In this document: positions 1 to 64,000 of the stretch, piece after piece
Layout of the letters: each line of letters begins with the position of its first letter
How positions within the stretch are numbered: the stretch's first letter is position 1
Origin: Tropicibacter sp. R16_0
GTDB lineage: Bacteria > Pseudomonadota > Alphaproteobacteria > Rhodobacterales > Rhodobacteraceae
Direction: 5' to 3'
NCBI RefSeq assembly: GCF_017743935.1
Contig: NZ_JAGHRE010000006.1
Location: forward strand, 248,001 to 312,000
Length of the DNA: 64,000 bases
The notes under the pieces: model-generated
What the model was told of the DNA's origin: nothing
Databases searched by the model: none
The model's input: the letters and a program-made list of their open reading frames with translations, nothing else
Translations under genes and position numbers: made by a program

Positions 1-3000
1 AATCGTAGAACGGAGGCTGCGGCGTAATCTTGAGCGTCAGCTCGATCACCGTGTCCTCGTCGCCACTGCCAATGAGTTCGAGCATCGGAAGCGGCAGTTC
101 CTGTTCCGGTTCGCAGGGGTCTGTTCCACCACCGGTCGCTGGTACAACAACCACGGTAAAGTCCATGGGGACGACAGACCCACCTGGCAAGGAGTCGATC
201 AACATCAGAACTTCTTCGGGCGTTCCGATCAGACCATCGAGGGGCTGGTCATCTTCCACGACAATCGCGTGGATTGTCATGTCGTAATAAGTCACCTCGG
301 TCACGTTGGTCGGGACAAATTCCAGCGTCGCGAGTTGATCCGCGGTGACCACATAGGACTCACCGCTCGAATCGACGGGGGTTCCGCCAAGGAAGGATAC
401 GGCCGGGTCAACGTCCGTGATCAGGTAGTACAGGGTTTCGGACCCGTCGAACTGACCGCCAGCAAAGGTGATCTCGGTCATGCGGCCTTCGATCGGATCT
501 GCGGGGCGGAACAGGTTGTCGGGAGAGATCGGACCGGTTTGCAGGAAGATATCCCTGATACGCGAGTCCAATGTAAACGCCGCGTTGTCCTTGCCCGCAT
601 AGCCATAAACCCGGTCTGCGTTCGGGATACCGTCGACTATTTCGGTTGGCCGATAGGCATCGTCGATCTGATCATCGGTGATGCCCGAGTTCGGATCGTC
701 GGTGGGATCCGGGTTCTGCAACTCCAGGATCGGATCATCGGCAATGCCCGTCACATTGACCGTGACGGTGCCAGTTGCGAGCTGGAACTGGCTTAGATCA
801 ATCGTCTCATAGTAGATGACCGAGACGTCGAACTCGATGGTTTCGTTGCTGTCCTTGCCGGGGAGGATCCACAGTTCGGCGGCTTGTGTCGGCGTCAGGC
901 GCAATTCTCCGTTGGCGTCGACAGGCAGCGCATTGAAGTACCGGTCGGGAATGACGGGGTCAGCCTGCGGCGGCCCAAGGAAGAAGGTCGGCACGCGGCC
1001 AAAGGAATCCGGCACCACGTTTGTGATGACAACCTGACCCAGGATCGCTTCGGGCGATCCGGGGGAGTTGTTCATGTTGTCGATGATGTTGCCATCAATG
1101 GGCGTGGCAAGTGCCGTGTCTTCCCGACCGGAGAAGCTTTCGGATGGATCACCGCCATCAATCACCGGATCCACACGCAATACTTCGTCCAGCGTTGTGA
1201 CGCGGGTGTTGCCACCATCGGATTCGGTTGTCACCACGTCAATCTTGAGAGGGTAGTCACCAGCATAGTGGGTCGGAATACCGCGCAGTTCAGCCGTCAG
1301 CCAGCTGTCATTTTCCAGGCTCCAGGAATTGAAGCCCGGCGGTACGTTCACATCCGTCAGCAGGGCAGGGATCTTGGGGCCGGTCGGGTCATTGGGATCT
1401 TGAATATAAACTGTGACGCCATTTGGCACTTCGCGCATGACAACGGCGGTGACGGATTCCGACCCGTCATTGTCCTGAATGACAGGCTGGAACGGGATCT
1501 GCCAGACACCACCGGCATCGTCGATCACCATCTCATTGCCCTGAGGCAATGTCAGGATGACAGCGATGTTGTTGACCGGGTCGACATCGACATCAAACGT
1601 CGCATCCGCTTGGGCGTTGCGGACCTCGTTGGTGTTGTCGTCCGATACCGAAACTTCGATGTTCAGGTCGTCGCCAAAGAAGTCACCCACCGAAGAGAAC
1701 GGATCGCCGTTCTGCCGGTCGACGTCATAATCTTCGTAAAGCGAGGGTCGCAGCTGCAGCGAGGCCTCGAAAGAGGTGACATTCGGTACAAAGCTAATGG
1801 TCAGATCACCGGTCGCCTGGTTGTATGTGGCGCTGTCAATCAGGTCATAGGTTGTCTGTGCCAGCGGCAGGCCGCCATCGGGTTGAAAGAATGCGGATTG
1901 CAAGACGGTTGTGCCGCTGAGGTGGTCGGCGATCCAGTCCGTCGGGACGTTCGTGATCAAGATGGTTTCGATCTGCTCGGACCCGTCCGTATCGGGCGTC
2001 GAAGCATCAAGCCCAACGTAAAGATCGACCTGACCCGGACCGCTGCCATCGGCGGTGCTTTCCAGCAGGGTCAGAATCTCATCCCCGCTGACCGAGCCAT
2101 CTTTGATCGTAGCGCTGACGATCTGCGGGCTGTCATCGGCCACTTCGGCTGGTCTGCGGACAAAGACCGAAGCCGTCAACTCTGCTTCGGCGCGCGGACG
2201 TACGGTCTGAATGATCTGGAAACCCGAGGTCGCGAAGTTGTCGCTGGTATCCACCTCGACATCGCCGGTGGTGGTCTCATTCCAGGCCAGAGTTCCGTCA
2301 AGCGTCAGGACACCGCTAAAGTGCTGGGGCACCACGATACGCATCGAATCAAGCGCGTCCGCAAACTCCTGCGCGCTGGTCGTGGGCAGCGGCGTGATCG
2401 TGTAGTCCACGCTGGTCAGCGTCGATCCGGCCTGCGTTATCTGCACCTTCGAGGCCAGTCCTTTATTGCTGACTTCGAGCAGCAGGTCGTTTGTGTCGGA
2501 CGGATCGAAATTGTCGCTTTCAGTGGCAACCGCGATGCTTAGCGCAAGGCTTTGCAGCACTTCGGAGCCATCATTGTCCTGCAGGGCAATGTTGCTGAGC
2601 TCAATGTTGACGCGTTTTGAGCCGCCGGTGTTCTCGTTTGTCCGCGAATTGGCCACTGTGAAATCAAGCGGATCGACAATCGCGTCGACATCGATATCCA
2701 GATCGTCCTGCGCCGTTTGTGTGTCCGAGGGCAGACCAGCCGCGGTATCGACAGACGTGACCGTCGCGACAAGGTCGTCGCCGACGATCGTTGCGGCGTC
2801 GCGATCGTCATCGGCCAAAGGCGTGACCCTGAGCGCGCCCATGAATTCCTGCACGCCGCTATTGAGCGTAATCGTCAGTGTTGTGCTGGAAACGGTCGCA
2901 GACGCCACTTGCGCGGCACCCTGTTCGAACAGCGACAGATCCACGTTGCCGTTCGTGTTGGGAACCCAGCCTGCGGGCACGTTGTCGACCACGATGGTTG

Positions 3001-6000
3001 TCAGCTGCTCGGACCCGTCGCGATCCGGCGTTTGCGCGTCGAAGGTCATCAGGAACGAGCTGTCTTCGTCGACCAGATAGTTCCCCTCGGCGATCCGGTC
3101 CACGCTGGCGGGACTGTCATCGACGGAAATGACCAGGGTCGGTTCGGCAACAGGCGTCACATTCAGATCAAAGCTCTCGGACGTGCCAGCAGCAATGCCT
3201 TCGTCCGTCTGAACCGTGACTGTCACACCAACAATGCCCGAGAAATGCTGCGGGAAGGATACCACGCCAAGCGCTTGCAACTCGGCCAGGGTGCCGGTCC
3301 AGCTGTCAGTGGGTCCGTTCACGATCACACCGCCAGTCAGCACTGTGTCCCCTGTGGGCAACCCGGTGAAATCGACCGTGATGGCAGTGATATTCTCGGA
3401 GCCGTCGATATCGGTGACGGCCGCATCCAGGTTGAAGGGGATGAAGCTGCCCAGATCCTCGATCACCGTGATGTCCTGAGCCGCGATAACCACGTCCTGT
3501 TCCGACGCAACGGTGATGACGAAGCCTCGGGTTTCGATCCCATCGGTGCCGTCAACGTCGGTTTCACCTGCGAGAATGGCCTCGTCGGTGGTAAATGTCG
3601 CGCTGCCCGTGATGTCCGTGGTGGTCGAGAAATCATTGGGCAGACGCAGGATCAGGCCCTTGTATTCAGCGTCGGTCAAACCATTGAGCACAAATGTCGG
3701 ACCTGCGGGGACGGCCATGAATGTGGTCCCACCGTCAGTCGAATACTGTGTCCCGTCAGGCAAACCGGAAACCGTGACATCCACGGTCGCAATGCTTTCT
3801 GATCCATCGGCATCGGGGGATGTGGCCGAGATCGCATCTACGAGGCGCGCATCAATTGGCGCATCCGTAGTGTTGTCTTCATCGAGATCACCTGGAGCGT
3901 CATTCTCGACCAGATCCAACCGGCCTGATCCAGTAACTGCTAGATCACCCTCGGCTGTCAGGCTCACGCTAAAGTTGCCCGCGTCAAATCCGCCTTCGTC
4001 GGTCAGCGCCCCTACTGCCCCCTGCAGAGTCGTCGCGGGGTTTTCGGTCGAATAGTCAGCAGGCAGTTCGATTATGAGACTGTTGTACTGCGCCAATGTG
4101 CCAACAAAATCCAGTGTGCTGGTCGCAGGCTGGAAAGTTGCACCCCCGTCGGTGGAGAATCGGGCGCCGGACGGCAGAGCGTTAAAGACCACTGCCACGG
4201 TTTCGATAGACTCAGAAGCATCCATGTCCGTGGCCATGGGCATGATCTCATCCGCCAAGCGGAAGCGGACGACGGAGTCGGTTTCTGCCAAATCGAAACT
4301 TCCGTCATCGACTACGACATCTCCTTCTTCGTTTACGATAAACGGAAGTGCTGCAGTTTCGGTCCCTTGGTCCGTTGTTACGCTGACATCAGCTGTCAAG
4401 GTCTGTGCAGGGCTGGTGGTCGAATAGTCCTTTGGAAGGTAGACGGTCACTTCGGGAGGCGGTGGGACACCATCAGCCGGGAACAAGTAAACGAAGTTGA
4501 CTGTGCCATCGCCATTGTCCGTTATTGTCCCCACTGGGTTCATGCCAAGATCAAGGACTTCGGTACCAAGGGGCAGGTTGTCGATTTCAAAGGTGGCGGC
4601 AAAAATTGTTTCAGTCGGATCAATGAGGATCGAATAAAAGTCGTCCAATTTTACCGGAAGCACATCGTCTGTTTCATCAACGTTGACTTCGCCTTCGATG
4701 ATCGTATCTGTCGTCGGCTCGACGACCACTGCCTGCAGCGTGGATTCATCGCCTTCAGGTGTCACGACCGTGATCAAGTGAAAGAACGTACCGAAATAGT
4801 CTCCGGGCAGGCTCAGTACCAGCGCCTCGGCGTCTGCAACCGTACCGTTCCAGACGTTGTTTGTGAGCGTTCCTCCGTTGACACCCGTGCCCTGTGGCAA
4901 AGCAACGAATATGATCTGAACCTCTGCCGCAAAACGTGGATCAGTTGGGTCAGCGGTTTCAGACCCGTCCTGATCGGTGATGTCGATCTGAATTTCCAGA
5001 TCCAGATCGACGCCAGGATTGCCTATGACACCGCCATCCTCTTGCGTGATCAGAACTGCTGGTGCGGCAAGATCTATGTCTTCTTCGAACCCGATCTCAA
5101 CCACGCGCGTCGCTGTGGCTGTACCATCTGTCGGTGTATCCGTCGCGGGATCCTGGTCTTCGTCTGTCTGAACATCGAGTGTGAAGGTCAGGGGCAGGGT
5201 GGTTGACCCATCGGTCAGGTCGGACCGGTTAGCCGTCGAGAAATCGGCAGGCAAAGTCAGATTGAATGCAGCATAGGCCGCCGCGACATCACCCACATTC
5301 GCGACATCCATGGTCAAGGTCAGCGTACTGGCCCCGGTTGCAGCATCGGTTGCAAAGTTCAAGGTTGCGCCGGTCGGAACCGTGATCATCAACGAGGTTT
5401 CATCAGATCCGGCGGGTAACCCGTTGATCACGAGCGTCAGCGTCTCCAGTGCCTCTGACCCGTCCAGATCGGTTGCAGCAGGCAACAACAGGTCTGAGGG
5501 TCTGATCAGCGTGCTCGCATCTGTCTCGTCGGGTACGGTGTCTGGCAGGCTGTCATCGATCTCGACATCGCCCTCGGGCGTGATCCGCAGAGTTATCGGC
5601 GTGCTGGTACCGCTGGCATCTTCTGTGGATGTTGCCGAAAGGGTTCCGTCCAGAACAAGGCCGTCCGCCGCCGGGCTCTCGGTCGAGTAGTCTGTCGGGA
5701 ATGAGAGCTGCAGGGCCTGATACTGAGCCTCGGTTCCGGTGAAGGTCAGCCCGCCGCCTGTTGCCGGATTATAGAAATAGGTCGATGCCGGGACGTTCAG
5801 AACCAGAACATTGGGTGGCAGATCCGCAAGGGCGACCGAGATCGTCTCGATCACCTCAATCGGCATATTTCCGTCGTTATCATCCACACTAACCTGCCAG
5901 GCGGCCGATGGCGTAACAACAGTGCGCGCATCCGTTTCCTGCGCGCGCAGTTCTTCGACGTCCAGAACGATATCGCCGGTTGGCGTGATCTCGATGATCT

Positions 6001-9000
6001 GGTCAATGCTTACTGTGCCCTCAGGGCTCAGCGCCTTGATCTGGCTCTGGATTGTGCCTGAATAGTCCTCGGGCAGGGTCAGGTTCAGAGCATTGGCCGC
6101 CACCATGTTGCCCGTCCAGATCCCCGTCGCGGGATCAAACTGACCGACAGAGAAGGTTGACCCATCAGGAAGACCGGTAAACTGGATTTCGACCGTCGTA
6201 CTGTCTTCCGAGCCATCGATATCGGTTGCTGCAACCTGAATACCAAGATCCAGCGTCACACCAACGCCGCTGCTGTCTTCAGCTCTTGTCAGAGTCGCGG
6301 GCGCATCCAGCGTCACGTCCAACTCAAAGCCGATCTCGACGATGCGTGTTGCGGTTGCGGTGCCGTCTGTGGGGGTGTCGGTGGCGGGGTCCTGGTCCTC
6401 GTCGGTCTGCACATCCACCGTCAGTGTCAGGGGCAGGGTGGTGGCGCCGCCCGTCAGGTCACTGCGGTTGGCGGTCGAGAAGTCCGCGGGCAGGGACAGG
6501 TTCAGCCCCTGGTAGGCCGCCAGCACATCGCCCACATCCGCCGCCCTGAGCGTGATCACCAGCGTCGCCGCGCCGGTGGCCGCGTCATCGCCGATGCTCG
6601 AGGTCGCGCCTGCGGGCAGGGTGATCCCCAGGCTCGCCAGATCCGAGCCGCCCGGCAGGCCCGCGATGGTCAGCACCAGCTCCTCCAGCGCCTCGGACCC
6701 ATCCGCATCCGTCACCGCAGGCAGCAACAGCTCCGACGGCACCACCGGCGTCGGGGCATCCGTCTCGTCCGGAACCAGATCCGGCAGACTGTCATCAATC
6801 GCAACATCACCCTCAGGGGTGATCCGCAGCGTGACCGGCGCCGACTGGCCGCCCGCATCCTCGGTCGAGGTCGCCGTGAGGGTGCCGCTCAGCACCAGAC
6901 CGTCCGCGGCCGGGCTTGTCGTGGAATAATCCGCCGGGAAGGAGAGTTGCAGCGCCAGGTATTGCGCCTCGGTGCCGGTGAAGGTCAGCGGACCGCCCGC
7001 GGCCGGATTGTAGCTGATCGTGCCCGCCGGAACCCCCAGCACCTGCACGTTCGGCGGCAGATCCGCCAGGCTCAGCACCACCGTCTCCAGCGCCTCGGCC
7101 GGCAGCCCCGGATCGCTGTCCGAGACCGAGACGGCCCAGGCCGACGACGGCGTCACCACCACCCGCGCATCGGTCTCGGCGGCCACCAGCTCGTCAATGT
7201 CAAAGTCGATATCGCCCGCAGGCGCAACCGTCAGCACCTGCGTCGTGTTCACCGTGCCCTCGGGGCTCAGCGCCGTGATCACCGAGCTGATCGTGCCCGA
7301 GTAATCCCCCGGCAGATGCAGCGTCAGCGCTTCGGCCTGCGCCATCGTGCCGGTCCAGAGGCCCGTCCCCGCATCCAGCGTGCCGCCGTTCACAACCGCC
7401 CCCGGCGGCAGATCGGTGAAGGCGATCTCAACGCGCGTGCTGTCCTCGGATCCGTCCCGGTCCGTCGCCTGGGCCGTGATCTGCAGATCCACCGTCACGC
7501 CGCCGCCATCAACCCCGTCGCCATCCTCGACCGCAGCCAGAGCGCCGGGCGCCGCAAGCGTCACATCCAGCTCGTAGGACACGACAACATCCAGACGCGC
7601 GAGGCCAAAGCCGCCTTCGTCCGACACCGCCGCAACCTCGGCATAAAGCGTGGTTGCGGGGTTCTGCGTCGAGTAATCGGTGGGCAGCGACAGCACCAGG
7701 TTCTGATACTCGGCCAGCGTGCCGATGAAGTTCAGCGCCGGATCGGTCAGCGGCGCAAAGCTGACGCCGCCATCGGTCGACACCCGGGTGCCCGGCGGCA
7801 GCGCGTTGAACACCACCGCCACCAGCGCGATGCTTTCCGAGCCATCCGCATCCGTCACCTGCGGCACCAGGCTGGCCGCGGGCGTGAACAGCACCGGCGC
7901 GTCGGTCTCGGCCAGGCTCAGCGTCGCATCCGCCAGAGCCACGTCCCCCTCTTCGGTGATCACCACCGGGATGTCGCCCGTCGTGGTGCCATCGCTGGTG
8001 GTCACACTCAGCGCCGCCTCCAGCATCACCGCAGGGTTCGTTGTCGAGTAATCCGTCGGGAAGATCAGCCGCACCCCGGCCGGATCCACGCCCGATCCCG
8101 CAGGCAGTGTCAGATCAAAGGTAAAGGTGCCGTTGCCCGCGTCGGTGAAGGTGCCAAGACCGCCATCACCCGCGACCCCCATCCCGGGCGGCAGGCCGGG
8201 CAGGCTCAGGCTCAGGCTTTCCACCGTCTCGTCCGGATCGCTCACCAGCACCGAGATGAAGGCCGACAGCAGCACATCGACCGGCGCGTCCGTCTCGGCC
8301 GTCAGGATCGTGCCATCGATCACGATGTCCGGCACAGGCGTCACCACGATCGCCTGCGGCACGCTCTCCACACCCTCGGGCGTCGTCACCGTGATCGTCG
8401 ACAGAATCGTGCCGTTGTAATCCCCCGGCAGGCTCAGAACCAAAGCCTCGGCCTGCGCCACCGTGCCGGTCCAGCGCCCAGCCCCCGCATCCAGGGTGCC
8501 GCCATTGGCCGTCGCCGCCGCGGGCAGGCCCGCAAAGAGCACCTCGACCGTCGCTGCAAAGCGCGGATCGCTCGGGTCTTCGGTCTCGGATCCGTCCTGA
8601 TCGGTGATCGCAATCTCGATCCCCAGATCCACATCCACGCCCTGGCTGCTGTTGGGCACCCCGTCATCCTCGGAGGCAAGCCGCAGCCGCGGCGCGCTCA
8701 GCGTGATGTCCTCGGTTGCGCCGATCTCGACGATGCGTGTTGCGGTTGCGGTGCCGTCTGTGGGGGTGTCGGTGGCGGGGTCCTGGTCCTCGTCGGTCTG
8801 CACATCCACCGTCAGTGTCAGGGGCAGGGTGGTGGCGCCGCCCGTCAGGTCACTGCGGTTGGCGGTCGAGAAGTCCGCGGGCAGGGACAGGTTCAGCCCC
8901 TGGTAGGCCGCCAGCACATCGCCCACATCCGCCGCCCTGAGCGTGATCACCAGCGTCGCCGCGCCGGTGGCCGCGTCATCGCCGATGCTCGAGGTCGCGC

Positions 9001-10108
9001 CTGCGGGCAGGGTGATCCCCAGGCTCGCCAGATCCGAGCCGCCCGGCAGGCCCGCGATGGTCAGCACCAGCTCCTCCAGCGCCTCGGACCCATCCGCATC
9101 CGTCACCGCAGGCAGCAACAGCTCCGACGGCACCACCGGCGTCGGGGCATCCGTCTCGTCCGGAACCAGATCCGGCAGACTGTCATCAATCGCAACATCA
9201 CCCTCAGGGGTCACACGGATCGGAAAATCAAGCGTTTCGGTTGCACCAGTGCTCGCAACAACTTCGATTGTGCCTGCCAGAGGGCCATTGGCAATGTCCG
9301 ACCTAGAGTCGGTTGAGAAGTCGGTCGGGAAGGACAGCGTCAGTGTCTGAAATTCTGCCTCTGCTCCGACAAAGGCCAGAGTGTTGGTTCCGTCGGGCTG
9401 TGCGATGAGATTGCCAAGGCTGCTGGTTGCACCGGCCGGCAATCCCGAGATTTCGATACGGATTTCGGAAACTGAGGCTGGTGAGGCAGGTGGATTGGTA
9501 ACGATCACGATCTGATCGGCTGGTCGAATGACGGTTACGCCGTCTGTTTCCGACGTGATCAGCGGGCCTTTCAGGACAATTATCAGATCCGCTGGCGAGG
9601 AACCATTGTCATCATCACCGCCATAGTGGCGCTCGAACCTGTCACCAAAGGCATAGTCTGTTGGAGGCAGCAGGGGATTGACCTCGAGCCCGATAAGCGG
9701 GTCCTCGACGATCAGTTTCAGGTCGTCCGCAGATCCCTGAAGGGGAGTTCCAGGGCTGAGGATGAAATGGAGCGGAACCCGAGACACATCGCCGAGCGTG
9801 GTCCATTCGCTTTCTGGCGTTGCCACATTCAAAAGACGGCTGAAAGGAACAAAAGCGGTGCCGGTATCAACAAGGAGCGAGGTGTCAGTTGCGTTGGGGA
9901 AAACGATCAGCGTGCCTTCGGGCTGCACGAGTATGAGGTTTCCGTCGATCAACACCGGATACTCGACAACAGCCCCCTCGGGCAGTTTTACAGTGGTAAG
10001 AAGATCTGTTTCGACGACAAGGATGTTAGGTGCACCATTTTCCAGCATTTGCCGGACATCCGCTTGCGTAAGCGATCGAGTGGTAACCTGATCCTGACGT
10101 GTCGCCAT
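1..10108 (-). CDS. Giant tandem-repeat surface protein, probable type I-secreted adhesin (3' end outside window)
   Basis: The minus strand is open without a stop from an ATG at 10106-10108 to the window edge, giving at least 3369 residues; the same frame is coding at both ends. The N-terminus (MATRQDQVTTRSLTQ) has no Sec signal. It is followed by a segment of about 200 residues (..IDGNLILVQPEGTLIVF..) resembling the N-terminal regions of LapA-like adhesins. The rest is about 17 repeats of roughly 130-165 residues, each carrying a D-x-D-G-S-E or similar acidic motif (plus-strand positions near 1460, 1978, 2563, 3010, 3400, 3800, 4964, 5455, 6207, 6693, 7446, 7840, 8586, 9085). This layout fits calcium-binding Ig-like or T1SS-143-type repeats. 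RTX nonapeptides and a C-terminal secretion signal would be expected beyond the edge. Likely role: cell-surface adhesion or biofilm. No secretion genes are adjacent. The family name is inferred by eye. Confidence 0.85.
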   Translation of the reverse strand, partial: MATRQDQVTTRSLTQADVRQMLENGAPNILVVETDLLTTVKLPEGAVVEYPVLIDGNLILVQPEGTLIVFPNATDTSLLVDTGTAFVPFSRLLNVATPESEWTTLGDVSRVPLHFILSPGTPLQGSADDLKLIVEDPLIGLEVNPLLPPTDYAFGDRFERHYGGDDDNGSSPADLIIVLKGPLITSETDGVTVIRPADQIVIVTNPPASPASVSEIRIEISGLPAGATSSLGNLIAQPDGTNTLAFVGAEAEFQTLTLSFPTDFSTDSRSDIANGPLAGTIEVVASTGATETLDFPIRVTPEGDVAIDDSLPDLVPDETDAPTPVVPSELLLPAVTDADGSEALEELVLTIAGLPGGSDLASLGITLPAGATSSIGDDAATGAATLVITLRAADVGDVLAAYQGLNLSLPADFSTANRSDLTGGATTLPLTLTVDVQTDEDQDPATDTPTDGTATATRIVEIGATEDITLSAPRLRLASEDDGVPNSSQGVDVDLGIEIAITDQDGSETEDPSDPRFAATVEVLFAGLPAAATANGGTLDAGAGRWTGTVAQAEALVLSLPGDYNGTILSTITVTTPEGVESVPQAIVVTPVPDIVIDGTILTAETDAPVDVLLSAFISVLVSDPDETVESLSLSLPGLPPGMGVAGDGGLGTFTDAGNGTFTFDLTLPAGSGVDPAGVRLIFPTDYSTTNPAVMLEAALSVTTSDGTTTGDIPVVITEEGDVALADATLSLAETDAPVLFTPAASLVPQVTDADGSESIALVAVVFNALPPGTRVSTDGGVSFAPLTDPALNFIGTLAEYQNLVLSLPTDYSTQNPATTLYAEVAAVSDEGGFGLARLDVVVSYELDVTLAAPGALAAVEDGDGVDGGGVTVDLQITAQATDRDGSEDSTRVEIAFTDLPPGAVVNGGTLDAGTGLWTGTMAQAEALTLHLPGDYSGTISSVITALSPEGTVNTTQVLTVAPAGDIDFDIDELVAAETDARVVVTPSSAWAVSVSDSDPGLPAEALETVVLSLADLPPNVQVLGVPAGTISYNPAAGGPLTFTGTEAQYLALQLSFPADYSTTSPAADGLVLSGTLTATSTEDAGGQSAPVTLRITPEGDVAIDDSLPDLVPDETDAPTPVVPSELLLPAVTDADGSEALEELVLTIAGLPGGSDLASLGITLPAGATSSIGDDAATGAATLVITLRAADVGDVLAAYQGLNLSLPADFSTANRSDLTGGATTLPLTLTVDVQTDEDQDPATDTPTDGTATATRIVEIGFELDVTLDAPATLTRAEDSSGVGVTLDLGIQVAATDIDGSEDSTTVEIQFTGLPDGSTFSVGQFDPATGIWTGNMVAANALNLTLPEDYSGTIQSQIKALSPEGTVSIDQIIEITPTGDIVLDVEELRAQETDARTVVTPSAAWQVSVDDNDGNMPIEVIETISVALADLPPNVLVLNVPASTYFYNPATGGGLTFTGTEAQYQALQLSFPTDYSTESPAADGLVLDGTLSATSTEDASGTSTPITLRITPEGDVEIDDSLPDTVPDETDASTLIRPSDLLLPAATDLDGSEALETLTLVINGLPAGSDETSLMITVPTGATLNFATDAATGASTLTLTMDVANVGDVAAAYAAFNLTLPADFSTANRSDLTDGSTTLPLTFTLDVQTDEDQDPATDTPTDGTATATRVVEIGFEEDIDLAAPAVLITQEDGGVIGNPGVDLDLEIQIDITDQDGSETADPTDPRFAAEVQIIFVALPQGTGVNGGTLTNNVWNGTVADAEALVLSLPGDYFGTFFHLITVVTPEGDESTLQAVVVEPTTDTIIEGEVNVDETDDVLPVKLDDFYSILIDPTETIFAATFEIDNLPLGTEVLDLGMNPVGTITDNGDGTVNFVYLFPADGVPPPPEVTVYLPKDYSTTSPAQTLTADVSVTTDQGTETAALPFIVNEEGDVVVDDGSFDLAETDSVVRFRLADEIMPMATDMDASESIETVAVVFNALPSGARFSTDGGATFQPATSTLDFVGTLAQYNSLIIELPADYSTENPATTLQGAVGALTDEGGFDAGNFSVSLTAEGDLAVTGSGRLDLVENDAPGDLDEDNTTDAPIDARLVDAISATSPDADGSESIATVDVTVSGLPDGTQYSTDGGTTFMAVPAGPTFVLNGLTDAEYKGLILRLPNDFSTTTDITGSATFTTDEAILAGETDVDGTDGIETRGFVITVASEQDVVIAAQDITVIEDLGSFIPFNLDAAVTDIDGSENITAITVDFTGLPTGDTVLTGGVIVNGPTDSWTGTLAELQALGVVSFPQHFSGIVGVTVTVQTDEGIAAGTSESFDLNVTPVAEPTLVISVDDSPASVDRIAEGNYLVDEDSSFLMTFDAQTPDRDGSEQLTTIVVDNVPAGWVPNTNGNVDLSLFEQGAAQVASATVSSTTLTITLNSGVQEFMGALRVTPLADDDRDAATIVGDDLVATVTSVDTAAGLPSDTQTAQDDLDIDVDAIVDPLDFTVANSRTNENTGGSKRVNIELSNIALQDNDGSEVLQSLALSIAVATESDNFDPSDTNDLLLEVSNKGLASKVQITQAGSTLTSVDYTITPLPTTSAQEFADALDSMRIVVPQHFSGVLTLDGTLAWNETTTGDVEVDTSDNFATSGFQIIQTVRPRAEAELTASVFVRRPAEVADDSPQIVSATIKDGSVSGDEILTLLESTADGSGPGQVDLYVGLDASTPDTDGSEQIETILITNVPTDWIADHLSGTTVLQSAFFQPDGGLPLAQTTYDLIDSATYNQATGDLTISFVPNVTSFEASLQLRPSLYEDYDVDRQNGDPFSSVGDFFGDDLNIEVSVSDDNTNEVRNAQADATFDVDVDPVNNIAVILTLPQGNEMVIDDAGGVWQIPFQPVIQDNDGSESVTAVVMREVPNGVTVYIQDPNDPTGPKIPALLTDVNVPPGFNSWSLENDSWLTAELRGIPTHYAGDYPLKIDVVTTESDGGNTRVTTLDEVLRVDPVIDGGDPSESFSGREDTALATPIDGNIIDNMNNSPGSPEAILGQVVITNVVPDSFGRVPTFFLGPPQADPVIPDRYFNALPVDANGELRLTPTQAAELWILPGKDSNETIEFDVSVIYYETIDLSQFQLATGTVTVNVTGIADDPILELQNPDPTDDPNSGITDDQIDDAYRPTEIVDGIPNADRVYGYAGKDNAAFTLDSRIRDIFLQTGPISPDNLFRPADPIEGRMTEITFAGGQFDGSETLYYLITDVDPAVSFLGGTPVDSSGESYVVTADQLATLEFVPTNVTEVTYYDMTIHAIVVEDDQPLDGLIGTPEEVLMLIDSLPGGSVVPMDFTVVVVPATGGGTDPCEPEQELPLPMLELIGSGDEDTVIELTLKITPQPPFYD
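6330..6820. repeat. 491-bp perfect direct repeat, copy 1 (inside the adhesin gene)
   Basis: Compared line by line with the copy at 8721-9211, I see no mismatch over 491 bases. The offset is 2391 bases (797 codons), so both copies read in the same frame. The flanking sequence diverges abruptly on both sides. Other repeats of this gene are only partly similar at DNA level (for example the related segment starting near 5090). Confidence 0.92.
8721..9211. repeat. 491-bp perfect direct repeat, copy 2 (inside the adhesin gene)
   Basis: Identical partner of the copy at 6330-6820. The two copies bracket a stretch that looks clearly GC-richer than the gene on either side, with composition changing at the outer edges of the repeats. 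This suggests a module gained or spread by homologous recombination. Confidence 0.92.
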
Positions 10109-11293
10109 ATGCTGAGTATCCTGAAACAGATAAGAAGCCGAAAAATTTCCAAAGTCTTAATGGAAGTATTACTTGGTAAAATGCTTATGCCAACTGCGAT
10201 GTGGATGATGTAATCAGCACGAAGTTTTGCTTGCCGTTAGGTCAAGACGCTGTATCGGCAATGGCCTGTCTTGCGATTCAGGGTCGGCATTTCGCTGCAT
10301 GCGTCGGGCCTGTTTCAAGTTTCGGCTGAAATCTCACCGCAAAGATACTTGCTGTCGACGGCGAACATCCAATTGAAAAATCCAGTTTAGTGAATATTAT
10401 CAAACACTACCACAGTTGGATATATCTGTGGCGGCCCCACTAGTCAGCTCGCTTTGATGTGCCGCGGAGTGATTTCGCGGTTCGCTCGTGAATATTCCTT
10501 GGGACGGAGAGGCAGACGAAACCTGAGGCGGCCGGGAACACAGCTTGGCTGATTTTTTGGGTTGTTGCGGAACACAAAAAACACTGTTTTTGGGGAGCGG
10601 AACCCCGCACAAAGCCAACTCCAAGTACTTTCTGTGGGGAAAATGCCGGGAATCCAATCTTGCGCGCAGGCCTTAGAGGCCTTCGGTCAAATTCGCTTGT
10701 TGCAACAAGCGATATGAGGCGCTTCATCGCGCGTCACCTGGGCGAGTGGGACTTTGGCGTGCCACCAATTCCTAGTCTCCGGGACTTCTGAAGGGATGCT
10801 TGCGTGGCAACCGCGCTTGTGGTGTGATCCAAGGCCAATTAACTTATTGTTTCTGAATGGAAGTTGTGTTCTTGAGGGGAGCGGTCGAATTGTGCTCGCG
10901 ATCCTTATAATCCACATTATGTAAAATAGTATGTTGGTTAAATCTATCAAATAGCCACAGTCCCATGATCTGCTCATTGGGTTGCGCGCTGTTGAAAGTT
11001 GTCGGGTCGCCAACCAAGACTGCACCTGGTTGCTCGGGGTTGTCGAATTGAAAGGCACGCTCGGCGGTTCGTGATGCGAGAACCTTTGTTGTGACGGTCT
11101 GGGTTTCTCCTCATTATCAACTGTATTATCAACTGTAATCCGAGGAACCCAACTCACGTATGGGCATTCTGCCGCGCTCAAGGAATGTGCAACACTTGGC
11201 GCCAGCGGTGGAAAAAAAGGCTATCGGGCGCGATCCAGGCTTTTTCCTACGCTGCAGTGCAACATTTCGACAACGGCTTGGTACGCGGAGCCT
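10109..11293. other. Gene-poor spacer of about 1.2 kb
   Basis: I find no convincing gene here. The open frames on the minus strand (up to 164 codons at 10687-11181) have low-complexity, non-protein-like composition and no ribosome binding site. The part next to the adhesin start (about 10110-10420) is AT-rich and probably holds the adhesin promoter on the minus strand; a weak GGATA-like site precedes its ATG. The part before 11294 should hold the nasT promoter. I see no clear sigma-54 -24/-12 element there. A decayed mobile element cannot be excluded. Confidence 0.5.
10694..10711. repeat. Perfect 18-bp palindrome
   Basis: CGCTTGTTGCAACAAGCG is a perfect inverted repeat with no spacer, in the middle of the gene-poor spacer. 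It could be a regulator operator or a remnant of a mobile-element end. No T-run follows, so it is not an intrinsic terminator. Confidence 0.55.
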
Positions 11294-11878
11294 ATGCCAA
11301 ATCCGCTTAAAATATGTGTTGTCGAAAAAGACGCCACGCGCGCCAAAGAGATCACAGACGCCCTGCACCAAGGGGGCTGGGCAGATGTGACCGTAATCGC
11401 TGATGATGCGTCCTTGACCCAGACACTGGCGTCAACTGAACCTGATCTGGTTCTGATCGACCTTGCAAACCCCCGTCGTGACACTTTGGAAACCCTGAGC
11501 GAAGCCTCGGGCGCGCGACAGAGACCGGTGGCGATGTTTGTCGACGAAAGCGATCCCGAGTTGTCGACGGCCGCTATTCAAGCCGGGGTCAGCGCCTATG
11601 TTGTCGGCGGTTTGTCTGGAGAGCGTATTCGGCCGGTTCTGGAGACTGCGATCGCCCGGTTCCGGATGATGACTCAGATGCAGTCCGAGTTGGAGGCCGC
11701 CAAAAAGGCGCTGGCGGAACGTAAGACGATTGATCGGGCCAAGGGCCTGCTGATTCAGGCCAAAGGGCTGTCCGAAGATGAAGCCTATCGCCTGATGCGC
11801 AAAGCCGCGATGGATCAGGGCAAACGGTTGATAGATGTTGCGCAGGCCTTGGTGACGGCCTCGGAGCTGTTGCGATGA
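11294..11878 (+). CDS. nasT: NasT-type ANTAR response regulator (RNA-binding antiterminator)
   Basis: 194 residues. The N-terminal receiver-like domain covers about residues 5-120, with the phospho-acceptor position in DLVLID (Asp56). The C-terminal ANTAR domain (about 135-192) contains the usual ERKTIDRAKGLL...EAYRLMRKAAMD pattern. NasT binds paired hairpins in nitrate-assimilation leader RNAs and prevents intrinsic termination. It is held inactive by NasS when nitrate is absent. A GGAG site lies just before the ATG. The gene overlaps nasS by four bases (ATGA), which fits stoichiometric production of the sensor pair. A hairpin of the expected target type lies in the leader upstream of nrtA. 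Confidence 0.93.
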   Translation: MPNPLKICVVEKDATRAKEITDALHQGGWADVTVIADDASLTQTLASTEPDLVLIDLANPRRDTLETLSEASGARQRPVAMFVDESDPELSTAAIQAGVSAYVVGGLSGERIRPVLETAIARFRMMTQMQSELEAAKKALAERKTIDRAKGLLIQAKGLSEDEAYRLMRKAAMDQGKRLIDVAQALVTASELLR

Positions 11879-13038
11879 CCCGGCCGGTTCTGCACTGCGG
11901 TTTTGTCCCGTTGGTCGACGCCGCCCCACTTGTGATCGCGCGCGAGCTTGGCTTTGCGGCCAAGGAAGGGGTCGTTCTGGAGCTTTTGAAGCAACCCTCT
12001 TGGTCGGCCCTGAGAGACATGCTGGCGATGAGGCATCTTGAGGCCGCGCACATGCTGTCACCCATGCCTATTGCCATGTCGCTGGGACTTGGGGGGGTAA
12101 AGGCCGACATACATGCTGTAATGGTGTTGTCGGTGAATGGAAACGTTTTGGCGGCCAGCAACACCCTGATCGCACAACTGCGGGCAAAGGGCTGGAAACG
12201 GGACCTGGAAGATGCCGACGCCGTGGCCGACGCGCTGGAACAGGCGGTACAGGGGCCGATCCGTATTGGTGTCCCGTTTCCGTTCTCGATGCATCGCGAA
12301 CTGGTGGAGTATTGGCTGCGTGGCCGCGATCTGCAGATCGAGGTTCATTCGGTTCCGCCACCAATGATGAGCGAGGCCCTGAAATCAGGCGAGGTCGATG
12401 CGTTTTGTGTCGGAGAGCCCTGGGGATCGCGCGCGGTTGATGCCGAAGCCGGCGAATTGATCCTTGCAGGGCGGTCGATCTGGGCCTTTAGCCCTGAAAA
12501 GGTTCTGGCAGCGCGCGGGGATTGGATCGAGGACAACCCCGATCTGATTGGGGCCCTGATGCGCGCGGTCTATCATGCAGGTCGCTGGCTCCAGGATCCG
12601 GGCAATCGCGTCATTGCGACCGACATTCTGGCGCGGCAGGAGTATCTGGGCCTGCCCGCAGATGTGATCGAGCGCGCGATGAAGGGGCATCTTTTGGCGC
12701 AGGCACGGTCTTTTGGCACAGAAGTCCCCGGCTTTCTTCATTTCAACACTGGTGCTGCGAACTTTCCGTGGCGGTCACAGGCGCAATGGATTGGCAGCAA
12801 TCTCGCGCATCGGCACGGGCTTGAGCTTGAACCGGCGCTTGCACATGCGCGGCGTGTGTTTCGCAGCGATCTTTATCGTGAGGTTATGGGCGCTATTGGC
12901 ATCGACCTGCCTGGAGCATCTGACAAGCAAGAAGGCGCTTTAATGCATCCCACCGCCGTTGCGTCGACCCGGGGCGGGCTGATTCTGCAGCCGGATTACT
13001 TTTTTGATGGCGCGATTTTCGACCCGGATGAAGATTAG
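11875..13038 (+). CDS. nasS: NasS-type nitrate/nitrite sensor
   Basis: 387 residues related to the periplasmic nitrate-binding proteins NrtA and CmpA, but without a signal peptide: it begins MTRPVLHCGFVPLVDAAPL. This is the mark of the cytoplasmic sensor NasS, which sequesters NasT and releases it on binding nitrate or nitrite. Conserved pieces include the early PLV..ARELGF region, the ..FPFSMHRELVEYWLRG.. segment and VDAFCVGEPW. It is translationally coupled to nasT. The leader for the structural operon starts about 100 bases downstream. Confidence 0.92.
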   Translation: MTRPVLHCGFVPLVDAAPLVIARELGFAAKEGVVLELLKQPSWSALRDMLAMRHLEAAHMLSPMPIAMSLGLGGVKADIHAVMVLSVNGNVLAASNTLIAQLRAKGWKRDLEDADAVADALEQAVQGPIRIGVPFPFSMHRELVEYWLRGRDLQIEVHSVPPPMMSEALKSGEVDAFCVGEPWGSRAVDAEAGELILAGRSIWAFSPEKVLAARGDWIEDNPDLIGALMRAVYHAGRWLQDPGNRVIATDILARQEYLGLPADVIERAMKGHLLAQARSFGTEVPGFLHFNTGAANFPWRSQAQWIGSNLAHRHGLELEPALAHARRVFRSDLYREVMGAIGIDLPGASDKQEGALMHPTAVASTRGGLILQPDYFFDGAIFDPDED

Positions 13039-13131
13039 TGCCCGATATTTGTGCAAGTGCAGCAAAAGGTAAAAAAGTCATTGCAAATATGCCTTATTGT
13101 GATGCCGCGATGCAGCGAGATTCGTTAATCT

Positions 13132-13187
13132 AACCCCAACGCCAAGGCAAAGACGTCTTGGGTTTCTTCCCCACGGACGGGGAAAGA
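13132..13187 (+). promoter_or_regulatory. Probable NasT (ANTAR) target hairpins in the nas leader RNA
   Basis: A hairpin with the stem TTCCCC/GGGGAA (13167-13172 with 13179-13184) encloses the hexaloop ACGGAC. It has A at loop position 1 and G at position 4, as required in ANTAR target RNAs. Just upstream, 13132-13164 can form a weaker, bulged hairpin based on AACCC/GGGTT. That region contains AAGGCA, which also has A1 and G4, and may be the first member of the pair. An intrinsic terminator follows 12 bases later, the arrangement expected for NasT antitermination. The second hairpin is clear; the first is tentative. Confidence 0.75.
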
Positions 13188-13198
13188 CACGAGCAACG

Positions 13199-13265
13199 CC
13201 GCTCAGTTCACTGGCACTCCCTCTCTCCTCCGAGAGGTGCCTTCTGAACTGGGCGGTTTTTTTTT
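13199..13265 (+). terminator. Leader intrinsic terminator (attenuator) before nrtA
   Basis: A long stem CCGCTCAGTTCA/TGAACTGGGCGG (one G-U pair) encloses a second stem GGCAC...CTCTC/GAGAG..GTGCC and is followed directly by nine T residues. It ends about 40 bases before the nrtA start codon and follows the ANTAR-type hairpins. It is therefore best read as the terminator that NasT overrides when nitrate is present. Confidence 0.9.
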
Positions 13266-13305
13266 GGTCAACGGGGCCCTGCCCCGCAGGACAAGGATTG
13301 AACCC

Positions 13306-14676
13306 ATGAAGAAATTGGCACGCTTGGCTTTGGTCGCAACTACGGCTCTTACCACCCCGGCCTGGGCGGAAATGTTGGATGTTGAAAAAGACGAACTGAA
13401 ATTTGGCTTCATCAAACTCACCGATATGGCGCCGTTGGCGGTGGCTTATGAAAAGGGCTATTTCGAAGACGAGGGCCTGTTTGTCACTCTTGAGGCGCAA
13501 GCAAATTGGAAGGTGCTTCTGGACGGTGTGATCGACGGTCAACTGGATGGTGCCCATATGTTGGCCGGTCAGCCGCTTGCTGCCACCATCGGCTTTGGCA
13601 CCGAGGCGCATATCATCACCCCGTTTTCGATGGACCTGAATGGCAACGGCATCACCGTGTCGAATGAAATCTGGGAGCAGATGAAGCCGCACATCCCGCA
13701 TGATGCAGACGGCAAACCAATCCACCCGATCTCGGCCGCCTCGCTGAAGCCGGTTGTCGAGGCCTACAAGGATCAGGGCAAGCCGTTCAACATGGGGATG
13801 GTGTTTCCGGTTTCGACCCATAACTACGAACTGCGCTATTGGCTCGCTGCTGGGGGATTGGAGCCGGGTTTCTATTCGGAAGAGAACATCACCGGTCAGA
13901 TTGGGGCTGATGTTCTGCTTTCTGTGACGCCGCCCCCGCAGATGCCCGCCACGATGGAGGCCGGCACCATCCACGGTTATTGCGTTGGGGAACCATGGAA
14001 CCAACAGGCCGTGTTCAAAGGTATCGGCGTCCCGGTGATCACCGACTATGAGCTTTGGAAAAACAACCCCGAAAAGGTCTTTGGCTTGTCGGCTGAGTTT
14101 CAGCAGGAGAACCCAAACACCACCATCGCCATCACCAAAGCGTTGATCCGGGCGGCAATTTGGTTGGACGAAAACGACAATGCCAATCGCCCTGAAGCTG
14201 TCGAAATCCTCAGCCGGTCGGAATATGTCGGCGCCGATTATGAGGTGATCGCCAATTCTATGACCGGCACCTTTGAATATGAAAAAGGGGACAAGCGCGC
14301 GGTTCCGGATTTCAACGTCTTTTTCCGCTACAACGCCACCTACCCCTATTATTCGGACGCAGTCTGGTACCTGACCCAGATGCGCCGTTGGGGCCAGATC
14401 ACCGAAGCAAAATCAGACAGCTGGTATGACGAGGTCGCAAAGTCGGTCTACAAACCTGCAATCTATCTTGAGGCCGCCAAGTCGCTGATCGACGACGGGC
14501 TGGCCACGGAAGATATGTTTGACTTTGCATCGGACGGGTACAAGGCACCGACGCCTGCCGAAGATATCATCGACGGCATCGGCTATGACGGCAAATCCCC
14601 CAACGCATACCTCGACAGCCTGCCTATCGGCCTGAAGGGCGACCAGACAGTCGTCGGCAACGAAGTGCAGGGGTGA
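13306..14676 (+). CDS. nrtA: Nitrate ABC transporter substrate-binding protein
   Basis: 456 residues from the ATG at 13306, which begins a clear Sec signal ([21 protein letters not shown]). A longer reading from 13237 would start inside the terminator stem and is rejected. The mature protein opens with [23 protein letters not shown] and contains [16 protein letters not shown], both typical of NrtA/CmpA-family proteins that capture nitrate (or nitrite) in the periplasm. It resembles NasS along most of its length, as expected. It is the first gene of the structural operon and lies under the ANTAR leader. A strong hairpin separates it from nrtB. Confidence 0.93.
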
Positions 14677-14679
14677 TGT

Positions 14680-14723
14680 GATGGTGGGTCGACGCTCGCT
14701 GACGCGTCGCCCCGCCCACCATC
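14680..14723 (+). other. Intercistronic hairpin between nrtA and nrtB
   Basis: GATGGTGGG and CCCACCATC pair perfectly. Inside them CGACGC pairs with GCGTCG around a small loop. The hairpin starts four bases after the nrtA stop and has no T-run. Such hairpins after binding-protein genes commonly protect the upstream message, giving more binding protein than membrane subunits. A partial terminator is the alternative. Confidence 0.7.
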
Positions 14724-14744
14724 CCATGAAAGTGCCCTACAGAT

Positions 14745-15845
14745 TTGAATGGACAGCACATGACCGCAATTGATCCCGAAGCACTGAGCCGATCAGAGGC
14801 CAAAGAGGCCCGTAAAGAGCGGCTTTTCACCCGTATCAACAGGGCAGACGCCTGGTTCCAGGTTCTTGGGTTGTCCTGGCTCACACCCGTTCTCAAGGCC
14901 GCGGCCGGGGACAACCCACAAGCCCAGGTCAAAGAAATCTGGCGCCTTCTTGGTGTGCCTCTCTTGGCCATTGCAGGGTTTCTTTTTGTCTGGGCGTCGT
15001 TGGCTCCGACCGTGCAAACGTCGTTGGGGGCCATTCCCGGCCCAACGCAGGTTTGGGAGCAGGTGGAGAACCTGCATGCCGATCACTTGCGCGAGCGCGA
15101 CAAGGAAGCCGCCTTTTATGAGCGTCAGGAGCAGCGCAACGCCAAGCTGATCGCCGTGGGAAAAGAGGACAAGGTTAAGGAGCGGGTCTATACTGGCAAG
15201 CCAACCTACTACGACCAGATCTGGACCTCGATCAAAACCGTTTTCTTCGGGTTTCTGATCGGGTCGGCCATTGCGATCCCGCTGGGGATTCTTGGCGGGC
15301 TGTCCCCTACCGCAAACGCAGCCATGAATCCTTTGATCCAAATCTTCAAACCCGTGAGCCCATTGGCATGGCTGCCGATTGTCACCATGGTGGTTTCGGC
15401 AGTTTACGTGACCAATGACGGCATGTTTTCGAAGAGCTTTCTGAACTCGGCGATCACCGTGACGCTGTGTTCGCTGTGGCCGACGCTGATCAACACATCC
15501 TTGGGTGTTTCGTCGATCGACAAGGATCTGGTGTCTGTCTCCAAGGTTCTGAAAATGGGCACCTGGACCAAGATCACAAAACTGGTTCTTCCCTCGGCCC
15601 TGCCCCTGATCTTTACCGGTCTCCGCCTGTCGCTTGGTGTCGGCTGGATGGTTCTGATCGCTGCCGAAATGCTGGCGCAGAACCCCGGTCTTGGAAAATT
15701 CGTATGGGATGAATTCCAGAATGGGTCTTCGCAATCGCTGGCCAAGATCATGGTGGCAGTTTTCACCATCGGCATCATCGGCTTTCTGCTGGATCGCCTG
15801 ATGTTCGCCATCCAGTCGCTCTTCACCTTTTCCAACAACCGGTGA
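14745..15845 (+). CDS. nrtB: Nitrate ABC transporter permease
   Basis: 366 residues. An N-terminal cytoplasmic stretch with one early membrane segment (about 70-90, LLAIAGFLFVWASLAPTV) is followed by a charged loop of about 70 residues. The BPD_transp_1 core with four to five membrane helices starts near residue 165. The EAA-type coupling loop is visible as VSVSKVLKMGTWTKITKLVLPSALPLI. It forms the membrane path of the nitrate importer with NrtA and the NrtCD ATPase. A second in-frame ATG at 14760 (MTAIDPEAL) is an equally possible start. The stop overlaps a GTG that precedes the ATPase gene. Confidence 0.92.
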   Translation: MNGQHMTAIDPEALSRSEAKEARKERLFTRINRADAWFQVLGLSWLTPVLKAAAGDNPQAQVKEIWRLLGVPLLAIAGFLFVWASLAPTVQTSLGAIPGPTQVWEQVENLHADHLRERDKEAAFYERQEQRNAKLIAVGKEDKVKERVYTGKPTYYDQIWTSIKTVFFGFLIGSAIAIPLGILGGLSPTANAAMNPLIQIFKPVSPLAWLPIVTMVVSAVYVTNDGMFSKSFLNSAITVTLCSLWPTLINTSLGVSSIDKDLVSVSKVLKMGTWTKITKLVLPSALPLIFTGLRLSLGVGWMVLIAAEMLAQNPGLGKFVWDEFQNGSSQSLAKIMVAVFTIGIIGFLLDRLMFAIQSLFTFSNNR

Positions 15846-15850
15846 TCGCC

Positions 15851-17536
15851 ATGGCTGTTCTTGAATTCGAAAACGTCTCAAAGAGCTTTGGCGAAGGTGC
15901 AAAACGCACCGATGTGCTGAAAGATATCAACCTGAAGGTCGAAGAGGGCGAGTTTCTCGTGCTCCTCGGCTTCTCGGGCACGGGCAAGACAACATTGATC
16001 AACCTGATGGCGGGCCTTGAAACGCCGACCAAGGGCAAGATCACCTATCGGGGATCACCCATCACCGGCCCGGGCCCCGAGCGTGGGGTGATCTTTCAGA
16101 ACTATTCGCTGATGCCGTGGTTGACCGTCAACGGCAACGTGAGCCTGGCAGTGGACACGATGTTCCCAAATCTGACCAAGGCAAGCCGGGCCGACAAGGT
16201 GGCACATTACGTCAAAATGGTGGGGCTTTCCCATGCCGCCACACGACGCCCGGCCGAACTGTCTGGTGGGATGCGCCAGCGGGTGAACGTGGCCCGTGCA
16301 TTGGCCATGGATCCGGAAATTCTGTTGCTGGACGAGCCGCTTTCAGCACTTGATGCGCTGACCCGTGCCAATCTGGCGGATGAGATCGAACGTATTTGGG
16401 ATGCCGACAAAAAGACCTGCGTTCTCATCACCAATGATGTGGACGAGGCGATACTTCTGGCGGACCGGATCATCGCCCTCAATCCCGACGGGACTCTGGG
16501 TGAGCAGTTTGCGGTTTCGATCCCTCGTCCGCGCGATCGGGGCGATATGAACCATCATGAGGGTTTCAAGAAACTGCGGGCCGAGATTACGAAACACCTG
16601 ATGACCGTAGGCATCGAAGCCAAGGTCGAAGGGTCGCGCAGCCTGCCGAACGTGACGGCGATCCACAACATCCCAAAGGCGCAGGCCGATGTGAAGGCCA
16701 AGCAGAGCCAGCGGATCGACAGGTATCTGGAGTTTTCGCAGCTTCACAAGATCTATCCGACCCCAAAGGGACCGCTTACGGTGGTCGAAGACTTCGACCT
16801 GAAGGTGGACAAGGGCGAGTTCATTTCGCTGATCGGTCACTCGGGCTGTGGTAAGTCGACAGTTCTGACCATGGCAGCAGGTTTGAATGACGTGTCCAAA
16901 GGCGTCATCAACCTGGATGGCCGGGGGGTCGTTGGTGCTGATCCGGAACGCGCCGTTGTGTTTCAGTCACCCAATCTGTTCCCCTGGCTCACCGCCAAGG
17001 AAAACGTCGCGATCGGGGTCGACAAGGTCTATCCCCGCGCCTCTCAGGCTGAACGCCAGGACGTGGTGGAATACTACCTCGAGCGGGTCGGCCTGGCCGA
17101 CAGCATGGACAAAGAGGCCAGCTCGATGTCGAACGGCATGAAGCAGCGTGTGGGCATCGCCCGTGCATTTGCTCTGTCTCCCAAACTGCTGCTGCTGGAC
17201 GAACCTTTCGGCATGCTCGACAGCCTGACCCGCTGGGAGCTGCAAGAGGTTCTGATGGAAGTTTGGGATCGCACCAAGGTTACGGCGATATGCGTAACGC
17301 ACGATGTAGACGAAGCGATCCTTTTGGCCGATCGCGTCGTCATGATGACCAACGGACCACAGGCCACGATTGGCAAGATCGTGGACGTTGACCTGCCGCG
17401 TCCACGCAGTCGCAAAGCCCTGCTCGAGCATCCCGACTATTACGCCTATCGCCAGGACGTTCTGGATTTCCTTGAGGAATATGAACACGGCGCAAAGCCC
17501 AAGCCGAAATCGGCCAAGGCCATTGCCGCGGAGTGA
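15851..17536 (+). CDS. nrtCD: Fused double ATP-binding subunit of the nitrate ABC transporter
   Basis: 561 residues from the ATG at 15851; a GTG at 15842 is possible. Two complete nucleotide-binding domains are joined by a linker of about 75 residues (roughly 220-295). NBD1 has Walker A GFSGTGKTT (40-48), signature LSGGM (137-141), Walker B LLLDEP, and an asparagine (N195, ITNDVDEA) at the H-loop histidine position. NBD2 has Walker A GHSGCGKST (329-337), a degenerate signature MSNGM (426-430) and a normal H-loop (THDVDEA, H484). Cyanobacterial NrtC and NrtD are separate proteins, and NrtC carries an NrtA-like tail that is absent here. The gene lies between nrtB and nirB with overlapping ends. 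Confidence 0.9.
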   Translation: MAVLEFENVSKSFGEGAKRTDVLKDINLKVEEGEFLVLLGFSGTGKTTLINLMAGLETPTKGKITYRGSPITGPGPERGVIFQNYSLMPWLTVNGNVSLAVDTMFPNLTKASRADKVAHYVKMVGLSHAATRRPAELSGGMRQRVNVARALAMDPEILLLDEPLSALDALTRANLADEIERIWDADKKTCVLITNDVDEAILLADRIIALNPDGTLGEQFAVSIPRPRDRGDMNHHEGFKKLRAEITKHLMTVGIEAKVEGSRSLPNVTAIHNIPKAQADVKAKQSQRIDRYLEFSQLHKIYPTPKGPLTVVEDFDLKVDKGEFISLIGHSGCGKSTVLTMAAGLNDVSKGVINLDGRGVVGADPERAVVFQSPNLFPWLTAKENVAIGVDKVYPRASQAERQDVVEYYLERVGLADSMDKEASSMSNGMKQRVGIARAFALSPKLLLLDEPFGMLDSLTRWELQEVLMEVWDRTKVTAICVTHDVDEAILLADRVVMMTNGPQATIGKIVDVDLPRPRSRKALLEHPDYYAYRQDVLDFLEEYEHGAKPKPKSAKAIAAE

Positions 17537-17541
17537 GACCC

Positions 17542-19998
17542 ATGAAGAAAAACCTAATAATCATCGGCGCTGGCATGGCCTCGGGCCGCGCGCTCGAAGA
17601 GGTGATGGATCAGGATGGCGACAGTTGGAATGTGACGCTGTTCAACGCGGAACCGCGCGGCAACTACAATCGCTTGATGCTGTCTCCGGTCCTGTCCGGC
17701 GAAAAGTCATATGAAGAGATCATCACCCATTCGGCAGAATGGTACGAGACGCAGGGCGTCAATTGCCGGTTTGGCGAGAAGGTCGCGGAAATCGACAAGG
17801 CGGCAAAAACCGTAACATCGGAGACCGGTGATGTTTTGCCCTACGACAAGCTGGTGATTGCAACCGGGTCCAATCCGTTCGTTATCCCGTTACCAGGTCA
17901 TGACCTTGACGGTGTCATCGCCTATCGCGATCTCGAAGACACCGAGCGGATGATTGCGCTCGGCTCGAAACCCGATGCAAAGGCTGTGGTGATCGGCGGA
18001 GGTCTACTGGGACTGGAGGCCGCAGCCGGGCTCAAAGCGCGCGGCGTGGATGTCACCGTGGTCCATATCATGGGTCATTTGATGGAACGCCAGCTGGACG
18101 AGGCCGCCGGGTATCTGCTGCGCAAGGCTCTGACAGATCGTGGCATCAAGGTGATGTGTTCCGCCAACTCCAAGGAGATTGTTGGCGACGATGGTCACGT
18201 TCGGGCGCTGTTGCTGGATGACGGTACGGAATTGCCGTGTGACCTTTTGGTGATGGCCGTTGGTATTCGTCCGAATGTGGCCTTGGCCCAAAGTGCGGGG
18301 CTGGCGGTGGGCAAAGGCATCCATGTGGATGACCAGATGATCACTTCAGACGCTGATATTCTGTCGCTTGGCGAATGTGTCGAACATGACGGCGCGGTCT
18401 TTGGACTTGTGGCGCCGCTTTACGAACAGGCAAAGGTTTTGGCCAAGACGCTGATCGGGGAACCGGCGACGTTTGTCCAGAAAGAGGTTTCGACAAAGCT
18501 CAAGGTGACGGGCTGTGATCTGTTTTCGGCCGGGGATTTTTCCGATGGCGAGGGGCGCGAAGACATCGTTTTCCGTGATCCTGCGCGGGGCGTTTACAAG
18601 CGGCTGGTGATCGAGGGCAACAAGCTTGTCGGGGCCGTATTTTATGGGGACACCAGCGACAGCAACTGGTTCTTTGGGCTCATAAAGGATGGCGAAGACA
18701 TCTCGGAGATGCGCGAAACCTTGATGTTTGGGCCATCGTTCCAGGGGGGCGCGCCCCTGGACCCTATGGCAGCCGTTGCAGCCTTACCGGATGACGCAGA
18801 AATCTGCGGTTGCAACGGCGTATCAAAAAGCGACGTGGTCGCCGCCATTCAGGCGGGCGCCCATACATTGGATGCGGTCAAGGCCACGTCCAAGGCGGCG
18901 TCCTCGTGCGGGGGATGCAGCGGGCTGGTCGAACAGCTTCTGTCTGTCACGCTTGGTGACGATTTTGCCATGCCCGAAAAGGAAACGGTCTGCAAATGCA
19001 CCGATCTCAGCCACGACGAAGTGCGCAAACTGATCGTTGCGGGCAAAATGAAATCGATGCCTCAGGCGATGCAAGAGATGAACTGGTCGACGCCGGATGG
19101 CTGCCATGTGTGTCGCCCGGCGCTGAACTATTACCTTGTTTGCGCCTGGCCAGGTGAATACGCCGACGACGGCAAGAGCCGCTTCATCAACGAGCGTGTG
19201 CATGCCAACATCCAGAAAGACGGCACATATTCGGTTGTCCCGCGCATGCTGGGCGGCATCACCACGCCAAACGAGCTTCGTGCGATCGCGGATGCAGCGG
19301 ACAAGTTCAACGTGCCGACGGTCAAGATCACGGGCGGTCAGCGCATCGACCTGCTTGGGATCAAGAAAGAGGACCTTCCTGCGATCTGGTATGATCTTGG
19401 TCAGGCCGGCATGATGTCGGGCCAGGCCTATGCCAAAGGTCTGCGCACGGTCAAAACCTGTGTGGGCACAGATCATTGTCGCTTTGGCACTCAGGACAGC
19501 ACCGGACTTGGCATCAAGCTCGAAGAGCGGATGTGGGGTGCCTGGTCTCCACATAAATTCAAGCTGGCGGTGACCGGCTGTCCCCGAAACTGCGCCGAAG
19601 CAACCTGCAAGGATCTTGGGATCGTTTGTGTCGACAGCGGATATCAGATTCTAGTTGGCGGCGCGGCGGGCCTTGATCTGTTGGAAGCACAGCTTTTGGC
19701 CCAGGTTGCCACCGAAGACGAAGCCCTGGAATATTCCTGTGCGTTCTATCAACTCTACCGTGAGGGCGCGCAATATCTGCACCGCCCCTACAAGTGGATC
19801 AACAAGGTTGGCCTGGACTGGGTCAAGGACCAGATTGTCGAGAACCCCCTGAACCGCAAGGCACTTGCCGACAGGTTCCACTACTCCCAGCAGTTTTTTC
19901 AGGTCGATCCCTGGGCGGAACGCGCCATCAAGGGCAAAGACGCCCACGAGTTCACACCTTTGGCAGATCTGACCGATCTGCCGGTGGCTGCGGAATAA
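17542..19998 (+). CDS. nirB: Assimilatory nitrite reductase NAD(P)H, large subunit
   Basis: 818 residues from ATG 17542 (MKKNLIIIGAGMASG); a GTG at 17533 overlaps the previous stop. Domains in order: an FAD-binding Rossmann fold with GAGMASG, a NAD(P)H-binding GGGLLGLEAAAGL, two BFD-type [2Fe-2S] regions (CGC...CGGC and CKC...CHVC), and the sirohaem/[4Fe-4S] module with TCVGTDHCRFGTQDS and TGCPRNCAEATCKD supplying the cluster cysteines. The enzyme reduces nitrite to ammonium in the cytoplasm with electrons from NAD(P)H. Its sirohaem depends on the cobA product at the end of this operon. Confidence 0.96.
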   Translation: MKKNLIIIGAGMASGRALEEVMDQDGDSWNVTLFNAEPRGNYNRLMLSPVLSGEKSYEEIITHSAEWYETQGVNCRFGEKVAEIDKAAKTVTSETGDVLPYDKLVIATGSNPFVIPLPGHDLDGVIAYRDLEDTERMIALGSKPDAKAVVIGGGLLGLEAAAGLKARGVDVTVVHIMGHLMERQLDEAAGYLLRKALTDRGIKVMCSANSKEIVGDDGHVRALLLDDGTELPCDLLVMAVGIRPNVALAQSAGLAVGKGIHVDDQMITSDADILSLGECVEHDGAVFGLVAPLYEQAKVLAKTLIGEPATFVQKEVSTKLKVTGCDLFSAGDFSDGEGREDIVFRDPARGVYKRLVIEGNKLVGAVFYGDTSDSNWFFGLIKDGEDISEMRETLMFGPSFQGGAPLDPMAAVAALPDDAEICGCNGVSKSDVVAAIQAGAHTLDAVKATSKAASSCGGCSGLVEQLLSVTLGDDFAMPEKETVCKCTDLSHDEVRKLIVAGKMKSMPQAMQEMNWSTPDGCHVCRPALNYYLVCAWPGEYADDGKSRFINERVHANIQKDGTYSVVPRMLGGITTPNELRAIADAADKFNVPTVKITGGQRIDLLGIKKEDLPAIWYDLGQAGMMSGQAYAKGLRTVKTCVGTDHCRFGTQDSTGLGIKLEERMWGAWSPHKFKLAVTGCPRNCAEATCKDLGIVCVDSGYQILVGGAAGLDLLEAQLLAQVATEDEALEYSCAFYQLYREGAQYLHRPYKWINKVGLDWVKDQIVENPLNRKALADRFHYSQQFFQVDPWAERAIKGKDAHEFTPLADLTDLPVAAE

Positions 19999-20020
19999 TC
20001 CTATGCAAAGTGAAACAGCC

Positions 20021-20359
20021 ATGAGCCAGTTCATAGATATCGGTGCCCTCGAAGACATCCCGCAGCGGGGCGCCCGCGTTGTCCGTACCCCAGAGGGAGA
20101 GATCGCCGTGTTTCGGACCGCCGACGACCAGGTCTTTGCCATTGATGAGTGGCTGCCGGGGAAAGCCGGCCCGCTGTCTAACGGCATTCAGCACGGAACT
20201 TGTGTGACCGATCCGATGCGAAATTGGGTGTTCGACCTAAGGTCCGGTGCGGCCCAAGGGGCAGATGAAGGTCATTTGCGGGTTTGGGACCTGTGCCTGC
20301 AGGATGGACGCATTCTTTTGACCCGCGAGGTTCTGGGTGCTGCAAGGGTCACGGCATGA
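20021..20359 (+). CDS. nirD: Nitrite reductase small subunit
   Basis: 112 residues from ATG 20021 (MSQFIDIGALEDIP), which lines up with the start of E. coli NirD (MSQWKDI). An upstream ATG at 20003 would add six residues. It has a Rieske-like fold, but the C-x-H...C-x2-H cluster ligands are absent, as is normal for NirD. It partners NirB. Its stop overlaps the nasA start (ATGA), which suggests translational coupling. Confidence 0.9.
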   Translation: MSQFIDIGALEDIPQRGARVVRTPEGEIAVFRTADDQVFAIDEWLPGKAGPLSNGIQHGTCVTDPMRNWVFDLRSGAAQGADEGHLRVWDLCLQDGRILLTREVLGAARVTA

Positions 20360-22956
20360 CCCGGATCTGCACCACTTGCCCCTATTGCGGGGTCGGATGT
20401 GGCGTCTTGGCCAGCCCGGACGGTGAGATCCTGGGCGACCCGAACCACCCGTCCAACTTTGGCAAGCTCTGCTCCAAGGGCTCGGCGCTTGGGGAAACCA
20501 TCGGGCTGGATGGTCGCCTGTTGCGCCCTCGCATTCAGGGCATTGATGCCACCTGGAACCAGGCCCTTGATCTGGTGGCCGACAAGTTCCGTGCTGCGAT
20601 CGAAGAACACGGTCCCGAAAGCGTTGCCTTCTATGCCTCGGGCCAGTTGCTGACCGAGGACTATTACGTCGCCAACAAGCTGATGAAAGGCTACATTGGC
20701 GCTGCTAACATCGACACCAATTCACGGCTGTGCATGGCCTCGTCTGTTGCGGGGCACAAGCGTGCATTTGGTACTGATACCGTCCCCGGCATCTATGAGG
20801 ATTGGGAACAGGCTGACCTTGTTGTGTTGGTCGGGACCAACCTGGCCTGGTGTCACCCGGTTCTGTACCAGCGGCTGCTGGCGGAAAAAGCGCGGCGTCC
20901 GCAAATGCGGGTCGTGGTCATCGACCCGCGCCGTACCGCCACCTGCGACATCGCGGATTTGCACATTCCTGTGCAAAGCGACGGTGACGTGGCGCTGTTC
21001 AATCGACTGCTGGCGCATCTGGTGGATGTCGGCTGTGTCGACACAGAATACGTCGCAGCCCATGTGGACGGATTTGCGGCGACATTGAGTGCCGCGCGCA
21101 GATCATCCCTGGACGCGACCGGAGTTGATCCAGACCAGATCGCCGAGTTCTTTCGGCTGTTTGCACGAACAGAGAACGTCGTTACCGTCTATTCTCAGGG
21201 TGTAAATCAGTCGGCGTGTGGCACGGACAAAGTCAACGCCATCCTCAATTGTCACCTGATCACCGGTCGAATTGGACGCCCGGGCATGGGCCCCTTTTCT
21301 GTCACCGGCCAACCCAACGCCATGGGCGGCCGCGAGGTGGGCGGGCTGGCCAATATGCTCGCCTGCCATCTTGATATCGAAAACCCTGACCATCGGGTCG
21401 CCGTGCAGGACAGTTGGCAAAGCCCGACAATCTGCTCTGAACCAGGTTTGAAGGCCATCGACCTGTTCCAGGCTTGCAGTGAAGGCAAGATCAAGGCGCT
21501 CTGGGTCATGTCTACCAATCCCGCAGTCTCGGTTCCGGATGCAAATCGTGTGGCGGATGCAATTGCCAACGTGCCGTTTGTCGTGGTGAGTGACATCCTT
21601 GAACGCACCGATACGGGCGATCTGGCACATGTGCTTTTGCCGGCGGCGGGATGGGGTGAGAAATCCGGTACCGTAACAAACTCTGAACGCATGATCTCGC
21701 GTCAGCGGCCGTTTCTTTCGGCGCCCGGCGAGGCGCGCCCGGATTGGGATATCATTTCTGATGTGGCAAGTCGTATGGGCTTCACCGGATTTGACTACCA
21801 GAACGAAGCTCAGATTTTTCGCGAGCACGCTGCCCTTTCCGGGCTAGCCAAACGGTTTGGACGTGACTTTGACATAAGCGGTTTGGCCGCTCTCAGCGAT
21901 CTGGACTATGACAATTTGCAGCCTGTGCGCTGGCCTGTACCGCACCCAGGTGCCAAAGGCGGCCGCTTTTTCGGCGACGGCGGTTTCTATCATGACAACG
22001 GCAAAGCCAGGATGGTTCCGGTCGAGCAGCCAGCCCCTGTGGTCCGGTCAGAGCTGACACTCAACACCGGCCGCATTCGCGATCAATGGCACACCATGAC
22101 CCGCACGGGTCGTAGCTCTCGGCTGTCAGCGCATCTTGCCGAACCCTTTGTGGAAATTCACCCCGAAGACTCGATGGCGCATGGGTTGCGCGACGCCGAC
22201 CTTGCCGAGGTTGCGACGGAACAAGGCAAAGCCCTGTTGCGGGTTCTGATCTCATCCAATGCTCGCAAGGGATCGATCTTTGTCCCAATGCATTGGACCG
22301 CACAAACCTGCCACGCGGGGCGGGTCAATCCGCTGGTTGCGCCCACAACAGATCCGGTGTCGGGCCAACCCGCCAGCAAGGATGGTGCCGTGAGTGTAAA
22401 GCGGGCGGACATGGCCTGGTTCGGCTTTGCCGTCTCACTCAAGCCTCTGTCGCCGGCCACGGCCTACGCGGCGATCGCCCCAAGCCCCCAAGGTTGGCGC
22501 GCCGAACTGGCGGATCCGACCCCACCTGAGGATTGGCAGGCCATGGCGCGCATCATCACCGGGTGCTCTCAAGGTGACGCGGCATTGCTGGAGGATCACG
22601 CCACCGGTTTGATCCGCGTGGCGCTGCATCAAGCGGGTCGCATTGAGGCGCTGTTTTTTGCAGCCAAACAGCCGGTTGCAGTTGCTCGAACCCATGTGTC
22701 CGGGCTTTTGGGCAAGGACATCTCGGCCCTGGCGGCTCTGGCTGGTCGTGCCGGGGCGGATCAACCTGATCCCGGCGCAACGGTCTGTGCTTGCTTCGAT
22801 GTCGGGATCAACACGTTGCGCGCGGAAATCGCCAATGGGGCGCAGACTGTCCCAGAGCTTTGTCAGCGCACCGGTGCCGGCACCAATTGCGGCTCTTGCA
22901 AGCCGGAATTGGCTTCTCTGATCGCCGCGATCGCCAAGCCGGTGGCCGCGGAATGA
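20356..22956 (+). CDS. nasA: Assimilatory nitrate reductase, molybdopterin catalytic subunit
   Basis: 866 residues from the ATG that overlaps the nirD stop; the frame is open further upstream but that part is nirD sequence. An N-terminal [4Fe-4S] site (C8, C11, C15, C39; CPYCGVGC..LCSKG) is followed by the bis-MGD domain with the probable molybdenum-ligand cysteine in NSRLCMASS, and by the C-terminal molydopterin-dinucleotide-binding fold. A final BFD-type [2Fe-2S] domain (VCACFD...NCGSCKPEL) occupies the last 55 or so residues. It reduces nitrate to nitrite in the cytoplasm. No separate NasB reductase is seen, so the electron donor may be ferredoxin or encoded elsewhere. Confidence 0.95.
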   Translation: MTRICTTCPYCGVGCGVLASPDGEILGDPNHPSNFGKLCSKGSALGETIGLDGRLLRPRIQGIDATWNQALDLVADKFRAAIEEHGPESVAFYASGQLLTEDYYVANKLMKGYIGAANIDTNSRLCMASSVAGHKRAFGTDTVPGIYEDWEQADLVVLVGTNLAWCHPVLYQRLLAEKARRPQMRVVVIDPRRTATCDIADLHIPVQSDGDVALFNRLLAHLVDVGCVDTEYVAAHVDGFAATLSAARRSSLDATGVDPDQIAEFFRLFARTENVVTVYSQGVNQSACGTDKVNAILNCHLITGRIGRPGMGPFSVTGQPNAMGGREVGGLANMLACHLDIENPDHRVAVQDSWQSPTICSEPGLKAIDLFQACSEGKIKALWVMSTNPAVSVPDANRVADAIANVPFVVVSDILERTDTGDLAHVLLPAAGWGEKSGTVTNSERMISRQRPFLSAPGEARPDWDIISDVASRMGFTGFDYQNEAQIFREHAALSGLAKRFGRDFDISGLAALSDLDYDNLQPVRWPVPHPGAKGGRFFGDGGFYHDNGKARMVPVEQPAPVVRSELTLNTGRIRDQWHTMTRTGRSSRLSAHLAEPFVEIHPEDSMAHGLRDADLAEVATEQGKALLRVLISSNARKGSIFVPMHWTAQTCHAGRVNPLVAPTTDPVSGQPASKDGAVSVKRADMAWFGFAVSLKPLSPATAYAAIAPSPQGWRAELADPTPPEDWQAMARIITGCSQGDAALLEDHATGLIRVALHQAGRIEALFFAAKQPVAVARTHVSGLLGKDISALAALAGRAGADQPDPGATVCACFDVGINTLRAEIANGAQTVPELCQRTGAGTNCGSCKPELASLIAAIAKPVAAE

Positions 22957-23930
22957 GCCTGGCCACGCATATCCGAACTCTCGGGCGCGGACCGGGTCGA
23001 TCCCGGTCGTTGAGCCGAGAAGAAGCGCGCGATGCGATGGAGATCATCCTGAGCAAAAAAGCCGCCCCTGAGGCCGTTGGAGCGCTGTTGATGTTGATGC
23101 GCTACCGGGGCGAAACAGCGCCTGAAATCGCAGGCTTCACCGACGCGTTGCGTGTCGGCGTGCAGGATTGGACCGGGCTGCCGGTGGCACTGGATTGGCC
23201 CTCATACGCAGCGGGTCGGACACGTGGTGCCCCGCTGTTCCTGTTGGCAGCAAAGCTGGTGGCTTTGGCGGGATATCCGGTTTTGTTGCATGGCTGGAAT
23301 TCGCATCAGCAGGCGGTGGCGTCGGTTCGGGCAGGGCTGGCCGATCTTGGTATCGCCCGGGCGCATACTCCGGCCGAGGCCAAGGCTTTGCTACAACGTG
23401 ATGCAATCGCCTATGTTGCGGCCGAAACCCTGCACGTGCCTGCGCTTGACCTGCTACGGTTGCGTGATGATCTGGGTCTGCGCTCGTGCCTCAACACCGT
23501 GCTGCGCATGCTCAACCCAGCTGACGCCCCTGCCATGGTTCAGGGTGTCTTTCATCCCTCTTATCGTGATCTGCAAAGCGACGCGGCAGATATCCTTGGC
23601 CAGCCGTCATTGTCGGTCATCAAGGGCGGCGGGGGCGAGTTCGAGCGCCATCCTGGCAAGGCCCTGACCCTTATGGGACTGCGAAAAGGCACGCGATTTG
23701 AAACCGTCGTTCCAGAGCTGATCGACGCGTCGCGACGCTTGCACGAACCAACCCTGCACCCGGTTTGTCTGGCGGCGCTCTGGCACGGCGAACAGGACGA
23801 TCCGTTTGCCTCTGCCTGCGTGATAGGAACCGCCACCTTGGCGCTTATGACGTGTGGCCTGGACGCGGATAAGGCCCGCGAGGCCGCACATGATCTTTGG
23901 GCTTGTCGCAGTGTCAGGTCGGCGGCGTAA
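22953..23930 (+). CDS. TrpD2/YbiB-like glycosyl-transferase-family protein in the nas operon
   Basis: 325 residues, overlapping the nasA stop by four bases. The fold matches anthranilate phosphoribosyltransferase relatives: an N-terminal helical domain (LSREEARDAMEIILSKKAAPEAVGALLMLMRYRGET) and a core with a glycine-rich GGGGEFERHPGK segment. The TrpD substrate motif KHGNR is replaced by LHGWNSHQ, so tryptophan synthesis is unlikely. E. coli YbiB/TrpD2 relatives bind nucleic acid and lack the TrpD activity. Co-transcription with nasA suggests a role in nitrate-assimilation control or cofactor supply, but no function can be assigned. Confidence 0.75.
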   Translation: MSLATHIRTLGRGPGRSRSLSREEARDAMEIILSKKAAPEAVGALLMLMRYRGETAPEIAGFTDALRVGVQDWTGLPVALDWPSYAAGRTRGAPLFLLAAKLVALAGYPVLLHGWNSHQQAVASVRAGLADLGIARAHTPAEAKALLQRDAIAYVAAETLHVPALDLLRLRDDLGLRSCLNTVLRMLNPADAPAMVQGVFHPSYRDLQSDAADILGQPSLSVIKGGGGEFERHPGKALTLMGLRKGTRFETVVPELIDASRRLHEPTLHPVCLAALWHGEQDDPFASACVIGTATLALMTCGLDADKAREAAHDLWACRSVRSAA

Positions 23931-23945
23931 CAAGGAAATTCGCTG

Positions 23946-24770
23946 ATGAAACTCTTTCCGATGCCGTCAAACGCGACCTCTCGCCGGGTGCCTGACAGTG
24001 GCGCAGCTCGACCTGCTCGGGTGGCTTTGGTCGGAGCTGGTCCCGGCACCCGTGATCTGATCACTTTGCGGGGCGCGCAGCGGCTACAAGACGCTGACGT
24101 GATTTTCTATGATCGCCTGATTGACCCTGACCTGCTGGACTTGGCTCGGCGCGATGCCAAACGGGTCTATGTGGGCAAAGCACCGGGCTGCCACAGCTGG
24201 TCGCAAGAGAAGATAAACGCCTTTCTTGTTGCCGCCGCCAAACGCGGCGAACGGGTGGTGCGTCTGAAGTGCGGCGACCCCGGTGTGTTTGCACGTGGCG
24301 CTGAAGAGGCCGAGGCATTGCAGGCTGAGGGAATTGAAGTGGAAATCGTTCCCGGCGTAACAGCCGCCAGTGCAGCGGCGGCTGCAACCGGAACTTTTCT
24401 GACCAAGCGAGGTCGCAATGATACATTGGTCCTGACCACCGCGCATAAGGCGGATCATTCCACGCCGCCAGACTGGGTGCAGCTGATGGCAAGTGGTGCT
24501 CGGGTCGCCGTTTACATGGGCGTTTCGAAAGCCCGCGACATCGTTGATCTTCTTGAAAGCGCAGGTCTTGCCCACAGAACAGTTGTGGACATCGTGTCCC
24601 ATGCCGAAACACGGCGTCAAAAGACTGCTCAGTGTTGTGCGCTCGAACTGGTCGACGTTATTGCGGATAGGAAGATATCCAATCCAGCCATTCTGTTTTT
24701 CTCGCTTGGCGAAAATTCGGAGTGCACCTTCTTGTCTGAGCAACCCCCTGCCCTTGTCACGATGGCGTAA
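23946..24770 (+). CDS. cobA: Uroporphyrinogen-III C-methyltransferase (sirohaem synthesis)
   Basis: 274 residues. The SAM-dependent tetrapyrrole methylase fold is shown by VALVGAGPGTRDLITLRG, the ..VIFYDRLI.. segment, RLKCGDPGVFARGAEEA and VPGVTAASAAAAATG. It makes precorrin-2, the precursor of the sirohaem used by NirB, which explains its place at the end of the operon. It lacks the CysG-type oxidase/ferrochelatase part, so sirohaem completion must come from another gene. The final 25 residues are unremarkable. Confidence 0.92.
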   Translation: MKLFPMPSNATSRRVPDSGAARPARVALVGAGPGTRDLITLRGAQRLQDADVIFYDRLIDPDLLDLARRDAKRVYVGKAPGCHSWSQEKINAFLVAAAKRGERVVRLKCGDPGVFARGAEEAEALQAEGIEVEIVPGVTAASAAAAATGTFLTKRGRNDTLVLTTAHKADHSTPPDWVQLMASGARVAVYMGVSKARDIVDLLESAGLAHRTVVDIVSHAETRRQKTAQCCALELVDVIADRKISNPAILFFSLGENSECTFLSEQPPALVTMA

Positions 24771-25105
24771 GCAGCTGTTTCGGCTTCTTTGCTGTTCGTA
24801 AGCCACATCCGAGCGCCACACAGGGCGATGACCTTTGGTTCGAAACGCCGTCCTCGAGCAACTACTGCACACCCTGTTCAAACTGGTGGTTTACAAGAGC
24901 TGCGCGCGCCGCTTGCGCCATCATCGCGCCCATAGATTAGTCCATGACGCCCTCGTGCCCGGTAGTAAATGTGGCCGACCCCCAAGTTATGAAACCTGCC
25001 AAGGGGGTCGGCCTCTCACTCCAGAGGTGAGTGGTGGTGGGAACGAGGGGTCTTCTGGAGGTCCCCAGTGGGCCCACCCAGGATAGTCCTCTCTCTGGAG
25101 CGAAT
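24771..25105. other. Convergent spacer with dense inverted repeats
   Basis: This lies between the 3' ends of cobA (plus) and the OmpV-like gene (minus). No gene is seen. GGCCGACCCCC (24973-24983) and GGGGGTCGGCC (25003-25013) form a perfect 11-bp inverted repeat around 19 bases. Smaller hairpins follow at once (CCTCT/AGAGG at 25012-25027; GGGG..CCCC and TGGG..CCCA pairs to about 25080). No T-run follows on either strand. It may act as a two-way transcription barrier or be a repeated intergenic element. Confidence 0.6.
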
Positions 25106-25969
25106 TCAGAAATTGAAACCTACAAAAAGCGACGCCGAAAAACTGTCTTGGGATTTCACGATCGGGCTGTCGGCCGCATCGCCCAGCAGATGCGAATAGG
25201 TTACCGCCCCGGTCAAACCCCAATTCTCGCCCAAGGGTTTGGCAAAGCCGATTTCGGCATTGACCGATTTTGCACCGGACCCTGCCGAATATTGCCCCAG
25301 GCCCGACGCTGCGGATTGCGTCGGTGTGACGCCAAAGAATGCCTGATTGTAGTTTTCGTCAGCCCAATCAACCGAGATACCGCCGGTCAGAATGAGGCTG
25401 CGATCATTGAATGCGTCTCTCGGGTTCTGACCGGTCGGCACCACAAGTCCACGCACGACGCCAAAGGGCACCTCACTTTGCAGACCAAGGGAAACCAGCG
25501 TGCCCTTGGAGCCTGCGCCGAATTTGGTGACATCGGCCGTTGCGATGAGGCCGCCCAGATCATACTGGGCACCAAGGTTGAAGGCGGCGCCATCCTTGAT
25601 GTCGCCGAGGCCGTCCAGATAGACGCTGTCCTTTTGTTTGCGCCCGCCGCCGTACCCGATCGACGCGGAAACGCGCAGACGTTCCTGGTTGACGATAAAG
25701 GCGCCGATCCCCTGGGGCGAAATCAGGAACCGGTCCCGCCAAACCGCCTGAAAACCTGGCAGAGCTTCGGTCTTGTACTTGTCCGATCCCTCGTATTCCG
25801 GCTCATAAGAGACACCAGCGCCAACGAAAAAGTCCCAATCGCCGCCGTCGTCTTCGCCGTCCGGTCCGTCAAAGGGCTGCGCCACGGCGGCAACTGATAC
25901 AAAAACGGTCGCAACCGCCGCCGCCAAAGCCAGACGGGCGAGTGATGATAAGGTCATGTTTTTCCTCAA
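25106..25969 (-). CDS. MipA/OmpV-family outer-membrane protein
   Basis: 287 residues with a signal peptide of about 30 residues ending near VAAVAQ. The mature part is rich in alternating beta strands and ends in a terminal phenylalanine (SASLFVGFNF), as outer-membrane barrels do. The opening DWDFFVGAGVSYEPEYEGSD is typical of MipA/OmpV proteins. These are small barrels associated with murein-hydrolase scaffolding or osmotic response in other bacteria; the role here is unknown. A second ATG lies four codons downstream. It lies downstream of the RND pump genes on the same strand, separated by about 80 bases. Confidence 0.85.
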   Translation of the reverse strand: MRKNMTLSSLARLALAAAVATVFVSVAAVAQPFDGPDGEDDGGDWDFFVGAGVSYEPEYEGSDKYKTEALPGFQAVWRDRFLISPQGIGAFIVNQERLRVSASIGYGGGRKQKDSVYLDGLGDIKDGAAFNLGAQYDLGGLIATADVTKFGAGSKGTLVSLGLQSEVPFGVVRGLVVPTGQNPRDAFNDRSLILTGGISVDWADENYNQAFFGVTPTQSAASGLGQYSAGSGAKSVNAEIGFAKPLGENWGLTGAVTYSHLLGDAADSPIVKSQDSFSASLFVGFNF

Positions 25970-26049
25970 CAGTCAGAGTGGTTGAGGGACAACATGCGGC
26001 GCAGGTGTCTGCAAAGTTTGTCGTTCAGAGGCAAATTTGTAATAGTTTG

Positions 26050-29000
26050 TCATCGTGCCAGCTTTGTCGCCGGTTGGATGGTTCGCGCAGGCACAAAACG
26101 TTCGCGCACGCCCAACATCACCGGCACGATCAACAGCGTAATCATCGTGGCAAAGAGCAGACCAAAGGCCAGCGACACCGCCATCGGGATCAGGATCTGA
26201 GCTTGCTCCGAGGTTTCCCAAACGAGCGGCGCGAGACCGGCGAATGTCGTGACCGAGGTCAACAGGATCGCCCGGAAGCGGGATGGCCCTGCATGCAGGA
26301 TGGCCGTGACATAATCCTCCCCCTCGTCTCGTTTCGCGCGGTAGCGGCTTGTCAGGACCAAGGCATCGTTCACCACTACGCCGCTTAAGGCCAAGATGCC
26401 GAAGAATGAGAGCAGCGAGATTGGAATGCCGATGATCCAATGCCCCAGGATGGCGCCCACGATGCCAAAGGGAATGGCGCACATGATCACCAAGGGATCC
26501 AGATAAGAACGCAGCGGAATTGCCAGCAGCGCATAGATCAACATTACGGCAAGGGCGAACCCGGCAATCAGCTGCCCCGTTGCTTCGCTTTCTTGTTCCG
26601 CTTCACCAGCAATGGTCAGAACTTGCCCCGGAACCGTCGCCTTCAGATCCGAAAACACCCCCGTTTCAAGATGTGCCAACACTGCTTGCGAGCTGGTGAC
26701 TTCTTCATCGATCCGCGCGGTGAGCGTCAGGACACGCCGCCCGTCGATCCGCTCGAATTCAGCTTGCGTTTCCCGTGCGGTTACACTGGCCACACTTGTG
26801 ACCGGCACGCTCCCACCCGAAGCGGTCGCCACCCGAACCCGATCCAGATCGGCGCGCGTATCACGGGCGTCCCGTGGTACGCGCACGCGCAGGCTGACCT
26901 CATCTTCGCCACGCTGGATCTTTTGCGCCTCGAACCCGTAGACGCTGTTGCGCAGTTGCGTGATCAGGCTCAGGTTGGTGACCCCCAGCCGTTCGCCCAA
27001 AGGCAGGATTTCAAAGGTCAATTCGGTGACGCTGTCGTCCAGGTTTGTCCGAATGTCGTGCACGCCACCCAGACCCCGAAGGGCGTCGACCACCTGCTTC
27101 ATGGCCTCGACGTTTCGATCGGCATCTGCATTCGTCAGTTCGATCCGCAGATCATCGAAGTCTTCGTCATCGGTGAAATAATTCACCTGCTTGATAGCCG
27201 GATGCCCGCCCGTGGCCGCCCGCCAGCCGGCAATGAAGTCCGCAGCTGAAAAGCTGCGACCCGCGCTATTGGGCAGTTGCACGGTCAGGGTGACCTCATC
27301 GGTTTTCGAAGAAGAGACATAGCGGTTCTGGATCGGGTTCTGCGCCAGGCCATGACGGTCCTGAAACAGTGCGCCGGTCTGAACCAGACTGGCCTCGATC
27401 ATCTCGGCCACTGCCCGTGTGGTTGCCACAGGCGCACCGCTGTCGAGCGTCGCGGTGACATAGACGGTCGAACTGTCGCGCTCGGGAAAGAATTGCGTCG
27501 GGACAACGCCCCGCGTGACCAACCCTAAAGCCGTGGTAAGCACCGCCAGCGACAACAGAACCGAGGCCAGAAGGTTGGACACCGCGATGTGCAGAATTGG
27601 CTTGTAGATACGCTCGATGACAAAGTTCAGGCCAGCCTCGATCCGGTTTTGCAATCCAGTCCAGCCGCGCGCAACCCATCCGGTGGGCCTTTGCTCCGTC
27701 AGGGTCACATGCGCCAGGTGGGACGGCAGGATCAGCTTGGATTCCACCAGCGAAAACAACAGGCAGACGATCACGACAATCGCAATGATCTTGAACGGGC
27801 CTCCAAAATCCCCGCTGATCATGGTCAAAGGCAGAAAGGCTGCAACGGTGGTCAGCACTCCAAAAGTTGCGGGCGTCGCCACCTCTTGCGCGCCATTGAT
27901 CGCCGCAGCGACCCCGTCACCGCCCGTTTGCTTGTGGGTAAATATGTTCTCACCAATGACGATGGCGTCATCGACGACGATACCCAGAACGATGATAAAG
28001 CCAAAGGTGGTCAGATCGTTCAGTGAATAGTCGAACCCCACCGGCCCCAACACATAAAGCGTTCCGGCAAATGAAATCGGAATTCCAACGGCCACCCACA
28101 GCGCAACCCGGATGTTGAGAAACAGCGCCAACATGGCAAAGACCAACCCCATGCCGATCAGCGCATTGCGGGACATCAGCGCCAGCCGGTCGCGGATTTC
28201 GGTTGCCTCATCTGACCAGGTCGACACTTCGATGCCTTGCGGCAACGCGCCGGTGCTCTGCAACGACTCGATATGTGCCGTGACGCTGTCCGATGCGGCG
28301 GTGATGCTGTCCTTACCTGTCAACTGCACGTCCAGCTTGATAGACGGCTGACCGTTGAACATTGAAATCAGCGGGTCTTCGGCAAAGCCGTCAACAACCC
28401 GCGCAACATCGCCCAGTCGGACCACCCCGCCTTGTGGGGACGACCGGATAACCGTGCGTTCCAGTTCCGCGCCATAGTAGGCCTGATTGCGACTTTGCAG
28501 GCTGAATGTGCCCCGCTCGGTTTTCAATTGCCCCGCCGACAGGTTCACCGACCGCCCCTGGATCGCTTGGGCCACCTCGTCAAAGCTCAGCCGGAAAGCC
28601 CGCAGCTTGTCCTCGCTCAGTTCCACCGTGATTTCATACCCAAGCGCGCCTTCGGTGATCACCTTGCTGATCGTCGGCAGGCTCAGCAGATCCTGCCGGA
28701 TACGCCGAGCCGTTTCCTTGAGGGTTCTGTGATCCACCGCGCCGGTGACCTGCACGTTGATGACATGGCGGTCTTCTTGCTCTGCCGTCACAGTGGTACG
28801 CTCGACTTGTGCCGGAAAAGTCGTGATGGCGTTCACGCGCGCCTCGATATCGTCCTTGAGCTGGTTCAGCGGATGGCCGTCGATGCTCTGGACACTGACA
28901 ACCGCTTCGCTCGCCGTCACGGTCGATGTGATTTTCTTGATCCCAACAACGCCGCTTAGGGCTTGTTCGACCTTGATGGCCGCGCCTTCTTCGACATCGT

Positions 29001-29187
29001 CTGGTGATGCCCCGTCAAAGGCGACTGTGACCGTTACCGTGCGCGGGTCCGAGGCGGGAAAGCCCTCGGTCCGCATGTTCAAACCAGTGGCCAGTCCCAT
29101 CACCAGAATGGTCGCCATCAACAGGTTTGCGGCCACCGGGTTGAGCGCAAACCAGGCGATCCAACCCGTTCCTTGACCACCGCTCAT
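26050..29187 (-). CDS. RND-family efflux pump inner-membrane transporter (first system)
   Basis: 1045 residues, the usual length for AcrB-like RND pumps. A cytoplasmic start is followed by TM1 (AWFALNPVAANLLMATILVMG), a large periplasmic loop, the TM2-TM6 bundle containing LGIVVDDAIVIGEN (the proton-relay aspartate pair in TM4), a second periplasmic loop, and TM8-TM12. It exports hydrophobic or toxic compounds using the proton gradient, working with the membrane-fusion and outer-membrane proteins encoded just upstream on the same strand. Its start overlaps the previous gene by four bases. The divergent two-component system probably regulates the operon. Confidence 0.92.
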   Translation of the reverse strand: MSGGQGTGWIAWFALNPVAANLLMATILVMGLATGLNMRTEGFPASDPRTVTVTVAFDGASPDDVEEGAAIKVEQALSGVVGIKKITSTVTASEAVVSVQSIDGHPLNQLKDDIEARVNAITTFPAQVERTTVTAEQEDRHVINVQVTGAVDHRTLKETARRIRQDLLSLPTISKVITEGALGYEITVELSEDKLRAFRLSFDEVAQAIQGRSVNLSAGQLKTERGTFSLQSRNQAYYGAELERTVIRSSPQGGVVRLGDVARVVDGFAEDPLISMFNGQPSIKLDVQLTGKDSITAASDSVTAHIESLQSTGALPQGIEVSTWSDEATEIRDRLALMSRNALIGMGLVFAMLALFLNIRVALWVAVGIPISFAGTLYVLGPVGFDYSLNDLTTFGFIIVLGIVVDDAIVIGENIFTHKQTGGDGVAAAINGAQEVATPATFGVLTTVAAFLPLTMISGDFGGPFKIIAIVVIVCLLFSLVESKLILPSHLAHVTLTEQRPTGWVARGWTGLQNRIEAGLNFVIERIYKPILHIAVSNLLASVLLSLAVLTTALGLVTRGVVPTQFFPERDSSTVYVTATLDSGAPVATTRAVAEMIEASLVQTGALFQDRHGLAQNPIQNRYVSSSKTDEVTLTVQLPNSAGRSFSAADFIAGWRAATGGHPAIKQVNYFTDDEDFDDLRIELTNADADRNVEAMKQVVDALRGLGGVHDIRTNLDDSVTELTFEILPLGERLGVTNLSLITQLRNSVYGFEAQKIQRGEDEVSLRVRVPRDARDTRADLDRVRVATASGGSVPVTSVASVTARETQAEFERIDGRRVLTLTARIDEEVTSSQAVLAHLETGVFSDLKATVPGQVLTIAGEAEQESEATGQLIAGFALAVMLIYALLAIPLRSYLDPLVIMCAIPFGIVGAILGHWIIGIPISLLSFFGILALSGVVVNDALVLTSRYRAKRDEGEDYVTAILHAGPSRFRAILLTSVTTFAGLAPLVWETSEQAQILIPMAVSLAFGLLFATMITLLIVPVMLGVRERFVPARTIQPATKLAR

Positions 29188-30326
29188 TGCCCATCTCCGA
29201 CGTCGAACATGCTCAGGGTATCGGCATCAGACATCAGAACCGGGATCACCAGCATGCCTTCCAGAAAACTGCGGCTGGGGACCGCCAGACGAAAGACCGG
29301 CGGGGTGTCCGAACCAGATTCGACAAAGACATAATCCCCTCGGGAAAACACCGGGGTCACCGAAATCCGGCGCAGCTGATCGTCAAATCCCACATGCCAA
29401 ACGGCCCCATCCCGCGCGATCAACGCCCTTGGAATGCCGATCAACCCGTCATGCCAGCGCCCGTCGACCTCGGCGCGCAGGAATTGACCTGGCAACAACC
29501 CGTCCGGCTCGGGGACCGAAACGAGCAGATCAATCCAGCGGTTGGTGCTGTCGACGCGTTGGCCCACCCGCGTCACCCTGCCCGCCCAACTTTGGCCAGA
29601 GATATCCGAGGTCAGTTTCACCCCTGCCCCGACCGGCTCCCCAAGCCGGGCGCGTTCAACCTCGGTCAAGGGTAAGCGGACCTCGATATGGGCTGTGTCA
29701 TACATCTCGACGATCTGATCACCCACTTGCACCAGATCACCGGGGCCGACAGAGCGGGACAAGATCGCACCGTCAAAAGGGGCGACAATACGGGTCTGGT
29801 TCAACACGTACCGCGCCCGGTCTACCGCCAGCTTGGCGGTATCGAGTCGCGCCTGCGCCTCGATCAATTGCGGCTCGCGCAGCACCAGCGGGTCAGGCGC
29901 ATCTTTGTAGCCGACGGCGGCCCAGTTGTCCCGCGCCAGCCGGGCCCGCTGCTGTTCTTCGGCCAGCGCCCTGCGGGCGGTGCTCAACTCGGCTGTCTTG
30001 TTGGCAAGTTCCAACCGTTGCGCCGTATCCTCGACCACCGCAAGCGTATCTCCCTTTTGCACCGTAGCACCGGCAAGGGCCTCGTCGGACACCCGCAGGA
30101 TGCGGCCGCTGGTTTCGGCTCGTAGCCGGATCTGCCAGCGGGGCTGCACCTGGCCATAGGTGGTGATCACATCCTGCCGACTCGCGCGTCGGAGAACATG
30201 CACCTCGACCCGTGGCACCTTGGCTTGATCCGCGGGATCGGCTTCAGGTGCCGGATCCGGGCCGGTTCCCGTGACGACAAATGCGATGGCAGCCAACATG
30301 GCAAGCGCTGCAACAATCAGTTTCAT
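29184..30326 (-). CDS. RND efflux membrane-fusion protein (first system)
   Basis: 380 residues. A single N-terminal membrane or signal helix (LIVAALAMLAAIAFVVTG) is followed by the lipoyl/barrel-sandwich half (RLRAETSGRILRV), an alpha-hairpin (about 105-165), the second lipoyl half (RIVAPFDGAILSRSVGPGDLV) and a beta-barrel domain. It bridges the inner-membrane pump and the outer-membrane channel in the periplasm. It is one gene of a three-gene operon (channel, fusion protein, pump) with one- to four-base gaps. Confidence 0.9.
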   Translation of the reverse strand: MKLIVAALAMLAAIAFVVTGTGPDPAPEADPADQAKVPRVEVHVLRRASRQDVITTYGQVQPRWQIRLRAETSGRILRVSDEALAGATVQKGDTLAVVEDTAQRLELANKTAELSTARRALAEEQQRARLARDNWAAVGYKDAPDPLVLREPQLIEAQARLDTAKLAVDRARYVLNQTRIVAPFDGAILSRSVGPGDLVQVGDQIVEMYDTAHIEVRLPLTEVERARLGEPVGAGVKLTSDISGQSWAGRVTRVGQRVDSTNRWIDLLVSVPEPDGLLPGQFLRAEVDGRWHDGLIGIPRALIARDGAVWHVGFDDQLRRISVTPVFSRGDYVFVESGSDTPPVFRLAVPSRSFLEGMLVIPVLMSDADTLSMFDVGDGQ

Positions 30327-30327
30327 C

Positions 30328-31686
30328 TCAAACCTCTTTCCCGAGGGCCAACGCCAAGGCGACCCGGTTGCTGAGCCGTGCGGCGCGCACCGACAAGACC
30401 TGCGACCGAATATCGAAAACCGCGTTTTGTGCGTTCAAAAGCTCCAAAATGCTGACCAACCCGGCCTGATACCGGCTCTCAAACAGCTTGGACGTGGTCT
30501 GTGCATGGGTAACCGCCTGACGCAGTTCGGCCTCACGCCGACGCAGCATCTGTTCCTGGTCCAAGGCACGTTCCACCTCGGAAAAGGCGACCAACGCCGT
30601 CTGCAGATAGGTGATCCATGCCTGATCGGCTCGGTTGCGAGAGGCCAGTATCTCGGTCCGGCGCCGGTTGCCGTCAAAGATCGGCGCCGTCAGGTTGCCC
30701 GCAAAGGTCCAGATCGTGGCGCTGCTCAGCAGGTCCGAGAAATCGGGTGTGGTTGATCCCAGCGACCCCGTCAGGCTGATCTTGGGCAACAGATCCTTTT
30801 GCGCGACCGAAATTCGGCGATCTGCTGCCCCAACCTGCGCCCAGGCGGATTTCAAGTCTGGCCGATTGGTCAGGATGTCGGCCGGAATACCCGCGTGTGG
30901 TGTCGATTTCAGCCGCGGCAGGCGCGGAGCACCCGACAAAACCGCGTCCGGATATGCCCCCAACAGCAGATCCAAGCTTCGTGCAGCATCGTTTCGGGTG
31001 CCCTGGTTGGCCAGCAACACGTCTTGCGACAGGGCGACATCCCGGCGGATTGCCGACAGATCTTCAAGCGATCCGACGCCCGCGCGATAGTTGCGGCGCA
31101 CAAACTCTTCGCGTTGTTTCAACCCTGCCAGTCTCTGCTTCTCCAGCGCCATCGCCTGAGCGGACCGCGCGTATTCAAACCACCCTTGCATGACCTGGGC
31201 CGCGATTGAGGCGCGCACAGCCTTGAACCGTTCCGCCTCGGCCAATGCATCACTGCGGGCAGCGGATCGGCTGTCGCGCAGCTGTCCCCACAAGTCGACC
31301 TCCCAGCTGACATCAAGCGAGGGCCGCGTCGTTCCACTAGTGGGTCCACTGCCCCCGGCTCGCGAACTGTTCAGCCCCCCCGTTAGATGCGGGGTCAGGG
31401 CAGCGCCCGAAATGGTCGCGTTATACCCGGCCAGTTCCATCTGCTGGGCGGCAAGTCGGACGTCGTGATTGTTGGACAAGGCGCGTTCGACCAATGCAGT
31501 CAGCTGGGCATCATCAAACAAGGCCAACAGACCCCCTGCCAGCTCATCGCCACTGGGTTGAGCCGCCACAAATTGCGCAGGCGGAGAGAGCTCGGACATC
31601 GCATTGCGATCCGGGGGAGGCGAGAACTCGGCACAGCCCGCAAGGATCAAGGCAGACGAACATGTCGAAAGGAAAAATGACTTCAT
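30328..31686 (-). CDS. TolC/OprM-family outer-membrane efflux lipoprotein (first system)
   Basis: 452 residues beginning with a lipoprotein signal (LILAGC lipobox, Cys at about residue 18). Two OEP repeats of long helices are visible (about 60-230 and 260-440), with the NORM-type GAYPDAVLS and TNRPDLKSAWAQVGAADRRIS segments typical of NodT/OprM channels. It is the outer-membrane exit duct for the RND pump encoded downstream. Its start codon lies about 165 bases from the divergent response regulator, so the shared spacer (31687-31852) should hold both promoters. Confidence 0.9.
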   Translation of the reverse strand: MKSFFLSTCSSALILAGCAEFSPPPDRNAMSELSPPAQFVAAQPSGDELAGGLLALFDDAQLTALVERALSNNHDVRLAAQQMELAGYNATISGAALTPHLTGGLNSSRAGGSGPTSGTTRPSLDVSWEVDLWGQLRDSRSAARSDALAEAERFKAVRASIAAQVMQGWFEYARSAQAMALEKQRLAGLKQREEFVRRNYRAGVGSLEDLSAIRRDVALSQDVLLANQGTRNDAARSLDLLLGAYPDAVLSGAPRLPRLKSTPHAGIPADILTNRPDLKSAWAQVGAADRRISVAQKDLLPKISLTGSLGSTTPDFSDLLSSATIWTFAGNLTAPIFDGNRRRTEILASRNRADQAWITYLQTALVAFSEVERALDQEQMLRRREAELRQAVTHAQTTSKLFESRYQAGLVSILELLNAQNAVFDIRSQVLSVRAARLSNRVALALALGKEV

Positions 31687-31852
31687 GCCGCCTAGGTATG
31701 AGCCGCTTGTCGCCGGTGTTTGTCAGCAGACTGGAAAATTGTATCAAAGTGTATCAGGCGCCGCGCTTGATGCATCTCGTTACACACTCGGCATTTGCAC
31801 GCGCCCGGTGCTGCGGTAGACCCGATGAAACTTGAATGCTCTGGTGCGCCCC

Positions 31853-32575
31853 ATGACGACCCAACATCTGCTGATCGTTGACGATCACCGCAATATCCGC
31901 GAACCGCTCGCGGACTTTTTGCGCAAATACGGCTTTCGCGTCAGCCAGGCTGCCAACGGGCAAGAGGCCCTGGCCGTTCTCAAACGTGAAGAGATTGACC
32001 TGGTTGTGCTGGACATTCTGATGCCCGGTGAAAGTGGGCTGGATGTCTGCCGCCGTATCCGCGAAACGATGAACACGGCCGTCATCCTGCTGACGGCGGT
32101 ATCCGACGATACCGACAAGATCATCGGGCTGGAAATGGGGGCAGACGATTATGTTACCAAACCCTTCAACCCGCGCGAGTTGGTGGCCCGGATAAAGGGC
32201 GTGTTGCGGCGGGTCGAGGCGCTGCCGCGGGCCTATTCCAGATTGGACGCCGCCGATATCCACTTTGGCGACTGGACGCTCAATACCAACACCCAAACGC
32301 TCTCGCATACCTCCAACCCTGGTGAGACTGTCGAACTCAGCAGTATCGAGTTTCGGCTTTTGACAACATTTCTGCGCCATCCGAAGATCCTGATGTCGCG
32401 GGATCAATTGTTGGACCACGTCAGCAACCGCACCGCGTCTGTCTTTGATCGCAGCATTGACAATCAGGTCAGTCGCCTGCGCCGCAAGATCGAGGACGAC
32501 CCCAAAAAACCCCGGTACATCAAAACCGTTTGGGGCGGGGGCTATCTGTTTTCCTGCGACGTGGTGAAACCATGA
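31853..32575 (+). CDS. OmpR-family response regulator
   Basis: 240 residues from ATG 31853 (MTTQHLLIVDDHRN); a TTG seven codons upstream is not needed. The receiver domain has the acidic pair at D10-D11, the phospho-acceptor Asp54 (VVLDILMPG) and the KPF lysine. The C-terminal winged helix (about 140-235) ends with RYIKTVWGGGYLF, the OmpR-class signature. It overlaps the sensor kinase gene by four bases. Being divergent from the RND operon, it probably controls it. Confidence 0.93.
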   Translation: MTTQHLLIVDDHRNIREPLADFLRKYGFRVSQAANGQEALAVLKREEIDLVVLDILMPGESGLDVCRRIRETMNTAVILLTAVSDDTDKIIGLEMGADDYVTKPFNPRELVARIKGVLRRVEALPRAYSRLDAADIHFGDWTLNTNTQTLSHTSNPGETVELSSIEFRLLTTFLRHPKILMSRDQLLDHVSNRTASVFDRSIDNQVSRLRRKIEDDPKKPRYIKTVWGGGYLFSCDVVKP

Positions 32576-33930
32576 GGCTGATGCCCCAAACCCTGACCCA
32601 GCAGTTCCTTTTCCTGATGGTCGGGGTCGTCATGCTGACCCAGGTGTTGATGCTGGGCACTTTGCTGATCGAAACCGATGGTAAGGTTGATGAGTACGAA
32701 CGTACCTTTGTCTATGGCCGTATCGCGTCGGTGTACAACTCCAGCCAGCATATGAGCCCTGACGCCCGCGAAGAGTTTTTTGAGACTGTTTCGAACCCCG
32801 ATATCTTTTTCTCTCTTCGAGAAACGGGAGACGGGGTGCCACTTAGTGAATCAAAGAATGATGAACTCCTGGGCCTCAAGGATTTCATCGAGGCCACGAT
32901 CATGGTGGATGAGGTGCCGGTCACGTTCTGGGACGTGGTCAAGTTCTGGTATACCGACGCCGAGGACAATTGCTTTATCCGCTTCAGTCAAGATCTGGAC
33001 ATCGACGGATGCCCCTACTGGCGGGTGTCCATTCTATACGAAGATGGCATTTGGCTGTCGGCCGATGGCCCGCCCTCGCCCGAGGCTCCGGTGCTTCTGG
33101 CGCCTGTCCTTATGTCTTTTGTTCTGACGATCTGCGCGCTGGTGGTTGTGGTCGCGCTTGTTGCCCGGCGCTTGACCCGTCCGCTGCGGCAACTGTCCCG
33201 CGCGGCCAATCAGGTCGGTCGCGGTGAAGAAATCGAGCGGCTGCCGGAGACCGGCCCACAAGAGCTGGCCACCGTGATGCAGGCCTTCAACACGATGCAG
33301 GACCGAACCCGGCGCTACATCAAGGATCGGACCACGATGCTGGCCGCCATCAGTCACGACCTTCGCACGCCGATCACATCGCTGCGGCTGCGCGCCGAGT
33401 TCATCGAAGACCCTACACTACAAGGAAAAGTCATCGAAACGCTGGATGACATGCAGACCATGGTCGAGAGCTTTCTGACGTTTGCCAAACAAGACATCGC
33501 TGCCGAGCCGCAACAGAAGTTCGATCTGGTCGAGTTGCTGCAGGACATGGCGCTTGACGTTGATGAAATGACGTTCTCATCCTCGGTGAAAACCTGCCCC
33601 TATCACGGCAGCAAGGTCAGCCTCGGGCGCGCTCTTGCAAACCTGGTCGCCAATGCAGTCAAATATGGAGCAGTGGCCAGGGTGACGCTGGACGCCGACA
33701 ACCAGCGGGTTCGCATCACGGTTGACGACGCGGGTCCCGGCGTGCCCGAAAACAGGTTCGAAGACATCTTTACGCCTTTCACCCGGCTGGACACCGCACG
33801 ATCTGTTGTCGAAGGCTCGGTTGGCCTGGGCCTGTCGATCGCCAGATCCATCGCCCGCAAACAGGGCGGTGACATTCAGCCGTCCAACCAACCAGACGGA
33901 TTTCGCATGACCCTGACGTTGCCCAATTGA
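32572..33930 (+). CDS. EnvZ-like sensor histidine kinase
   Basis: 452 residues from the ATG overlapping the regulator stop. TM1 is about 11-33 and TM2 about 175-197, with a periplasmic sensor of about 140 residues between them. Then come a HAMP domain (RRLTRPLRQLSRAANQVGRG), a dimerisation helix with the phospho-acceptor His262 (AAISHDLRTPITSLRLR), and an HATPase domain with N-box (LVANAVKYG), G1 (DDAGPGVP) and G2 (GSVGLGLSIARSIA). It senses an unknown periplasmic signal and phosphorylates the adjacent regulator. Confidence 0.92.
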   Translation: MRLMPQTLTQQFLFLMVGVVMLTQVLMLGTLLIETDGKVDEYERTFVYGRIASVYNSSQHMSPDAREEFFETVSNPDIFFSLRETGDGVPLSESKNDELLGLKDFIEATIMVDEVPVTFWDVVKFWYTDAEDNCFIRFSQDLDIDGCPYWRVSILYEDGIWLSADGPPSPEAPVLLAPVLMSFVLTICALVVVVALVARRLTRPLRQLSRAANQVGRGEEIERLPETGPQELATVMQAFNTMQDRTRRYIKDRTTMLAAISHDLRTPITSLRLRAEFIEDPTLQGKVIETLDDMQTMVESFLTFAKQDIAAEPQQKFDLVELLQDMALDVDEMTFSSSVKTCPYHGSKVSLGRALANLVANAVKYGAVARVTLDADNQRVRITVDDAGPGVPENRFEDIFTPFTRLDTARSVVEGSVGLGLSIARSIARKQGGDIQPSNQPDGFRMTLTLPN

Positions 33931-33976
33931 GTGCATTGCATGCACCGAGGGCAGTCCCGCGCTTGGATAAGGGACC

Positions 33977-33992
33977 CCTGCCCTCTGGCAGG
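33977..33992. terminator. Short GC-rich hairpin after the two-component genes
   Basis: CCTGCC-CTCT-GGCAGG is a perfect 6-bp stem with a four-base loop, between the convergent kinase (plus) and LysR (minus) genes. No T-run follows, so it is at best a weak or factor-assisted terminator. A near-palindrome GTGCATTGCATGCAC sits directly after the kinase stop. Confidence 0.45.
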
Positions 33993-34030
33993 TGCTTGGG
34001 TTGGGATCAAAAGTTCAATTGCGTGGTGGT

Positions 34031-34909
34031 CTACTGGCTCATAGCTTGAAGCAGCTTCGGCATTGCAGGGTTGCGTTGAAACCGTGCCGCCACATCCATC
34101 ACCAGGCTGCGATCCAATGACACCTTCTCGGGAAACGGTGCGATCAGCGCACCAGAGCGCAGCTTGGCCAGCACCAATGCCTCATGGGCCATCAGGATGC
34201 CGGCGCCGTTGCAGGCCTCTTCAAGCGCAACACTGAACAGCGAATGGGTTGGCCCACGTGTGCCGCGTCGGCTGATTTCGGGAAAGGTCTTCAACCAGAG
34301 TTCCCAGTCCCCAGCCCAGGTGGAATCGTGGATGAGCGTTTCGTTTTCCAGATCGGAAACAGAGTTCAGGCGGGCGGCCGCCTCAGGGGTGCAAACAGGA
34401 AAAATACGATCTTGGAACAAGGCAGTTTCGGTTTTCTCCAGCGTTCCACTTTTAAAGAAAATCGACACGTCATATGGCTCGCGCGCCAGATTGGGCGGCG
34501 TCTCGACCGCAACCACAGAAACCGAAATGTCCGGTGCGATCCTGCGCAGTTTACCCAGTTTCTCAGAAAGCCAAAGTTGGGCGATCGAAGGGAGCGTGGC
34601 AATCCGGATCTTGTTTGGCGTGCCCTTGGTGCGAAGTGACTGAACCGCACCCCCCAGCATATCAAACGCCGCCGTGAGTTCAGGCAGCAACTCTTCACCC
34701 AAGGGGGTCAGTTCGACGCCTCGTTTGTGTCTAACGAAGAGTTCACTTTCAGCCCATGCTTCCAGCGCCTTGATGTGTTGCGTGATGGCACCCGGTGTCA
34801 CGCTAAGTTCGTTGGCCGCCGCGGCAAAACTTTTCAGGCGCGCCGCACTTTCAAATGCACGCAACGCGTTTAGATGCGGCCCTTTTGGACGAGGAGGAGA
34901 TACGGACAT
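34031..34909 (-). CDS. LysR-family regulator, GcvA-like
   Basis: 292 residues. The N-terminal helix-turn-helix (LNALRAFESAARLKSFAAAANELSVTPGAITQHIKALEAW, about 13-52) is of the GcvA type, and a LysR substrate-binding domain spans about 95-290. It is divergent from the hydroxymethyltransferase gene, so it most likely controls that gene. GcvA-like regulators often govern one-carbon or amino-acid genes. The 140-base divergent spacer contains TCTACGGT twice (34931-34938 and 34967-34974), a candidate binding pair. Confidence 0.88.
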   Translation of the reverse strand: MSVSPPRPKGPHLNALRAFESAARLKSFAAAANELSVTPGAITQHIKALEAWAESELFVRHKRGVELTPLGEELLPELTAAFDMLGGAVQSLRTKGTPNKIRIATLPSIAQLWLSEKLGKLRRIAPDISVSVVAVETPPNLAREPYDVSIFFKSGTLEKTETALFQDRIFPVCTPEAAARLNSVSDLENETLIHDSTWAGDWELWLKTFPEISRRGTRGPTHSLFSVALEEACNGAGILMAHEALVLAKLRSGALIAPFPEKVSLDRSLVMDVAARFQRNPAMPKLLQAMSQ

Positions 34910-35049
34910 CGATCATTTAGGTTGAGTTTTTCTACGGTCAAAAAATAGCAATACTGATTTGTGCCGTCTACGGTGTTCGACCGATAATCGGGCCATGTTG
35001 CTGCAGACCATGCAGTGTTCCCCGTGATGTCAGCTAAAGGACAATCGTC

Positions 35050-36315
35050 ATGACGGCCCATTTCCACACCCATGTCGCCGATGTGGATCCATTGATCGCA
35101 AAGGCCCTTCACCACGAGAAATCCCGCCAACAGGATCAAATCGAACTGATCGCCTCGGAAAACATTGTCAGCCGCGCGGTTCTGGATGCCTTGGGGCATG
35201 AGATGACGAACAAAACACTCGAAGGGTATCCGGGTAACCGTTTTCATGGGGGCGGCAGGTTCGTCGATGTCGTCGAACAGGCAGCGATAGATCGCGCCAT
35301 ACAGTTGTTTGGGTGCGACTATGCAAATGTGCAACCGCACTCGGGCAGCCAAGCCAATCTGGCTGTTTTCTTTTTGCTGCTGCAGCCGGGTGACAAGGTT
35401 CTTTCATTGGATTTGGCGGCCGGTGGGCATCTCAGCCATGGTTTGAAAGCCAATCTGTCGGGCCGGTGGTTTGAGGCGCATCATTACGGCGTCGATCCAG
35501 AAACCGAGGTCATCGACTATGATGCCTTGCAACGACAAGCGGAAGAGATCAAACCGAAGCTCATTATCGCAGGCGGGTCCGCCTATGCGCGTGAGATCGA
35601 TTTTGCCCGTATGGGGCAGATCGCCAAATCGGTTGGCGCCAGATTCCATGTGGATATGGCCCATATCGCTGGTCTGGTCGCCGGCGGCGTCCACAACAGC
35701 CCGTTTCCCCACGCCGACATCGTGACCTGCACGACAACCAAAACCCTACGTGGTCCTCGTGGGGGGCTGATTTTGACCAACAATGAAGACTGGTTCAAAC
35801 GCCTGCAATCCGCCGTTTTCCCGGGCGTTCAGGGCTCGGTGCACACGCAGGTTCTGGCGGCCAAAGCCATCTGCCTCGGCGAGGCACTATCAGATGAATT
35901 CAAGGTCTACGCAGCACAAGTCAAAGCCAACGCCCAAGTGCTGGCAGAAACCCTTGGAAATCGCGGTATTCGGATCGTTTCTGGTGGTACAGATACGCAT
36001 ATCGTGCTGCTTGATCTAAGCACCAAGGGGCTGACGGGAAAACAAGCCGAGGTGATCTTGGAACAGGCCAACATTACCGCCAACAAAAACGCCATCCCAA
36101 ATGATAGCCCACGCCCACCTGAATGGGTTGGGCTGCGGTTGGGAACAGCGGCCGCGACGACACGGGGGATGAAAACCGCCGAATTCGCGGTGTTGGGGGA
36201 GCTCATCGCGGACTTGATCGAAGCCGATGTTTCCGGAAAACAAGACGATGCGATCGCCAGAAGCAGATCGCGGGTTGAGCAGCTTTGTAAAAGCTTTCCG
36301 GTATACGCTTCGTAG
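35050..36315 (+). CDS. Serine hydroxymethyltransferase paralogue, possibly alpha-methylserine hydroxymethyltransferase
   Basis: 421 residues, full SHMT length, with the PLP lysine K231 in TTTKTLRGPRGG, VDMAHIAGLVA, QPHSGSQAN and the substrate arginine R363 (GLRLGT). Three active-site residues of ordinary SHMT are replaced: E. coli Tyr55 is Thr56 (NKTLEGYPG), Tyr65 is His66 (NRFHGG) and His228 is Thr230. Thr in place of Tyr55 is, as I recall, a feature of alpha-methylserine hydroxymethyltransferases, which transfer hydroxymethyl groups to D-alanine. Serine/glycine interconversion is the alternative. The gene is probably controlled by the divergent LysR protein. Its neighbours are an amino-acid-type ABC importer and the microcompartment cluster. 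Confidence 0.85.
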   Translation: MTAHFHTHVADVDPLIAKALHHEKSRQQDQIELIASENIVSRAVLDALGHEMTNKTLEGYPGNRFHGGGRFVDVVEQAAIDRAIQLFGCDYANVQPHSGSQANLAVFFLLLQPGDKVLSLDLAAGGHLSHGLKANLSGRWFEAHHYGVDPETEVIDYDALQRQAEEIKPKLIIAGGSAYAREIDFARMGQIAKSVGARFHVDMAHIAGLVAGGVHNSPFPHADIVTCTTTKTLRGPRGGLILTNNEDWFKRLQSAVFPGVQGSVHTQVLAAKAICLGEALSDEFKVYAAQVKANAQVLAETLGNRGIRIVSGGTDTHIVLLDLSTKGLTGKQAEVILEQANITANKNAIPNDSPRPPEWVGLRLGTAAATTRGMKTAEFAVLGELIADLIEADVSGKQDDAIARSRSRVEQLCKSFPVYAS

Positions 36316-36347
36316 GTGCGAGCGACAGTTTAACCGCTGTTTACTTT

Positions 36348-36380
36348 ACACCTCGGCGGGTGTTTTCCGGCCGAGGTGTT
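36348..36380 (+). terminator. Intrinsic terminator after the hydroxymethyltransferase gene
   Basis: ACACCTCGGC (36348-36357) pairs perfectly with GCCGAGGTGT (36370-36379) around a 12-base loop, followed by a short T-rich stretch. It starts about 32 bases after the stop and lies between the convergent hydroxymethyltransferase and livF genes. The T-rich side fits the plus strand. Confidence 0.75.
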
Positions 36381-36504
36381 TTACTCTTGATTGGTGTTCC
36401 GGGTAATCAGAGTTCTAAAAAGTACGCCTCCGATCTGAGGCGTGAGGGCCGCGTGTGAGTCACCGCCAGATGGAACCCACTGTTGACTGATCTGCTGCCT
36501 TGGC

Positions 36505-37212
36505 TCAATGACCGCCAAAATATGCGTCCAGCAAACGCTTGTCATTTCGCAGTTCGGCTTCGGTTCCTGATGTCTGCATGCGTCCCGACTCAAGCACGTA
36601 GATCCTGCTCGCCAGAGACAAGGCAAAATTGGCGTTTTGTTCGGTTATCACGACGGTCAGGCCGTATTCCGTATTCAGCTGGCGGATCACCTCTGCGATT
36701 TCCAGACAGATCTTGGGGGCCAGGCCGATTGTCGGCTCGTCGATCAACAGCAGTTCCGGGCTGGTCATCAGGGCACGCCCGAAGGAGACCATCTGCCGTT
36801 CTCCCCCGGACTGGGTCGATGTTTCCTGCCCTTCACGCTCTTTCAATCGTGGGAAAAGCTTGTGAACGATATCCAGGTTGCTCTGAATATCTTCGCGCGC
36901 GGTAAAGGCGCCGACCATCAGGTTGTCGCGCACGGACATGTAGGGAAACAGGTTGAACCGTTCTGGTGCGTACCCGACCCCACTGCGCACAATCTCGGAC
37001 GGGTTTCGGCCAATCAGACTGTGGCCGCGCAAGCGAATGTCGCCCTCGGTCTTGACCAAACCCATGATGCTGTCCAGCAACGTCGACTTACCGGCCCCGT
37101 TTGGGCCAACCACGGCAACAATTTCCCCTGGTTGAACAGTGATCGAGATATCGGTCAGCGCTTGCGCTTTGCCATAAAAGGCCGACAGGTTTTCGATTTC
37201 GAGAAATGACAT
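36505..37212 (-). CDS. livF: Branched-chain-type ABC transporter ATP-binding protein LivF
   Basis: 235 residues with Walker A GPNGAGKST, signature SGGERQM, Walker B LLLIDEP and an H-loop in which the usual histidine is glutamine (VVITEQNANFAL), which is normal for LivF. It overlaps livG by one base. It powers a HAAT-family importer with LivG, LivH, LivM and the binding protein. The operon reads toward the hydroxymethyltransferase terminator from the promoter in front of the binding-protein gene. Confidence 0.92.
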   Translation of the reverse strand: MSFLEIENLSAFYGKAQALTDISITVQPGEIVAVVGPNGAGKSTLLDSIMGLVKTEGDIRLRGHSLIGRNPSEIVRSGVGYAPERFNLFPYMSVRDNLMVGAFTAREDIQSNLDIVHKLFPRLKEREGQETSTQSGGERQMVSFGRALMTSPELLLIDEPTIGLAPKICLEIAEVIRQLNTEYGLTVVITEQNANFALSLASRIYVLESGRMQTSGTEAELRNDKRLLDAYFGGH

Positions 37213-37943
37213 CAGGCGCTCCCCAAGTATGACGCCTGCACGGCCTTGTCGTTCATGACTTCGCTGAACGTGCCCTCGGCGATCATGGTGCCGCGTTCGA
37301 TGGCGATGGCCCGATCGACCAGCGGTTCGAGCGCCGGCAAATCATGGCTCACAATGAGGAAAGTCATACCGTCCTTGCGCATGGATTGAATGAGATCGGA
37401 GATTTGCGCAATTTCCCCCACGGTCAGACCGGCAAACACCTCATCCAGCAGCATCACGCGCGGCGCGGTGGCCATGGTGCGGGCCATTTCAAGCTTGCGC
37501 AGATCCCCCATGGCCAACTCGGACGGGAGCCGTTCCAGATCGGCCTCGGCAAAACCCACACTCAGCGCCAGTTCGCGTTCCCGATCCGTGTCAGGGGGCG
37601 AAACGATCATACGCCAGATGTTGTCCGGCATCAGACCCACGCGGATGTTCTCGGCCACGTTCATATCACCAAAGGGCCGTGGGATTTGATAGGTCCGGCT
37701 GACACCGGCGCGGATGCGCTGAGGCGTGGACTGTGCCGAAATTTCCTGTCCGAAGAGTTTGATCGTTCCGCTGTTCTGACGCAGCTCACCCATGATCTGG
37801 CTGAAGACGGTGGTCTTTCCGGCCCCGTTGGGGCCAATCAGACCCAGCGACTCGCCTTCTTTGAGGGAAAAGGACAGGTCATTCGTAGCCACCAGCCCAC
37901 CAAATCGTTTGACCAGGCCGGAGATTTCAAGCGCTGCGGTCAT
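37212..37943 (-). CDS. livG: Branched-chain-type ABC transporter ATP-binding protein LivG
   Basis: 243 residues from the ATG overlapping the livM stop (ATGA); the open frame extends further upstream, but that part is livM sequence in another frame. It has Walker A GPNGAGKTT, ..RTYQIPRPFGDMNVAEN.., a signature replaced by LAMGDLRKLEMAR, Walker B VMLLDEV and an SHD H-loop. The signature loop (LAMGDLRK) is the variation usual in LivG proteins. It is the second ATPase of the importer. Confidence 0.9.
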   Translation of the reverse strand: MTAALEISGLVKRFGGLVATNDLSFSLKEGESLGLIGPNGAGKTTVFSQIMGELRQNSGTIKLFGQEISAQSTPQRIRAGVSRTYQIPRPFGDMNVAENIRVGLMPDNIWRMIVSPPDTDRERELALSVGFAEADLERLPSELAMGDLRKLEMARTMATAPRVMLLDEVFAGLTVGEIAQISDLIQSMRKDGMTFLIVSHDLPALEPLVDRAIAIERGTMIAEGTFSEVMNDKAVQASYLGSA

Positions 37944-38887
37944 GCCACACCCCCTTTCCGCAGCCTGAGAACGCCGGTTCTCACCAGTTCGACAAGGCCC
38001 TTGGGCTGATACATGTAAAGGAGCAGTGCAATTGCGCCGTAGACAAAGTACCGCTCGGCCCCCGGCAGGACCGGGCGCAGGTATTCCAGAAGAAACGTCA
38101 TGAAGAAGGCACCGATCATCGGGCCGACAATGGTCGACGTACCGCCCAACAGGGCCGCAACGATGATGGTGAACAGGAAATTGATGTCGAACAGCGCCCG
38201 AGGGGCCAGAGAGCCAAGGTAGTGGACATAGAACGCGCCACCCAACCCGGCGATGAAAGCACTGGTCAGAAAGGCAAAAGCCTTGAGCCGCGTGCTGCTT
38301 AGCCCTGAGCCCCGCACGCTTTCTTCGTTCATTCCTATGGCGGCCAAAGCAGTTCCCAGCCGGGTTTTCATCAGCAACCACATGCTGACGGCAACGCTGA
38401 GCATCAGGGCTGTTGACAGGTAATACCCATTTGCGGCCCCCCGGGTCAGGGTCTGGATGCCGGACATGCCACGCGTGCCGCCGGTCAGGTCAGGGCGGAT
38501 GACCTGCACCAGCTGATAGAGCAGCTCCATGAACGCCAGCGTGACCAGCGCGAAATAGCTGCCGCGAATGCGCAGTGCAGGCAACAGAACCAGAAGACCC
38601 GCGATCATGGTGCACACAACTGCGATGGGGATCGAGATTTCGACCGGAACGTCGAACCGTTTGGTCAGGATGGCCGTAGTGTAGGCCCCGATGCCGATCA
38701 GAAAGGGATGGCCAAAGCTGACATACCCGGTTCGACCCGACAGAACGTCCCAGCTGATGGCAAAGATGGCAAGATAATTGGCAAAGATCATCGTGCGCAT
38801 GGTGCCGTTGGACACCACTTGCGGCAGTAGGAACATGCCCACGATCAGGCCGCCCCAGAGGACAAAGTGAAACCAGCGCAGGCCCAT
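37940..38887 (-). CDS. livM: Branched-chain-type ABC transporter permease LivM
   Basis: 315 residues from ATG 38887, chosen because a strong GAGGAG ribosome binding site lies eight bases upstream and because it clears the livH stop. A longer frame from 38908 would overlap livH by 20 bases. It has about eight to ten hydrophobic segments and the family loop GLSSTRLKAFAFLTSAFIAGLGGA. It is the membrane half of the importer, paired with LivH. Confidence 0.9.
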   Translation of the reverse strand: MGLRWFHFVLWGGLIVGMFLLPQVVSNGTMRTMIFANYLAIFAISWDVLSGRTGYVSFGHPFLIGIGAYTTAILTKRFDVPVEISIPIAVVCTMIAGLLVLLPALRIRGSYFALVTLAFMELLYQLVQVIRPDLTGGTRGMSGIQTLTRGAANGYYLSTALMLSVAVSMWLLMKTRLGTALAAIGMNEESVRGSGLSSTRLKAFAFLTSAFIAGLGGAFYVHYLGSLAPRALFDINFLFTIIVAALLGGTSTIVGPMIGAFFMTFLLEYLRPVLPGAERYFVYGAIALLLYMYQPKGLVELVRTGVLRLRKGGVA

Positions 38888-38888
38888 A

Positions 38889-39740
38889 TTATAACTCCTC
38901 GCGGCCAAAGAGGCCTTGGGGCCGTGTCACCAGCACGCCGATGATCAACAGCATGGTGAAAACCCCCCGCAATTCAGGGGCCAGCGTTGCAACCACGATG
39001 ACCTCGAGAAACCCGATGATATGTGCGACCACCAGAGTACCAATGATCGAGCCGATCCCACCCACGATCACAACGGCAACCGAGATGATCAAAGGGGCCA
39101 CCCACATTGATGGAGAGAGCTGTGTGTAGCTGGCAAAGAACACGCCGCCAAGCGCCCCCAAAGCCCCCGAGATGCCCCAGGTGATCAGGTTGATTCGATC
39201 GGGATCTATCCCGGAGATTGCTGCGCCTTTGGCATCCATCGACACCGCTTGCATTGCCCGACCGGTGTGGGTCAGCCGGACAAATGCGTAAAGACCCAGC
39301 AAGATGGCCCAACTGATCATGGTGGCAATCAGGATGTTGTAGGTCACAGAAGCTCCGGCGACGTTGATCACCCCCGGTACAATCGGCAGCAGGATCTTGC
39401 TGCTGTCGCCAAAGACCAGAACAATGCCTGCTTGGATCACAACTGCCAGGATCAGAGTTGAGATTTCGACTGCCACGTGATCGCCTTTGAGCGTCTTGAC
39501 GATCAGGCGGTATTTCAGAATGCCCATCATCACGCCCAAGGCCGCGGCCACCACGACGCCCATCAACTTGGGCATCCCCAGTGTTTGCGACACCCAAAAG
39601 TAGATGTAACCGCCGACCATAAGGTATGCGCCATAGGCCAGGTTCAGGACACGCCCGATGCTGAAGATCAGCGTAAAGCCCATTGCGATGAGCGCATAGA
39701 GACCGCTGAGCAAAAGCCCCTGAATCAAGATCTGCAACAT
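38889..39740 (-). CDS. livH: Branched-chain-type ABC transporter permease LivH
   Basis: 283 residues with seven to eight membrane segments. It starts MLQILIQGLLLSGLYALIAMGFTLIFSIGRVLNLAYG, the classic LivH opening. The G-I-D-P..INLITWGISGALGALGGV loop is the ATPase-coupling region. It forms the permease pair with LivM. It lies 65 bases after the binding-protein gene. Confidence 0.92.
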   Translation of the reverse strand: MLQILIQGLLLSGLYALIAMGFTLIFSIGRVLNLAYGAYLMVGGYIYFWVSQTLGMPKLMGVVVAAALGVMMGILKYRLIVKTLKGDHVAVEISTLILAVVIQAGIVLVFGDSSKILLPIVPGVINVAGASVTYNILIATMISWAILLGLYAFVRLTHTGRAMQAVSMDAKGAAISGIDPDRINLITWGISGALGALGGVFFASYTQLSPSMWVAPLIISVAVVIVGGIGSIIGTLVVAHIIGFLEVIVVATLAPELRGVFTMLLIIGVLVTRPQGLFGREEL

Positions 39741-39805
39741 GATGGGTTTCCTTGTTGCGGGCGCGCGTCACAGCGCGCCCGGTTCAAGCTATTGATGCGA
39801 CTTGG

Positions 39806-41086
39806 TTATTTCTTGACCCAGCTGGGTACCGTGAAATCGCCCGTTGCGTATTTCTCGGGGTACACCACAGCGGCGGTACCATCCTCGTACCACTGGACCA
39901 CAACCATGGACGGGGCCGCGTCATCAAACGGTTCGGACAGGTCAAAGCGGATGTTATGCGGATATGTTCGGCCTGTGACGGGTTCAACTTCGTCATCGCC
40001 CCAGAAGGCATAGCGCAGCCACAGCTGCCCATCCAGCTCCAGAACCAGGTCCTGCTTTTTCATCGCTGCGGCCCAACCTTCGACATTGTCGAAACCACCG
40101 GCCTCTTCAGCTGCGGCCATGGCCTGTTTCAGACCGTGATAGGCGTTGAAGCCGTTGAAGTGGGGCAGCAGCGGGCGGCTATCATACTTGGCCTGATACG
40201 TGTCGACAAAGGTCTGACTTGCCGGATCCAGCCGGAAACCAACAGACGGGATCGGGGACAGGGTCGAAATACCCCCTCCGGCACCGCCAGTGTCTTCCCA
40301 GTATTCCATACCAAGCGCGGATACGTTCACGCCGGTCATCGCCATTGGTACTTGCAGTTTCACATATTGCGATGAGACCACTTGCGAGTTCACCGACGAG
40401 ACCTGATAGATGAAATCGGCCCCCGTGTCCTGCGCTCGGCTGAAGATCGGTGCGAAATCAACGGTCGCCACGTCGTATGTGATGATTTCCTTCACCTCGA
40501 TCCCGGCAACAGGCGCCAAGGCTTCGGTCACCAGTCCGGTGATCGCCTCACCAAAGGCGGTGTCTTCGGCCAGGATGACCACGGAATCCCAGCCCATCTT
40601 TCCCTTCAGAACATCCGCGCCAAAGTTGATGTAGAGCGTGGCCAAAGCCTCATCCGAGGCGATGTTCATGAAATAGGGCGCCATGCTTTCGGGATCTTCG
40701 ATCACCATGTCGATGATGCCGATGTAAGATGTCCAGGTGTCCAGCGTCGGGATGCGGTACTCCTGCATTCGGGGCAACCAGCCCAGAGACACATCGTCAA
40801 TCGAGCCCGAGATGATGAAATCGACCTCTTCGGTTTCGGCCAGGTATTCATAGGCGCGTACGCCTTCGGTCGGGTCCTGTCCGGTGTCTGCTGAAACCAG
40901 CGTAATCTGTTCACCCATCACGCCGCCATTGGCGTTGAGTTCTTCGATCGCGATTTCTGCCCCGCGCAGGGTCGACAGGCCGGTATCCGAAGATAGCGAT
41001 CCAATAAATCCAACCTTTATCTCTGCTGCGGCCGCCGAGGCCATGAGCGCGAGGCATGTCCCGCTGAGTAGCGCTGTCTTGATCAT
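39806..41086 (-). CDS. ABC transporter substrate-binding protein, branched-chain/amide type
   Basis: 426 residues from the ATG at 41086, which begins a clear Sec signal (MIKTALLSGTCLALMASAAAA). The mature protein is a type I periplasmic binding fold (IKVGFIGSLSSDTGLSTLRGAEIAIEELN). The ligand may be an amino acid, a short amide or an amine. Its promoter region contains a copy of the GntR-type operator, which links uptake to the microcompartment regulon, so the ligand is plausibly the substrate of that pathway. Confidence 0.9.
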   Translation of the reverse strand: MIKTALLSGTCLALMASAAAAEIKVGFIGSLSSDTGLSTLRGAEIAIEELNANGGVMGEQITLVSADTGQDPTEGVRAYEYLAETEEVDFIISGSIDDVSLGWLPRMQEYRIPTLDTWTSYIGIIDMVIEDPESMAPYFMNIASDEALATLYINFGADVLKGKMGWDSVVILAEDTAFGEAITGLVTEALAPVAGIEVKEIITYDVATVDFAPIFSRAQDTGADFIYQVSSVNSQVVSSQYVKLQVPMAMTGVNVSALGMEYWEDTGGAGGGISTLSPIPSVGFRLDPASQTFVDTYQAKYDSRPLLPHFNGFNAYHGLKQAMAAAEEAGGFDNVEGWAAAMKKQDLVLELDGQLWLRYAFWGDDEVEPVTGRTYPHNIRFDLSEPFDDAAPSMVVVQWYEDGTAAVVYPEKYATGDFTVPSWVKK

Positions 41087-41117
41087 CACATTAGCTCCCT
41101 GTGTCTCATTATGCCTT

Positions 41118-41143
41118 TCTTGTATTCTGTATACAGTACACAA
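41118..41143. promoter_or_regulatory. GntR-type operator, copy A (binding-protein promoter)
   Basis: A near-palindrome of 26 bp with the core GTATTCTGTATACAGTAC and outer arms CTTGT/ACAAG. It lies 32-57 bases before the importer binding-protein gene. It shares the CTGTATACAG core with sites near 47930 and 53340, and a variant lies near 49495. Confidence 0.8.
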
Positions 41144-41182
41144 GAAGGTGGTTCGATCAAATCCTTTCTTGAAAACTCATGT

Positions 41183-41593
41183 TCAGAAACCGCTGATTTT
41201 GCCGTTTTGGTCGTGGATTACTGCGTCCACATCGATTTCAACCACCAAACCCGGCTGGGTCAGGCCCGCCTCAACTGCGGTCAGGACGGGATCGATCCCT
41301 TTGAACACCTCACCATGGGCCTGCGCAAATGCGCCCGCCTGGGACAAATCGGTCAGATAAGCGCGCACGCGGCCCACATGGCGCATTTCTGCTCCGACCT
41401 CACCTAGTGCTTCGTTGATGCGAGATAGGATGTAGCGGGTCTGTGCCCCAACATCCCCTGGTGCATGGATCCGGCCTGAGGGTTCGATTGCGGTGGTTCC
41501 GGCAACCCAAACAAAAGGGCCGATGCGTTTGGCGCGAGAGTATGAGGCAACCTCTTCGAACCGCCCACCGGACTTCCACGTGCGCAGGGTCAC
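41183..41593 (-). CDS. RidA/YjgF-family protein lacking the catalytic arginine
   Basis: 136 residues of the Rid fold. Where RidA has P-A-R-S/T-x-V-E (Arg105, needed for imine hydrolysis), this protein has PVLTAVEAG, with leucine in the arginine position. It therefore probably belongs to a non-RidA Rid subgroup without 2-aminoacrylate deaminase activity. Its start overlaps the malate-dehydrogenase-like gene stop (ATGA), and it is the last gene of the microcompartment operon. Rid proteins in such operons often act on or bind reactive imines and enamines, which would fit an amine pathway. Confidence 0.85.
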   Translation of the reverse strand: MTLRTWKSGGRFEEVASYSRAKRIGPFVWVAGTTAIEPSGRIHAPGDVGAQTRYILSRINEALGEVGAEMRHVGRVRAYLTDLSQAGAFAQAHGEVFKGIDPVLTAVEAGLTQPGLVVEIDVDAVIHDQNGKISGF

Positions 41594-42771
41594 AGGCCCA
41601 GCCTTTCGCGGATCGCCTCGGCCGCGGTCTGCAGGGCCACTTGCTCTGTTTGTGTCAGCCGCAGCTCTTCAACTTCGACCAGACCGCCCGCCCCCAGATG
41701 GGCCGGCACGCCCAGAACAACACCCTCAATTCCGTATTCTCCCCGCAACATGACCGACACCGGAACCGGCCCGGAGCGCGCGCCCCGAATGTGATCGATC
41801 AACTCGATCGAGGCATGGGCCGGGGCGATGGTCGCCGAGCCCGATTTCTTGAGCGCGACCACCTGACCGCCGCCGGTGATCGCGTCTTTGACGCAGGCCT
41901 CGATCTGCTCAGATGATAAGAACACATCCAGTGGGCGCCCTTTGATACGGGCGCGGCTGGGGATTGGGGCCATCTCATCACCATGGCTTCCAAGGGTGAA
42001 GGCCTCGACATCCGCAGGTGTCACGTTTGCGGCCATGGCAAGCGCATTCCGAAACCGGCTGCTGTCAAGCGTTCCGGCCATGCCCAGAACCTGCTCACGT
42101 GGGAATCCAGTTGCCCGCAGCATCTCGACCGTCATCTCGTCCAGCGGATTGGTCACAACGATCACAATGGCATTCGGCGCGGCAGATCGGATCGCTTCAG
42201 CAGCCTGCCGAATGACACGGGCGTTGACGTCGATCAGATCCGCGCGGGTCATCCCCGGTCTGCGGGCCCGTCCGGCAGTGACGACAACCACCTCGGCTCC
42301 GGCCACCAACTCCATCGTCTCGCCCCCGACACATCGCGCGCGCGCGCCGGTGATCCCGGATGTGTGGTTGAGGTCCAGTGCTGTCGCAGCGGCCAGACCT
42401 GGAGTGATGTCGATCAGTGCAATCTCATCCGCAATATCCGCCATCGCTGCCAGATGCGCGACATTGCCGCCAACGCCCCCTGCGCCGACCAGCGCCAGCT
42501 TACCAAGTCTGCGTGCCTTGCGGGGCGCGCGTGATGGTGCGACCCATTTGGGCGACCGACGATACAACACCCGGCGCATCGAAACCGCGCCGTCCGTGCG
42601 CGGTGCCTGCGGGCGTTCAAGCGGGCCGTCGACCAGAGCGATGCCAACCCGTTCTGCCGTTTCGCGAGCCAAGGCCGTCACGATGTCGCCCGGCAGGACC
42701 TCGAACACGATCCTGCCGCGACGGCGGGCATCCTCGACCGCGTCCGAGCCTATGACACGCGGCGCAGCCAT
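41590..42771 (-). CDS. Malate/lactate dehydrogenase-like enzyme with a microcompartment-type N-terminal segment
   Basis: 393 residues from the ATG that shares one base with the BMC-T stop (TGATG); the frame is open further upstream. Residues 1-50 contain VTALARETAERVGIAL, a short segment resembling EutT-type and other BMC-associated N-termini. About 90 residues in, the NAD-binding LALVGAGGVGGNVA begins an LDH/MDH fold with R-R-P-G-M-T-R (arginine at the malate-specific position 102), the catalytic pair in TLDSSRF and GSHGDEM. It probably oxidises or reduces a 2-hydroxy/2-keto acid, perhaps recycling NADH inside the shell. The extension could direct encapsulation. Confidence 0.85.
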   Translation of the reverse strand: MAAPRVIGSDAVEDARRRGRIVFEVLPGDIVTALARETAERVGIALVDGPLERPQAPRTDGAVSMRRVLYRRSPKWVAPSRAPRKARRLGKLALVGAGGVGGNVAHLAAMADIADEIALIDITPGLAAATALDLNHTSGITGARARCVGGETMELVAGAEVVVVTAGRARRPGMTRADLIDVNARVIRQAAEAIRSAAPNAIVIVVTNPLDEMTVEMLRATGFPREQVLGMAGTLDSSRFRNALAMAANVTPADVEAFTLGSHGDEMAPIPSRARIKGRPLDVFLSSEQIEACVKDAITGGGQVVALKKSGSATIAPAHASIELIDHIRGARSGPVPVSVMLRGEYGIEGVVLGVPAHLGAGGLVEVEELRLTQTEQVALQTAAEAIRERLGL

Positions 42772-43394
42772 CAGGCGTCTTGCCCATCCACAGCTTCGAT
42801 GGCCTGGGTTGCAGCCTCGACAGCGGTTTTGACAGAATTTTCCGATCCCGAAATGAACAGTCGGCCGAACCGTCCCACGGCGCGCACTTCGACAATGTCG
42901 ATTTCGGCGGCTTTCTCGGCCTCGTTTGCGGCAATCGAGATATAGGCCGCAGGCGCACACTCTACGATACCCAGTGTCTGCCCTGGCACGATCAGCGCGC
43001 CCTTGCGCCATTTGTTCAACAGTTGCGCCTGATAGGGTTCGACGCTGGTAATAATCTGGGTCGAGGTGATGGACGGCTTCAAACGGTCCGACATCGAAGC
43101 GCCCAGTTCAGCGAGCATCGCATCCCGAGCGGCAGACACCTCGGCGTTTGACGGCGAGCGCAGGATGAAAAACCCGAACTCGCGTTCCACCATTTGTGTC
43201 GTCGCCTCGACCGAAGAGGCCTTGAGCGCCCGGTCAATCAGTGAAAACACCCCGTTGCCTGGGGCAAACTCTCCGATCAGAACAGTATCGCCTGACAAGG
43301 GAACCGACCCTTGCACCGTTGCGCCATTGTAGGCCGCAAATTTGGGTTGCAGGTTGTCGATCTGCATCAGCGCCCGGATGGTAATCTCGCTCAT
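42771..43394 (-). CDS. BMC-T (tandem-domain) microcompartment shell protein
   Basis: 207 residues with two BMC domains, about 5-95 (PLSGDTVLIGEFAPGNGVFSLIDRALKAS) and 112-200 (GQTLGIVECAPAAYISIAANEAEKAA...GRFGRLFISGS). Tandem BMC proteins form pseudohexameric trimers in the shell and often carry a gated pore for larger molecules. It overlaps the aldehyde dehydrogenase gene by four bases. With one BMC-H and one BMC-P gene in the same operon, the shell set is minimal but complete. Confidence 0.9.
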   Translation of the reverse strand: MSEITIRALMQIDNLQPKFAAYNGATVQGSVPLSGDTVLIGEFAPGNGVFSLIDRALKASSVEATTQMVEREFGFFILRSPSNAEVSAARDAMLAELGASMSDRLKPSITSTQIITSVEPYQAQLLNKWRKGALIVPGQTLGIVECAPAAYISIAANEAEKAAEIDIVEVRAVGRFGRLFISGSENSVKTAVEAATQAIEAVDGQDA

Positions 43395-44770
43395 GCGCCA
43401 TACTCCTCGTAAATGTCGCGCCAGGGTCTGCTTTCATAGGCAACCCGTTTGATGTTGATGAGATGCAGGGCCGTCACGTTGTCCGAGGTGATCGACCCCG
43501 ACCAGGTGCCGGTGCCCAGCATGAAAGACGGTTCCAGATCGGTGGAATATCCCATCCCGCCCATGATCCCCGGTGTGTTCACCAGCACCCTGCCGGTGGG
43601 CACTGTGGCAAACCGAGCGACCACTTCAGGATCGTCTGAATGAATGACCGATGAATGACCCCAGCCTTCAAACTTGGCGATGGATTGCGCCAATTCGATG
43701 CCGTGATCGGTGGACTTTGCCTCATAGAAGGCCAGGACCGGGTTCAACTTTTCCGCCGATAGCGGGCGGTGCCAGCCCACTTCGGTTTCTTCCGACACCA
43801 GACAACGGGTGCGCGGCGGAATTGAGAAACCCGCGGCGTCGGCCAGGGCCTGCGGGCTTTGTCCAACCCGATCAGGATCCATCGCTTGTGCGCCCTTGAA
43901 GATGACACCGGCCAGCCGATCTGCCTCGGCCGGGGTGCAGAAATAGGCGCCTTTGAGCTTTAACTCATGCCGCAGGTCGCGCGCGATTTCGGGATCGGCC
44001 ACAACCGCCTGTTCACTGACACAGGCCGTGCCGTAGTCGAAGCTTTTCGAGGTCACGATCATCTCGGCAACTTCGGCCAGATCGCGGGCTTTGGATTTGT
44101 GGACATAGCAGGGCACGTTCCCTGCCCCCACCGCAAGCGTCGGCTTGCCGCTGGAATAGGCAGCCTTGACCATTGCTGGCCCACCTGTGGCCATCACGAC
44201 CGAGGTTCTCCGGTGCCGCATCAGCTCAGCCGTGCCTTGAATGGTCACCGCATCCAGGCATTGGATCAGCCCCTTGGGGGCACCCATCTGTTCGGCAACG
44301 CGCGCCATGATGCGCACGGTTTCGATCCCGCAACTCACACCGCGCGGGTGTGGGGCGCAGACAATGGCATTGCCGGCCTTCACGGCCGACAGAACCTTGT
44401 AGATGATCGTCGAGGTCGGGTTGGTGACCGGCACCAGCGCCGCGACCACACCCATCGGTTCGCCAAAAGCCGCGATCTTTGTGGCGTCGTCCCGCCAAAG
44501 CATACCCAGTGTCGTCACATCCCGCAGGTAATCCGCGACCGACAGGGCATTGAACAGGTTCTTGACCCGCTTGTCTGGCACATTGCCATAGCCGGTTTCC
44601 TCAACCGCCAACTGGCCCAGCCGTTCCGCTTCGGGTTCGATGGCGCGGGCCATTGCGTCAACGATGGCATCCACCTGCGCCGGGTCGGTTCCAAGAAAGG
44701 CGCGATAGGCTTCGAATGCGGTTTCAGCAGCACGCCGTGCGGCGGCGATGGATTTCAGATCAGCGTCCAT
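43391..44770 (-). CDS. Acylating (CoA-dependent) aldehyde dehydrogenase of the EutE/PduP type
   Basis: 459 residues from ATG 44770, which shares one base with the previous stop; a GTG lies one codon earlier. The EutE/PduP/AdhE-type fold is shown by PVTNPTSTIIYKVLSAVKAGNAIV, ATGGPAMVKAAYSSGKP and the catalytic cysteine in KSFDYGTACVSEQAVV. It converts an aldehyde, CoA and NAD to acyl-CoA and NADH, the core reaction of aldehyde microcompartments. The long N-terminal targeting extension of PduP is not obvious, so encapsulation may use another signal. Sulfoacetaldehyde or acetaldehyde are possible substrates. Confidence 0.9.
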   Translation of the reverse strand: MDADLKSIAAARRAAETAFEAYRAFLGTDPAQVDAIVDAMARAIEPEAERLGQLAVEETGYGNVPDKRVKNLFNALSVADYLRDVTTLGMLWRDDATKIAAFGEPMGVVAALVPVTNPTSTIIYKVLSAVKAGNAIVCAPHPRGVSCGIETVRIMARVAEQMGAPKGLIQCLDAVTIQGTAELMRHRRTSVVMATGGPAMVKAAYSSGKPTLAVGAGNVPCYVHKSKARDLAEVAEMIVTSKSFDYGTACVSEQAVVADPEIARDLRHELKLKGAYFCTPAEADRLAGVIFKGAQAMDPDRVGQSPQALADAAGFSIPPRTRCLVSEETEVGWHRPLSAEKLNPVLAFYEAKSTDHGIELAQSIAKFEGWGHSSVIHSDDPEVVARFATVPTGRVLVNTPGIMGGMGYSTDLEPSFMLGTGTWSGSITSDNVTALHLINIKRVAYESRPWRDIYEEYGA

Positions 44771-45954
44771 CACATGTCTCCGGTGGCGATCGTGTCAAAG
44801 ATGCGGCGTGCCTGTTCGACATCGCCTGCGGATATTCCGATGGTGTCCAACCTGCGCCCTGCTGCGGCGACATCTGCGCCAAGGATGCGGTCGGTCATCG
44901 CAATGAGGCTTTCTGTCAAAGGTGCGGGAATGCCCGCGAGCTGTGCAGCCGAGACGAGCGGTACCAGCGACCCCAACACGCCGTCGCGCATCAGTTGACG
45001 CGCGGTCTGACTGTCCGGGACAGGACGTGCGGTGGGTCCCCGTTCAGTTCCGGCAAAGGTTGCGATCCAATCATCGGTTTCGGGCAAGGTTCGAATGCCA
45101 AAGGCCGATGCAACCTGCCGTCGTTCTTCGGCAAGCCCGCAGATGACCTCGTGCTGATCGGGCCCAATGAGCGCCGCAAAAGTCTGGTTTTCCTTCAGCG
45201 GTACACCCCCCATCGGGATGTCCGGGCCGCCAGAGCCTAAACCCACGCCACCAAGGATCAGCGTCGGTATCTCAACCGCAGCCGAAAGATCAGCGAAGCC
45301 CGAGGCCAGAACAGACTCTGTCGGCTGGATGTTGGATAGATACGGCGTCAAGGCTGCAAGAACATTCTCTCGCCCACGTGGGAGAGTTGCAGCGGCCATT
45401 GGCGCTGCTTGTGTCAGCGTCAAACCAGCCCCTTCGGCCTGATACCAGAACGGCAGGCCCTGAACTTCGACCAGAGTGACATCTGCCGAGCATCCACCAA
45501 TGCGCAGCATCCATGCGGCCTCGACCGCGCCCAGAGACCGGCCTGGCGCCAGAACCAAAACCTGACCATCGCTCAGATGATCGGCCAGAACCATGGCATA
45601 GGTTCTCTGTTTGTGGATTGGCCCGGTCAGAAAAATCGCTTGCGCGTCCCGCACTGCCGCATCCAGTTCCGCCGTGGTTCGGATCGACGGCCCGTCGCGG
45701 TCGACCTGATATGTGCCGACCGGCCCTTCGCCCCGAATGCCGATGCCCGAGGATTGGGTCAAAAGCGTCAACTCTGCCCCGTAGGCCGAGAACAACGTGA
45801 CCTCGGCCCCTTCGGCCAGACACAGTGCGGCCAGCAGGCGGGCATCCGGCCCGCCGCCCAACACCGTTATGCGGTCAAACCTTTGGCTGACGGGTGCATC
45901 CCGTGTCGCGCTGCGTGTCACCGCGCGCGTGAAATCCTCGAAACCGGCTGACAT
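44770..45954 (-). CDS. Opine dehydrogenase-family protein (octopine/nopaline dehydrogenase-like)
   Basis: 394 residues. An N-terminal Rossmann domain (ITVLGGGPDARLLAALCLAEGAEVTLFS) is followed by a segment typical of the octopine dehydrogenase family (LAPGRSLGAVEAAWMLRIGG...LVEVQGLPFW), and a C-terminal helical domain (LVPLVSAAQLAGIPAPLTESLIAM). These enzymes reductively join an amino acid to a 2-keto acid, or run in reverse. Inside a microcompartment operon this suggests imine or amine chemistry, or local NADH recycling. A GAGGAGAT ribosome binding site precedes the ATG. The substrate is unknown. Confidence 0.8.
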   Translation of the reverse strand: MSAGFEDFTRAVTRSATRDAPVSQRFDRITVLGGGPDARLLAALCLAEGAEVTLFSAYGAELTLLTQSSGIGIRGEGPVGTYQVDRDGPSIRTTAELDAAVRDAQAIFLTGPIHKQRTYAMVLADHLSDGQVLVLAPGRSLGAVEAAWMLRIGGCSADVTLVEVQGLPFWYQAEGAGLTLTQAAPMAAATLPRGRENVLAALTPYLSNIQPTESVLASGFADLSAAVEIPTLILGGVGLGSGGPDIPMGGVPLKENQTFAALIGPDQHEVICGLAEERRQVASAFGIRTLPETDDWIATFAGTERGPTARPVPDSQTARQLMRDGVLGSLVPLVSAAQLAGIPAPLTESLIAMTDRILGADVAAAGRRLDTIGISAGDVEQARRIFDTIATGDM

Positions 45955-45976
45955 GGTATCTCCTCAAAGGGGCGGA

Positions 45977-46285
45977 TCAGGCCGACGACCCGGCACCCAG
46001 CCCGTCGATGATGGCTTCAAGTTCGTCATGCGGCCGTGCGATCACATGGACCGAAACCACCTCGCCCACCTTGTTGGCTGCTGTTGCGCCTGCATCTGTC
46101 GCGGCTTTGACTGCGCCAACTTCGCCGCGCACAAGGGTGGTCACCAATCCGCCGCCGGCCTTAGTCTGGCCGACGATGGCAACACTGGCCGCCTTGACCA
46201 TCGCATCCGCAGCTTCGATCGCGCCGACAAGGCCACGCGTTTCGATCATGCCAAGGGCCATTTGCCCTGCCACTGGTTTCGCCAT
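45977..46285 (-). CDS. BMC-H hexameric microcompartment shell protein
   Basis: 102 residues, a single BMC domain: [53 protein letters not shown]. It is very close to PduA/EutM-type facet proteins. The pore-loop region reads KAGGGLVT where PduA has K-I-G-S-G-L-V. The gene has a strong GGAGGA site. It is the only BMC-H in the window, so it is likely the main facet tile. Confidence 0.95.
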
Positions 46286-46327
46286 TTTCTGTTCCTCCGA
46301 AGAAAAGTGTTTTGTGTGTGTCGTGTT

Positions 46328-46594
46328 TCAGGACGTCGAGACGTGGTCGACAATCGCAACGATGGCCAGATCCACAGGTGCCGTGGACAAACCCGCCGCC
46401 ATCCGCGCCGCTGACCCGCTGACGACCATCACCATGTCTCCGACCCCCGCGCCGCAGGTGTCGACCGCGACCCGCGCAGGGTCGAGAACACTGCCCTTGC
46501 CATCAATCAGGTCCGTCACAAGCAGCTTTGTTCCGACCAACCTGGCATCTTTGGCCGTTGCCGTGACGGTGCCAGCGACCTTGCCCAACTGCAT
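46328..46594 (-). CDS. BMC-P (EutN/CcmL-type) pentameric vertex protein
   Basis: 88 residues. It opens with MQLGKVAGTVTATAKDARLVGTKLLVTDL and continues to VDTCGAGVGDMVMVVSGSAAR, the standard EutN/CcmL fold. It caps the twelve vertices of the shell, which is needed for a closed particle. The start shares one base with the stop of the glutamine-synthetase-like gene (TGATG). Confidence 0.95.
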   Translation of the reverse strand: MQLGKVAGTVTATAKDARLVGTKLLVTDLIDGKGSVLDPARVAVDTCGAGVGDMVMVVSGSAARMAAGLSTAPVDLAIVAIVDHVSTS

Positions 46595-47886
46595 CAGAAT
46601 GTCCTCAGATAGCGGTCCAGTTCGACCTGGGTGACTTGTTGGTTAAAGAACTCCAACTCGCGCTCGCCCTGTTGCAGGACCAATTCCCAAAGCATCTCGC
46701 CCAGAACATCGCGCAGCCAGTCCGATCCACGTGCAAGTTCGATGGCCGTGGGAAGGTCGGTCGGGATGGGGTCGCCGATGCCCTCTTCGTATCCGTTGCC
46801 CGTCGTGGGGTCGGAGGGGGTCAGCCCCTGTTCGATCCCATCCAGCCCGGCTGCAATTTCGGCCGCCAACAGCAGGTAGGGGTTGGCGTCTGCGCCGGCA
46901 TCGCGTTTTTCAACACGCACGGCGCTGTCGGACCCTTCGATCACCCGAATGCCAACGGTGCGGTTGTCATACCCCCAGCTCGTGTTGATCGGGCAGAAGG
47001 TATAGGGCTGCCGACGACGATAGCCATTCACCGTGCCACTGCCACAGATCGCTGTTTCGCACATGCGCTGCTGCAAACCGGCAATAAAGGATTTGCCGAT
47101 GTCATTGATCTTGCCGTTGTCGGCGAAAGCGTTTTTGCCATCCTTCCACAGCGAATAATGCGTGTGAAACCCGTTACCCGACTGATCAAAGAAGGGTTTT
47201 GGCATGAAAGTCGCAAGATAGCCGTGCGCAATGCCCAACTGCCGGATCAGTGATTTGAACAGCACAACTCGGTCCGCTGCTTGCAGAGCCTCGCCATATT
47301 TGATGTTCACCTCAACCTGACCCGCCGCGTATTCCGGGTTCGATTGTTCGATCGGAATGCCGCATTCGTTGATCTGCTGGCGGATCGGGCCGACGATGTG
47401 CTCCATCCTGGCAGCGCGGCCGAGACCGTAAACCTGAATGCCACTGTCGCGCGGCTGACCGGTTTCCGGGTCCAGCAGATAGAACTCCAGCTCGGTGCCG
47501 ACGTTGACCTCAAAACCCATGTCACGGGCGCGATCCATTTGCCGCACCAGTGCCTGACGTGGGTCAATGGGGACAGGCTTGTGATCCATACCTTCGGCAC
47601 GGCCAAAGCAAACCGCGACGCCAGGTTCCCAGGGAACGGCGACAGGCTGGGTCATCGGAAAGAGATGCATGTCAGGATAGCCATTGTCGAAATTGACATA
47701 CGGCGTGTCCCAGACATCGCAGGTCATATCGATCGCCATCAGCGCAATCGACAAAGCGTTGCCGCTCTTGCAGACGTGATCCCAGTGGCTGGCCGGAATG
47801 CGCTTGCCGCGCATGATGCCGTTGAGGTCCCCAACACCAAGTATGACGGTATGTGTGCCCTCGGGCAGATCAAACCCCGAACTCAT
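46594..47886 (-). CDS. Glutamine-synthetase-family ligase, probable gamma-glutamyl-amine synthetase
   Basis: 430 residues with a GS beta-grasp N-terminus (VILGVGDLNGIMRGKRIP) and catalytic domain (GTELEFYLLD, FMPKPFFDQSGNGFHTHYSLW, RVEKRDAGADANPYLLLAAEIAAGLDG). The N-terminus has the D-L-N-G-x-x-R-G-K pattern of PuuA-like enzymes rather than the ammonia-site FDGSS pattern of true glutamine synthetase. This points to ATP-dependent joining of glutamate to an organic amine (polyamine, ethanolamine or methylamine are candidates). It is the first gene of the microcompartment operon, directly behind operator copy B, and divergent from a flavin oxidase. Confidence 0.85.
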   Translation of the reverse strand: MSSGFDLPEGTHTVILGVGDLNGIMRGKRIPASHWDHVCKSGNALSIALMAIDMTCDVWDTPYVNFDNGYPDMHLFPMTQPVAVPWEPGVAVCFGRAEGMDHKPVPIDPRQALVRQMDRARDMGFEVNVGTELEFYLLDPETGQPRDSGIQVYGLGRAARMEHIVGPIRQQINECGIPIEQSNPEYAAGQVEVNIKYGEALQAADRVVLFKSLIRQLGIAHGYLATFMPKPFFDQSGNGFHTHYSLWKDGKNAFADNGKINDIGKSFIAGLQQRMCETAICGSGTVNGYRRRQPYTFCPINTSWGYDNRTVGIRVIEGSDSAVRVEKRDAGADANPYLLLAAEIAAGLDGIEQGLTPSDPTTGNGYEEGIGDPIPTDLPTAIELARGSDWLRDVLGEMLWELVLQQGERELEFFNQQVTQVELDRYLRTF

Positions 47887-47920
47887 TTGCGTGCGCTCCC
47901 TGTTTTTGGCTTTATATTTG

Positions 47921-47946
47921 CTGTATTCTGTATACAGTATTCACAA
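47921..47946. promoter_or_regulatory. GntR-type operator, copy B (divergent promoter of the BMC operon and flavin oxidase)
   Basis: GTATTCTGTATACAGTAT at 47923-47940, in the 91-base divergent spacer. It is identical to copy A over the first 17 of 18 core bases. The location allows one bound regulator to control both the shell operon (minus) and the flavin oxidase (plus). Confidence 0.8.
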
Positions 47947-47977
47947 AGACAGACAGGAAACAAGGAAAATCTGCGCC

Positions 47978-49117
47978 ATGTCCAAAAGCTCGGTTATCGT
48001 TGTCGGAGGTGGCATCGTTGGCGTCATGACGGCGCTTACACTGCAACGGCGCGGCGAGTCCGTGACGTTGATCGACAGATGGGAGCCGGGACATTCCCGT
48101 GCGTCTTCAACGGATTACAACCGCGTGATCCGTGCGATTTCCGGGCGTGACGAGTTCTATACACGGTGGGCGCGCGAAAGCCGTCTGCGCTGGCTCGAGC
48201 TGCAGGCCGAAAGCGGGCAGAACCTGATGTATGAATGCGGCGCGTTGATTCTGGCCGCTGGCGGTCACAGCGACTGGGAAGATGCGACTGCCGAGACTTT
48301 TGATCGTGTTGGCGTGCCTTATTACAAGTTTGATCAACAAGATATCGAATCGCGGTTTCCCCAGTTTCGCGTACCCGACATCGAATACGCCCTGTTCGAA
48401 CCCGAAGCTGGCATGCTGATGGCCCATCGTTGTGTTCTGACCGGGCTGAACCTGTTTCGTCAGGCCGGCGGCAAGGTGCAACGCGGTCGCGTGACCACGG
48501 ATGGCTCCGAACGTCCGATGCTGGACGGCGCCCCGCTAGAGGCAGATCTGATCGTCATCGCGACGGGTCCCTGGATGGCAGATATGTTCCCCAGAACGAT
48601 CAAACCCATTTCGACCGTTGTGGGCGTCAATGTCCTCTACACCTCGACACCCGATGGGTCCGAAGAGTTCGACATGACACGTATGCCCTGCTGGATCGAT
48701 CATGGACAAGGGTCGTTTGGCCTGCCCTCGTCCGAAGGGTCGGGCGTCAAGGCGGCCGTGGTGATCCCCGACAAGATCGATCTGGACAATGACGAACGGC
48801 TTATCCGCCAGGAAACACTGGGCCGCACCCGCAGCTATATCCGGCACCGTCTTCCGGGGCTTGAGGGGCAGCGGGTTGTGGATTCCAAGTTCAACCAGAT
48901 CATCCTGACCCCAGATACGCATTTCATTGTCGATTGGCACCCAGAGCATGAAAACGTGCTGTTTGCCGGGGGATGCTCGGGTCATCTGTTCAAACACGCG
49001 CCTGTGTTTGCGGAATTTGCGGCAGGCGTCGGTCTCAAGGACTTTGGTACCGCCGATCGGTTCAAAGTCTCAGGTCGAAAAAAGCTGAGCCCAAAAGAAA
49101 GCCCCAGCGGCCGCTAG
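47978..49117 (+). CDS. DAO-family FAD oxidoreductase, monomeric sarcosine oxidase-like
   Basis: 379 residues from ATG 47978, preceded by AAGGAAA; the frame is open upstream but starts inside the divergent promoter. The N-terminal dinucleotide fold is VIVVGGGIVGVMTALTLQRRG. The C-terminus reads ILTPDTHFIVDWHPEHENVLFAGGCSGHLFKHAP, strongly like monomeric sarcosine oxidase. The cysteine that binds FAD covalently in MSOX (Cys315) is Asn here (FNQIILTPD), so FAD is probably not covalently held there. It should oxidise a secondary amine or N-methyl amino acid, releasing an aldehyde and peroxide. N-methylglutamate or a gamma-glutamyl amine would fit the neighbours. Confidence 0.85.
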   Translation: MSKSSVIVVGGGIVGVMTALTLQRRGESVTLIDRWEPGHSRASSTDYNRVIRAISGRDEFYTRWARESRLRWLELQAESGQNLMYECGALILAAGGHSDWEDATAETFDRVGVPYYKFDQQDIESRFPQFRVPDIEYALFEPEAGMLMAHRCVLTGLNLFRQAGGKVQRGRVTTDGSERPMLDGAPLEADLIVIATGPWMADMFPRTIKPISTVVGVNVLYTSTPDGSEEFDMTRMPCWIDHGQGSFGLPSSEGSGVKAAVVIPDKIDLDNDERLIRQETLGRTRSYIRHRLPGLEGQRVVDSKFNQIILTPDTHFIVDWHPEHENVLFAGGCSGHLFKHAPVFAEFAAGVGLKDFGTADRFKVSGRKKLSPKESPSGR

Positions 49118-49464
49118 CCCTGGGCCAGAACGCGGTAGATTTCTGCGTTGGGGCACTTGGTATCTGGCAAAGCCACACCTGCACGAATGGCATCGCGGCA
49201 GGTTTCGGCTTGCAGGCAATGCCCACATTTTTCCGCCAGTTCCAACCCGAGTTCTGAATGCGCGCTCAGATCCGCTTCGGTCAAACCAAATTGTTCTGCC
49301 ATCGCAACTATGCGCTCGCGCGCCCGTGGCGCGCCTGATCGCAGCATCGCCAGATCTGCACGCGAGAGCCCAAGATCCGAAAGCTCACGTTCACTCAGGT
49401 GTTCATTATGAGGCGCGCTGATGACTTGCGCCATTTTCTGAAAGAATTTTGCGTATCCCGACAT
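49114..49464 (-). CDS. Small cysteine-containing protein, DUF6455-like
   Basis: 116 residues with an N-terminal helical part (HLSERELSDLGLSRADLAMLRSG) and a C-terminal motif CGHCLQAETC...TKCPNAEIY carrying four cysteines (C-x2-C-x5-C...C), which could bind a metal or cluster. Short DUF6455-type proteins of this kind are common in Rhodobacteraceae and have no settled function. A variant operator (copy C) lies 24 bases before its start, so it probably belongs to the GntR regulon. Its stop overlaps that of the flavin oxidase on the other strand. Confidence 0.75.
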   Translation of the reverse strand: MSGYAKFFQKMAQVISAPHNEHLSERELSDLGLSRADLAMLRSGAPRARERIVAMAEQFGLTEADLSAHSELGLELAEKCGHCLQAETCRDAIRAGVALPDTKCPNAEIYRVLAQG

Positions 49465-49487
49465 CCCACGCCCTCCTCATCCACACT

Positions 49488-49504
49488 ATGTATTCAGTAT
49501 ACAT
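49488..49504. promoter_or_regulatory. GntR-type operator, copy C (variant)
   Basis: ATGTATTCAGTATACAT, a near-palindrome sharing the GTATTC-x-GTATACA spacing of copies A and B but with a changed centre. It sits 24 bases before the DUF6455-like gene and after the amidotransferase gene. Weaker match, so lower confidence. Confidence 0.6.
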
Positions 49505-49552
49505 GGTGCGCCAGGGCCGGGTTTGATCAGGATCAAACGGGGGTTCCTGATA

Positions 49553-50248
49553 TCACTTTTGGGTGTAAGTACCGCGAAAAAGGTCGACCGCCTGTTCGGC
49601 GGCTAGATCTTTTGGCACATGGGCGTTTTCAAGTGAGGCCAGGCCATCGTCCGCCTCTTGCGCCGTAAGAAACACGTCGCGTCCGCGCGCAAAGAGATCT
49701 CGCAGATGCTGCGCTTGGTACTCGGGATGAAACTGAACCGACCTAGCGGGGAATTCATAATCCAAAGCCCCAACGGGACAGTGGCCGGCAGCCCCGGTAA
49801 CCCGCGCCGAGGGTGGAACGGATGTGACCTGATCCTGATGCCAGACATAGCCATCCACACGGGCTCCGTCATAGTCGAAGCCCCGCGCACCGACGATGTT
49901 GCCCACCTCGGCCTTCTCGGCCTTGCCGCCAAAGACGTCGGCCATAATCTGATGTCCAAAGCAGATGCCAAAAACGGGTTTGGCCTGCGCGCGGCACTCT
50001 TCCAGAAAATCGCGAAGGGGCTGCATCCACTCTGTGTCATCGTAGACCCCGAATTCGGACCCTCCGACCACGACCCCGTCAAACTCCGAAAGTGCGGGCA
50101 ATGGCGCGCCGTCCACCACATCGACCGAGTGAAACTCGGCTTCCGGCAGATGTGGCGCCAGCCAGTCGCGGATCTGCCGCGACGTGCGCGGCAGACCCTC
50201 TAGCAGGGGCAAGGGATGCCCCGTCAATTCGAGAATTGCGATCCTCAC
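49553..50248 (-). CDS. Class I glutamine amidotransferase/gamma-glutamyl hydrolase-like protein
   Basis: 231 residues with the nucleophile elbow FGICFGHQIM (catalytic Cys) and the catalytic histidine/glutamate pair in QFHPEY. Stand-alone class I amidotransferases include the gamma-glutamyl hydrolases of the PuuD type. With a PuuA-like ligase and a DAO flavoprotein nearby, release of glutamate from a gamma-glutamyl intermediate is plausible. A GMP-synthase-like solitary subunit is the alternative. It overlaps the glutamate-synthase-like gene by four bases and is the last gene of that operon. Confidence 0.82.
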   Translation of the reverse strand: MRIAILELTGHPLPLLEGLPRTSRQIRDWLAPHLPEAEFHSVDVVDGAPLPALSEFDGVVVGGSEFGVYDDTEWMQPLRDFLEECRAQAKPVFGICFGHQIMADVFGGKAEKAEVGNIVGARGFDYDGARVDGYVWHQDQVTSVPPSARVTGAAGHCPVGALDYEFPARSVQFHPEYQAQHLRDLFARGRDVFLTAQEADDGLASLENAHVPKDLAAEQAVDLFRGTYTQK

Positions 50249-51669
50249 CAGTCAAAGGCCCTGTCGATGCCCGCCATCTTGACGCCGGTAAAGGCCGACG
50301 CTTGAAAGCTGAGAGCACGGAGATCTTCGGTTTCCAAATTGTGGACCGAGGACTTGCCGCAGGCCTTGGCCAGTGCCGTGATCTCCATCGTCATCGCGGT
50401 CAGATACCGGGCGACGCGTTCGGCCCCGGCATGCGGATTCATCCGCGCTTCAAGCTCGGGATCTTGGGTGGCGACCCCAACCGGACAGCGACCCGTGTGG
50501 CAGTGGTGGCAGGCCCCGGGCGAGGTGCCCAATGCCTGATAGTCCTCCAGATACCGCGGGCTGTTGCAGCCCAATGCGACCATCGCCGCGTTGCCGATCA
50601 TCACCGCATCCGCCCCAAGCGCCAGGCATTTGGCCGCATCTACGCCCGAGCGGATGCCGCCCGCCGCAACAAGAGATACCTTGCCGCTCATCCCGCATTC
50701 ATCTAGCGCCTCGCGCGCAGCGCGAATGGCGCTCATGGTCGGGATGCCGGTGTGGTTCAGCAACAGTTCAGGCGACGCTCCGGTGCCGCCCTCGGCGCCA
50801 TCTACAACCACCACATCCGCGCCGGCCTTGGCGGCGACTGCAACGTCAAACCGGGGGCGGGTTGCGCCCATCTTGATGAAGATCGGAACCTGATAGTTCG
50901 TTGCGATCCTCAGTTCCTCGATCTTGACTGCAAGGTCGTCCGCGCCCAGAAAATCCGGGTGCCGGATGGTCGAGCGTTGATCGACCCCTTCAGGCAAGGT
51001 CCGCATTTCACTGACGCGTGGGCTGACCTTCATGCCAAGCAGCAGACCGCCGGTGCCGGGTTTGGCCCCCTGCCCCACGACGATTTCCAACGCATCGGCG
51101 CGGCGCAGGTGATCCAGGTCCACGCCATAACGGGCAGGCGACATCTGATAGAGCAGCCGTTGGGAGGCTTCGCGCTCCTCTTCCAGCATGCCGCCTTCGC
51201 CCGTGCAGGTCATGGTGCCCACTTTCGAGGCCCCATAGCCCAACGACGCCTTTGCCGAAGCCGACAGCGCGCCAAAGGACATCGATGCGATGTAGATCGG
51301 GATCTTCAATTCCAGCGGACGCTCAACCAATCCGCGCCCGCCACCCAGAACGGTGGTTGTATCGCAGCTTTCGCGATACCCCTCCAGCGGCAGGCGGGTC
51401 ATGGTTGCGGGAACAAATGTCAAATCATCGAAGGTTGGCATTTGCTTGTTGAACGTGTTGTAACCACGAACCTGGTACCGCCCAAGCTGCGCCAATGCGT
51501 GCACTTCCGAGATCGCCTCGGGTGTCCATCTGGTCGACCCGCCTTCGTCATATGAGGATGGCACACCCGCCGGGCGACCATCGATGGCACCTGCATCGCG
51601 GAACCGGATTTCATCCTCAGGTGCGACTTCGAACGGATAGTCGTAGGGTTTACTCAGATCATGAGCCAT
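50245..51669 (-). CDS. glxD: FMN-dependent glutamate synthase-like large subunit (GlxD/MgsC type)
   Basis: 474 residues. A GltS FMN-binding barrel is visible from about residue 110 (IPIYIASMSFGALSASAKASLGYGASKVGT), with DVVVVDGAEGGTGASPELLLNHTGIPT, AAGGIRSGVDAAKCLALGADAVMIGNAA and a cluster motif C-H-H-C-H-T-G-R-C-P-V-G. It corresponds to the synthase domain of GltB encoded as a separate protein. With GlxB and GlxC it should form either N-methylglutamate synthase (methylamine plus glutamate) or a related enzyme. It overlaps the GlxC gene by 16 bases. Confidence 0.88.
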   Translation of the reverse strand: MAHDLSKPYDYPFEVAPEDEIRFRDAGAIDGRPAGVPSSYDEGGSTRWTPEAISEVHALAQLGRYQVRGYNTFNKQMPTFDDLTFVPATMTRLPLEGYRESCDTTTVLGGGRGLVERPLELKIPIYIASMSFGALSASAKASLGYGASKVGTMTCTGEGGMLEEEREASQRLLYQMSPARYGVDLDHLRRADALEIVVGQGAKPGTGGLLLGMKVSPRVSEMRTLPEGVDQRSTIRHPDFLGADDLAVKIEELRIATNYQVPIFIKMGATRPRFDVAVAAKAGADVVVVDGAEGGTGASPELLLNHTGIPTMSAIRAAREALDECGMSGKVSLVAAGGIRSGVDAAKCLALGADAVMIGNAAMVALGCNSPRYLEDYQALGTSPGACHHCHTGRCPVGVATQDPELEARMNPHAGAERVARYLTAMTMEITALAKACGKSSVHNLETEDLRALSFQASAFTGVKMAGIDRAFDW

Positions 51670-52367
51670 GCGCTTGCGTCCCTGCTTTCAAAATACCAAA
51701 GGCGCTGGCCAGACACCAGTTTGCGCCAGTTACGAGAGCTGTCGACCAACCCCAGAGGATCAAGGATCGCATCGACCTCGGCCACCTCTTCTGCCGTGGG
51801 TTCGATCACATCGACATCCACACCAAGGCTGTCGATTTCGCCCGCAACCCAGACCTCGCCTTGCCACAAGGCGTCGGCACAGGACTCACCTGCGCCGCCA
51901 AGCGCGATGATCTTCCCGGCATGCGCCATGAAACCGGATTGATAGCCGATCTTGCCTTCGACCACGATGTTGCCGCCCTTCATCGCGACACCAACCCGTG
52001 GCCCTGCATCGCCCTTGACGTGGATCGTTCCGCCGATCATCGCAGCCCCGCAGGACATGCCGGCATAGCCGCCAATGGTGATGTGGCCCTTTGCCATCCC
52101 TTCACCCACGGCCCAACCGCAGTTGCGTTCGATCTTGATATTGGCACCGGTGTTCAACCCACCGCAGTAGTAACCGACCGAGCCCTCAAAGGTGATGTCC
52201 ACGTTGTCGGGCAGACCAACGCCCAGATTGTGCCGTGACAACGTATTCACCACCCGTACCGGTTGCCCCGAGGCACAAGCCGCCAGGATATCCCGATTGA
52301 CCTCGCGGATATGGCGTTGGCCAACCTCGATGACAATTTCATCTGTCTGTATTGCCGCTTCGCTCAT
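51654..52367 (-). CDS. glxC: GXGXG-domain glutamate synthase-like subunit (GlxC/MgsB type)
   Basis: 237 residues made of the right-handed beta-helix of the GltB C-terminal (GXGXG) domain: repeated turns such as GYYCGGLNTGANIKIERN, GYAGMSCGAAMIGG and GYQSGFMAHAGKIIALGGAG. In N-methylglutamate synthase this domain is a separate subunit. Encoded between the amidotransferase and FMN subunits with overlapping ends, it is clearly part of the same complex. Confidence 0.9.
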   Translation of the reverse strand: MSEAAIQTDEIVIEVGQRHIREVNRDILAACASGQPVRVVNTLSRHNLGVGLPDNVDITFEGSVGYYCGGLNTGANIKIERNCGWAVGEGMAKGHITIGGYAGMSCGAAMIGGTIHVKGDAGPRVGVAMKGGNIVVEGKIGYQSGFMAHAGKIIALGGAGESCADALWQGEVWVAGEIDSLGVDVDVIEPTAEEVAEVDAILDPLGLVDSSRNWRKLVSGQRLWYFESRDASAWLMI

Positions 52368-53308
52368 GCCGCCAGACTCCTGTTACCAACGCCCCAGATG
52401 CCAGTCAGCGAGGGGCCATCATAGTTGATCACGTCACATTCTTCAGTCATCACGCGACGTACCGCCTGTTCTTCGGTTGCAGCAGCCAGATCACCGTTGC
52501 GATTGACCACCACCAGCGGCTTCATGGCGAACCGGTCCTTGGCAAACCCAATCCCGCCTGGCGTTGCGATCATGTAGGTAAATACCCCGTCGATTGAGGT
52601 GATCGACTTCTTCAGCGCCTGCTCCATCGTCAGACCGGCTTTCATCTGGTCGCTGACCCAAACGGCGATCAACTCGCTGTCGTTTTCGGTCAAAAAGCGA
52701 TAACCCATCCGGGTCAGTTTATCGCGCCAAGTGAAGTAGTCGGTGATCTGACCATTATGTACGATCGCCACGTCCGAAAAGGGTCGCGCCCAAAACGGGT
52801 GTGACGCATTTGGCAGAACCGAGCTTTCGGTTGCCAATCTTGCATGGCCCAGCCCATGCGTGCCCACCATGTCACGAACGCTGTGTTTCTCGGATACGGC
52901 TTCGGCGCCGCCAATGTCCTTGATGATCTCAAGGCTGCGGCCGCAGGATTGAATCTCGATCCGGTCTGTCAACTCATCAGCATCCCGCACCCAGGCCTGC
53001 AGATCAGTCGGATCCGAGATTTCCATACGAAAGCAATAATGCTTGTTTTCGTCCGTCAGGATCTGCGGATCAGACAGGAAGCTTGCGCCGTGTTCCTTCA
53101 ACACCGCTTCAAAGGCGTCCAAATCAGCGTCTTGCCGGGATTTATCAAATCCCATGCCCCGCAGGACGTACCCTTTTTCTCGCGGCAAACCATATATTGC
53201 AAACCCGGTGCTGTCCGCGCCTCGATGTTCCTGCGCATCCATCAGGTCCACCAAGTCGGCCCCAACGCGCCCGGGCGCTGCCAGAATCCGTCCAGCGATT
53301 CCACACAT
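52364..53308 (-). CDS. glxB: Class II glutamine amidotransferase-like subunit (GlxB/MgsA type)
   Basis: 314 residues. It begins MCGIAGRILAAPG with the Ntn nucleophile Cys2, and contains EHRGADSTG and HNGQITDY, the class II amidotransferase signatures. It corresponds to the ammonia- or amine-transfer domain of glutamate synthase as a separate protein. It is the first gene of the glxBCD operon, 25 bases after operator copy D, and divergent from the GntR regulator. No N-methylglutamate dehydrogenase genes are in the window; the sarcosine-oxidase-like enzyme could take that role. Confidence 0.9.
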   Translation of the reverse strand: MCGIAGRILAAPGRVGADLVDLMDAQEHRGADSTGFAIYGLPREKGYVLRGMGFDKSRQDADLDAFEAVLKEHGASFLSDPQILTDENKHYCFRMEISDPTDLQAWVRDADELTDRIEIQSCGRSLEIIKDIGGAEAVSEKHSVRDMVGTHGLGHARLATESSVLPNASHPFWARPFSDVAIVHNGQITDYFTWRDKLTRMGYRFLTENDSELIAVWVSDQMKAGLTMEQALKKSITSIDGVFTYMIATPGGIGFAKDRFAMKPLVVVNRNGDLAAATEEQAVRRVMTEECDVINYDGPSLTGIWGVGNRSLAA

Positions 53309-53332
53309 GAAGAGCTCCCTTTCAAATCACAT

Positions 53333-53352
53333 CTGTATACTGTATACAGTAC
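53333..53352. promoter_or_regulatory. GntR-type operator, copy D (divergent promoter of glxBCD and the regulator)
   Basis: CTGTATACTGTATACAGTAC, containing the CTGTATACAG core of copies A and B preceded by another CTGTATA. It lies in the 128-base spacer between glxB and the GntR gene, as expected for an autoregulated FCD-type regulator. Confidence 0.82.
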
Positions 53353-53436
53353 ACGGCCAATAGCAAGCCCATTCGCCTTGGCACCCGCTGCTTTTTTGAA
53401 TACAGAATTCATAAAACACCGAAAGAGAGGCTCCGA

Positions 53437-54108
53437 GTGGCTCTGAAACAGATCAAAACACAACGCAGACGGCTGGCAGATGAAGTCTATGACCAATTGG
53501 TCGAGGCGATCATGAGTCGCGACATCTCGGCCGAAGATCGGTTGGTGCAGGAAAAACTGGCCGCTGAATTGAACATCAGCCGAACGCCAGTGCGGGAAGC
53601 CCTGATGCGGTTGGAAACCGAAGGTGTTCTGGAGGTTGCCGCAAGCGGTGGTTTTCGGTTGGCCCGGATGGACCAGGCCGAGGTACGCCAACTCTACCAA
53701 GCCCGCGCGGCAATCGAGGGGCAAGCTGCCCGTATTCTTGCGGTTCACGCCGAACCCCAAGTACTTGATCGTCTGCGAGATCTCATTCGCCAGGAAGAGG
53801 ATCTGAGCAATCCCACCACCCGCGATTACTTTGTCGCAAACCGGCGCATTCACCGCGCATTCATGGTCGAAGCTGGCAACAAGTTCCTACTGGACATGTT
53901 CGACATGATCTGGGGCAAAGCCATGGCGTTTCACCTGTTCTCGGCCATCGAAAACGTGGACATCACCATGTCGCTGGGTGACCACTTGACGCTCGTTGAT
54001 GCCATCGCGACACGGGATGTTACCGAAGCTCTTGAAACCTTCACCGCCCACATACAGGCCGGATTCGATCTGCAGATCGAAGGCCTGAAGGAAGTGGACC
54101 GCGACTAA
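53437..54108 (+). CDS. GntR-family regulator, FCD (FadR-type) subfamily
   Basis: 223 residues from a GTG preceded by GAGAGG. The N-terminal winged helix (LADEVYDQLVEAIMSRDISAEDRLVQEKLAAELNISRTPVREALMRLETEG) is followed by a helical FCD ligand domain with metal-site-type histidines (FVANRRIHRAFM, GDHLTLVDAI, FTAHIQAGF). It most likely binds the four near-palindromes at promoters of the importer, shell, DUF6455 and glxBCD genes and responds to a pathway acid or amine. It is likely autoregulated. Confidence 0.9.
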   Translation: MALKQIKTQRRRLADEVYDQLVEAIMSRDISAEDRLVQEKLAAELNISRTPVREALMRLETEGVLEVAASGGFRLARMDQAEVRQLYQARAAIEGQAARILAVHAEPQVLDRLRDLIRQEEDLSNPTTRDYFVANRRIHRAFMVEAGNKFLLDMFDMIWGKAMAFHLFSAIENVDITMSLGDHLTLVDAIATRDVTEALETFTAHIQAGFDLQIEGLKEVDRD

Positions 54109-54926
54109 AGAGCCGTCGCAACGCGCTTGATTTCGGGCGGTGACGTTTTGGTCATGGCCCGTGCTTCCCCCACAGAACCGACGCGATCGAAACCCCGACG
54201 GTTCTGTTCATTTGCGTGCGGAACCAGTTTTTGCCGACCCCTACCCCCTGAAACCATGCATCCAATCGATATCAAGCCAATGGGGCATCGTTGCTCATTT
54301 TGACCGGGTGTTTCCAAAAGGATGCTGGCCGCGGCGCGGGGGAAGAGGACGTCCTGTATCCCGCCGTCCAGTCGCAGGCCGATCATAGGCTTGCGGGACG
54401 GTTGGGCCAGAGTTTTGCGGAAACTTGTTCTTGATCCCTTGCAACACGCTTGTCCCCGAAGACGCCGATTGTGCCACAGCAACGGGTCGCGGTGTTGCAA
54501 CTGGGTCAACCTCAACCTCTGGATCGGTTGTGTCCGTGTTTTCGGTCGTGTTGGTTTCTGGCGGACTGTGATCGGAAAGTGCCCAGATAAAGCTGCGCCC
54601 TTCACTGTTGATACGAATGGATTGGCCAGCGCGACTGTCCCGCACAGACGCCAGCCCATTGTCTATCAAATCATCCACCAATTTTCGGACCAGCCTAAGC
54701 TGCTCGGTACAGGCGGCTTCCACACCGGCTCAGTTGTGCATTACGACTCCCATTGCGACTTCGGGTTTTCTAAGAAACAATTAAACTTCAGGTCTTTATG
54801 TGGGTAATAGTGTTCTTCTGCCGCGAAGTGTTGGCGCGCGAGATCAAAAATAATATTCTGTCCTTATTGACAGTGTAAGTGAGCCCACCCACGTGTGACT
54901 CACGTTCCAACCCAAAGTGTGACCTG
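54109..54926. other. Spacer of about 0.8 kb with a doubtful minus-strand open frame
   Basis: This lies between the GntR gene and the second efflux operon. The only candidate is a 142-codon minus-strand frame (54295-54723, GTG start), listed separately. The last 200 bases are AT-richer and must hold the promoter of the efflux pair. No inverted repeat like the GntR operator is seen here. Confidence 0.5.
54295..54723 (-). pseudogene. Possible degraded gene, unknown product
   Basis: A 142-residue frame with a GTG start. The first 50 residues (EQLRLVRKLVDDLIDNGLASVRDSRAGQSIRINSEGRSFIW) look protein-like, possibly winged-helix. An acidic, proline-rich middle and a low-quality tail follow. An overlapping minus frame (54105-54659) looks protein-like over its last 80 or so residues, so one frameshift near 54350-54410 could have split a single gene. 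No family is recognised, and it may not be expressed. Confidence 0.35.
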
Positions 54927-56189
54927 ATGAAAAAGTTAGTCGTATGGATTTTGGCCGCGTGCCTGGTTTTGACAGGTGCAGCCTGGGTTGCCATTGCAAG
55001 CTGGTCCGGTATGGAGCAACGTTTTGAGGCGCTTGAACCTCCGGCACCATCTCCGACGCAGGTGCATTGGGCCGAGGTCGAAACACAAGAAATGAAGGAT
55101 TGGATACACGGACAGGGTGTTGCCCGGGCCGTGCGACGCAGACATCTGACGTTCGAGGTGCCGGGCCGTGTGGTCGAGCTGGGACACGCGGTACGCGAAG
55201 GTGCCCGGGTCAGCGGCCCCGAAGACGGTCAAAAGGGGCAGTTGATCGCACGATTGGATGATGCCGACCATATCGAGGCTCTGCGCATCGCGGACACCGG
55301 GTTGACCCAAGCCGAACGCAACGTCGACATGGCCAAGGCGCAGCTGCGGCAATCGCAGAGTACCGAGAAACTGTGGCGCACGCGGTTGGAGCGCGCGCAA
55401 GCGCTGTTGGACAAAAAGGTGATCTCGCAGCAGAAGTATGACGAGGCAACTGCAGAACTTGAGGTGGCAATCGCCAATGTCGCGGCGTCCGAAGCTCAGG
55501 TCGTGGCGCGTGAGGCAGGCGTTCTGGCTGCCCAGAACGAGGTGTCGCGCGCACGTCGCAATTTGGAGCGGGCAAAAATCCATGCCCCATGGGATGGCGT
55601 GATCGCGCGCCTGAACATCCGCGAAGGAAAGTATGTTCTGCCCGAAGAGATGAGTTCGCGCAGCGAAGCGGACATGACTGCGACCTTCCCGGTGACCCTG
55701 CTGGATATGTCCGCCTTCAAGATCGAGGTCGAGGTGCCAATGCATCGTCGCAACAATCTGCAAGAGGGGAGCCCGGCGCAGATCCTGCGAGATGGTGATG
55801 TCGAACCGCTGACGGCGCACATTCACGCCGTTGCCCCGATCCTGTCACCCAACTCGCGCACTGTTCGGGTGACCTTGCGCACCGATGACAATGACCCAGG
55901 GTTGATTGATGGCGAATTGGTGCGTGCAAAGATTCTGCGCGTCGCACGGCAGGTCCCGGCAATTCCGGTCGAGGCTCTGCTGTATCACGACAATCAGGCC
56001 AAAGTGCTGATCGTTGATCGAGACACCCGCACGGTCGATGAACGCCTTGTGAGCACTGGCATCCGCGAGGATACAATGATCGAGGCGGTCGACGGCTTAC
56101 AACCGGGCGACGTGGTCGTGACCAAAGGACGGCACCGTCTGTTGCCTGGCGACCAAGTGGAGCTGCTTGATCCTGAGGCCACCCAATGA
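54927..56189 (+). CDS. RND efflux membrane-fusion protein (second system)
   Basis: 420 residues from ATG 54927. One N-terminal membrane segment (VVWILAACLVLTGAAWVAI) is followed by the first lipoyl half (RRHLTFEVPGRVVELGH), a long coiled-coil hairpin (about 110-220, with VISQQKYDEATAELEVA), the second lipoyl half (KIHAPWDGVIARLNIREGKYVL) and the beta-barrel and membrane-proximal domains. It overlaps the pump gene by four bases. No outer-membrane channel gene accompanies the pair, so it may borrow the TolC-like protein of the first system or another. Confidence 0.9.
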   Translation: MKKLVVWILAACLVLTGAAWVAIASWSGMEQRFEALEPPAPSPTQVHWAEVETQEMKDWIHGQGVARAVRRRHLTFEVPGRVVELGHAVREGARVSGPEDGQKGQLIARLDDADHIEALRIADTGLTQAERNVDMAKAQLRQSQSTEKLWRTRLERAQALLDKKVISQQKYDEATAELEVAIANVAASEAQVVAREAGVLAAQNEVSRARRNLERAKIHAPWDGVIARLNIREGKYVLPEEMSSRSEADMTATFPVTLLDMSAFKIEVEVPMHRRNNLQEGSPAQILRDGDVEPLTAHIHAVAPILSPNSRTVRVTLRTDDNDPGLIDGELVRAKILRVARQVPAIPVEALLYHDNQAKVLIVDRDTRTVDERLVSTGIREDTMIEAVDGLQPGDVVVTKGRHRLLPGDQVELLDPEATQ

Positions 56190-59100
56190 AATCTGATCAC
56201 CCCCCCGGCAACCGCCTGTTTTCGTTTCTGTTTGTTCAACCGATATTGGCGGTGCTGCTGGTTCTCTTCATCACCGTTGGCGGGATCTTTGCATTTCGCG
56301 GCATGATCAAGGAGTCGCTCCCGGATCTGCAGATCCCGATGGCGTTCATCCACACCAGTTGGCACGGCACACCACAGTCTGTGATGGAACGCGAGGTGAC
56401 CGAGCGGATCGAGCGGGAAATCCGCGACCTCGAAGATCTCAAGACATACTCCAGCGGCTCAACCCATTCCAATTCGGTGATCCTGGCTGAATTCGACGCC
56501 GACGCGCCGCTTGAATCCTCAATCAGTCAGCTGCGAGATCGGGTGAACAAGGCCCGGGCCGAGTTTCCCGAGGGCGCCAAGACGCCAACCGTGACACAAT
56601 CGTCGATCCGGGCGATGCCGATTGCCAGTTTTGTTCTTCATGGGCGCGTGCCCCCCAATCAGTTGGACGCGACCGCCAAAAAGCTGCGCAAGGATCTGTT
56701 GCGCATTCCCGGCATCACCAAGGTTCACCTGCTTGGCAACCGCAAAACATATGTTCGCGTACAGATGCTGCCTGAACGATTGCGGGCCTATGACGTTTCC
56801 CCGGTTGATGTCGGGCGCTTGATCCGCTCCCATGCCAAAGACTTCCCACTGGGCGTCTATGAAGGCCCTGAGCAATCATTCAGCTTGAAAAGTGAAACGG
56901 CCATCTATGACGTGGATGCGCTGGCAGATCTGGTGCTGCGCCGGAATGATGCCGGATATGTCATCCGCTTGCGCGATGTGGCGCGAGTGGAAAAGGCGCT
57001 TTATCGCGCCGAAACCGAGACATTCTATTCCAGCCAAGGGGGCGACTTCACTCAAGGTGTTGCGCTGTCCGTGGTCAAGGCTGACGGGCAAGACACCATC
57101 AAGTTGGTGGACCGCGCCAAACAGACGATTGAACAGGCCATGACATCCCGCGAATGGCCTGCAGGGCTGCAATACGACATCGTGTCGAACGATGCCGAGA
57201 TTATCCAGCAAGAGCTGGACAAGACACTGATCAACGGATGGCAGTCCGTGGCGGCAGTCTTTGTGGTGCTGTTCTTCCTGCTCAGTTGGCGCGAGGCGAC
57301 CATTGCGGCGCTGTCGATACCGATCACCATGCTGGCCGGCCTCGCCGTGCTGTGGATGCTCGGCTATACCTTCAACGTCATGGTCGTGATCGGCATGGTG
57401 CTGGCGCTTGGTTTGCTGGTCGATGACTTCATTCTGATGATGGAGGGGATGCATGACGGGCTGCAACGCAAGAAACTGAAATTCCACGATGCTGCAATTC
57501 GGACGGTTAAACAGTATGCGGTCCCGTCGCTCGCCGGGACAGTCACAACGGTTCTGATCTTTCTGCCGCTGGCAATGATTGGCGGGCTTGATGGCAAATT
57601 CATCCGCTCGATCCCAGTGACGGCGGCCGTATTGCTGGCAACCTCTTATGCCGTATCGCTCCTGATATCGATTCCTCTGTCACGGTTTCTCTTGTCGCGT
57701 CAAAAGTCCCAGGCCGAGCCGATGTTGGTGGACCGGCTGACCATGCGGCTGGAATCCTGGCTGCACGGCTGGTTGGATCGCGCCGTGGTCGGGCGGCGAT
57801 CGCGGTCTTGGGCCTGGTTGTCGGGTGGAGCGCTGATTGTGGCCTTCAGCGTCATGCTGTCGGGTCTGTTGCCGGTCACACTCTATCCCTTGTCGGACGG
57901 CCGGAACATGGGGATCACGATTGAGCTGTCGCCGGACAACAAGCTGGAAGAGACACGCGAAGTGGCGCTGAAGGTTGGTGAAATCTTGCGTGACAAACCC
58001 TATCTGACCTCGACAATGATGGTCGTCGGGCAACGCGACTTTCTGTACGAAGGTTCAGCCGAAGACCGTCTTTCAGTCTCCACGGCACGCAATATCGTAG
58101 GGTTCACCGTGCTCTACACGCCCAAGCGCCAGCGTGATCAGATGGCGTTTCAAACCGTCCCCGCCTTGCGCGCGGAAATCGAAGAAGCCTTGGCAGAAGT
58201 ACCGGGATACCGGATGTTGATCACCTCGGAAACCGGGTCATCGACCAACGAGGATCCGCTGCAAATCAATATCTTTGGTCCCGACTTGGAAGGCGTACAG
58301 CGCATCAGCCAGCAAGTGCAGCAAATGTTGCGTCAAATTCCTGGCCTGAGCGACATTCGCGACAATCTGGGTCAGGCCAGGGTCGAAACGACGATCAAGC
58401 CAAAGCGCGAGGTATTGGAGCGTTATGGATTGACCGAAGAAGACTTCAACGCGCAGCTGACCCACTATCTTGGCGACTATGAAGCCGCCAAGATGCGCAA
58501 TCGCACCGGCGGTGATGATCTGGAGATCCGGGTCGAAACCTATTGGCCATCCAAGGACGGCAAACTGGGCGGGCCGGAAACCTGGGACGAGTGGAAAAGC
58601 ATCCAGATCCGTACTCCGGACGGCCGTTGGGTGCCGGTGTCATTGCTGGCCGAACAGCGCCAAGACCGCATTCCGCTGACCATCTCGCGCAAGGACGGGC
58701 AGCGCACGGCCACCATCATGGGCAAAAGCTTCAGCTATACTTTTGGTGACCTCCACAACATCATCAACCCCGAATTGGAGCGGATGCAGCAAGACTGGCC
58801 CGCCGGATACAGCTACAAATTCGCAGGTGAGTTCGAACTGGCGGGCGAGACCTTTGGAGCGTCGCAACAAGCCTTTGTGCTGGCAATGCTGGCCGTGGCC
58901 TCGGTGCTGGTTTTGATCTTTCGATCGTTCCTGCAGCCCGCGATCATTCTGGTCACAGTTGTCTGTGCTCTTTCTGGCGTGATGATCGGGTTCGTTCTGT
59001 TTGCAATCGAACTGAGTTTTCCGGCCGTGATTGGAATGATTGCACTGACCGGCATCGCGGTAAACGATGGCATCGTCCTGGTGGACACGATGAACCGCCA

Positions 59101-59365
59101 TGTTGCCAGCGGGATGACTATTGTCGAGGCCGCTTGTCAGGGGGCCGCTGATCGGTTCCGACCAATTGTATCGACGACACTGACCACCATGGTTGGGCTT
59201 GCGCCTTTGGCCCTGGCGGACGAGGCATGGCGCCCGCTGTGCCTGGCCATCATCTTTGGTCAGGTTGCCGCAACGATCGCTGCGTTGACGCTTGTACCTG
59301 CATTGTTTCGAGTTCTCTCAGGCCGCGGTGGCCTGATGGCCAGTGCAGCGGCTGAACCATCATGA
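56186..59365 (+). CDS. RND-family efflux pump inner-membrane transporter (second system)
   Basis: 1059 residues with the usual 12-helix RND layout: TM1 (LFVQPILAVLLVLFITVGGI), first periplasmic loop, TM2-6 with LALGLLVDDFILMMEG (TM4 aspartate pair), second loop, and TM8-12 ending in IFGQVAATIAALTLVPALFRVL. It is only loosely similar to the first RND pump in the window. Substrate unknown. No regulator is adjacent apart from the GntR gene upstream, which belongs to the amine cluster. Confidence 0.92.
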   Translation: MKSDHPPGNRLFSFLFVQPILAVLLVLFITVGGIFAFRGMIKESLPDLQIPMAFIHTSWHGTPQSVMEREVTERIEREIRDLEDLKTYSSGSTHSNSVILAEFDADAPLESSISQLRDRVNKARAEFPEGAKTPTVTQSSIRAMPIASFVLHGRVPPNQLDATAKKLRKDLLRIPGITKVHLLGNRKTYVRVQMLPERLRAYDVSPVDVGRLIRSHAKDFPLGVYEGPEQSFSLKSETAIYDVDALADLVLRRNDAGYVIRLRDVARVEKALYRAETETFYSSQGGDFTQGVALSVVKADGQDTIKLVDRAKQTIEQAMTSREWPAGLQYDIVSNDAEIIQQELDKTLINGWQSVAAVFVVLFFLLSWREATIAALSIPITMLAGLAVLWMLGYTFNVMVVIGMVLALGLLVDDFILMMEGMHDGLQRKKLKFHDAAIRTVKQYAVPSLAGTVTTVLIFLPLAMIGGLDGKFIRSIPVTAAVLLATSYAVSLLISIPLSRFLLSRQKSQAEPMLVDRLTMRLESWLHGWLDRAVVGRRSRSWAWLSGGALIVAFSVMLSGLLPVTLYPLSDGRNMGITIELSPDNKLEETREVALKVGEILRDKPYLTSTMMVVGQRDFLYEGSAEDRLSVSTARNIVGFTVLYTPKRQRDQMAFQTVPALRAEIEEALAEVPGYRMLITSETGSSTNEDPLQINIFGPDLEGVQRISQQVQQMLRQIPGLSDIRDNLGQARVETTIKPKREVLERYGLTEEDFNAQLTHYLGDYEAAKMRNRTGGDDLEIRVETYWPSKDGKLGGPETWDEWKSIQIRTPDGRWVPVSLLAEQRQDRIPLTISRKDGQRTATIMGKSFSYTFGDLHNIINPELERMQQDWPAGYSYKFAGEFELAGETFGASQQAFVLAMLAVASVLVLIFRSFLQPAIILVTVVCALSGVMIGFVLFAIELSFPAVIGMIALTGIAVNDGIVLVDTMNRHVASGMTIVEAACQGAADRFRPIVSTTLTTMVGLAPLALADEAWRPLCLAIIFGQVAATIAALTLVPALFRVLSGRGGLMASAAAEPS

Positions 59366-59369
59366 TCAA

Positions 59370-59394
59370 ACTGCCCCTCGCCTGCGAAGGGGCA
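59370..59394. terminator. Hairpin after the second RND operon
   Basis: CTGCCCCT and AGGGGCAG form a perfect 8-bp stem around a nine-base loop, five bases after the pump stop codon. No T-run follows. It lies between convergent genes. Possible factor-assisted or weak terminator. Confidence 0.5.
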
Positions 59395-59542
59395 GAACAG
59401 AGCGTCACACTCCTTTATTCAACGCTGCTTTCAGTCAACCTGAGCCGAGGTGAGACCACGCCTTTTGGCTCGATGATCGTCAAGCGATCATGCGATCAAT
59501 CGCAAAGAAGGGCTCACCGGGTCGCGTAGAAGCCAATAGCAT

Positions 59543-60775
59543 TCACGTTCTGATCGTTCCGTCCTGAACCCAGGCGTCAAAGTGGGCCAATACGGCGTCA
59601 CAAAATTCCTCATCATTGATGTGAGCATCGATTTCGGTCATGGGCACGCGTCCAGACATAGTGTTGCGCGCTTCATCAACCATGTCGGCCAGTGCATCAG
59701 GCGCATGAGCTTCTTCGCCTTCCTTGTCCCAAGCTTCGACGCCTTGAACAGGCAGGAAAAAGTGAACTGGACCGGTCGCGGCTTCAAGGCGATTGGCGAG
59801 TTCACGGATCCAGGCGCGTCGTTCCTCACCGTTGAAGACCGAGCTTTTGATCAGGCGGTTGTGTTCGTGGAAAGGGCGATTGGCGTAAGCCTTGGGAATG
59901 TCTTGCCAACCTGCAAAATCCAACAGATCCAAGGCCCCGGGCGCGACCATTTGCGGTGTTCCCGACCGGCCTGCATTTGTCACGCGGTCCTCGCCGCTGG
60001 AAACAACGGAACCCGCCATCAGATTGCTGAATTCCTGCATGCAGAAATCCATGACGCAGGCAAATGCCCCTTCGCCCGCCAGTTTCTCAAAGGCCATTCC
60101 CCCCATGCCGGTCGAATGGAACACAGCCACTTCGAACCCGCGCTCCTCAAGCGCCGGTTTGAGGGTCTTCATGTAACGCAGGCAAGACGAGCCCAGGCTG
60201 GTCATCCCGATCAAAGGCTTGCTGCGGTCCGGTGCGATGGCTGCCTTGGTGGCTCCCACAACCGCACCCGCGGCTTGCGTCAGAGACGACTTGCAAATCG
60301 AATTCATCCCATAGAGCCCGCCGGCCCAGAGGATCATCTGAATGTCCGGCGCCAGACGGTGCGGCGGGATCAAGGGAGAGAAGCTGACAGTCGATACGAT
60401 GTACTTCGGCACGCCCATCGGCAAGGCCTGCGCACAGTCCAGAGCCAGGTCAGTGCCCATAGTGCCCCCAGTTGCCAGCATCCCGTCGAACCGACCATCA
60501 GCGTGGGCCTGCGCCACAACCTTGGCGGCTCCGGCCGACATCACACGAAAGGCTTTATTTTCGTCGCCTAGCGCGATGACCTCATTAATCGTCATGCCCC
60601 CAGCGGCGGCAACATCATGTTTCGAGATGTCCGTTGGCGCTTGCGGATCACCCAGAACGGACACATCCATGGTCAGAACATTGGCGCCCTGTTCCCGCAC
60701 CGCCTGCTCGATGAACCGCATTTCCGGCTCTTTGGTGTCGTAGGTACCGATCAGCAAGATTGTCTTGGGTGTCAT
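59543..60775 (-). CDS. Tm-1/UPF0261-family ATP-binding protein
   Basis: 410 residues. The start ILLIGTYDTKEPEMRFIEQAVREQGANVLTMDVSVLG and the segment MLATGGTMGTDLALDCAQALPMGVPKYIVSTV are typical of the UPF0261/Tm-1 N-terminal domain, a two-domain ATP-binding fold named from the tomato viral-resistance protein. The biochemical role of bacterial members is unclear. It is the last gene of a minus-strand set with a kinase, a PLP phospholyase and an aldehyde dehydrogenase, separated from the kinase by one base, so it probably serves amino-alcohol or aldehyde catabolism. Confidence 0.85.
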   Translation of the reverse strand: MTPKTILLIGTYDTKEPEMRFIEQAVREQGANVLTMDVSVLGDPQAPTDISKHDVAAAGGMTINEVIALGDENKAFRVMSAGAAKVVAQAHADGRFDGMLATGGTMGTDLALDCAQALPMGVPKYIVSTVSFSPLIPPHRLAPDIQMILWAGGLYGMNSICKSSLTQAAGAVVGATKAAIAPDRSKPLIGMTSLGSSCLRYMKTLKPALEERGFEVAVFHSTGMGGMAFEKLAGEGAFACVMDFCMQEFSNLMAGSVVSSGEDRVTNAGRSGTPQMVAPGALDLLDFAGWQDIPKAYANRPFHEHNRLIKSSVFNGEERRAWIRELANRLEAATGPVHFFLPVQGVEAWDKEGEEAHAPDALADMVDEARNTMSGRVPMTEIDAHINDEEFCDAVLAHFDAWVQDGTIRT

Positions 60776-60776
60776 C

Positions 60777-61730
60777 TTATCCTCCGCTTTGGGTCGACCG
60801 GTTCAGATATTCGGTCAGAACGGTCCTGGCCGTCTTGATAAATCTTGTGTTGCGAGCCTGCCCGCCATCCTCGTCCAGACGCGAGATGATCCACCCTACA
60901 TAGGTCGCCGCGCGCAGCGCCATGAACAGATCAAGCTGGTTTGTGTCCAGGGGCCGCTCTTGGCGATACCCCGCGATCAGTGCCGCCTTGAGGTCTGGAT
61001 AATCCGGCTCATCCAGGTTCTTGATCAATGCGGTTGCAACGTCAAAGAGGCGAAAGCCGAAACCGGCGTCGTCAAAGTCGATGAACCGCACTTGATCGCC
61101 ATCGACCATAACGTTCTCACGAACCAGATCGGCGTGGATCAATCCGTAGTCCAACGTTGTCTCATACCGTTCCAGTTCGTGATTGGCAGTAGACCGGAAC
61201 CTGGCAAACAGTTCGCGATCTGTCGCGTTCAGGCTGGGGTTCTCCCAAAACCGGTCCCACAGCGGAGCATTGCCCAAAAGCCCGGCCCGATCCCAGGACC
61301 AGCGCGCAAAATCTGTCGAGGGGGTCCAGGCATCACTTACCTTATGCAATCGGGCCATTTCCTGCCCAAGCACGCGAAACACGCCCGTTCGATCCGGATG
61401 ATCAATGCCTTTGGTCGTTGCCCCAAGGGGGCGACCCGAAAGCCAGGTCAAAACGTCGACCTGCACCCCGTCGATGATCTGCAAGAACCGCCCATCTTGG
61501 GCGGCAATCGGCGATGGCACACCGACACCCCCTGCCCCAATGGCCGCAAGCCATTGCAGCTCCGATTGCAGCGCTGCATCCGAATGCAGGCCTTGCCGAT
61601 GTAGACGCAGGGCATATGTTTCACGCCCTTGGGTCACTCGGTAGACGTGGTTTTCTCGCGTTGCGATCAACGTCACCTTTGCACCCTCAAAGCCCCAGAG
61701 CTTCAGCGCCTGTTGAACCACCGCGCTCAT
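60777..61730 (-). CDS. APH-type small-molecule kinase (amino-alcohol or hydroxylysine kinase-like)
   Basis: 317 residues of the aminoglycoside-phosphotransferase/homoserine-kinase-II fold: YALRLHRQGLHSDAALQSELQWL, catalytic loop LIHADLVRENVMVDG and metal-binding FIDFDDAGFG. It should phosphorylate a small hydroxylated amine with ATP. Its start overlaps the PLP-enzyme gene (ATGA); kinase followed by phospholyase is the established pairing for ethanolamine, 1-amino-2-propanol and hydroxylysine breakdown. The exact substrate is not visible in the sequence. Confidence 0.85.
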   Translation of the reverse strand: MSAVVQQALKLWGFEGAKVTLIATRENHVYRVTQGRETYALRLHRQGLHSDAALQSELQWLAAIGAGGVGVPSPIAAQDGRFLQIIDGVQVDVLTWLSGRPLGATTKGIDHPDRTGVFRVLGQEMARLHKVSDAWTPSTDFARWSWDRAGLLGNAPLWDRFWENPSLNATDRELFARFRSTANHELERYETTLDYGLIHADLVRENVMVDGDQVRFIDFDDAGFGFRLFDVATALIKNLDEPDYPDLKAALIAGYRQERPLDTNQLDLFMALRAATYVGWIISRLDEDGGQARNTRFIKTARTVLTEYLNRSTQSGG

Positions 61731-63022
61731 CGGTGCAGCGATGTTTCTGCCAGAACCTCGTCCAGCGTATCGATCAAAAGGTCCGCGTTTTCGATGGAAA
61801 ACGGCATAGGCGGGCGGATCTTGAGCGCGTTTTTGTGACGCCCCAGCTTGGACAGGATGATCCCCTTGTGCCTGAGCGCGTTGATCACCCTGTCGGTGAA
61901 ATCGCTGGCGGGCTCTTTGCTGTCTCGGTCTGTCACCATCTCGGCCCCGAAAATCAGGCCAGAGCCGCGCACATCGCCAATCACCTCGTGTTTTTCCGCG
62001 AGCTGGCCCAAACGCTGGCGCGCGTGTTCGCCAACGGTTTTGGCATTGGCGAGCAGATTTTTCTCCTCAATCTCCTCCAACACTGCTTTGGCTGCGGCGC
62101 AGGACACCGGGTTGCCCCCGAAAGTGTTGAAGTAACGATACCCTTTGCGAAAGGTCGCCAAAATCTCGGACCGGGTCACAACCCCACCCACCGGATGACC
62201 GTTGCCCATGGGCTTGCCCAGGGTCATGATGTCCGGCACCACGCCCATTTTCTGATGCGCCCACAGATGGGTGCCGGTGCGTCCAAAGCCAGACTGAACC
62301 TCGTCACAAATCAACACCCCGCCCGCCTTGCGCACGACCTCGGCCACGGGTTTGAGCCAACCATCGGGGTGATTTGGAAACCCTTCGTTCAGGAAATAGG
62401 GGCAGATGATCAACGCGGCAAAGCCAGCGCCTGATGCCTCATGCGCGTGGATCTGCTCGGCAACCGCCTCGGCAAACCTGGTCCCGTCCGGGTCCGGATT
62501 GCGATAGCTGTCGGGGGCCTCGACAAAGCGAAAGAACTGATCCAGCCCAAAGCCCACTGTTGGCACGTTCGAGCGGCTCAGTTGACTGACCAAAGACGTA
62601 TTGCCGTGATAGGTCGCATCGGTGGCAATGATGCCGCGTTTGCCGATCATCCCTTCGGCCATCCGCAGGGCAATGTCGTTCGCCTCGGACCCGGTGCAGG
62701 TCAAGATGGCAGTGTCGAGCGCCGCGTCCATCGTGCCGGTCAGCTTTTCGACATACTCCAGAATTCCATCGTGCAGATACCGCGTGTGGGTGTTCAGCGT
62801 CGCTGCTTGACGACAGATCGCTTCGACCACGCGCGGATTGCAATGGCCCACATGAGGCACGTTGTTGTAGCAATCCAGGTACTTGCGCCCATCCGCATCC
62901 CAAAGCCAGACGCCTTCGCCACGGACCACATGCAGCGGTTCGTCGTAAAAGGTCGATACGTTCGGCCCCAAAAGACGGGCGCGACTTTCGATCAACTCGG
63001 CGGATTTTGCAGGCAGGCTCAT
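61727..63022 (-). CDS. Class III aminotransferase-fold phospholyase (amino-alcohol phosphate lyase type)
   Basis: 431 residues. It carries LDCYNNVPHVGHCNPRVVEAICRQAATLNTHTRYLH, almost the hallmark sequence of ethanolamine-phosphate and hydroxylysine-phosphate lyases, plus TCTGSEANDIALRMA, ICDEVQSGFGRTG and the PLP lysine in TLGKPMGNGHPVGG. These enzymes eliminate phosphate and ammonia from phosphorylated amino alcohols to give an aldehyde. Together with the overlapping kinase gene it would turn ethanolamine (or similar) into acetaldehyde without cobalamin. That aldehyde is a fit substrate for the CoA-acylating dehydrogenase of the microcompartment. Confidence 0.85.
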   Translation of the reverse strand: MSLPAKSAELIESRARLLGPNVSTFYDEPLHVVRGEGVWLWDADGRKYLDCYNNVPHVGHCNPRVVEAICRQAATLNTHTRYLHDGILEYVEKLTGTMDAALDTAILTCTGSEANDIALRMAEGMIGKRGIIATDATYHGNTSLVSQLSRSNVPTVGFGLDQFFRFVEAPDSYRNPDPDGTRFAEAVAEQIHAHEASGAGFAALIICPYFLNEGFPNHPDGWLKPVAEVVRKAGGVLICDEVQSGFGRTGTHLWAHQKMGVVPDIMTLGKPMGNGHPVGGVVTRSEILATFRKGYRYFNTFGGNPVSCAAAKAVLEEIEEKNLLANAKTVGEHARQRLGQLAEKHEVIGDVRGSGLIFGAEMVTDRDSKEPASDFTDRVINALRHKGIILSKLGRHKNALKIRPPMPFSIENADLLIDTLDEVLAETSLHR

Positions 63023-63037
63023 GAGTTCATCCCTTGA

Positions 63038-64000
63038 TCACAGTTTGATCCATGCAGTTTTGAGGTCGGTGTATTTCTCCAACGCATGCAGCGATTTGTC
63101 GTGTCCGTTGCCCGATTGACCAATACCGCCCAAAGGCACTGTCAGGTCTGCACCACCATAAGTGTTCACATGAACCACCCCGGCACGAACACCAGCGATC
63201 ATGCGGTGCGCGCGGCTGAGGTTTGCGGTCCAGATGCCCCCGGCCAGACCATAGACGGTGGCGTTGGCCAGCCGGATCGCCTCGGCCTCATTCTTGAAGG
63301 GGGTCACAGCCAGAACAGGGCCAAAGACCTCGTTCTGGAACAGCCTATCGGTTTCCTTGACGCCCGCCATCACCGTGGGTGCCATATAATAGCCGCCGGT
63401 GTCTGTGAGAATGCGATCGCCACCGGTACGACGCTCGGCTCCTTCGGCCTCGGCCTGGGTCACAAAGCGCAGGTTCGCCTCCAATTCGGGCAGACTGTGC
63501 ACCGCGCCGATCTGGCTTTTCAGGTCCAAAGGATCACCCACGCGGAAGGCCTGCGCATGGCGGGTGATTTCGGTGACGAAGTCGTCGTAAATGTCCTCTT
63601 GCACCAGCAATCGGGAACCCGCGACGCAGACCTGGCCCGAGTTGCGGAAGATGCCCGCTGCAGAAACTTTGGCCGCCTCGGCCAAGTCAGGTGCATCATT
63701 AAAGACGATGTTGGCGGATTTGCCGCCAAGTTCCAGATAGCAACGTTTCAAGTTTGAGCGCGCGGAATACTCCAACAAGCGGCGGCCCGTCCCGCCCGAT
63801 CCGGTGAAGACCATGATGTCCACATCCATCGAAAGCGCCAATGCCTCTCCAACAACGGCGCCTTGGCCGGTGACCACGTTGAACACGCCATCGGGCACAC
63901 CTGCCTCAGCCGCCAACTCGGCGATCTTCAGCAAGCTGAGCGAGGCGGTTTCCGACGGTTTGAGCACAACCGAATTGCCCATGGCGAGCGCGGGTGCAAT
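63038..64000 (-). CDS. NAD-dependent aldehyde dehydrogenase (5' part outside window)
   Basis: 321 residues are visible; the reading frame runs off the right edge (IAPALAMGNSVVLKPSE continues upstream of the first internal Met), so the first 150 or so residues are missing. Seen: LKPSETASLSLLKIAELA, FTGSGGTGRRLLE, the catalytic glutamate in LELGGKSAN and the catalytic cysteine in GQVCVAGSR. It oxidises an aldehyde to an acid with NAD(P), in the PuuC/betaine-aldehyde family. It is the most upstream visible gene of the kinase-phospholyase cluster. Confidence 0.9.
   Translation of the reverse strand: MAPALAMGNSVVLKPSETASLSLLKIAELAAEAGVPDGVFNVVTGQGAVVGEALALSMDVDIMVFTGSGGTGRRLLEYSARSNLKRCYLELGGKSANIVFNDAPDLAEAAKVSAAGIFRNSGQVCVAGSRLLVQEDIYDDFVTEITRHAQAFRVGDPLDLKSQIGAVHSLPELEANLRFVTQAEAEGAERRTGGDRILTDTGGYYMAPTVMAGVKETDRLFQNEVFGPVLAVTPFKNEAEAIRLANATVYGLAGGIWTANLSRAHRMIAGVRAGVVHVNTYGGADLTVPLGGIGQSGNGHDKSLHALEKYTDLKTAWIKL

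Follow-up and report, generated by a model that had tools for sequence, protein, structure and literature searches.

Which reaction supplies the aldehyde of a bacterial microcompartment whose operon encodes a shell and an acylating aldehyde dehydrogenase? By the available text of the 2021 catalogue, many metabolosomes, including MIC2–7, contain an aldehyde dehydrogenase whose aldehyde source is not known (PMC8217296). The locus considered here lies in a 64,000-nucleotide stretch of DNA from Tropicibacter sp. R16_0 (the window; Table 1), and the original prediction read positions 41183–47886 as one operon of overlapping genes with an unusual enzyme set. All eight genes are present at these positions on the minus strand, their ends mostly touching or overlapping, in the order ligase (GSl), BMC-P, BMC-H, opine-dehydrogenase-like protein (ODH), aldehyde dehydrogenase (ALDH), BMC-T, malate-dehydrogenase-type enzyme (MDH) and Rid-family protein. 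A Pfam scan of the eight gave Gln-synt_C, EutN_CcmL, BMC, Aldedh, BMC, Ldh_1_N/C and Ribonuc_L-PSP above cut-off, bearing out the predicted minimal shell of three proteins (BMC-P, BMC-H and BMC-T by EutN_CcmL, BMC and BMC, respectively) together with the ligase-like and RidA-like genes. The whole genome holds two PF00936 matches, both in this operon; BMC-T scores 208 bits against NF053796, under the cut-off of 340.

Among the eight operon genes and eight neighbours scanned, no diol dehydratase, ethanolamine lyase, glycyl-radical enzyme or class II aldolase was found, in agreement with the predicted lack of Pdu, Eut, Grm and Pvm signature enzymes. The predicted lack of a phosphotransacylase holds for the operon genes and, as regards the PduL type, for the genome, in which PF06130 has no match. 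By comparison, the predicted range proved too narrow, the system extending on both sides to about 36505–54108.

Table 1 Features of the shell locus, by position in the window
Feature	Position	Strand	Basis
Liv-type ABC transporter (LivK, H, M, G, F)	36505–41083	–	LivK start taken as 41083
Operator-like palindrome upstream of LivK	41121–41142
Rid-family protein	41183–41593	–	PF01042; present in 51/51 loci
MDH, malate-dehydrogenase-type enzyme with EutQ-like N-terminal domain (about residues 1–84)	41590–42771	–	Ldh_1_N/C
BMC-T shell protein, CcmP-like	42771–43394	–	PF00936; present in 54/54 loci
ALDH, acylating aldehyde dehydrogenase	43391–44770	–	TIGR02518, 500 bits, model positions 1–453 of 488
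ODH, opine-dehydrogenase-fold protein	44770–45954	–	AF2 model and PDB match 1bg6
BMC-H shell protein	45977–46285	–	PF00936, 89 bits; present in 60/60 loci
BMC-P shell vertex protein	46328–46594	–	PF03319, 91 bits; present in 58/58 loci
GSl, predicted glutamine-synthetase-like gamma-glutamyl-amine ligase, first gene of the operon	46594–47886	–	PF00120, 294 bits
Operator-like palindrome between GSl and DAO	47922–47943		Conserved in BMC loci
DAO, monomeric sarcosine-oxidase-like flavoprotein, divergent from GSl	47978–49117	+	PF01266; MSOX, 120 bits
Small protein, weakly DUF1127/DUF6455-like	49114–49464	–	Under Pfam cut-offs; palindrome copy upstream
Operator-like palindrome upstream of small DUF1127-like gene	49489–49503
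GAT1, class I glutamine-amidotransferase-like	49553–50248	–	PF00117
FMN-binding glutamate-synthase-like subunit (MgsC-like)	50245–51669	–	PF01645, 331 bits
GXGXG subunit (MgsB-like)	51654–52367	–	PF01493
GAT2, class II amidotransferase subunit (MgsA-like)	52364–53308	–	GATase_6/7; Cys2 in 30/30
Operator-like palindrome between GAT2 and GntR	53334–53353
GntR/FCD regulator, proposed for the whole set	53437–54108	+	PF00392, PF07729

The gene set recurs beyond chance across 62 shell loci. These were gathered using the ODH protein as query, so ODH is in every one, and the other operon genes are found wherever the contig has room (51/51 to 60/60). The 62 are not 62 independent cases, because some are closely related and one metagenome-assembled genome (MAG) contributes two fragments. 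GSl precedes the shell genes in 57/57 loci, DAO is present in 55/55, and of 48 loci assessed for LivK, 42 have it close to the operon and six lack it. LivK and LivH were identified by profile scan, and LivM, LivG and LivF by reading open reading frames; searches of PDB and plasmids with LivK returned distant relatives only. GAT1, possibly a gamma-glutamyl hydrolase, is patchy (27/62 loci at an identity of at least 35%, with Cys96 in 28/28).

An operator-like palindrome links the flanking genes to the operon. In the 64-kb window it has 13 matches at four places, against 0.06 expected; as it was picked after the window had been viewed, it is more fairly judged by how well other loci conserve it. 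Across the 62 BMC loci it lies at most 250 bp upstream of GSl in 57/57, DAO in 54/54, GAT2 in 28/30, GntR in 28/29 and LivK in 26/33, counts that drop genes whose match starts beyond residue 15 or whose 250-bp upstream window runs off the contig. Upstream of the internal genes it is absent (RidA 0/52, MDH 0/52, BMC-T 0/57, ALDH 0/59, ODH 0/56, LivH 0/43, FMN subunit 0/30, GXGXG 0/30). One site usually serves both GSl and DAO, and likewise GAT2 and GntR. Furthermore, the palindrome precedes GAT2 in 10 of 11 trio loci fetched separately, and GntR, again within 250 bp and with the same genes dropped, in 44 of 46 loci. Because it is common to their upstream regions, the oxidase, the N-methylglutamate-synthase-like trio (GAT2, GXGXG and FMN subunits), the Liv transporter and the GntR regulator are part of the same system, outside the range first predicted. 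We propose from these sites that GntR controls the set.

The trio also accompanies the shell at the genome level. Of the 27 genomes whose locus showed no trio, 24 have an ortholog (80–94% identity) elsewhere, beyond the fetched stretch, and other homologs reach at most 58%; the ortholog is missing from 3 of 33 genomes with a shell locus, all MAGs. Among 295 genomes of the family, 12 carry the trio ortholog and nine carry BMC-T at 76–100%; all nine carry the trio (Fisher p = 5e-15, ignoring kinship), and BMC-T is absent from 3 of the 12 trio-bearing genomes. Since 24 of 30 genomes with the ortholog also hold a 51–58% homolog, the linked trio represents a separate clade. Its subunits are 32% (GAT2), 33% (GXGXG) and 52.5% (FMN) identical to those of Paracoccus aminophilus.

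Shell-less relatives preserve parts of the same arrangement. In L099, L100, L119 and L120 the trio is followed by the ligase, which is the mgsABC–gmaS gene plan (PMC4543880). L100, L101, L119 and L120 share the palindrome and a soluble aldehyde dehydrogenase; L100 also carries two acyl-CoA ligases, and in L101, the only shell-less locus in which MatB was seen, a malonyl-CoA synthetase (779 bits, cut-off 558) adjoins GntR. In L121, where the palindrome is present and the Liv genes are 73–79% identical, GSl is paired with a P450, a reductase and an amidotransferase, as is the ligase of isopropylamine clusters (PMC6776027).

By sequence, GSl resembles amine ligases. It is 35–37% identical to IpuC, its best specifically named relative among the 50 plasmid matches listed, 32–33% to the GmaS-type ligase, 31% to PuuA and 27% to GlnA, and it falls under every named NCBIfam cut-off, including that of TIGR03105 (GmaS; 240 versus 470 bits). 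In our alignment, the Glu-flap position is occupied by Glu in glutamine synthetase (which we take to be E327), Trp in GmaS and IpuC, and Tyr in PuuA; in GSl it is Phe in 58 of 59 sequences, a replacement that led us to reject glutamine synthesis. The Trp at this position is Trp300 in PMC7948447; the RhGmaS residue numbers did not match the Paracoccus aminophilus ligase.

The equivalents in DAO of MSOX Arg49, Arg52, Lys265 and Lys348 are kept in 57 or 58 of 58 sequences, the Cys315 position is mostly Asn, and no targeting signal was found on the protein. DAO as a shell-only homolog, tested in seven relatives at E 1e-60, was an idea that weakened. It was found in one of the seven, the shell-bearing G047, and was absent at this threshold from G052, G097 and G120, which lack the shell genome-wide, and from G519, G328 and G547, which lack it within the fetched 20 kb.

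Within the operon, ALDH matches the acylating model TIGR02518, as predicted, though under its cut-off of 620 bits. It keeps the catalytic Cys250 in 60/60 sequences and is without the C-terminal extension found in type I BMC AldDHs; an ALDH search of a phylum sample was positive in 1 of 398, its own genome. MDH scores 314 bits against PRK06223 (cut-off 283) and retains Arg170, Arg176, Arg239 and His263 in 54/54. Its predicted BMC-type N-terminus aligns with that of E. coli EutQ (hhalign probability 60.6, versus at most 2.5 for eight shuffles and at most 0.3 for four other Eut N-termini). In the Rid protein, the position that presumably holds the active-site Arg of RidA imine deaminases is L, T, M, S or V in 53/53 and never Arg, and an imine-deaminating RidA was accordingly rejected.

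For ODH, the predicted opine-dehydrogenase likeness is right as to the fold and fails at the catalytic His. The protein scores 24.5 bits against Octopine_DH (PF02317; cut-off 30), and its AF2 model (mean pLDDT 88.4, low at the N-terminus) has as its best PDB match 1bg6, an N-(1-D-carboxylethyl)-L-norvaline dehydrogenase of the same fold (TM 0.72/0.81). His202 of 1bg6, which we assume to be the catalytic His of opine dehydrogenases, aligns with Glu228 (E in 57/60, D in 3/60), which argues against an ordinary opine dehydrogenase. The Asp position corresponds to Gly325, adjoining Asp324 (D in 40/60), and residues HKQRTYAM at 114–121 are invariant in 47/47. In the low-confidence N-terminus of the model, a short conserved FxxF helix with a hydrophobic moment of 0.65 (family mean 0.45) is a possible encapsulation peptide.

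Neighbourhood, palindrome and co-occurrence thus point to a specific aldehyde source, an amine carried on glutamate. We propose, with about even confidence, a glutamate-conjugating amine metabolosome running from amine through gamma-glutamylamide, N-alkylglutamate and aldehyde to acyl-CoA, its reactions and their order being read from the genes. The Liv transporter would import a small amine or its derivative, and GSl would use ATP to join the amino group to glutamate as a gamma-glutamylamide. The trio, like N-methylglutamate synthase with methylamine, would convert this to an N-alkylglutamate, which DAO would oxidize with O2 to an imine, giving glutamate and the aldehyde. Inside the shell, where ALDH is presumably encapsulated, the aldehyde, NAD+ and CoA would yield acyl-CoA, while the EutQ-tagged MDH would use the reduction of oxaloacetate to restore NAD+; ODH, which bears the EP-like helix, probably binds a glutamate–aldehyde conjugate or splits it. 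GntR is predicted to bind and act on the shared palindrome. The likeliest class of substrate would be a short n-alkylamine (C2–C4), a choice held tentatively and at clearly less than even confidence. A further suggestion, which we regard as rather unlikely, is that ODH is a repurposed opine dehydrogenase and the lumenal signature enzyme, which would oxidize an N-alkyl(idene)glutamate or split it; the aldehyde would thereby be freed within the shell, and glutamate would serve as a carrier that can be recycled.

Some observations count against the proposal. DAO would release the aldehyde outside the shell unless it were itself encapsulated, the LivK palindrome is absent in 7 of 33 loci, and the usual substrates of Liv-type carriers are amino acids or amides. 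The exceptions noted above weigh the same way: 3 of 12 trio-bearing genomes of the family without BMC-T, 3 of 33 shell-locus genomes without the trio ortholog, six of 48 loci without LivK, and a GSl only 35–37% identical to IpuC and under every named NCBIfam cut-off. CoA recycling is left unexplained by the proposal, with no PduL in the genome.

The transporter would suit an unlikely variant of this route, in which the substrate is a small zwitterion and the aldehyde is, for instance, malonate semialdehyde (from beta-alanine), sulfoacetaldehyde (from taurine) or succinate semialdehyde (from GABA). The malonyl-CoA synthetase next to GntR in L101 would fit beta-alanine, but MatB is seen in that one shell-less locus only; ALDH reaches 312 bits with the SauS sulfoacetaldehyde model (cut-off 600), but 500 with TIGR02518. 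N-(Carboxyalkyl)glutamates are opine-like and would therefore suit ODH, whereas GSl is nearest IpuC among the named matches listed. Ethanolamine or another hydroxyamine, degraded via glycolaldehyde, is improbable: glutamylated ethanolamine is catabolized in Phaeobacter sp. MED193, but the genes given in the available text, apart from the ligase, code for a TRAP transporter, an amidohydrolase and two dehydrogenases, and the trio is not among them (PMC10132767); the P450 in L121, moreover, hints that the chain is not hydroxylated. It is just as improbable that the shell handles an unrelated aldehyde and that ligase, trio and transporter are merely co-regulated for nitrogen scavenging; MIC1-like loci do have a similar core although neither a ligase nor a trio is annotated in them, but here GSl and DAO invariably accompany the shell genes and the palindrome is common to the shell operon and its flanks. 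Least probable is methylamine oxidation by the N-methylglutamate pathway with formaldehyde handled in the shell, since, for all the resemblance of trio and ligase to MgsABC and GmaS, GSl lies far under the TIGR03105 cut-off, the linked trio is a separate clade, and a C1 amine would hardly call for the variants with a P450 or acyl-CoA ligases; the plain methylamine pathway was rejected on the first two grounds.

If the glutamate-conjugating route is correct, glutamylated-amine breakdown joins the functions of bacterial organelles, marine Rhodobacterales and their relatives gain a new route for dissolved organic nitrogen, and a whole class of orphan shells becomes readable through regulon neighbours beyond the shell operon alone. 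Should ODH also act as suggested, metabolosomes would gain both a signature enzyme of a new class and a new principle of delivery.

The original prediction of a new or unassigned metabolosome stands in that the gene set is unusual and no assigned function was found, but the order of its core (BMC-P, BMC-H, ALDH, BMC-T, MDH) already occurs in Methylibium petroleiphilum and Rhodococcus oxybenzonivorans. Our literature searches showed no description of this locus among the papers listed; in PMC12376047, PMC12478193 and PMC12180729 microcompartments appear in reference lists only. The printed description of MIC1 combines AldDH and a lactate/malate dehydrogenase, without PTAC, with an MreB-like protein, a further AlcDH, a hydrolase and a phosphatase (PMC4207490). 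The window agrees in the former, with no PTAC of the PduL type, but the latter four are absent from the eight operon genes and eight neighbours. The Methylibium and Rhodococcus loci fit MIC1 by our own matching to this description; Methylibium is not named in the text of that paper. Our locus may be one of MIC2–7, catalogued in 2021 without function (PMC8217296), the comparison here covering MIC1, by description.

Relative to the window, the MIC1-like loci on the Methylibium petroleiphilum PM1 plasmid and Rhodococcus oxybenzonivorans pRB98 show identities of 52/50% for ALDH, 52/53% for BMC-T, 67/68% for BMC-H, 44/43% for BMC-P and 40/42% for MDH, respectively. They likewise have no annotated phosphotransacylase and a weak EutQ-N-like stretch on or next to MDH (E 0.0025 and 1e-5). 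In place of their EutJ, Zn-alcohol dehydrogenase, HAD hydrolase and PPDK-like gene, the operon in the window carries the ligase, ODH and Rid protein, and the oxidase, trio and Liv transporter lie next to it. Among the amine pathways compared, the Ipu pathway of Paenarthrobacter aurescens TC1 has the ligase most like GSl (35–37%), and L121 shares its ligase–P450–reductase–amidotransferase plan; by comparison, the scanned window genes include no P450 and have trio, oxidase and shell instead. The Puu pathway shares the logic of ligase, flavin oxidase, ALDH and amidotransferase, but the window ligase is 31% identical to PuuA, its ALDH is acylating, and trio and shell are added. The N-methylglutamate pathway (GmaS, MgsABC, MgdABCD) likewise combines a ligase, a three-subunit synthase and flavin oxidation, whereas the window has an MSOX-like oxidase whose product would pass to an acylating ALDH with a shell.

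The genes of the shell operon mostly overlap or touch at their ends. The only two PF00936 genes of the genome both sit within it, so the shell is minimal (BMC-H, BMC-T and BMC-P), as the original prediction held. A search of the genome for PduL returned none.

Features of the region and its surroundings in the window
Feature	Position	Strand	Content or placement
Shell operon	47886 down to 41183	-	Eight genes: GSl (predicted gamma-glutamyl-amine ligase), BMC-P, BMC-H, ODH-like (opine-dehydrogenase fold), acylating ALDH, BMC-T, MDH, RidA
DAO, sarcosine-oxidase-like flavoprotein	47978-49117	+	Upstream of operon, divergent
DUF1127/DUF6455-like small protein	49114-49464		Own copy of the putative regulon palindrome upstream, at 49489-49503
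Class I amidotransferase			Beyond DAO
Trio: class II amidotransferase (GAT2), GXGXG protein, FMN-binding glutamate-synthase-like protein			After class I amidotransferase
GntR regulator			After trio
Liv-type ABC transporter			Downstream of operon
NMT1-type nitrate-transporter-like proteins, then nitrite-reductase-like and molybdopterin oxidoreductase genes	11875-22956		Probably nitrate assimilation
Two separate AcrB/AcrD-type RND efflux pumps	26050-29187; 56186-59365		Either side of the region
UPF0261 protein, APH-type kinase, class III aminotransferase	59543-63022		Consecutive; possibly another amine or amino-alcohol cluster

A scan with ODH as query collected 62 shell loci, which their record titles place in Rhodobacterales, Rhizobiales-type, Granulosicoccaceae-type and further proteobacterial genomes. 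Among loci whose contig has room for the gene, the shell proteins are always kept (BMC-H 60/60, BMC-P 58/58, BMC-T 54/54), as are the enzymes GSl (57/57), DAO (55/55), ALDH (57/57), MDH (52/52) and RidA (51/51); LivK is present in 42/48. The system is nevertheless rare: BMC-T orthologs (76–100%) occur in 9 of 295 family genomes, the own genome counted, and one more cleared the threshold, but with a match of just 38%.

The trio is part of the shell system. It is visible in 34 of the 62 shell loci, and 24 of the 27 genomes without it in the fetched locus carry an ortholog (80–94%) elsewhere, including one with an internal stop (G012) and one directly adjoining shell genes (G022). All six control genomes also have an ortholog. 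The next-best homologs reach at most 58%, and a homolog at 51–58% is additionally found in 24 of the 30 ortholog-bearing genomes. In the family sample, the ortholog occurs in 12 of 295 genomes, covering all nine shell-bearing ones, and three have the trio without a shell.

A TATACTGTATACA-type palindrome, matched with up to two mismatches, occurs 13 times at four places in the 64 kb (expected 0.06; at most 1 in 100 shuffles). One place is ahead of LivK and another ahead of the small DUF1127-like gene; the other two are the GSl–DAO and GAT2–GntR gaps. Of the 175 site clusters in 80 loci, 151 fall no more than 250 bp upstream of the tested genes, and nine unrelated loci lack the palindrome. In the 62 shell loci it precedes GSl (57/57), DAO (54/54), GAT2 (28/30), GntR (28/29) and LivK (26/33), and none of eight internal genes. 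In 11 separately fetched trio loci it precedes GAT2 and GntR in 10 cases each, and in shell-less loci it precedes two of four RidA genes, those where RidA opens the operon. By sequence, the operon, DAO, trio, regulator and transporter would form one regulon, and we infer that GntR binds the palindrome.

Relatives without a shell carry overlapping gene sets. No BMC-T ortholog is found in the genomes of loci L099, L100 and L101. L100 contains GntR, the trio, GSl, RidA, two acyl-CoA ligases, a soluble ALDH, a different flavin oxidase (DAO2) and LivH; L101 contains the trio, soluble ALDH, DAO2 and RidA, with a malonyl-CoA synthetase adjoining GntR; L099, L119 and L120 contain RidA, a transporter, the trio, GSl and DAO2. 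In these trio-bearing loci, a DAO-family oxidase is annotated or matched nearby. L121 (genome G547) has the palindrome, Liv genes 73–79% identical to those of the window, and GSl with a reductase, P450, amidotransferase, omega-aminotransferase and ALDH, and has neither the trio nor a window-type DAO, nor shell genes in the 20 kb fetched; it apparently encodes a different chemistry under the same control. On Mesorhizobium loti plasmid pML2037, a 62% GSl accompanies a P450, an iron-sulfur protein and a gamma-glutamyl-GABA hydrolase. About 10 kb from this ligase are genes for propionyl-CoA carboxylase and for methylmalonyl-CoA mutase, which hint at a C3 substrate. The P450 plan agrees with that of the Paenarthrobacter aurescens TC1 ipuC clusters, described for isopropylamine in PMC6776027. 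The ligase family therefore goes with amine breakdown.

At the Glu-flap Glu position of glutamine synthetase, GSl has Phe in 58/59, compared with Trp in GmaS and IpuC and Tyr in PuuA; its identity is 35–37% to IpuC and 32% to GmaS. DAO retains Arg49, Arg52, Lys265 and Lys348 of monomeric sarcosine oxidase, with the flavin-linking Cys replaced by Asn. Neither Cys250 of ALDH nor the catalytic residues of MDH vary, and the MDH N-terminus is EutQ-like. ODH is confidently predicted to adopt the opine dehydrogenase fold, with Glu228 in place of the catalytic His. Loss of the catalytic Asp is less sure, because its position aligns to Gly325 beside Asp324, itself D in only 40/60. The invariant loop 114–121 (47/47) argues for a conserved ligand.

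In the simplest reading, N-methylglutamate pathway logic (ligase, synthase, flavin oxidation) would be coupled to a metabolosome that converts an aldehyde to acyl-CoA, with NAD+ recycled by MDH. A primary n-alkylamine would suit this better than isopropylamine, because the acylating ALDH requires an aldehyde. RhGmaS, a relative, takes ethylamine, and propylamine poorly (PMC7948447).

Judged by its shell and ALDH, the system is a predicted metabolosome. The proposed lack of a match to the Pdu, Eut, Grm and Pvm plans was confirmed, with none of their signature enzymes among the genes scanned. Under the naming rule of the catalogue the system would be a MIC, perhaps one of MIC2–7. Its core is nearest to two plasmid-borne BMC loci, in Methylibium petroleiphilum and Rhodococcus oxybenzonivorans (L076, L077), which carry PPDK-like and EutJ genes and fit the printed description of MIC1, but it lacks other MIC1 genes.
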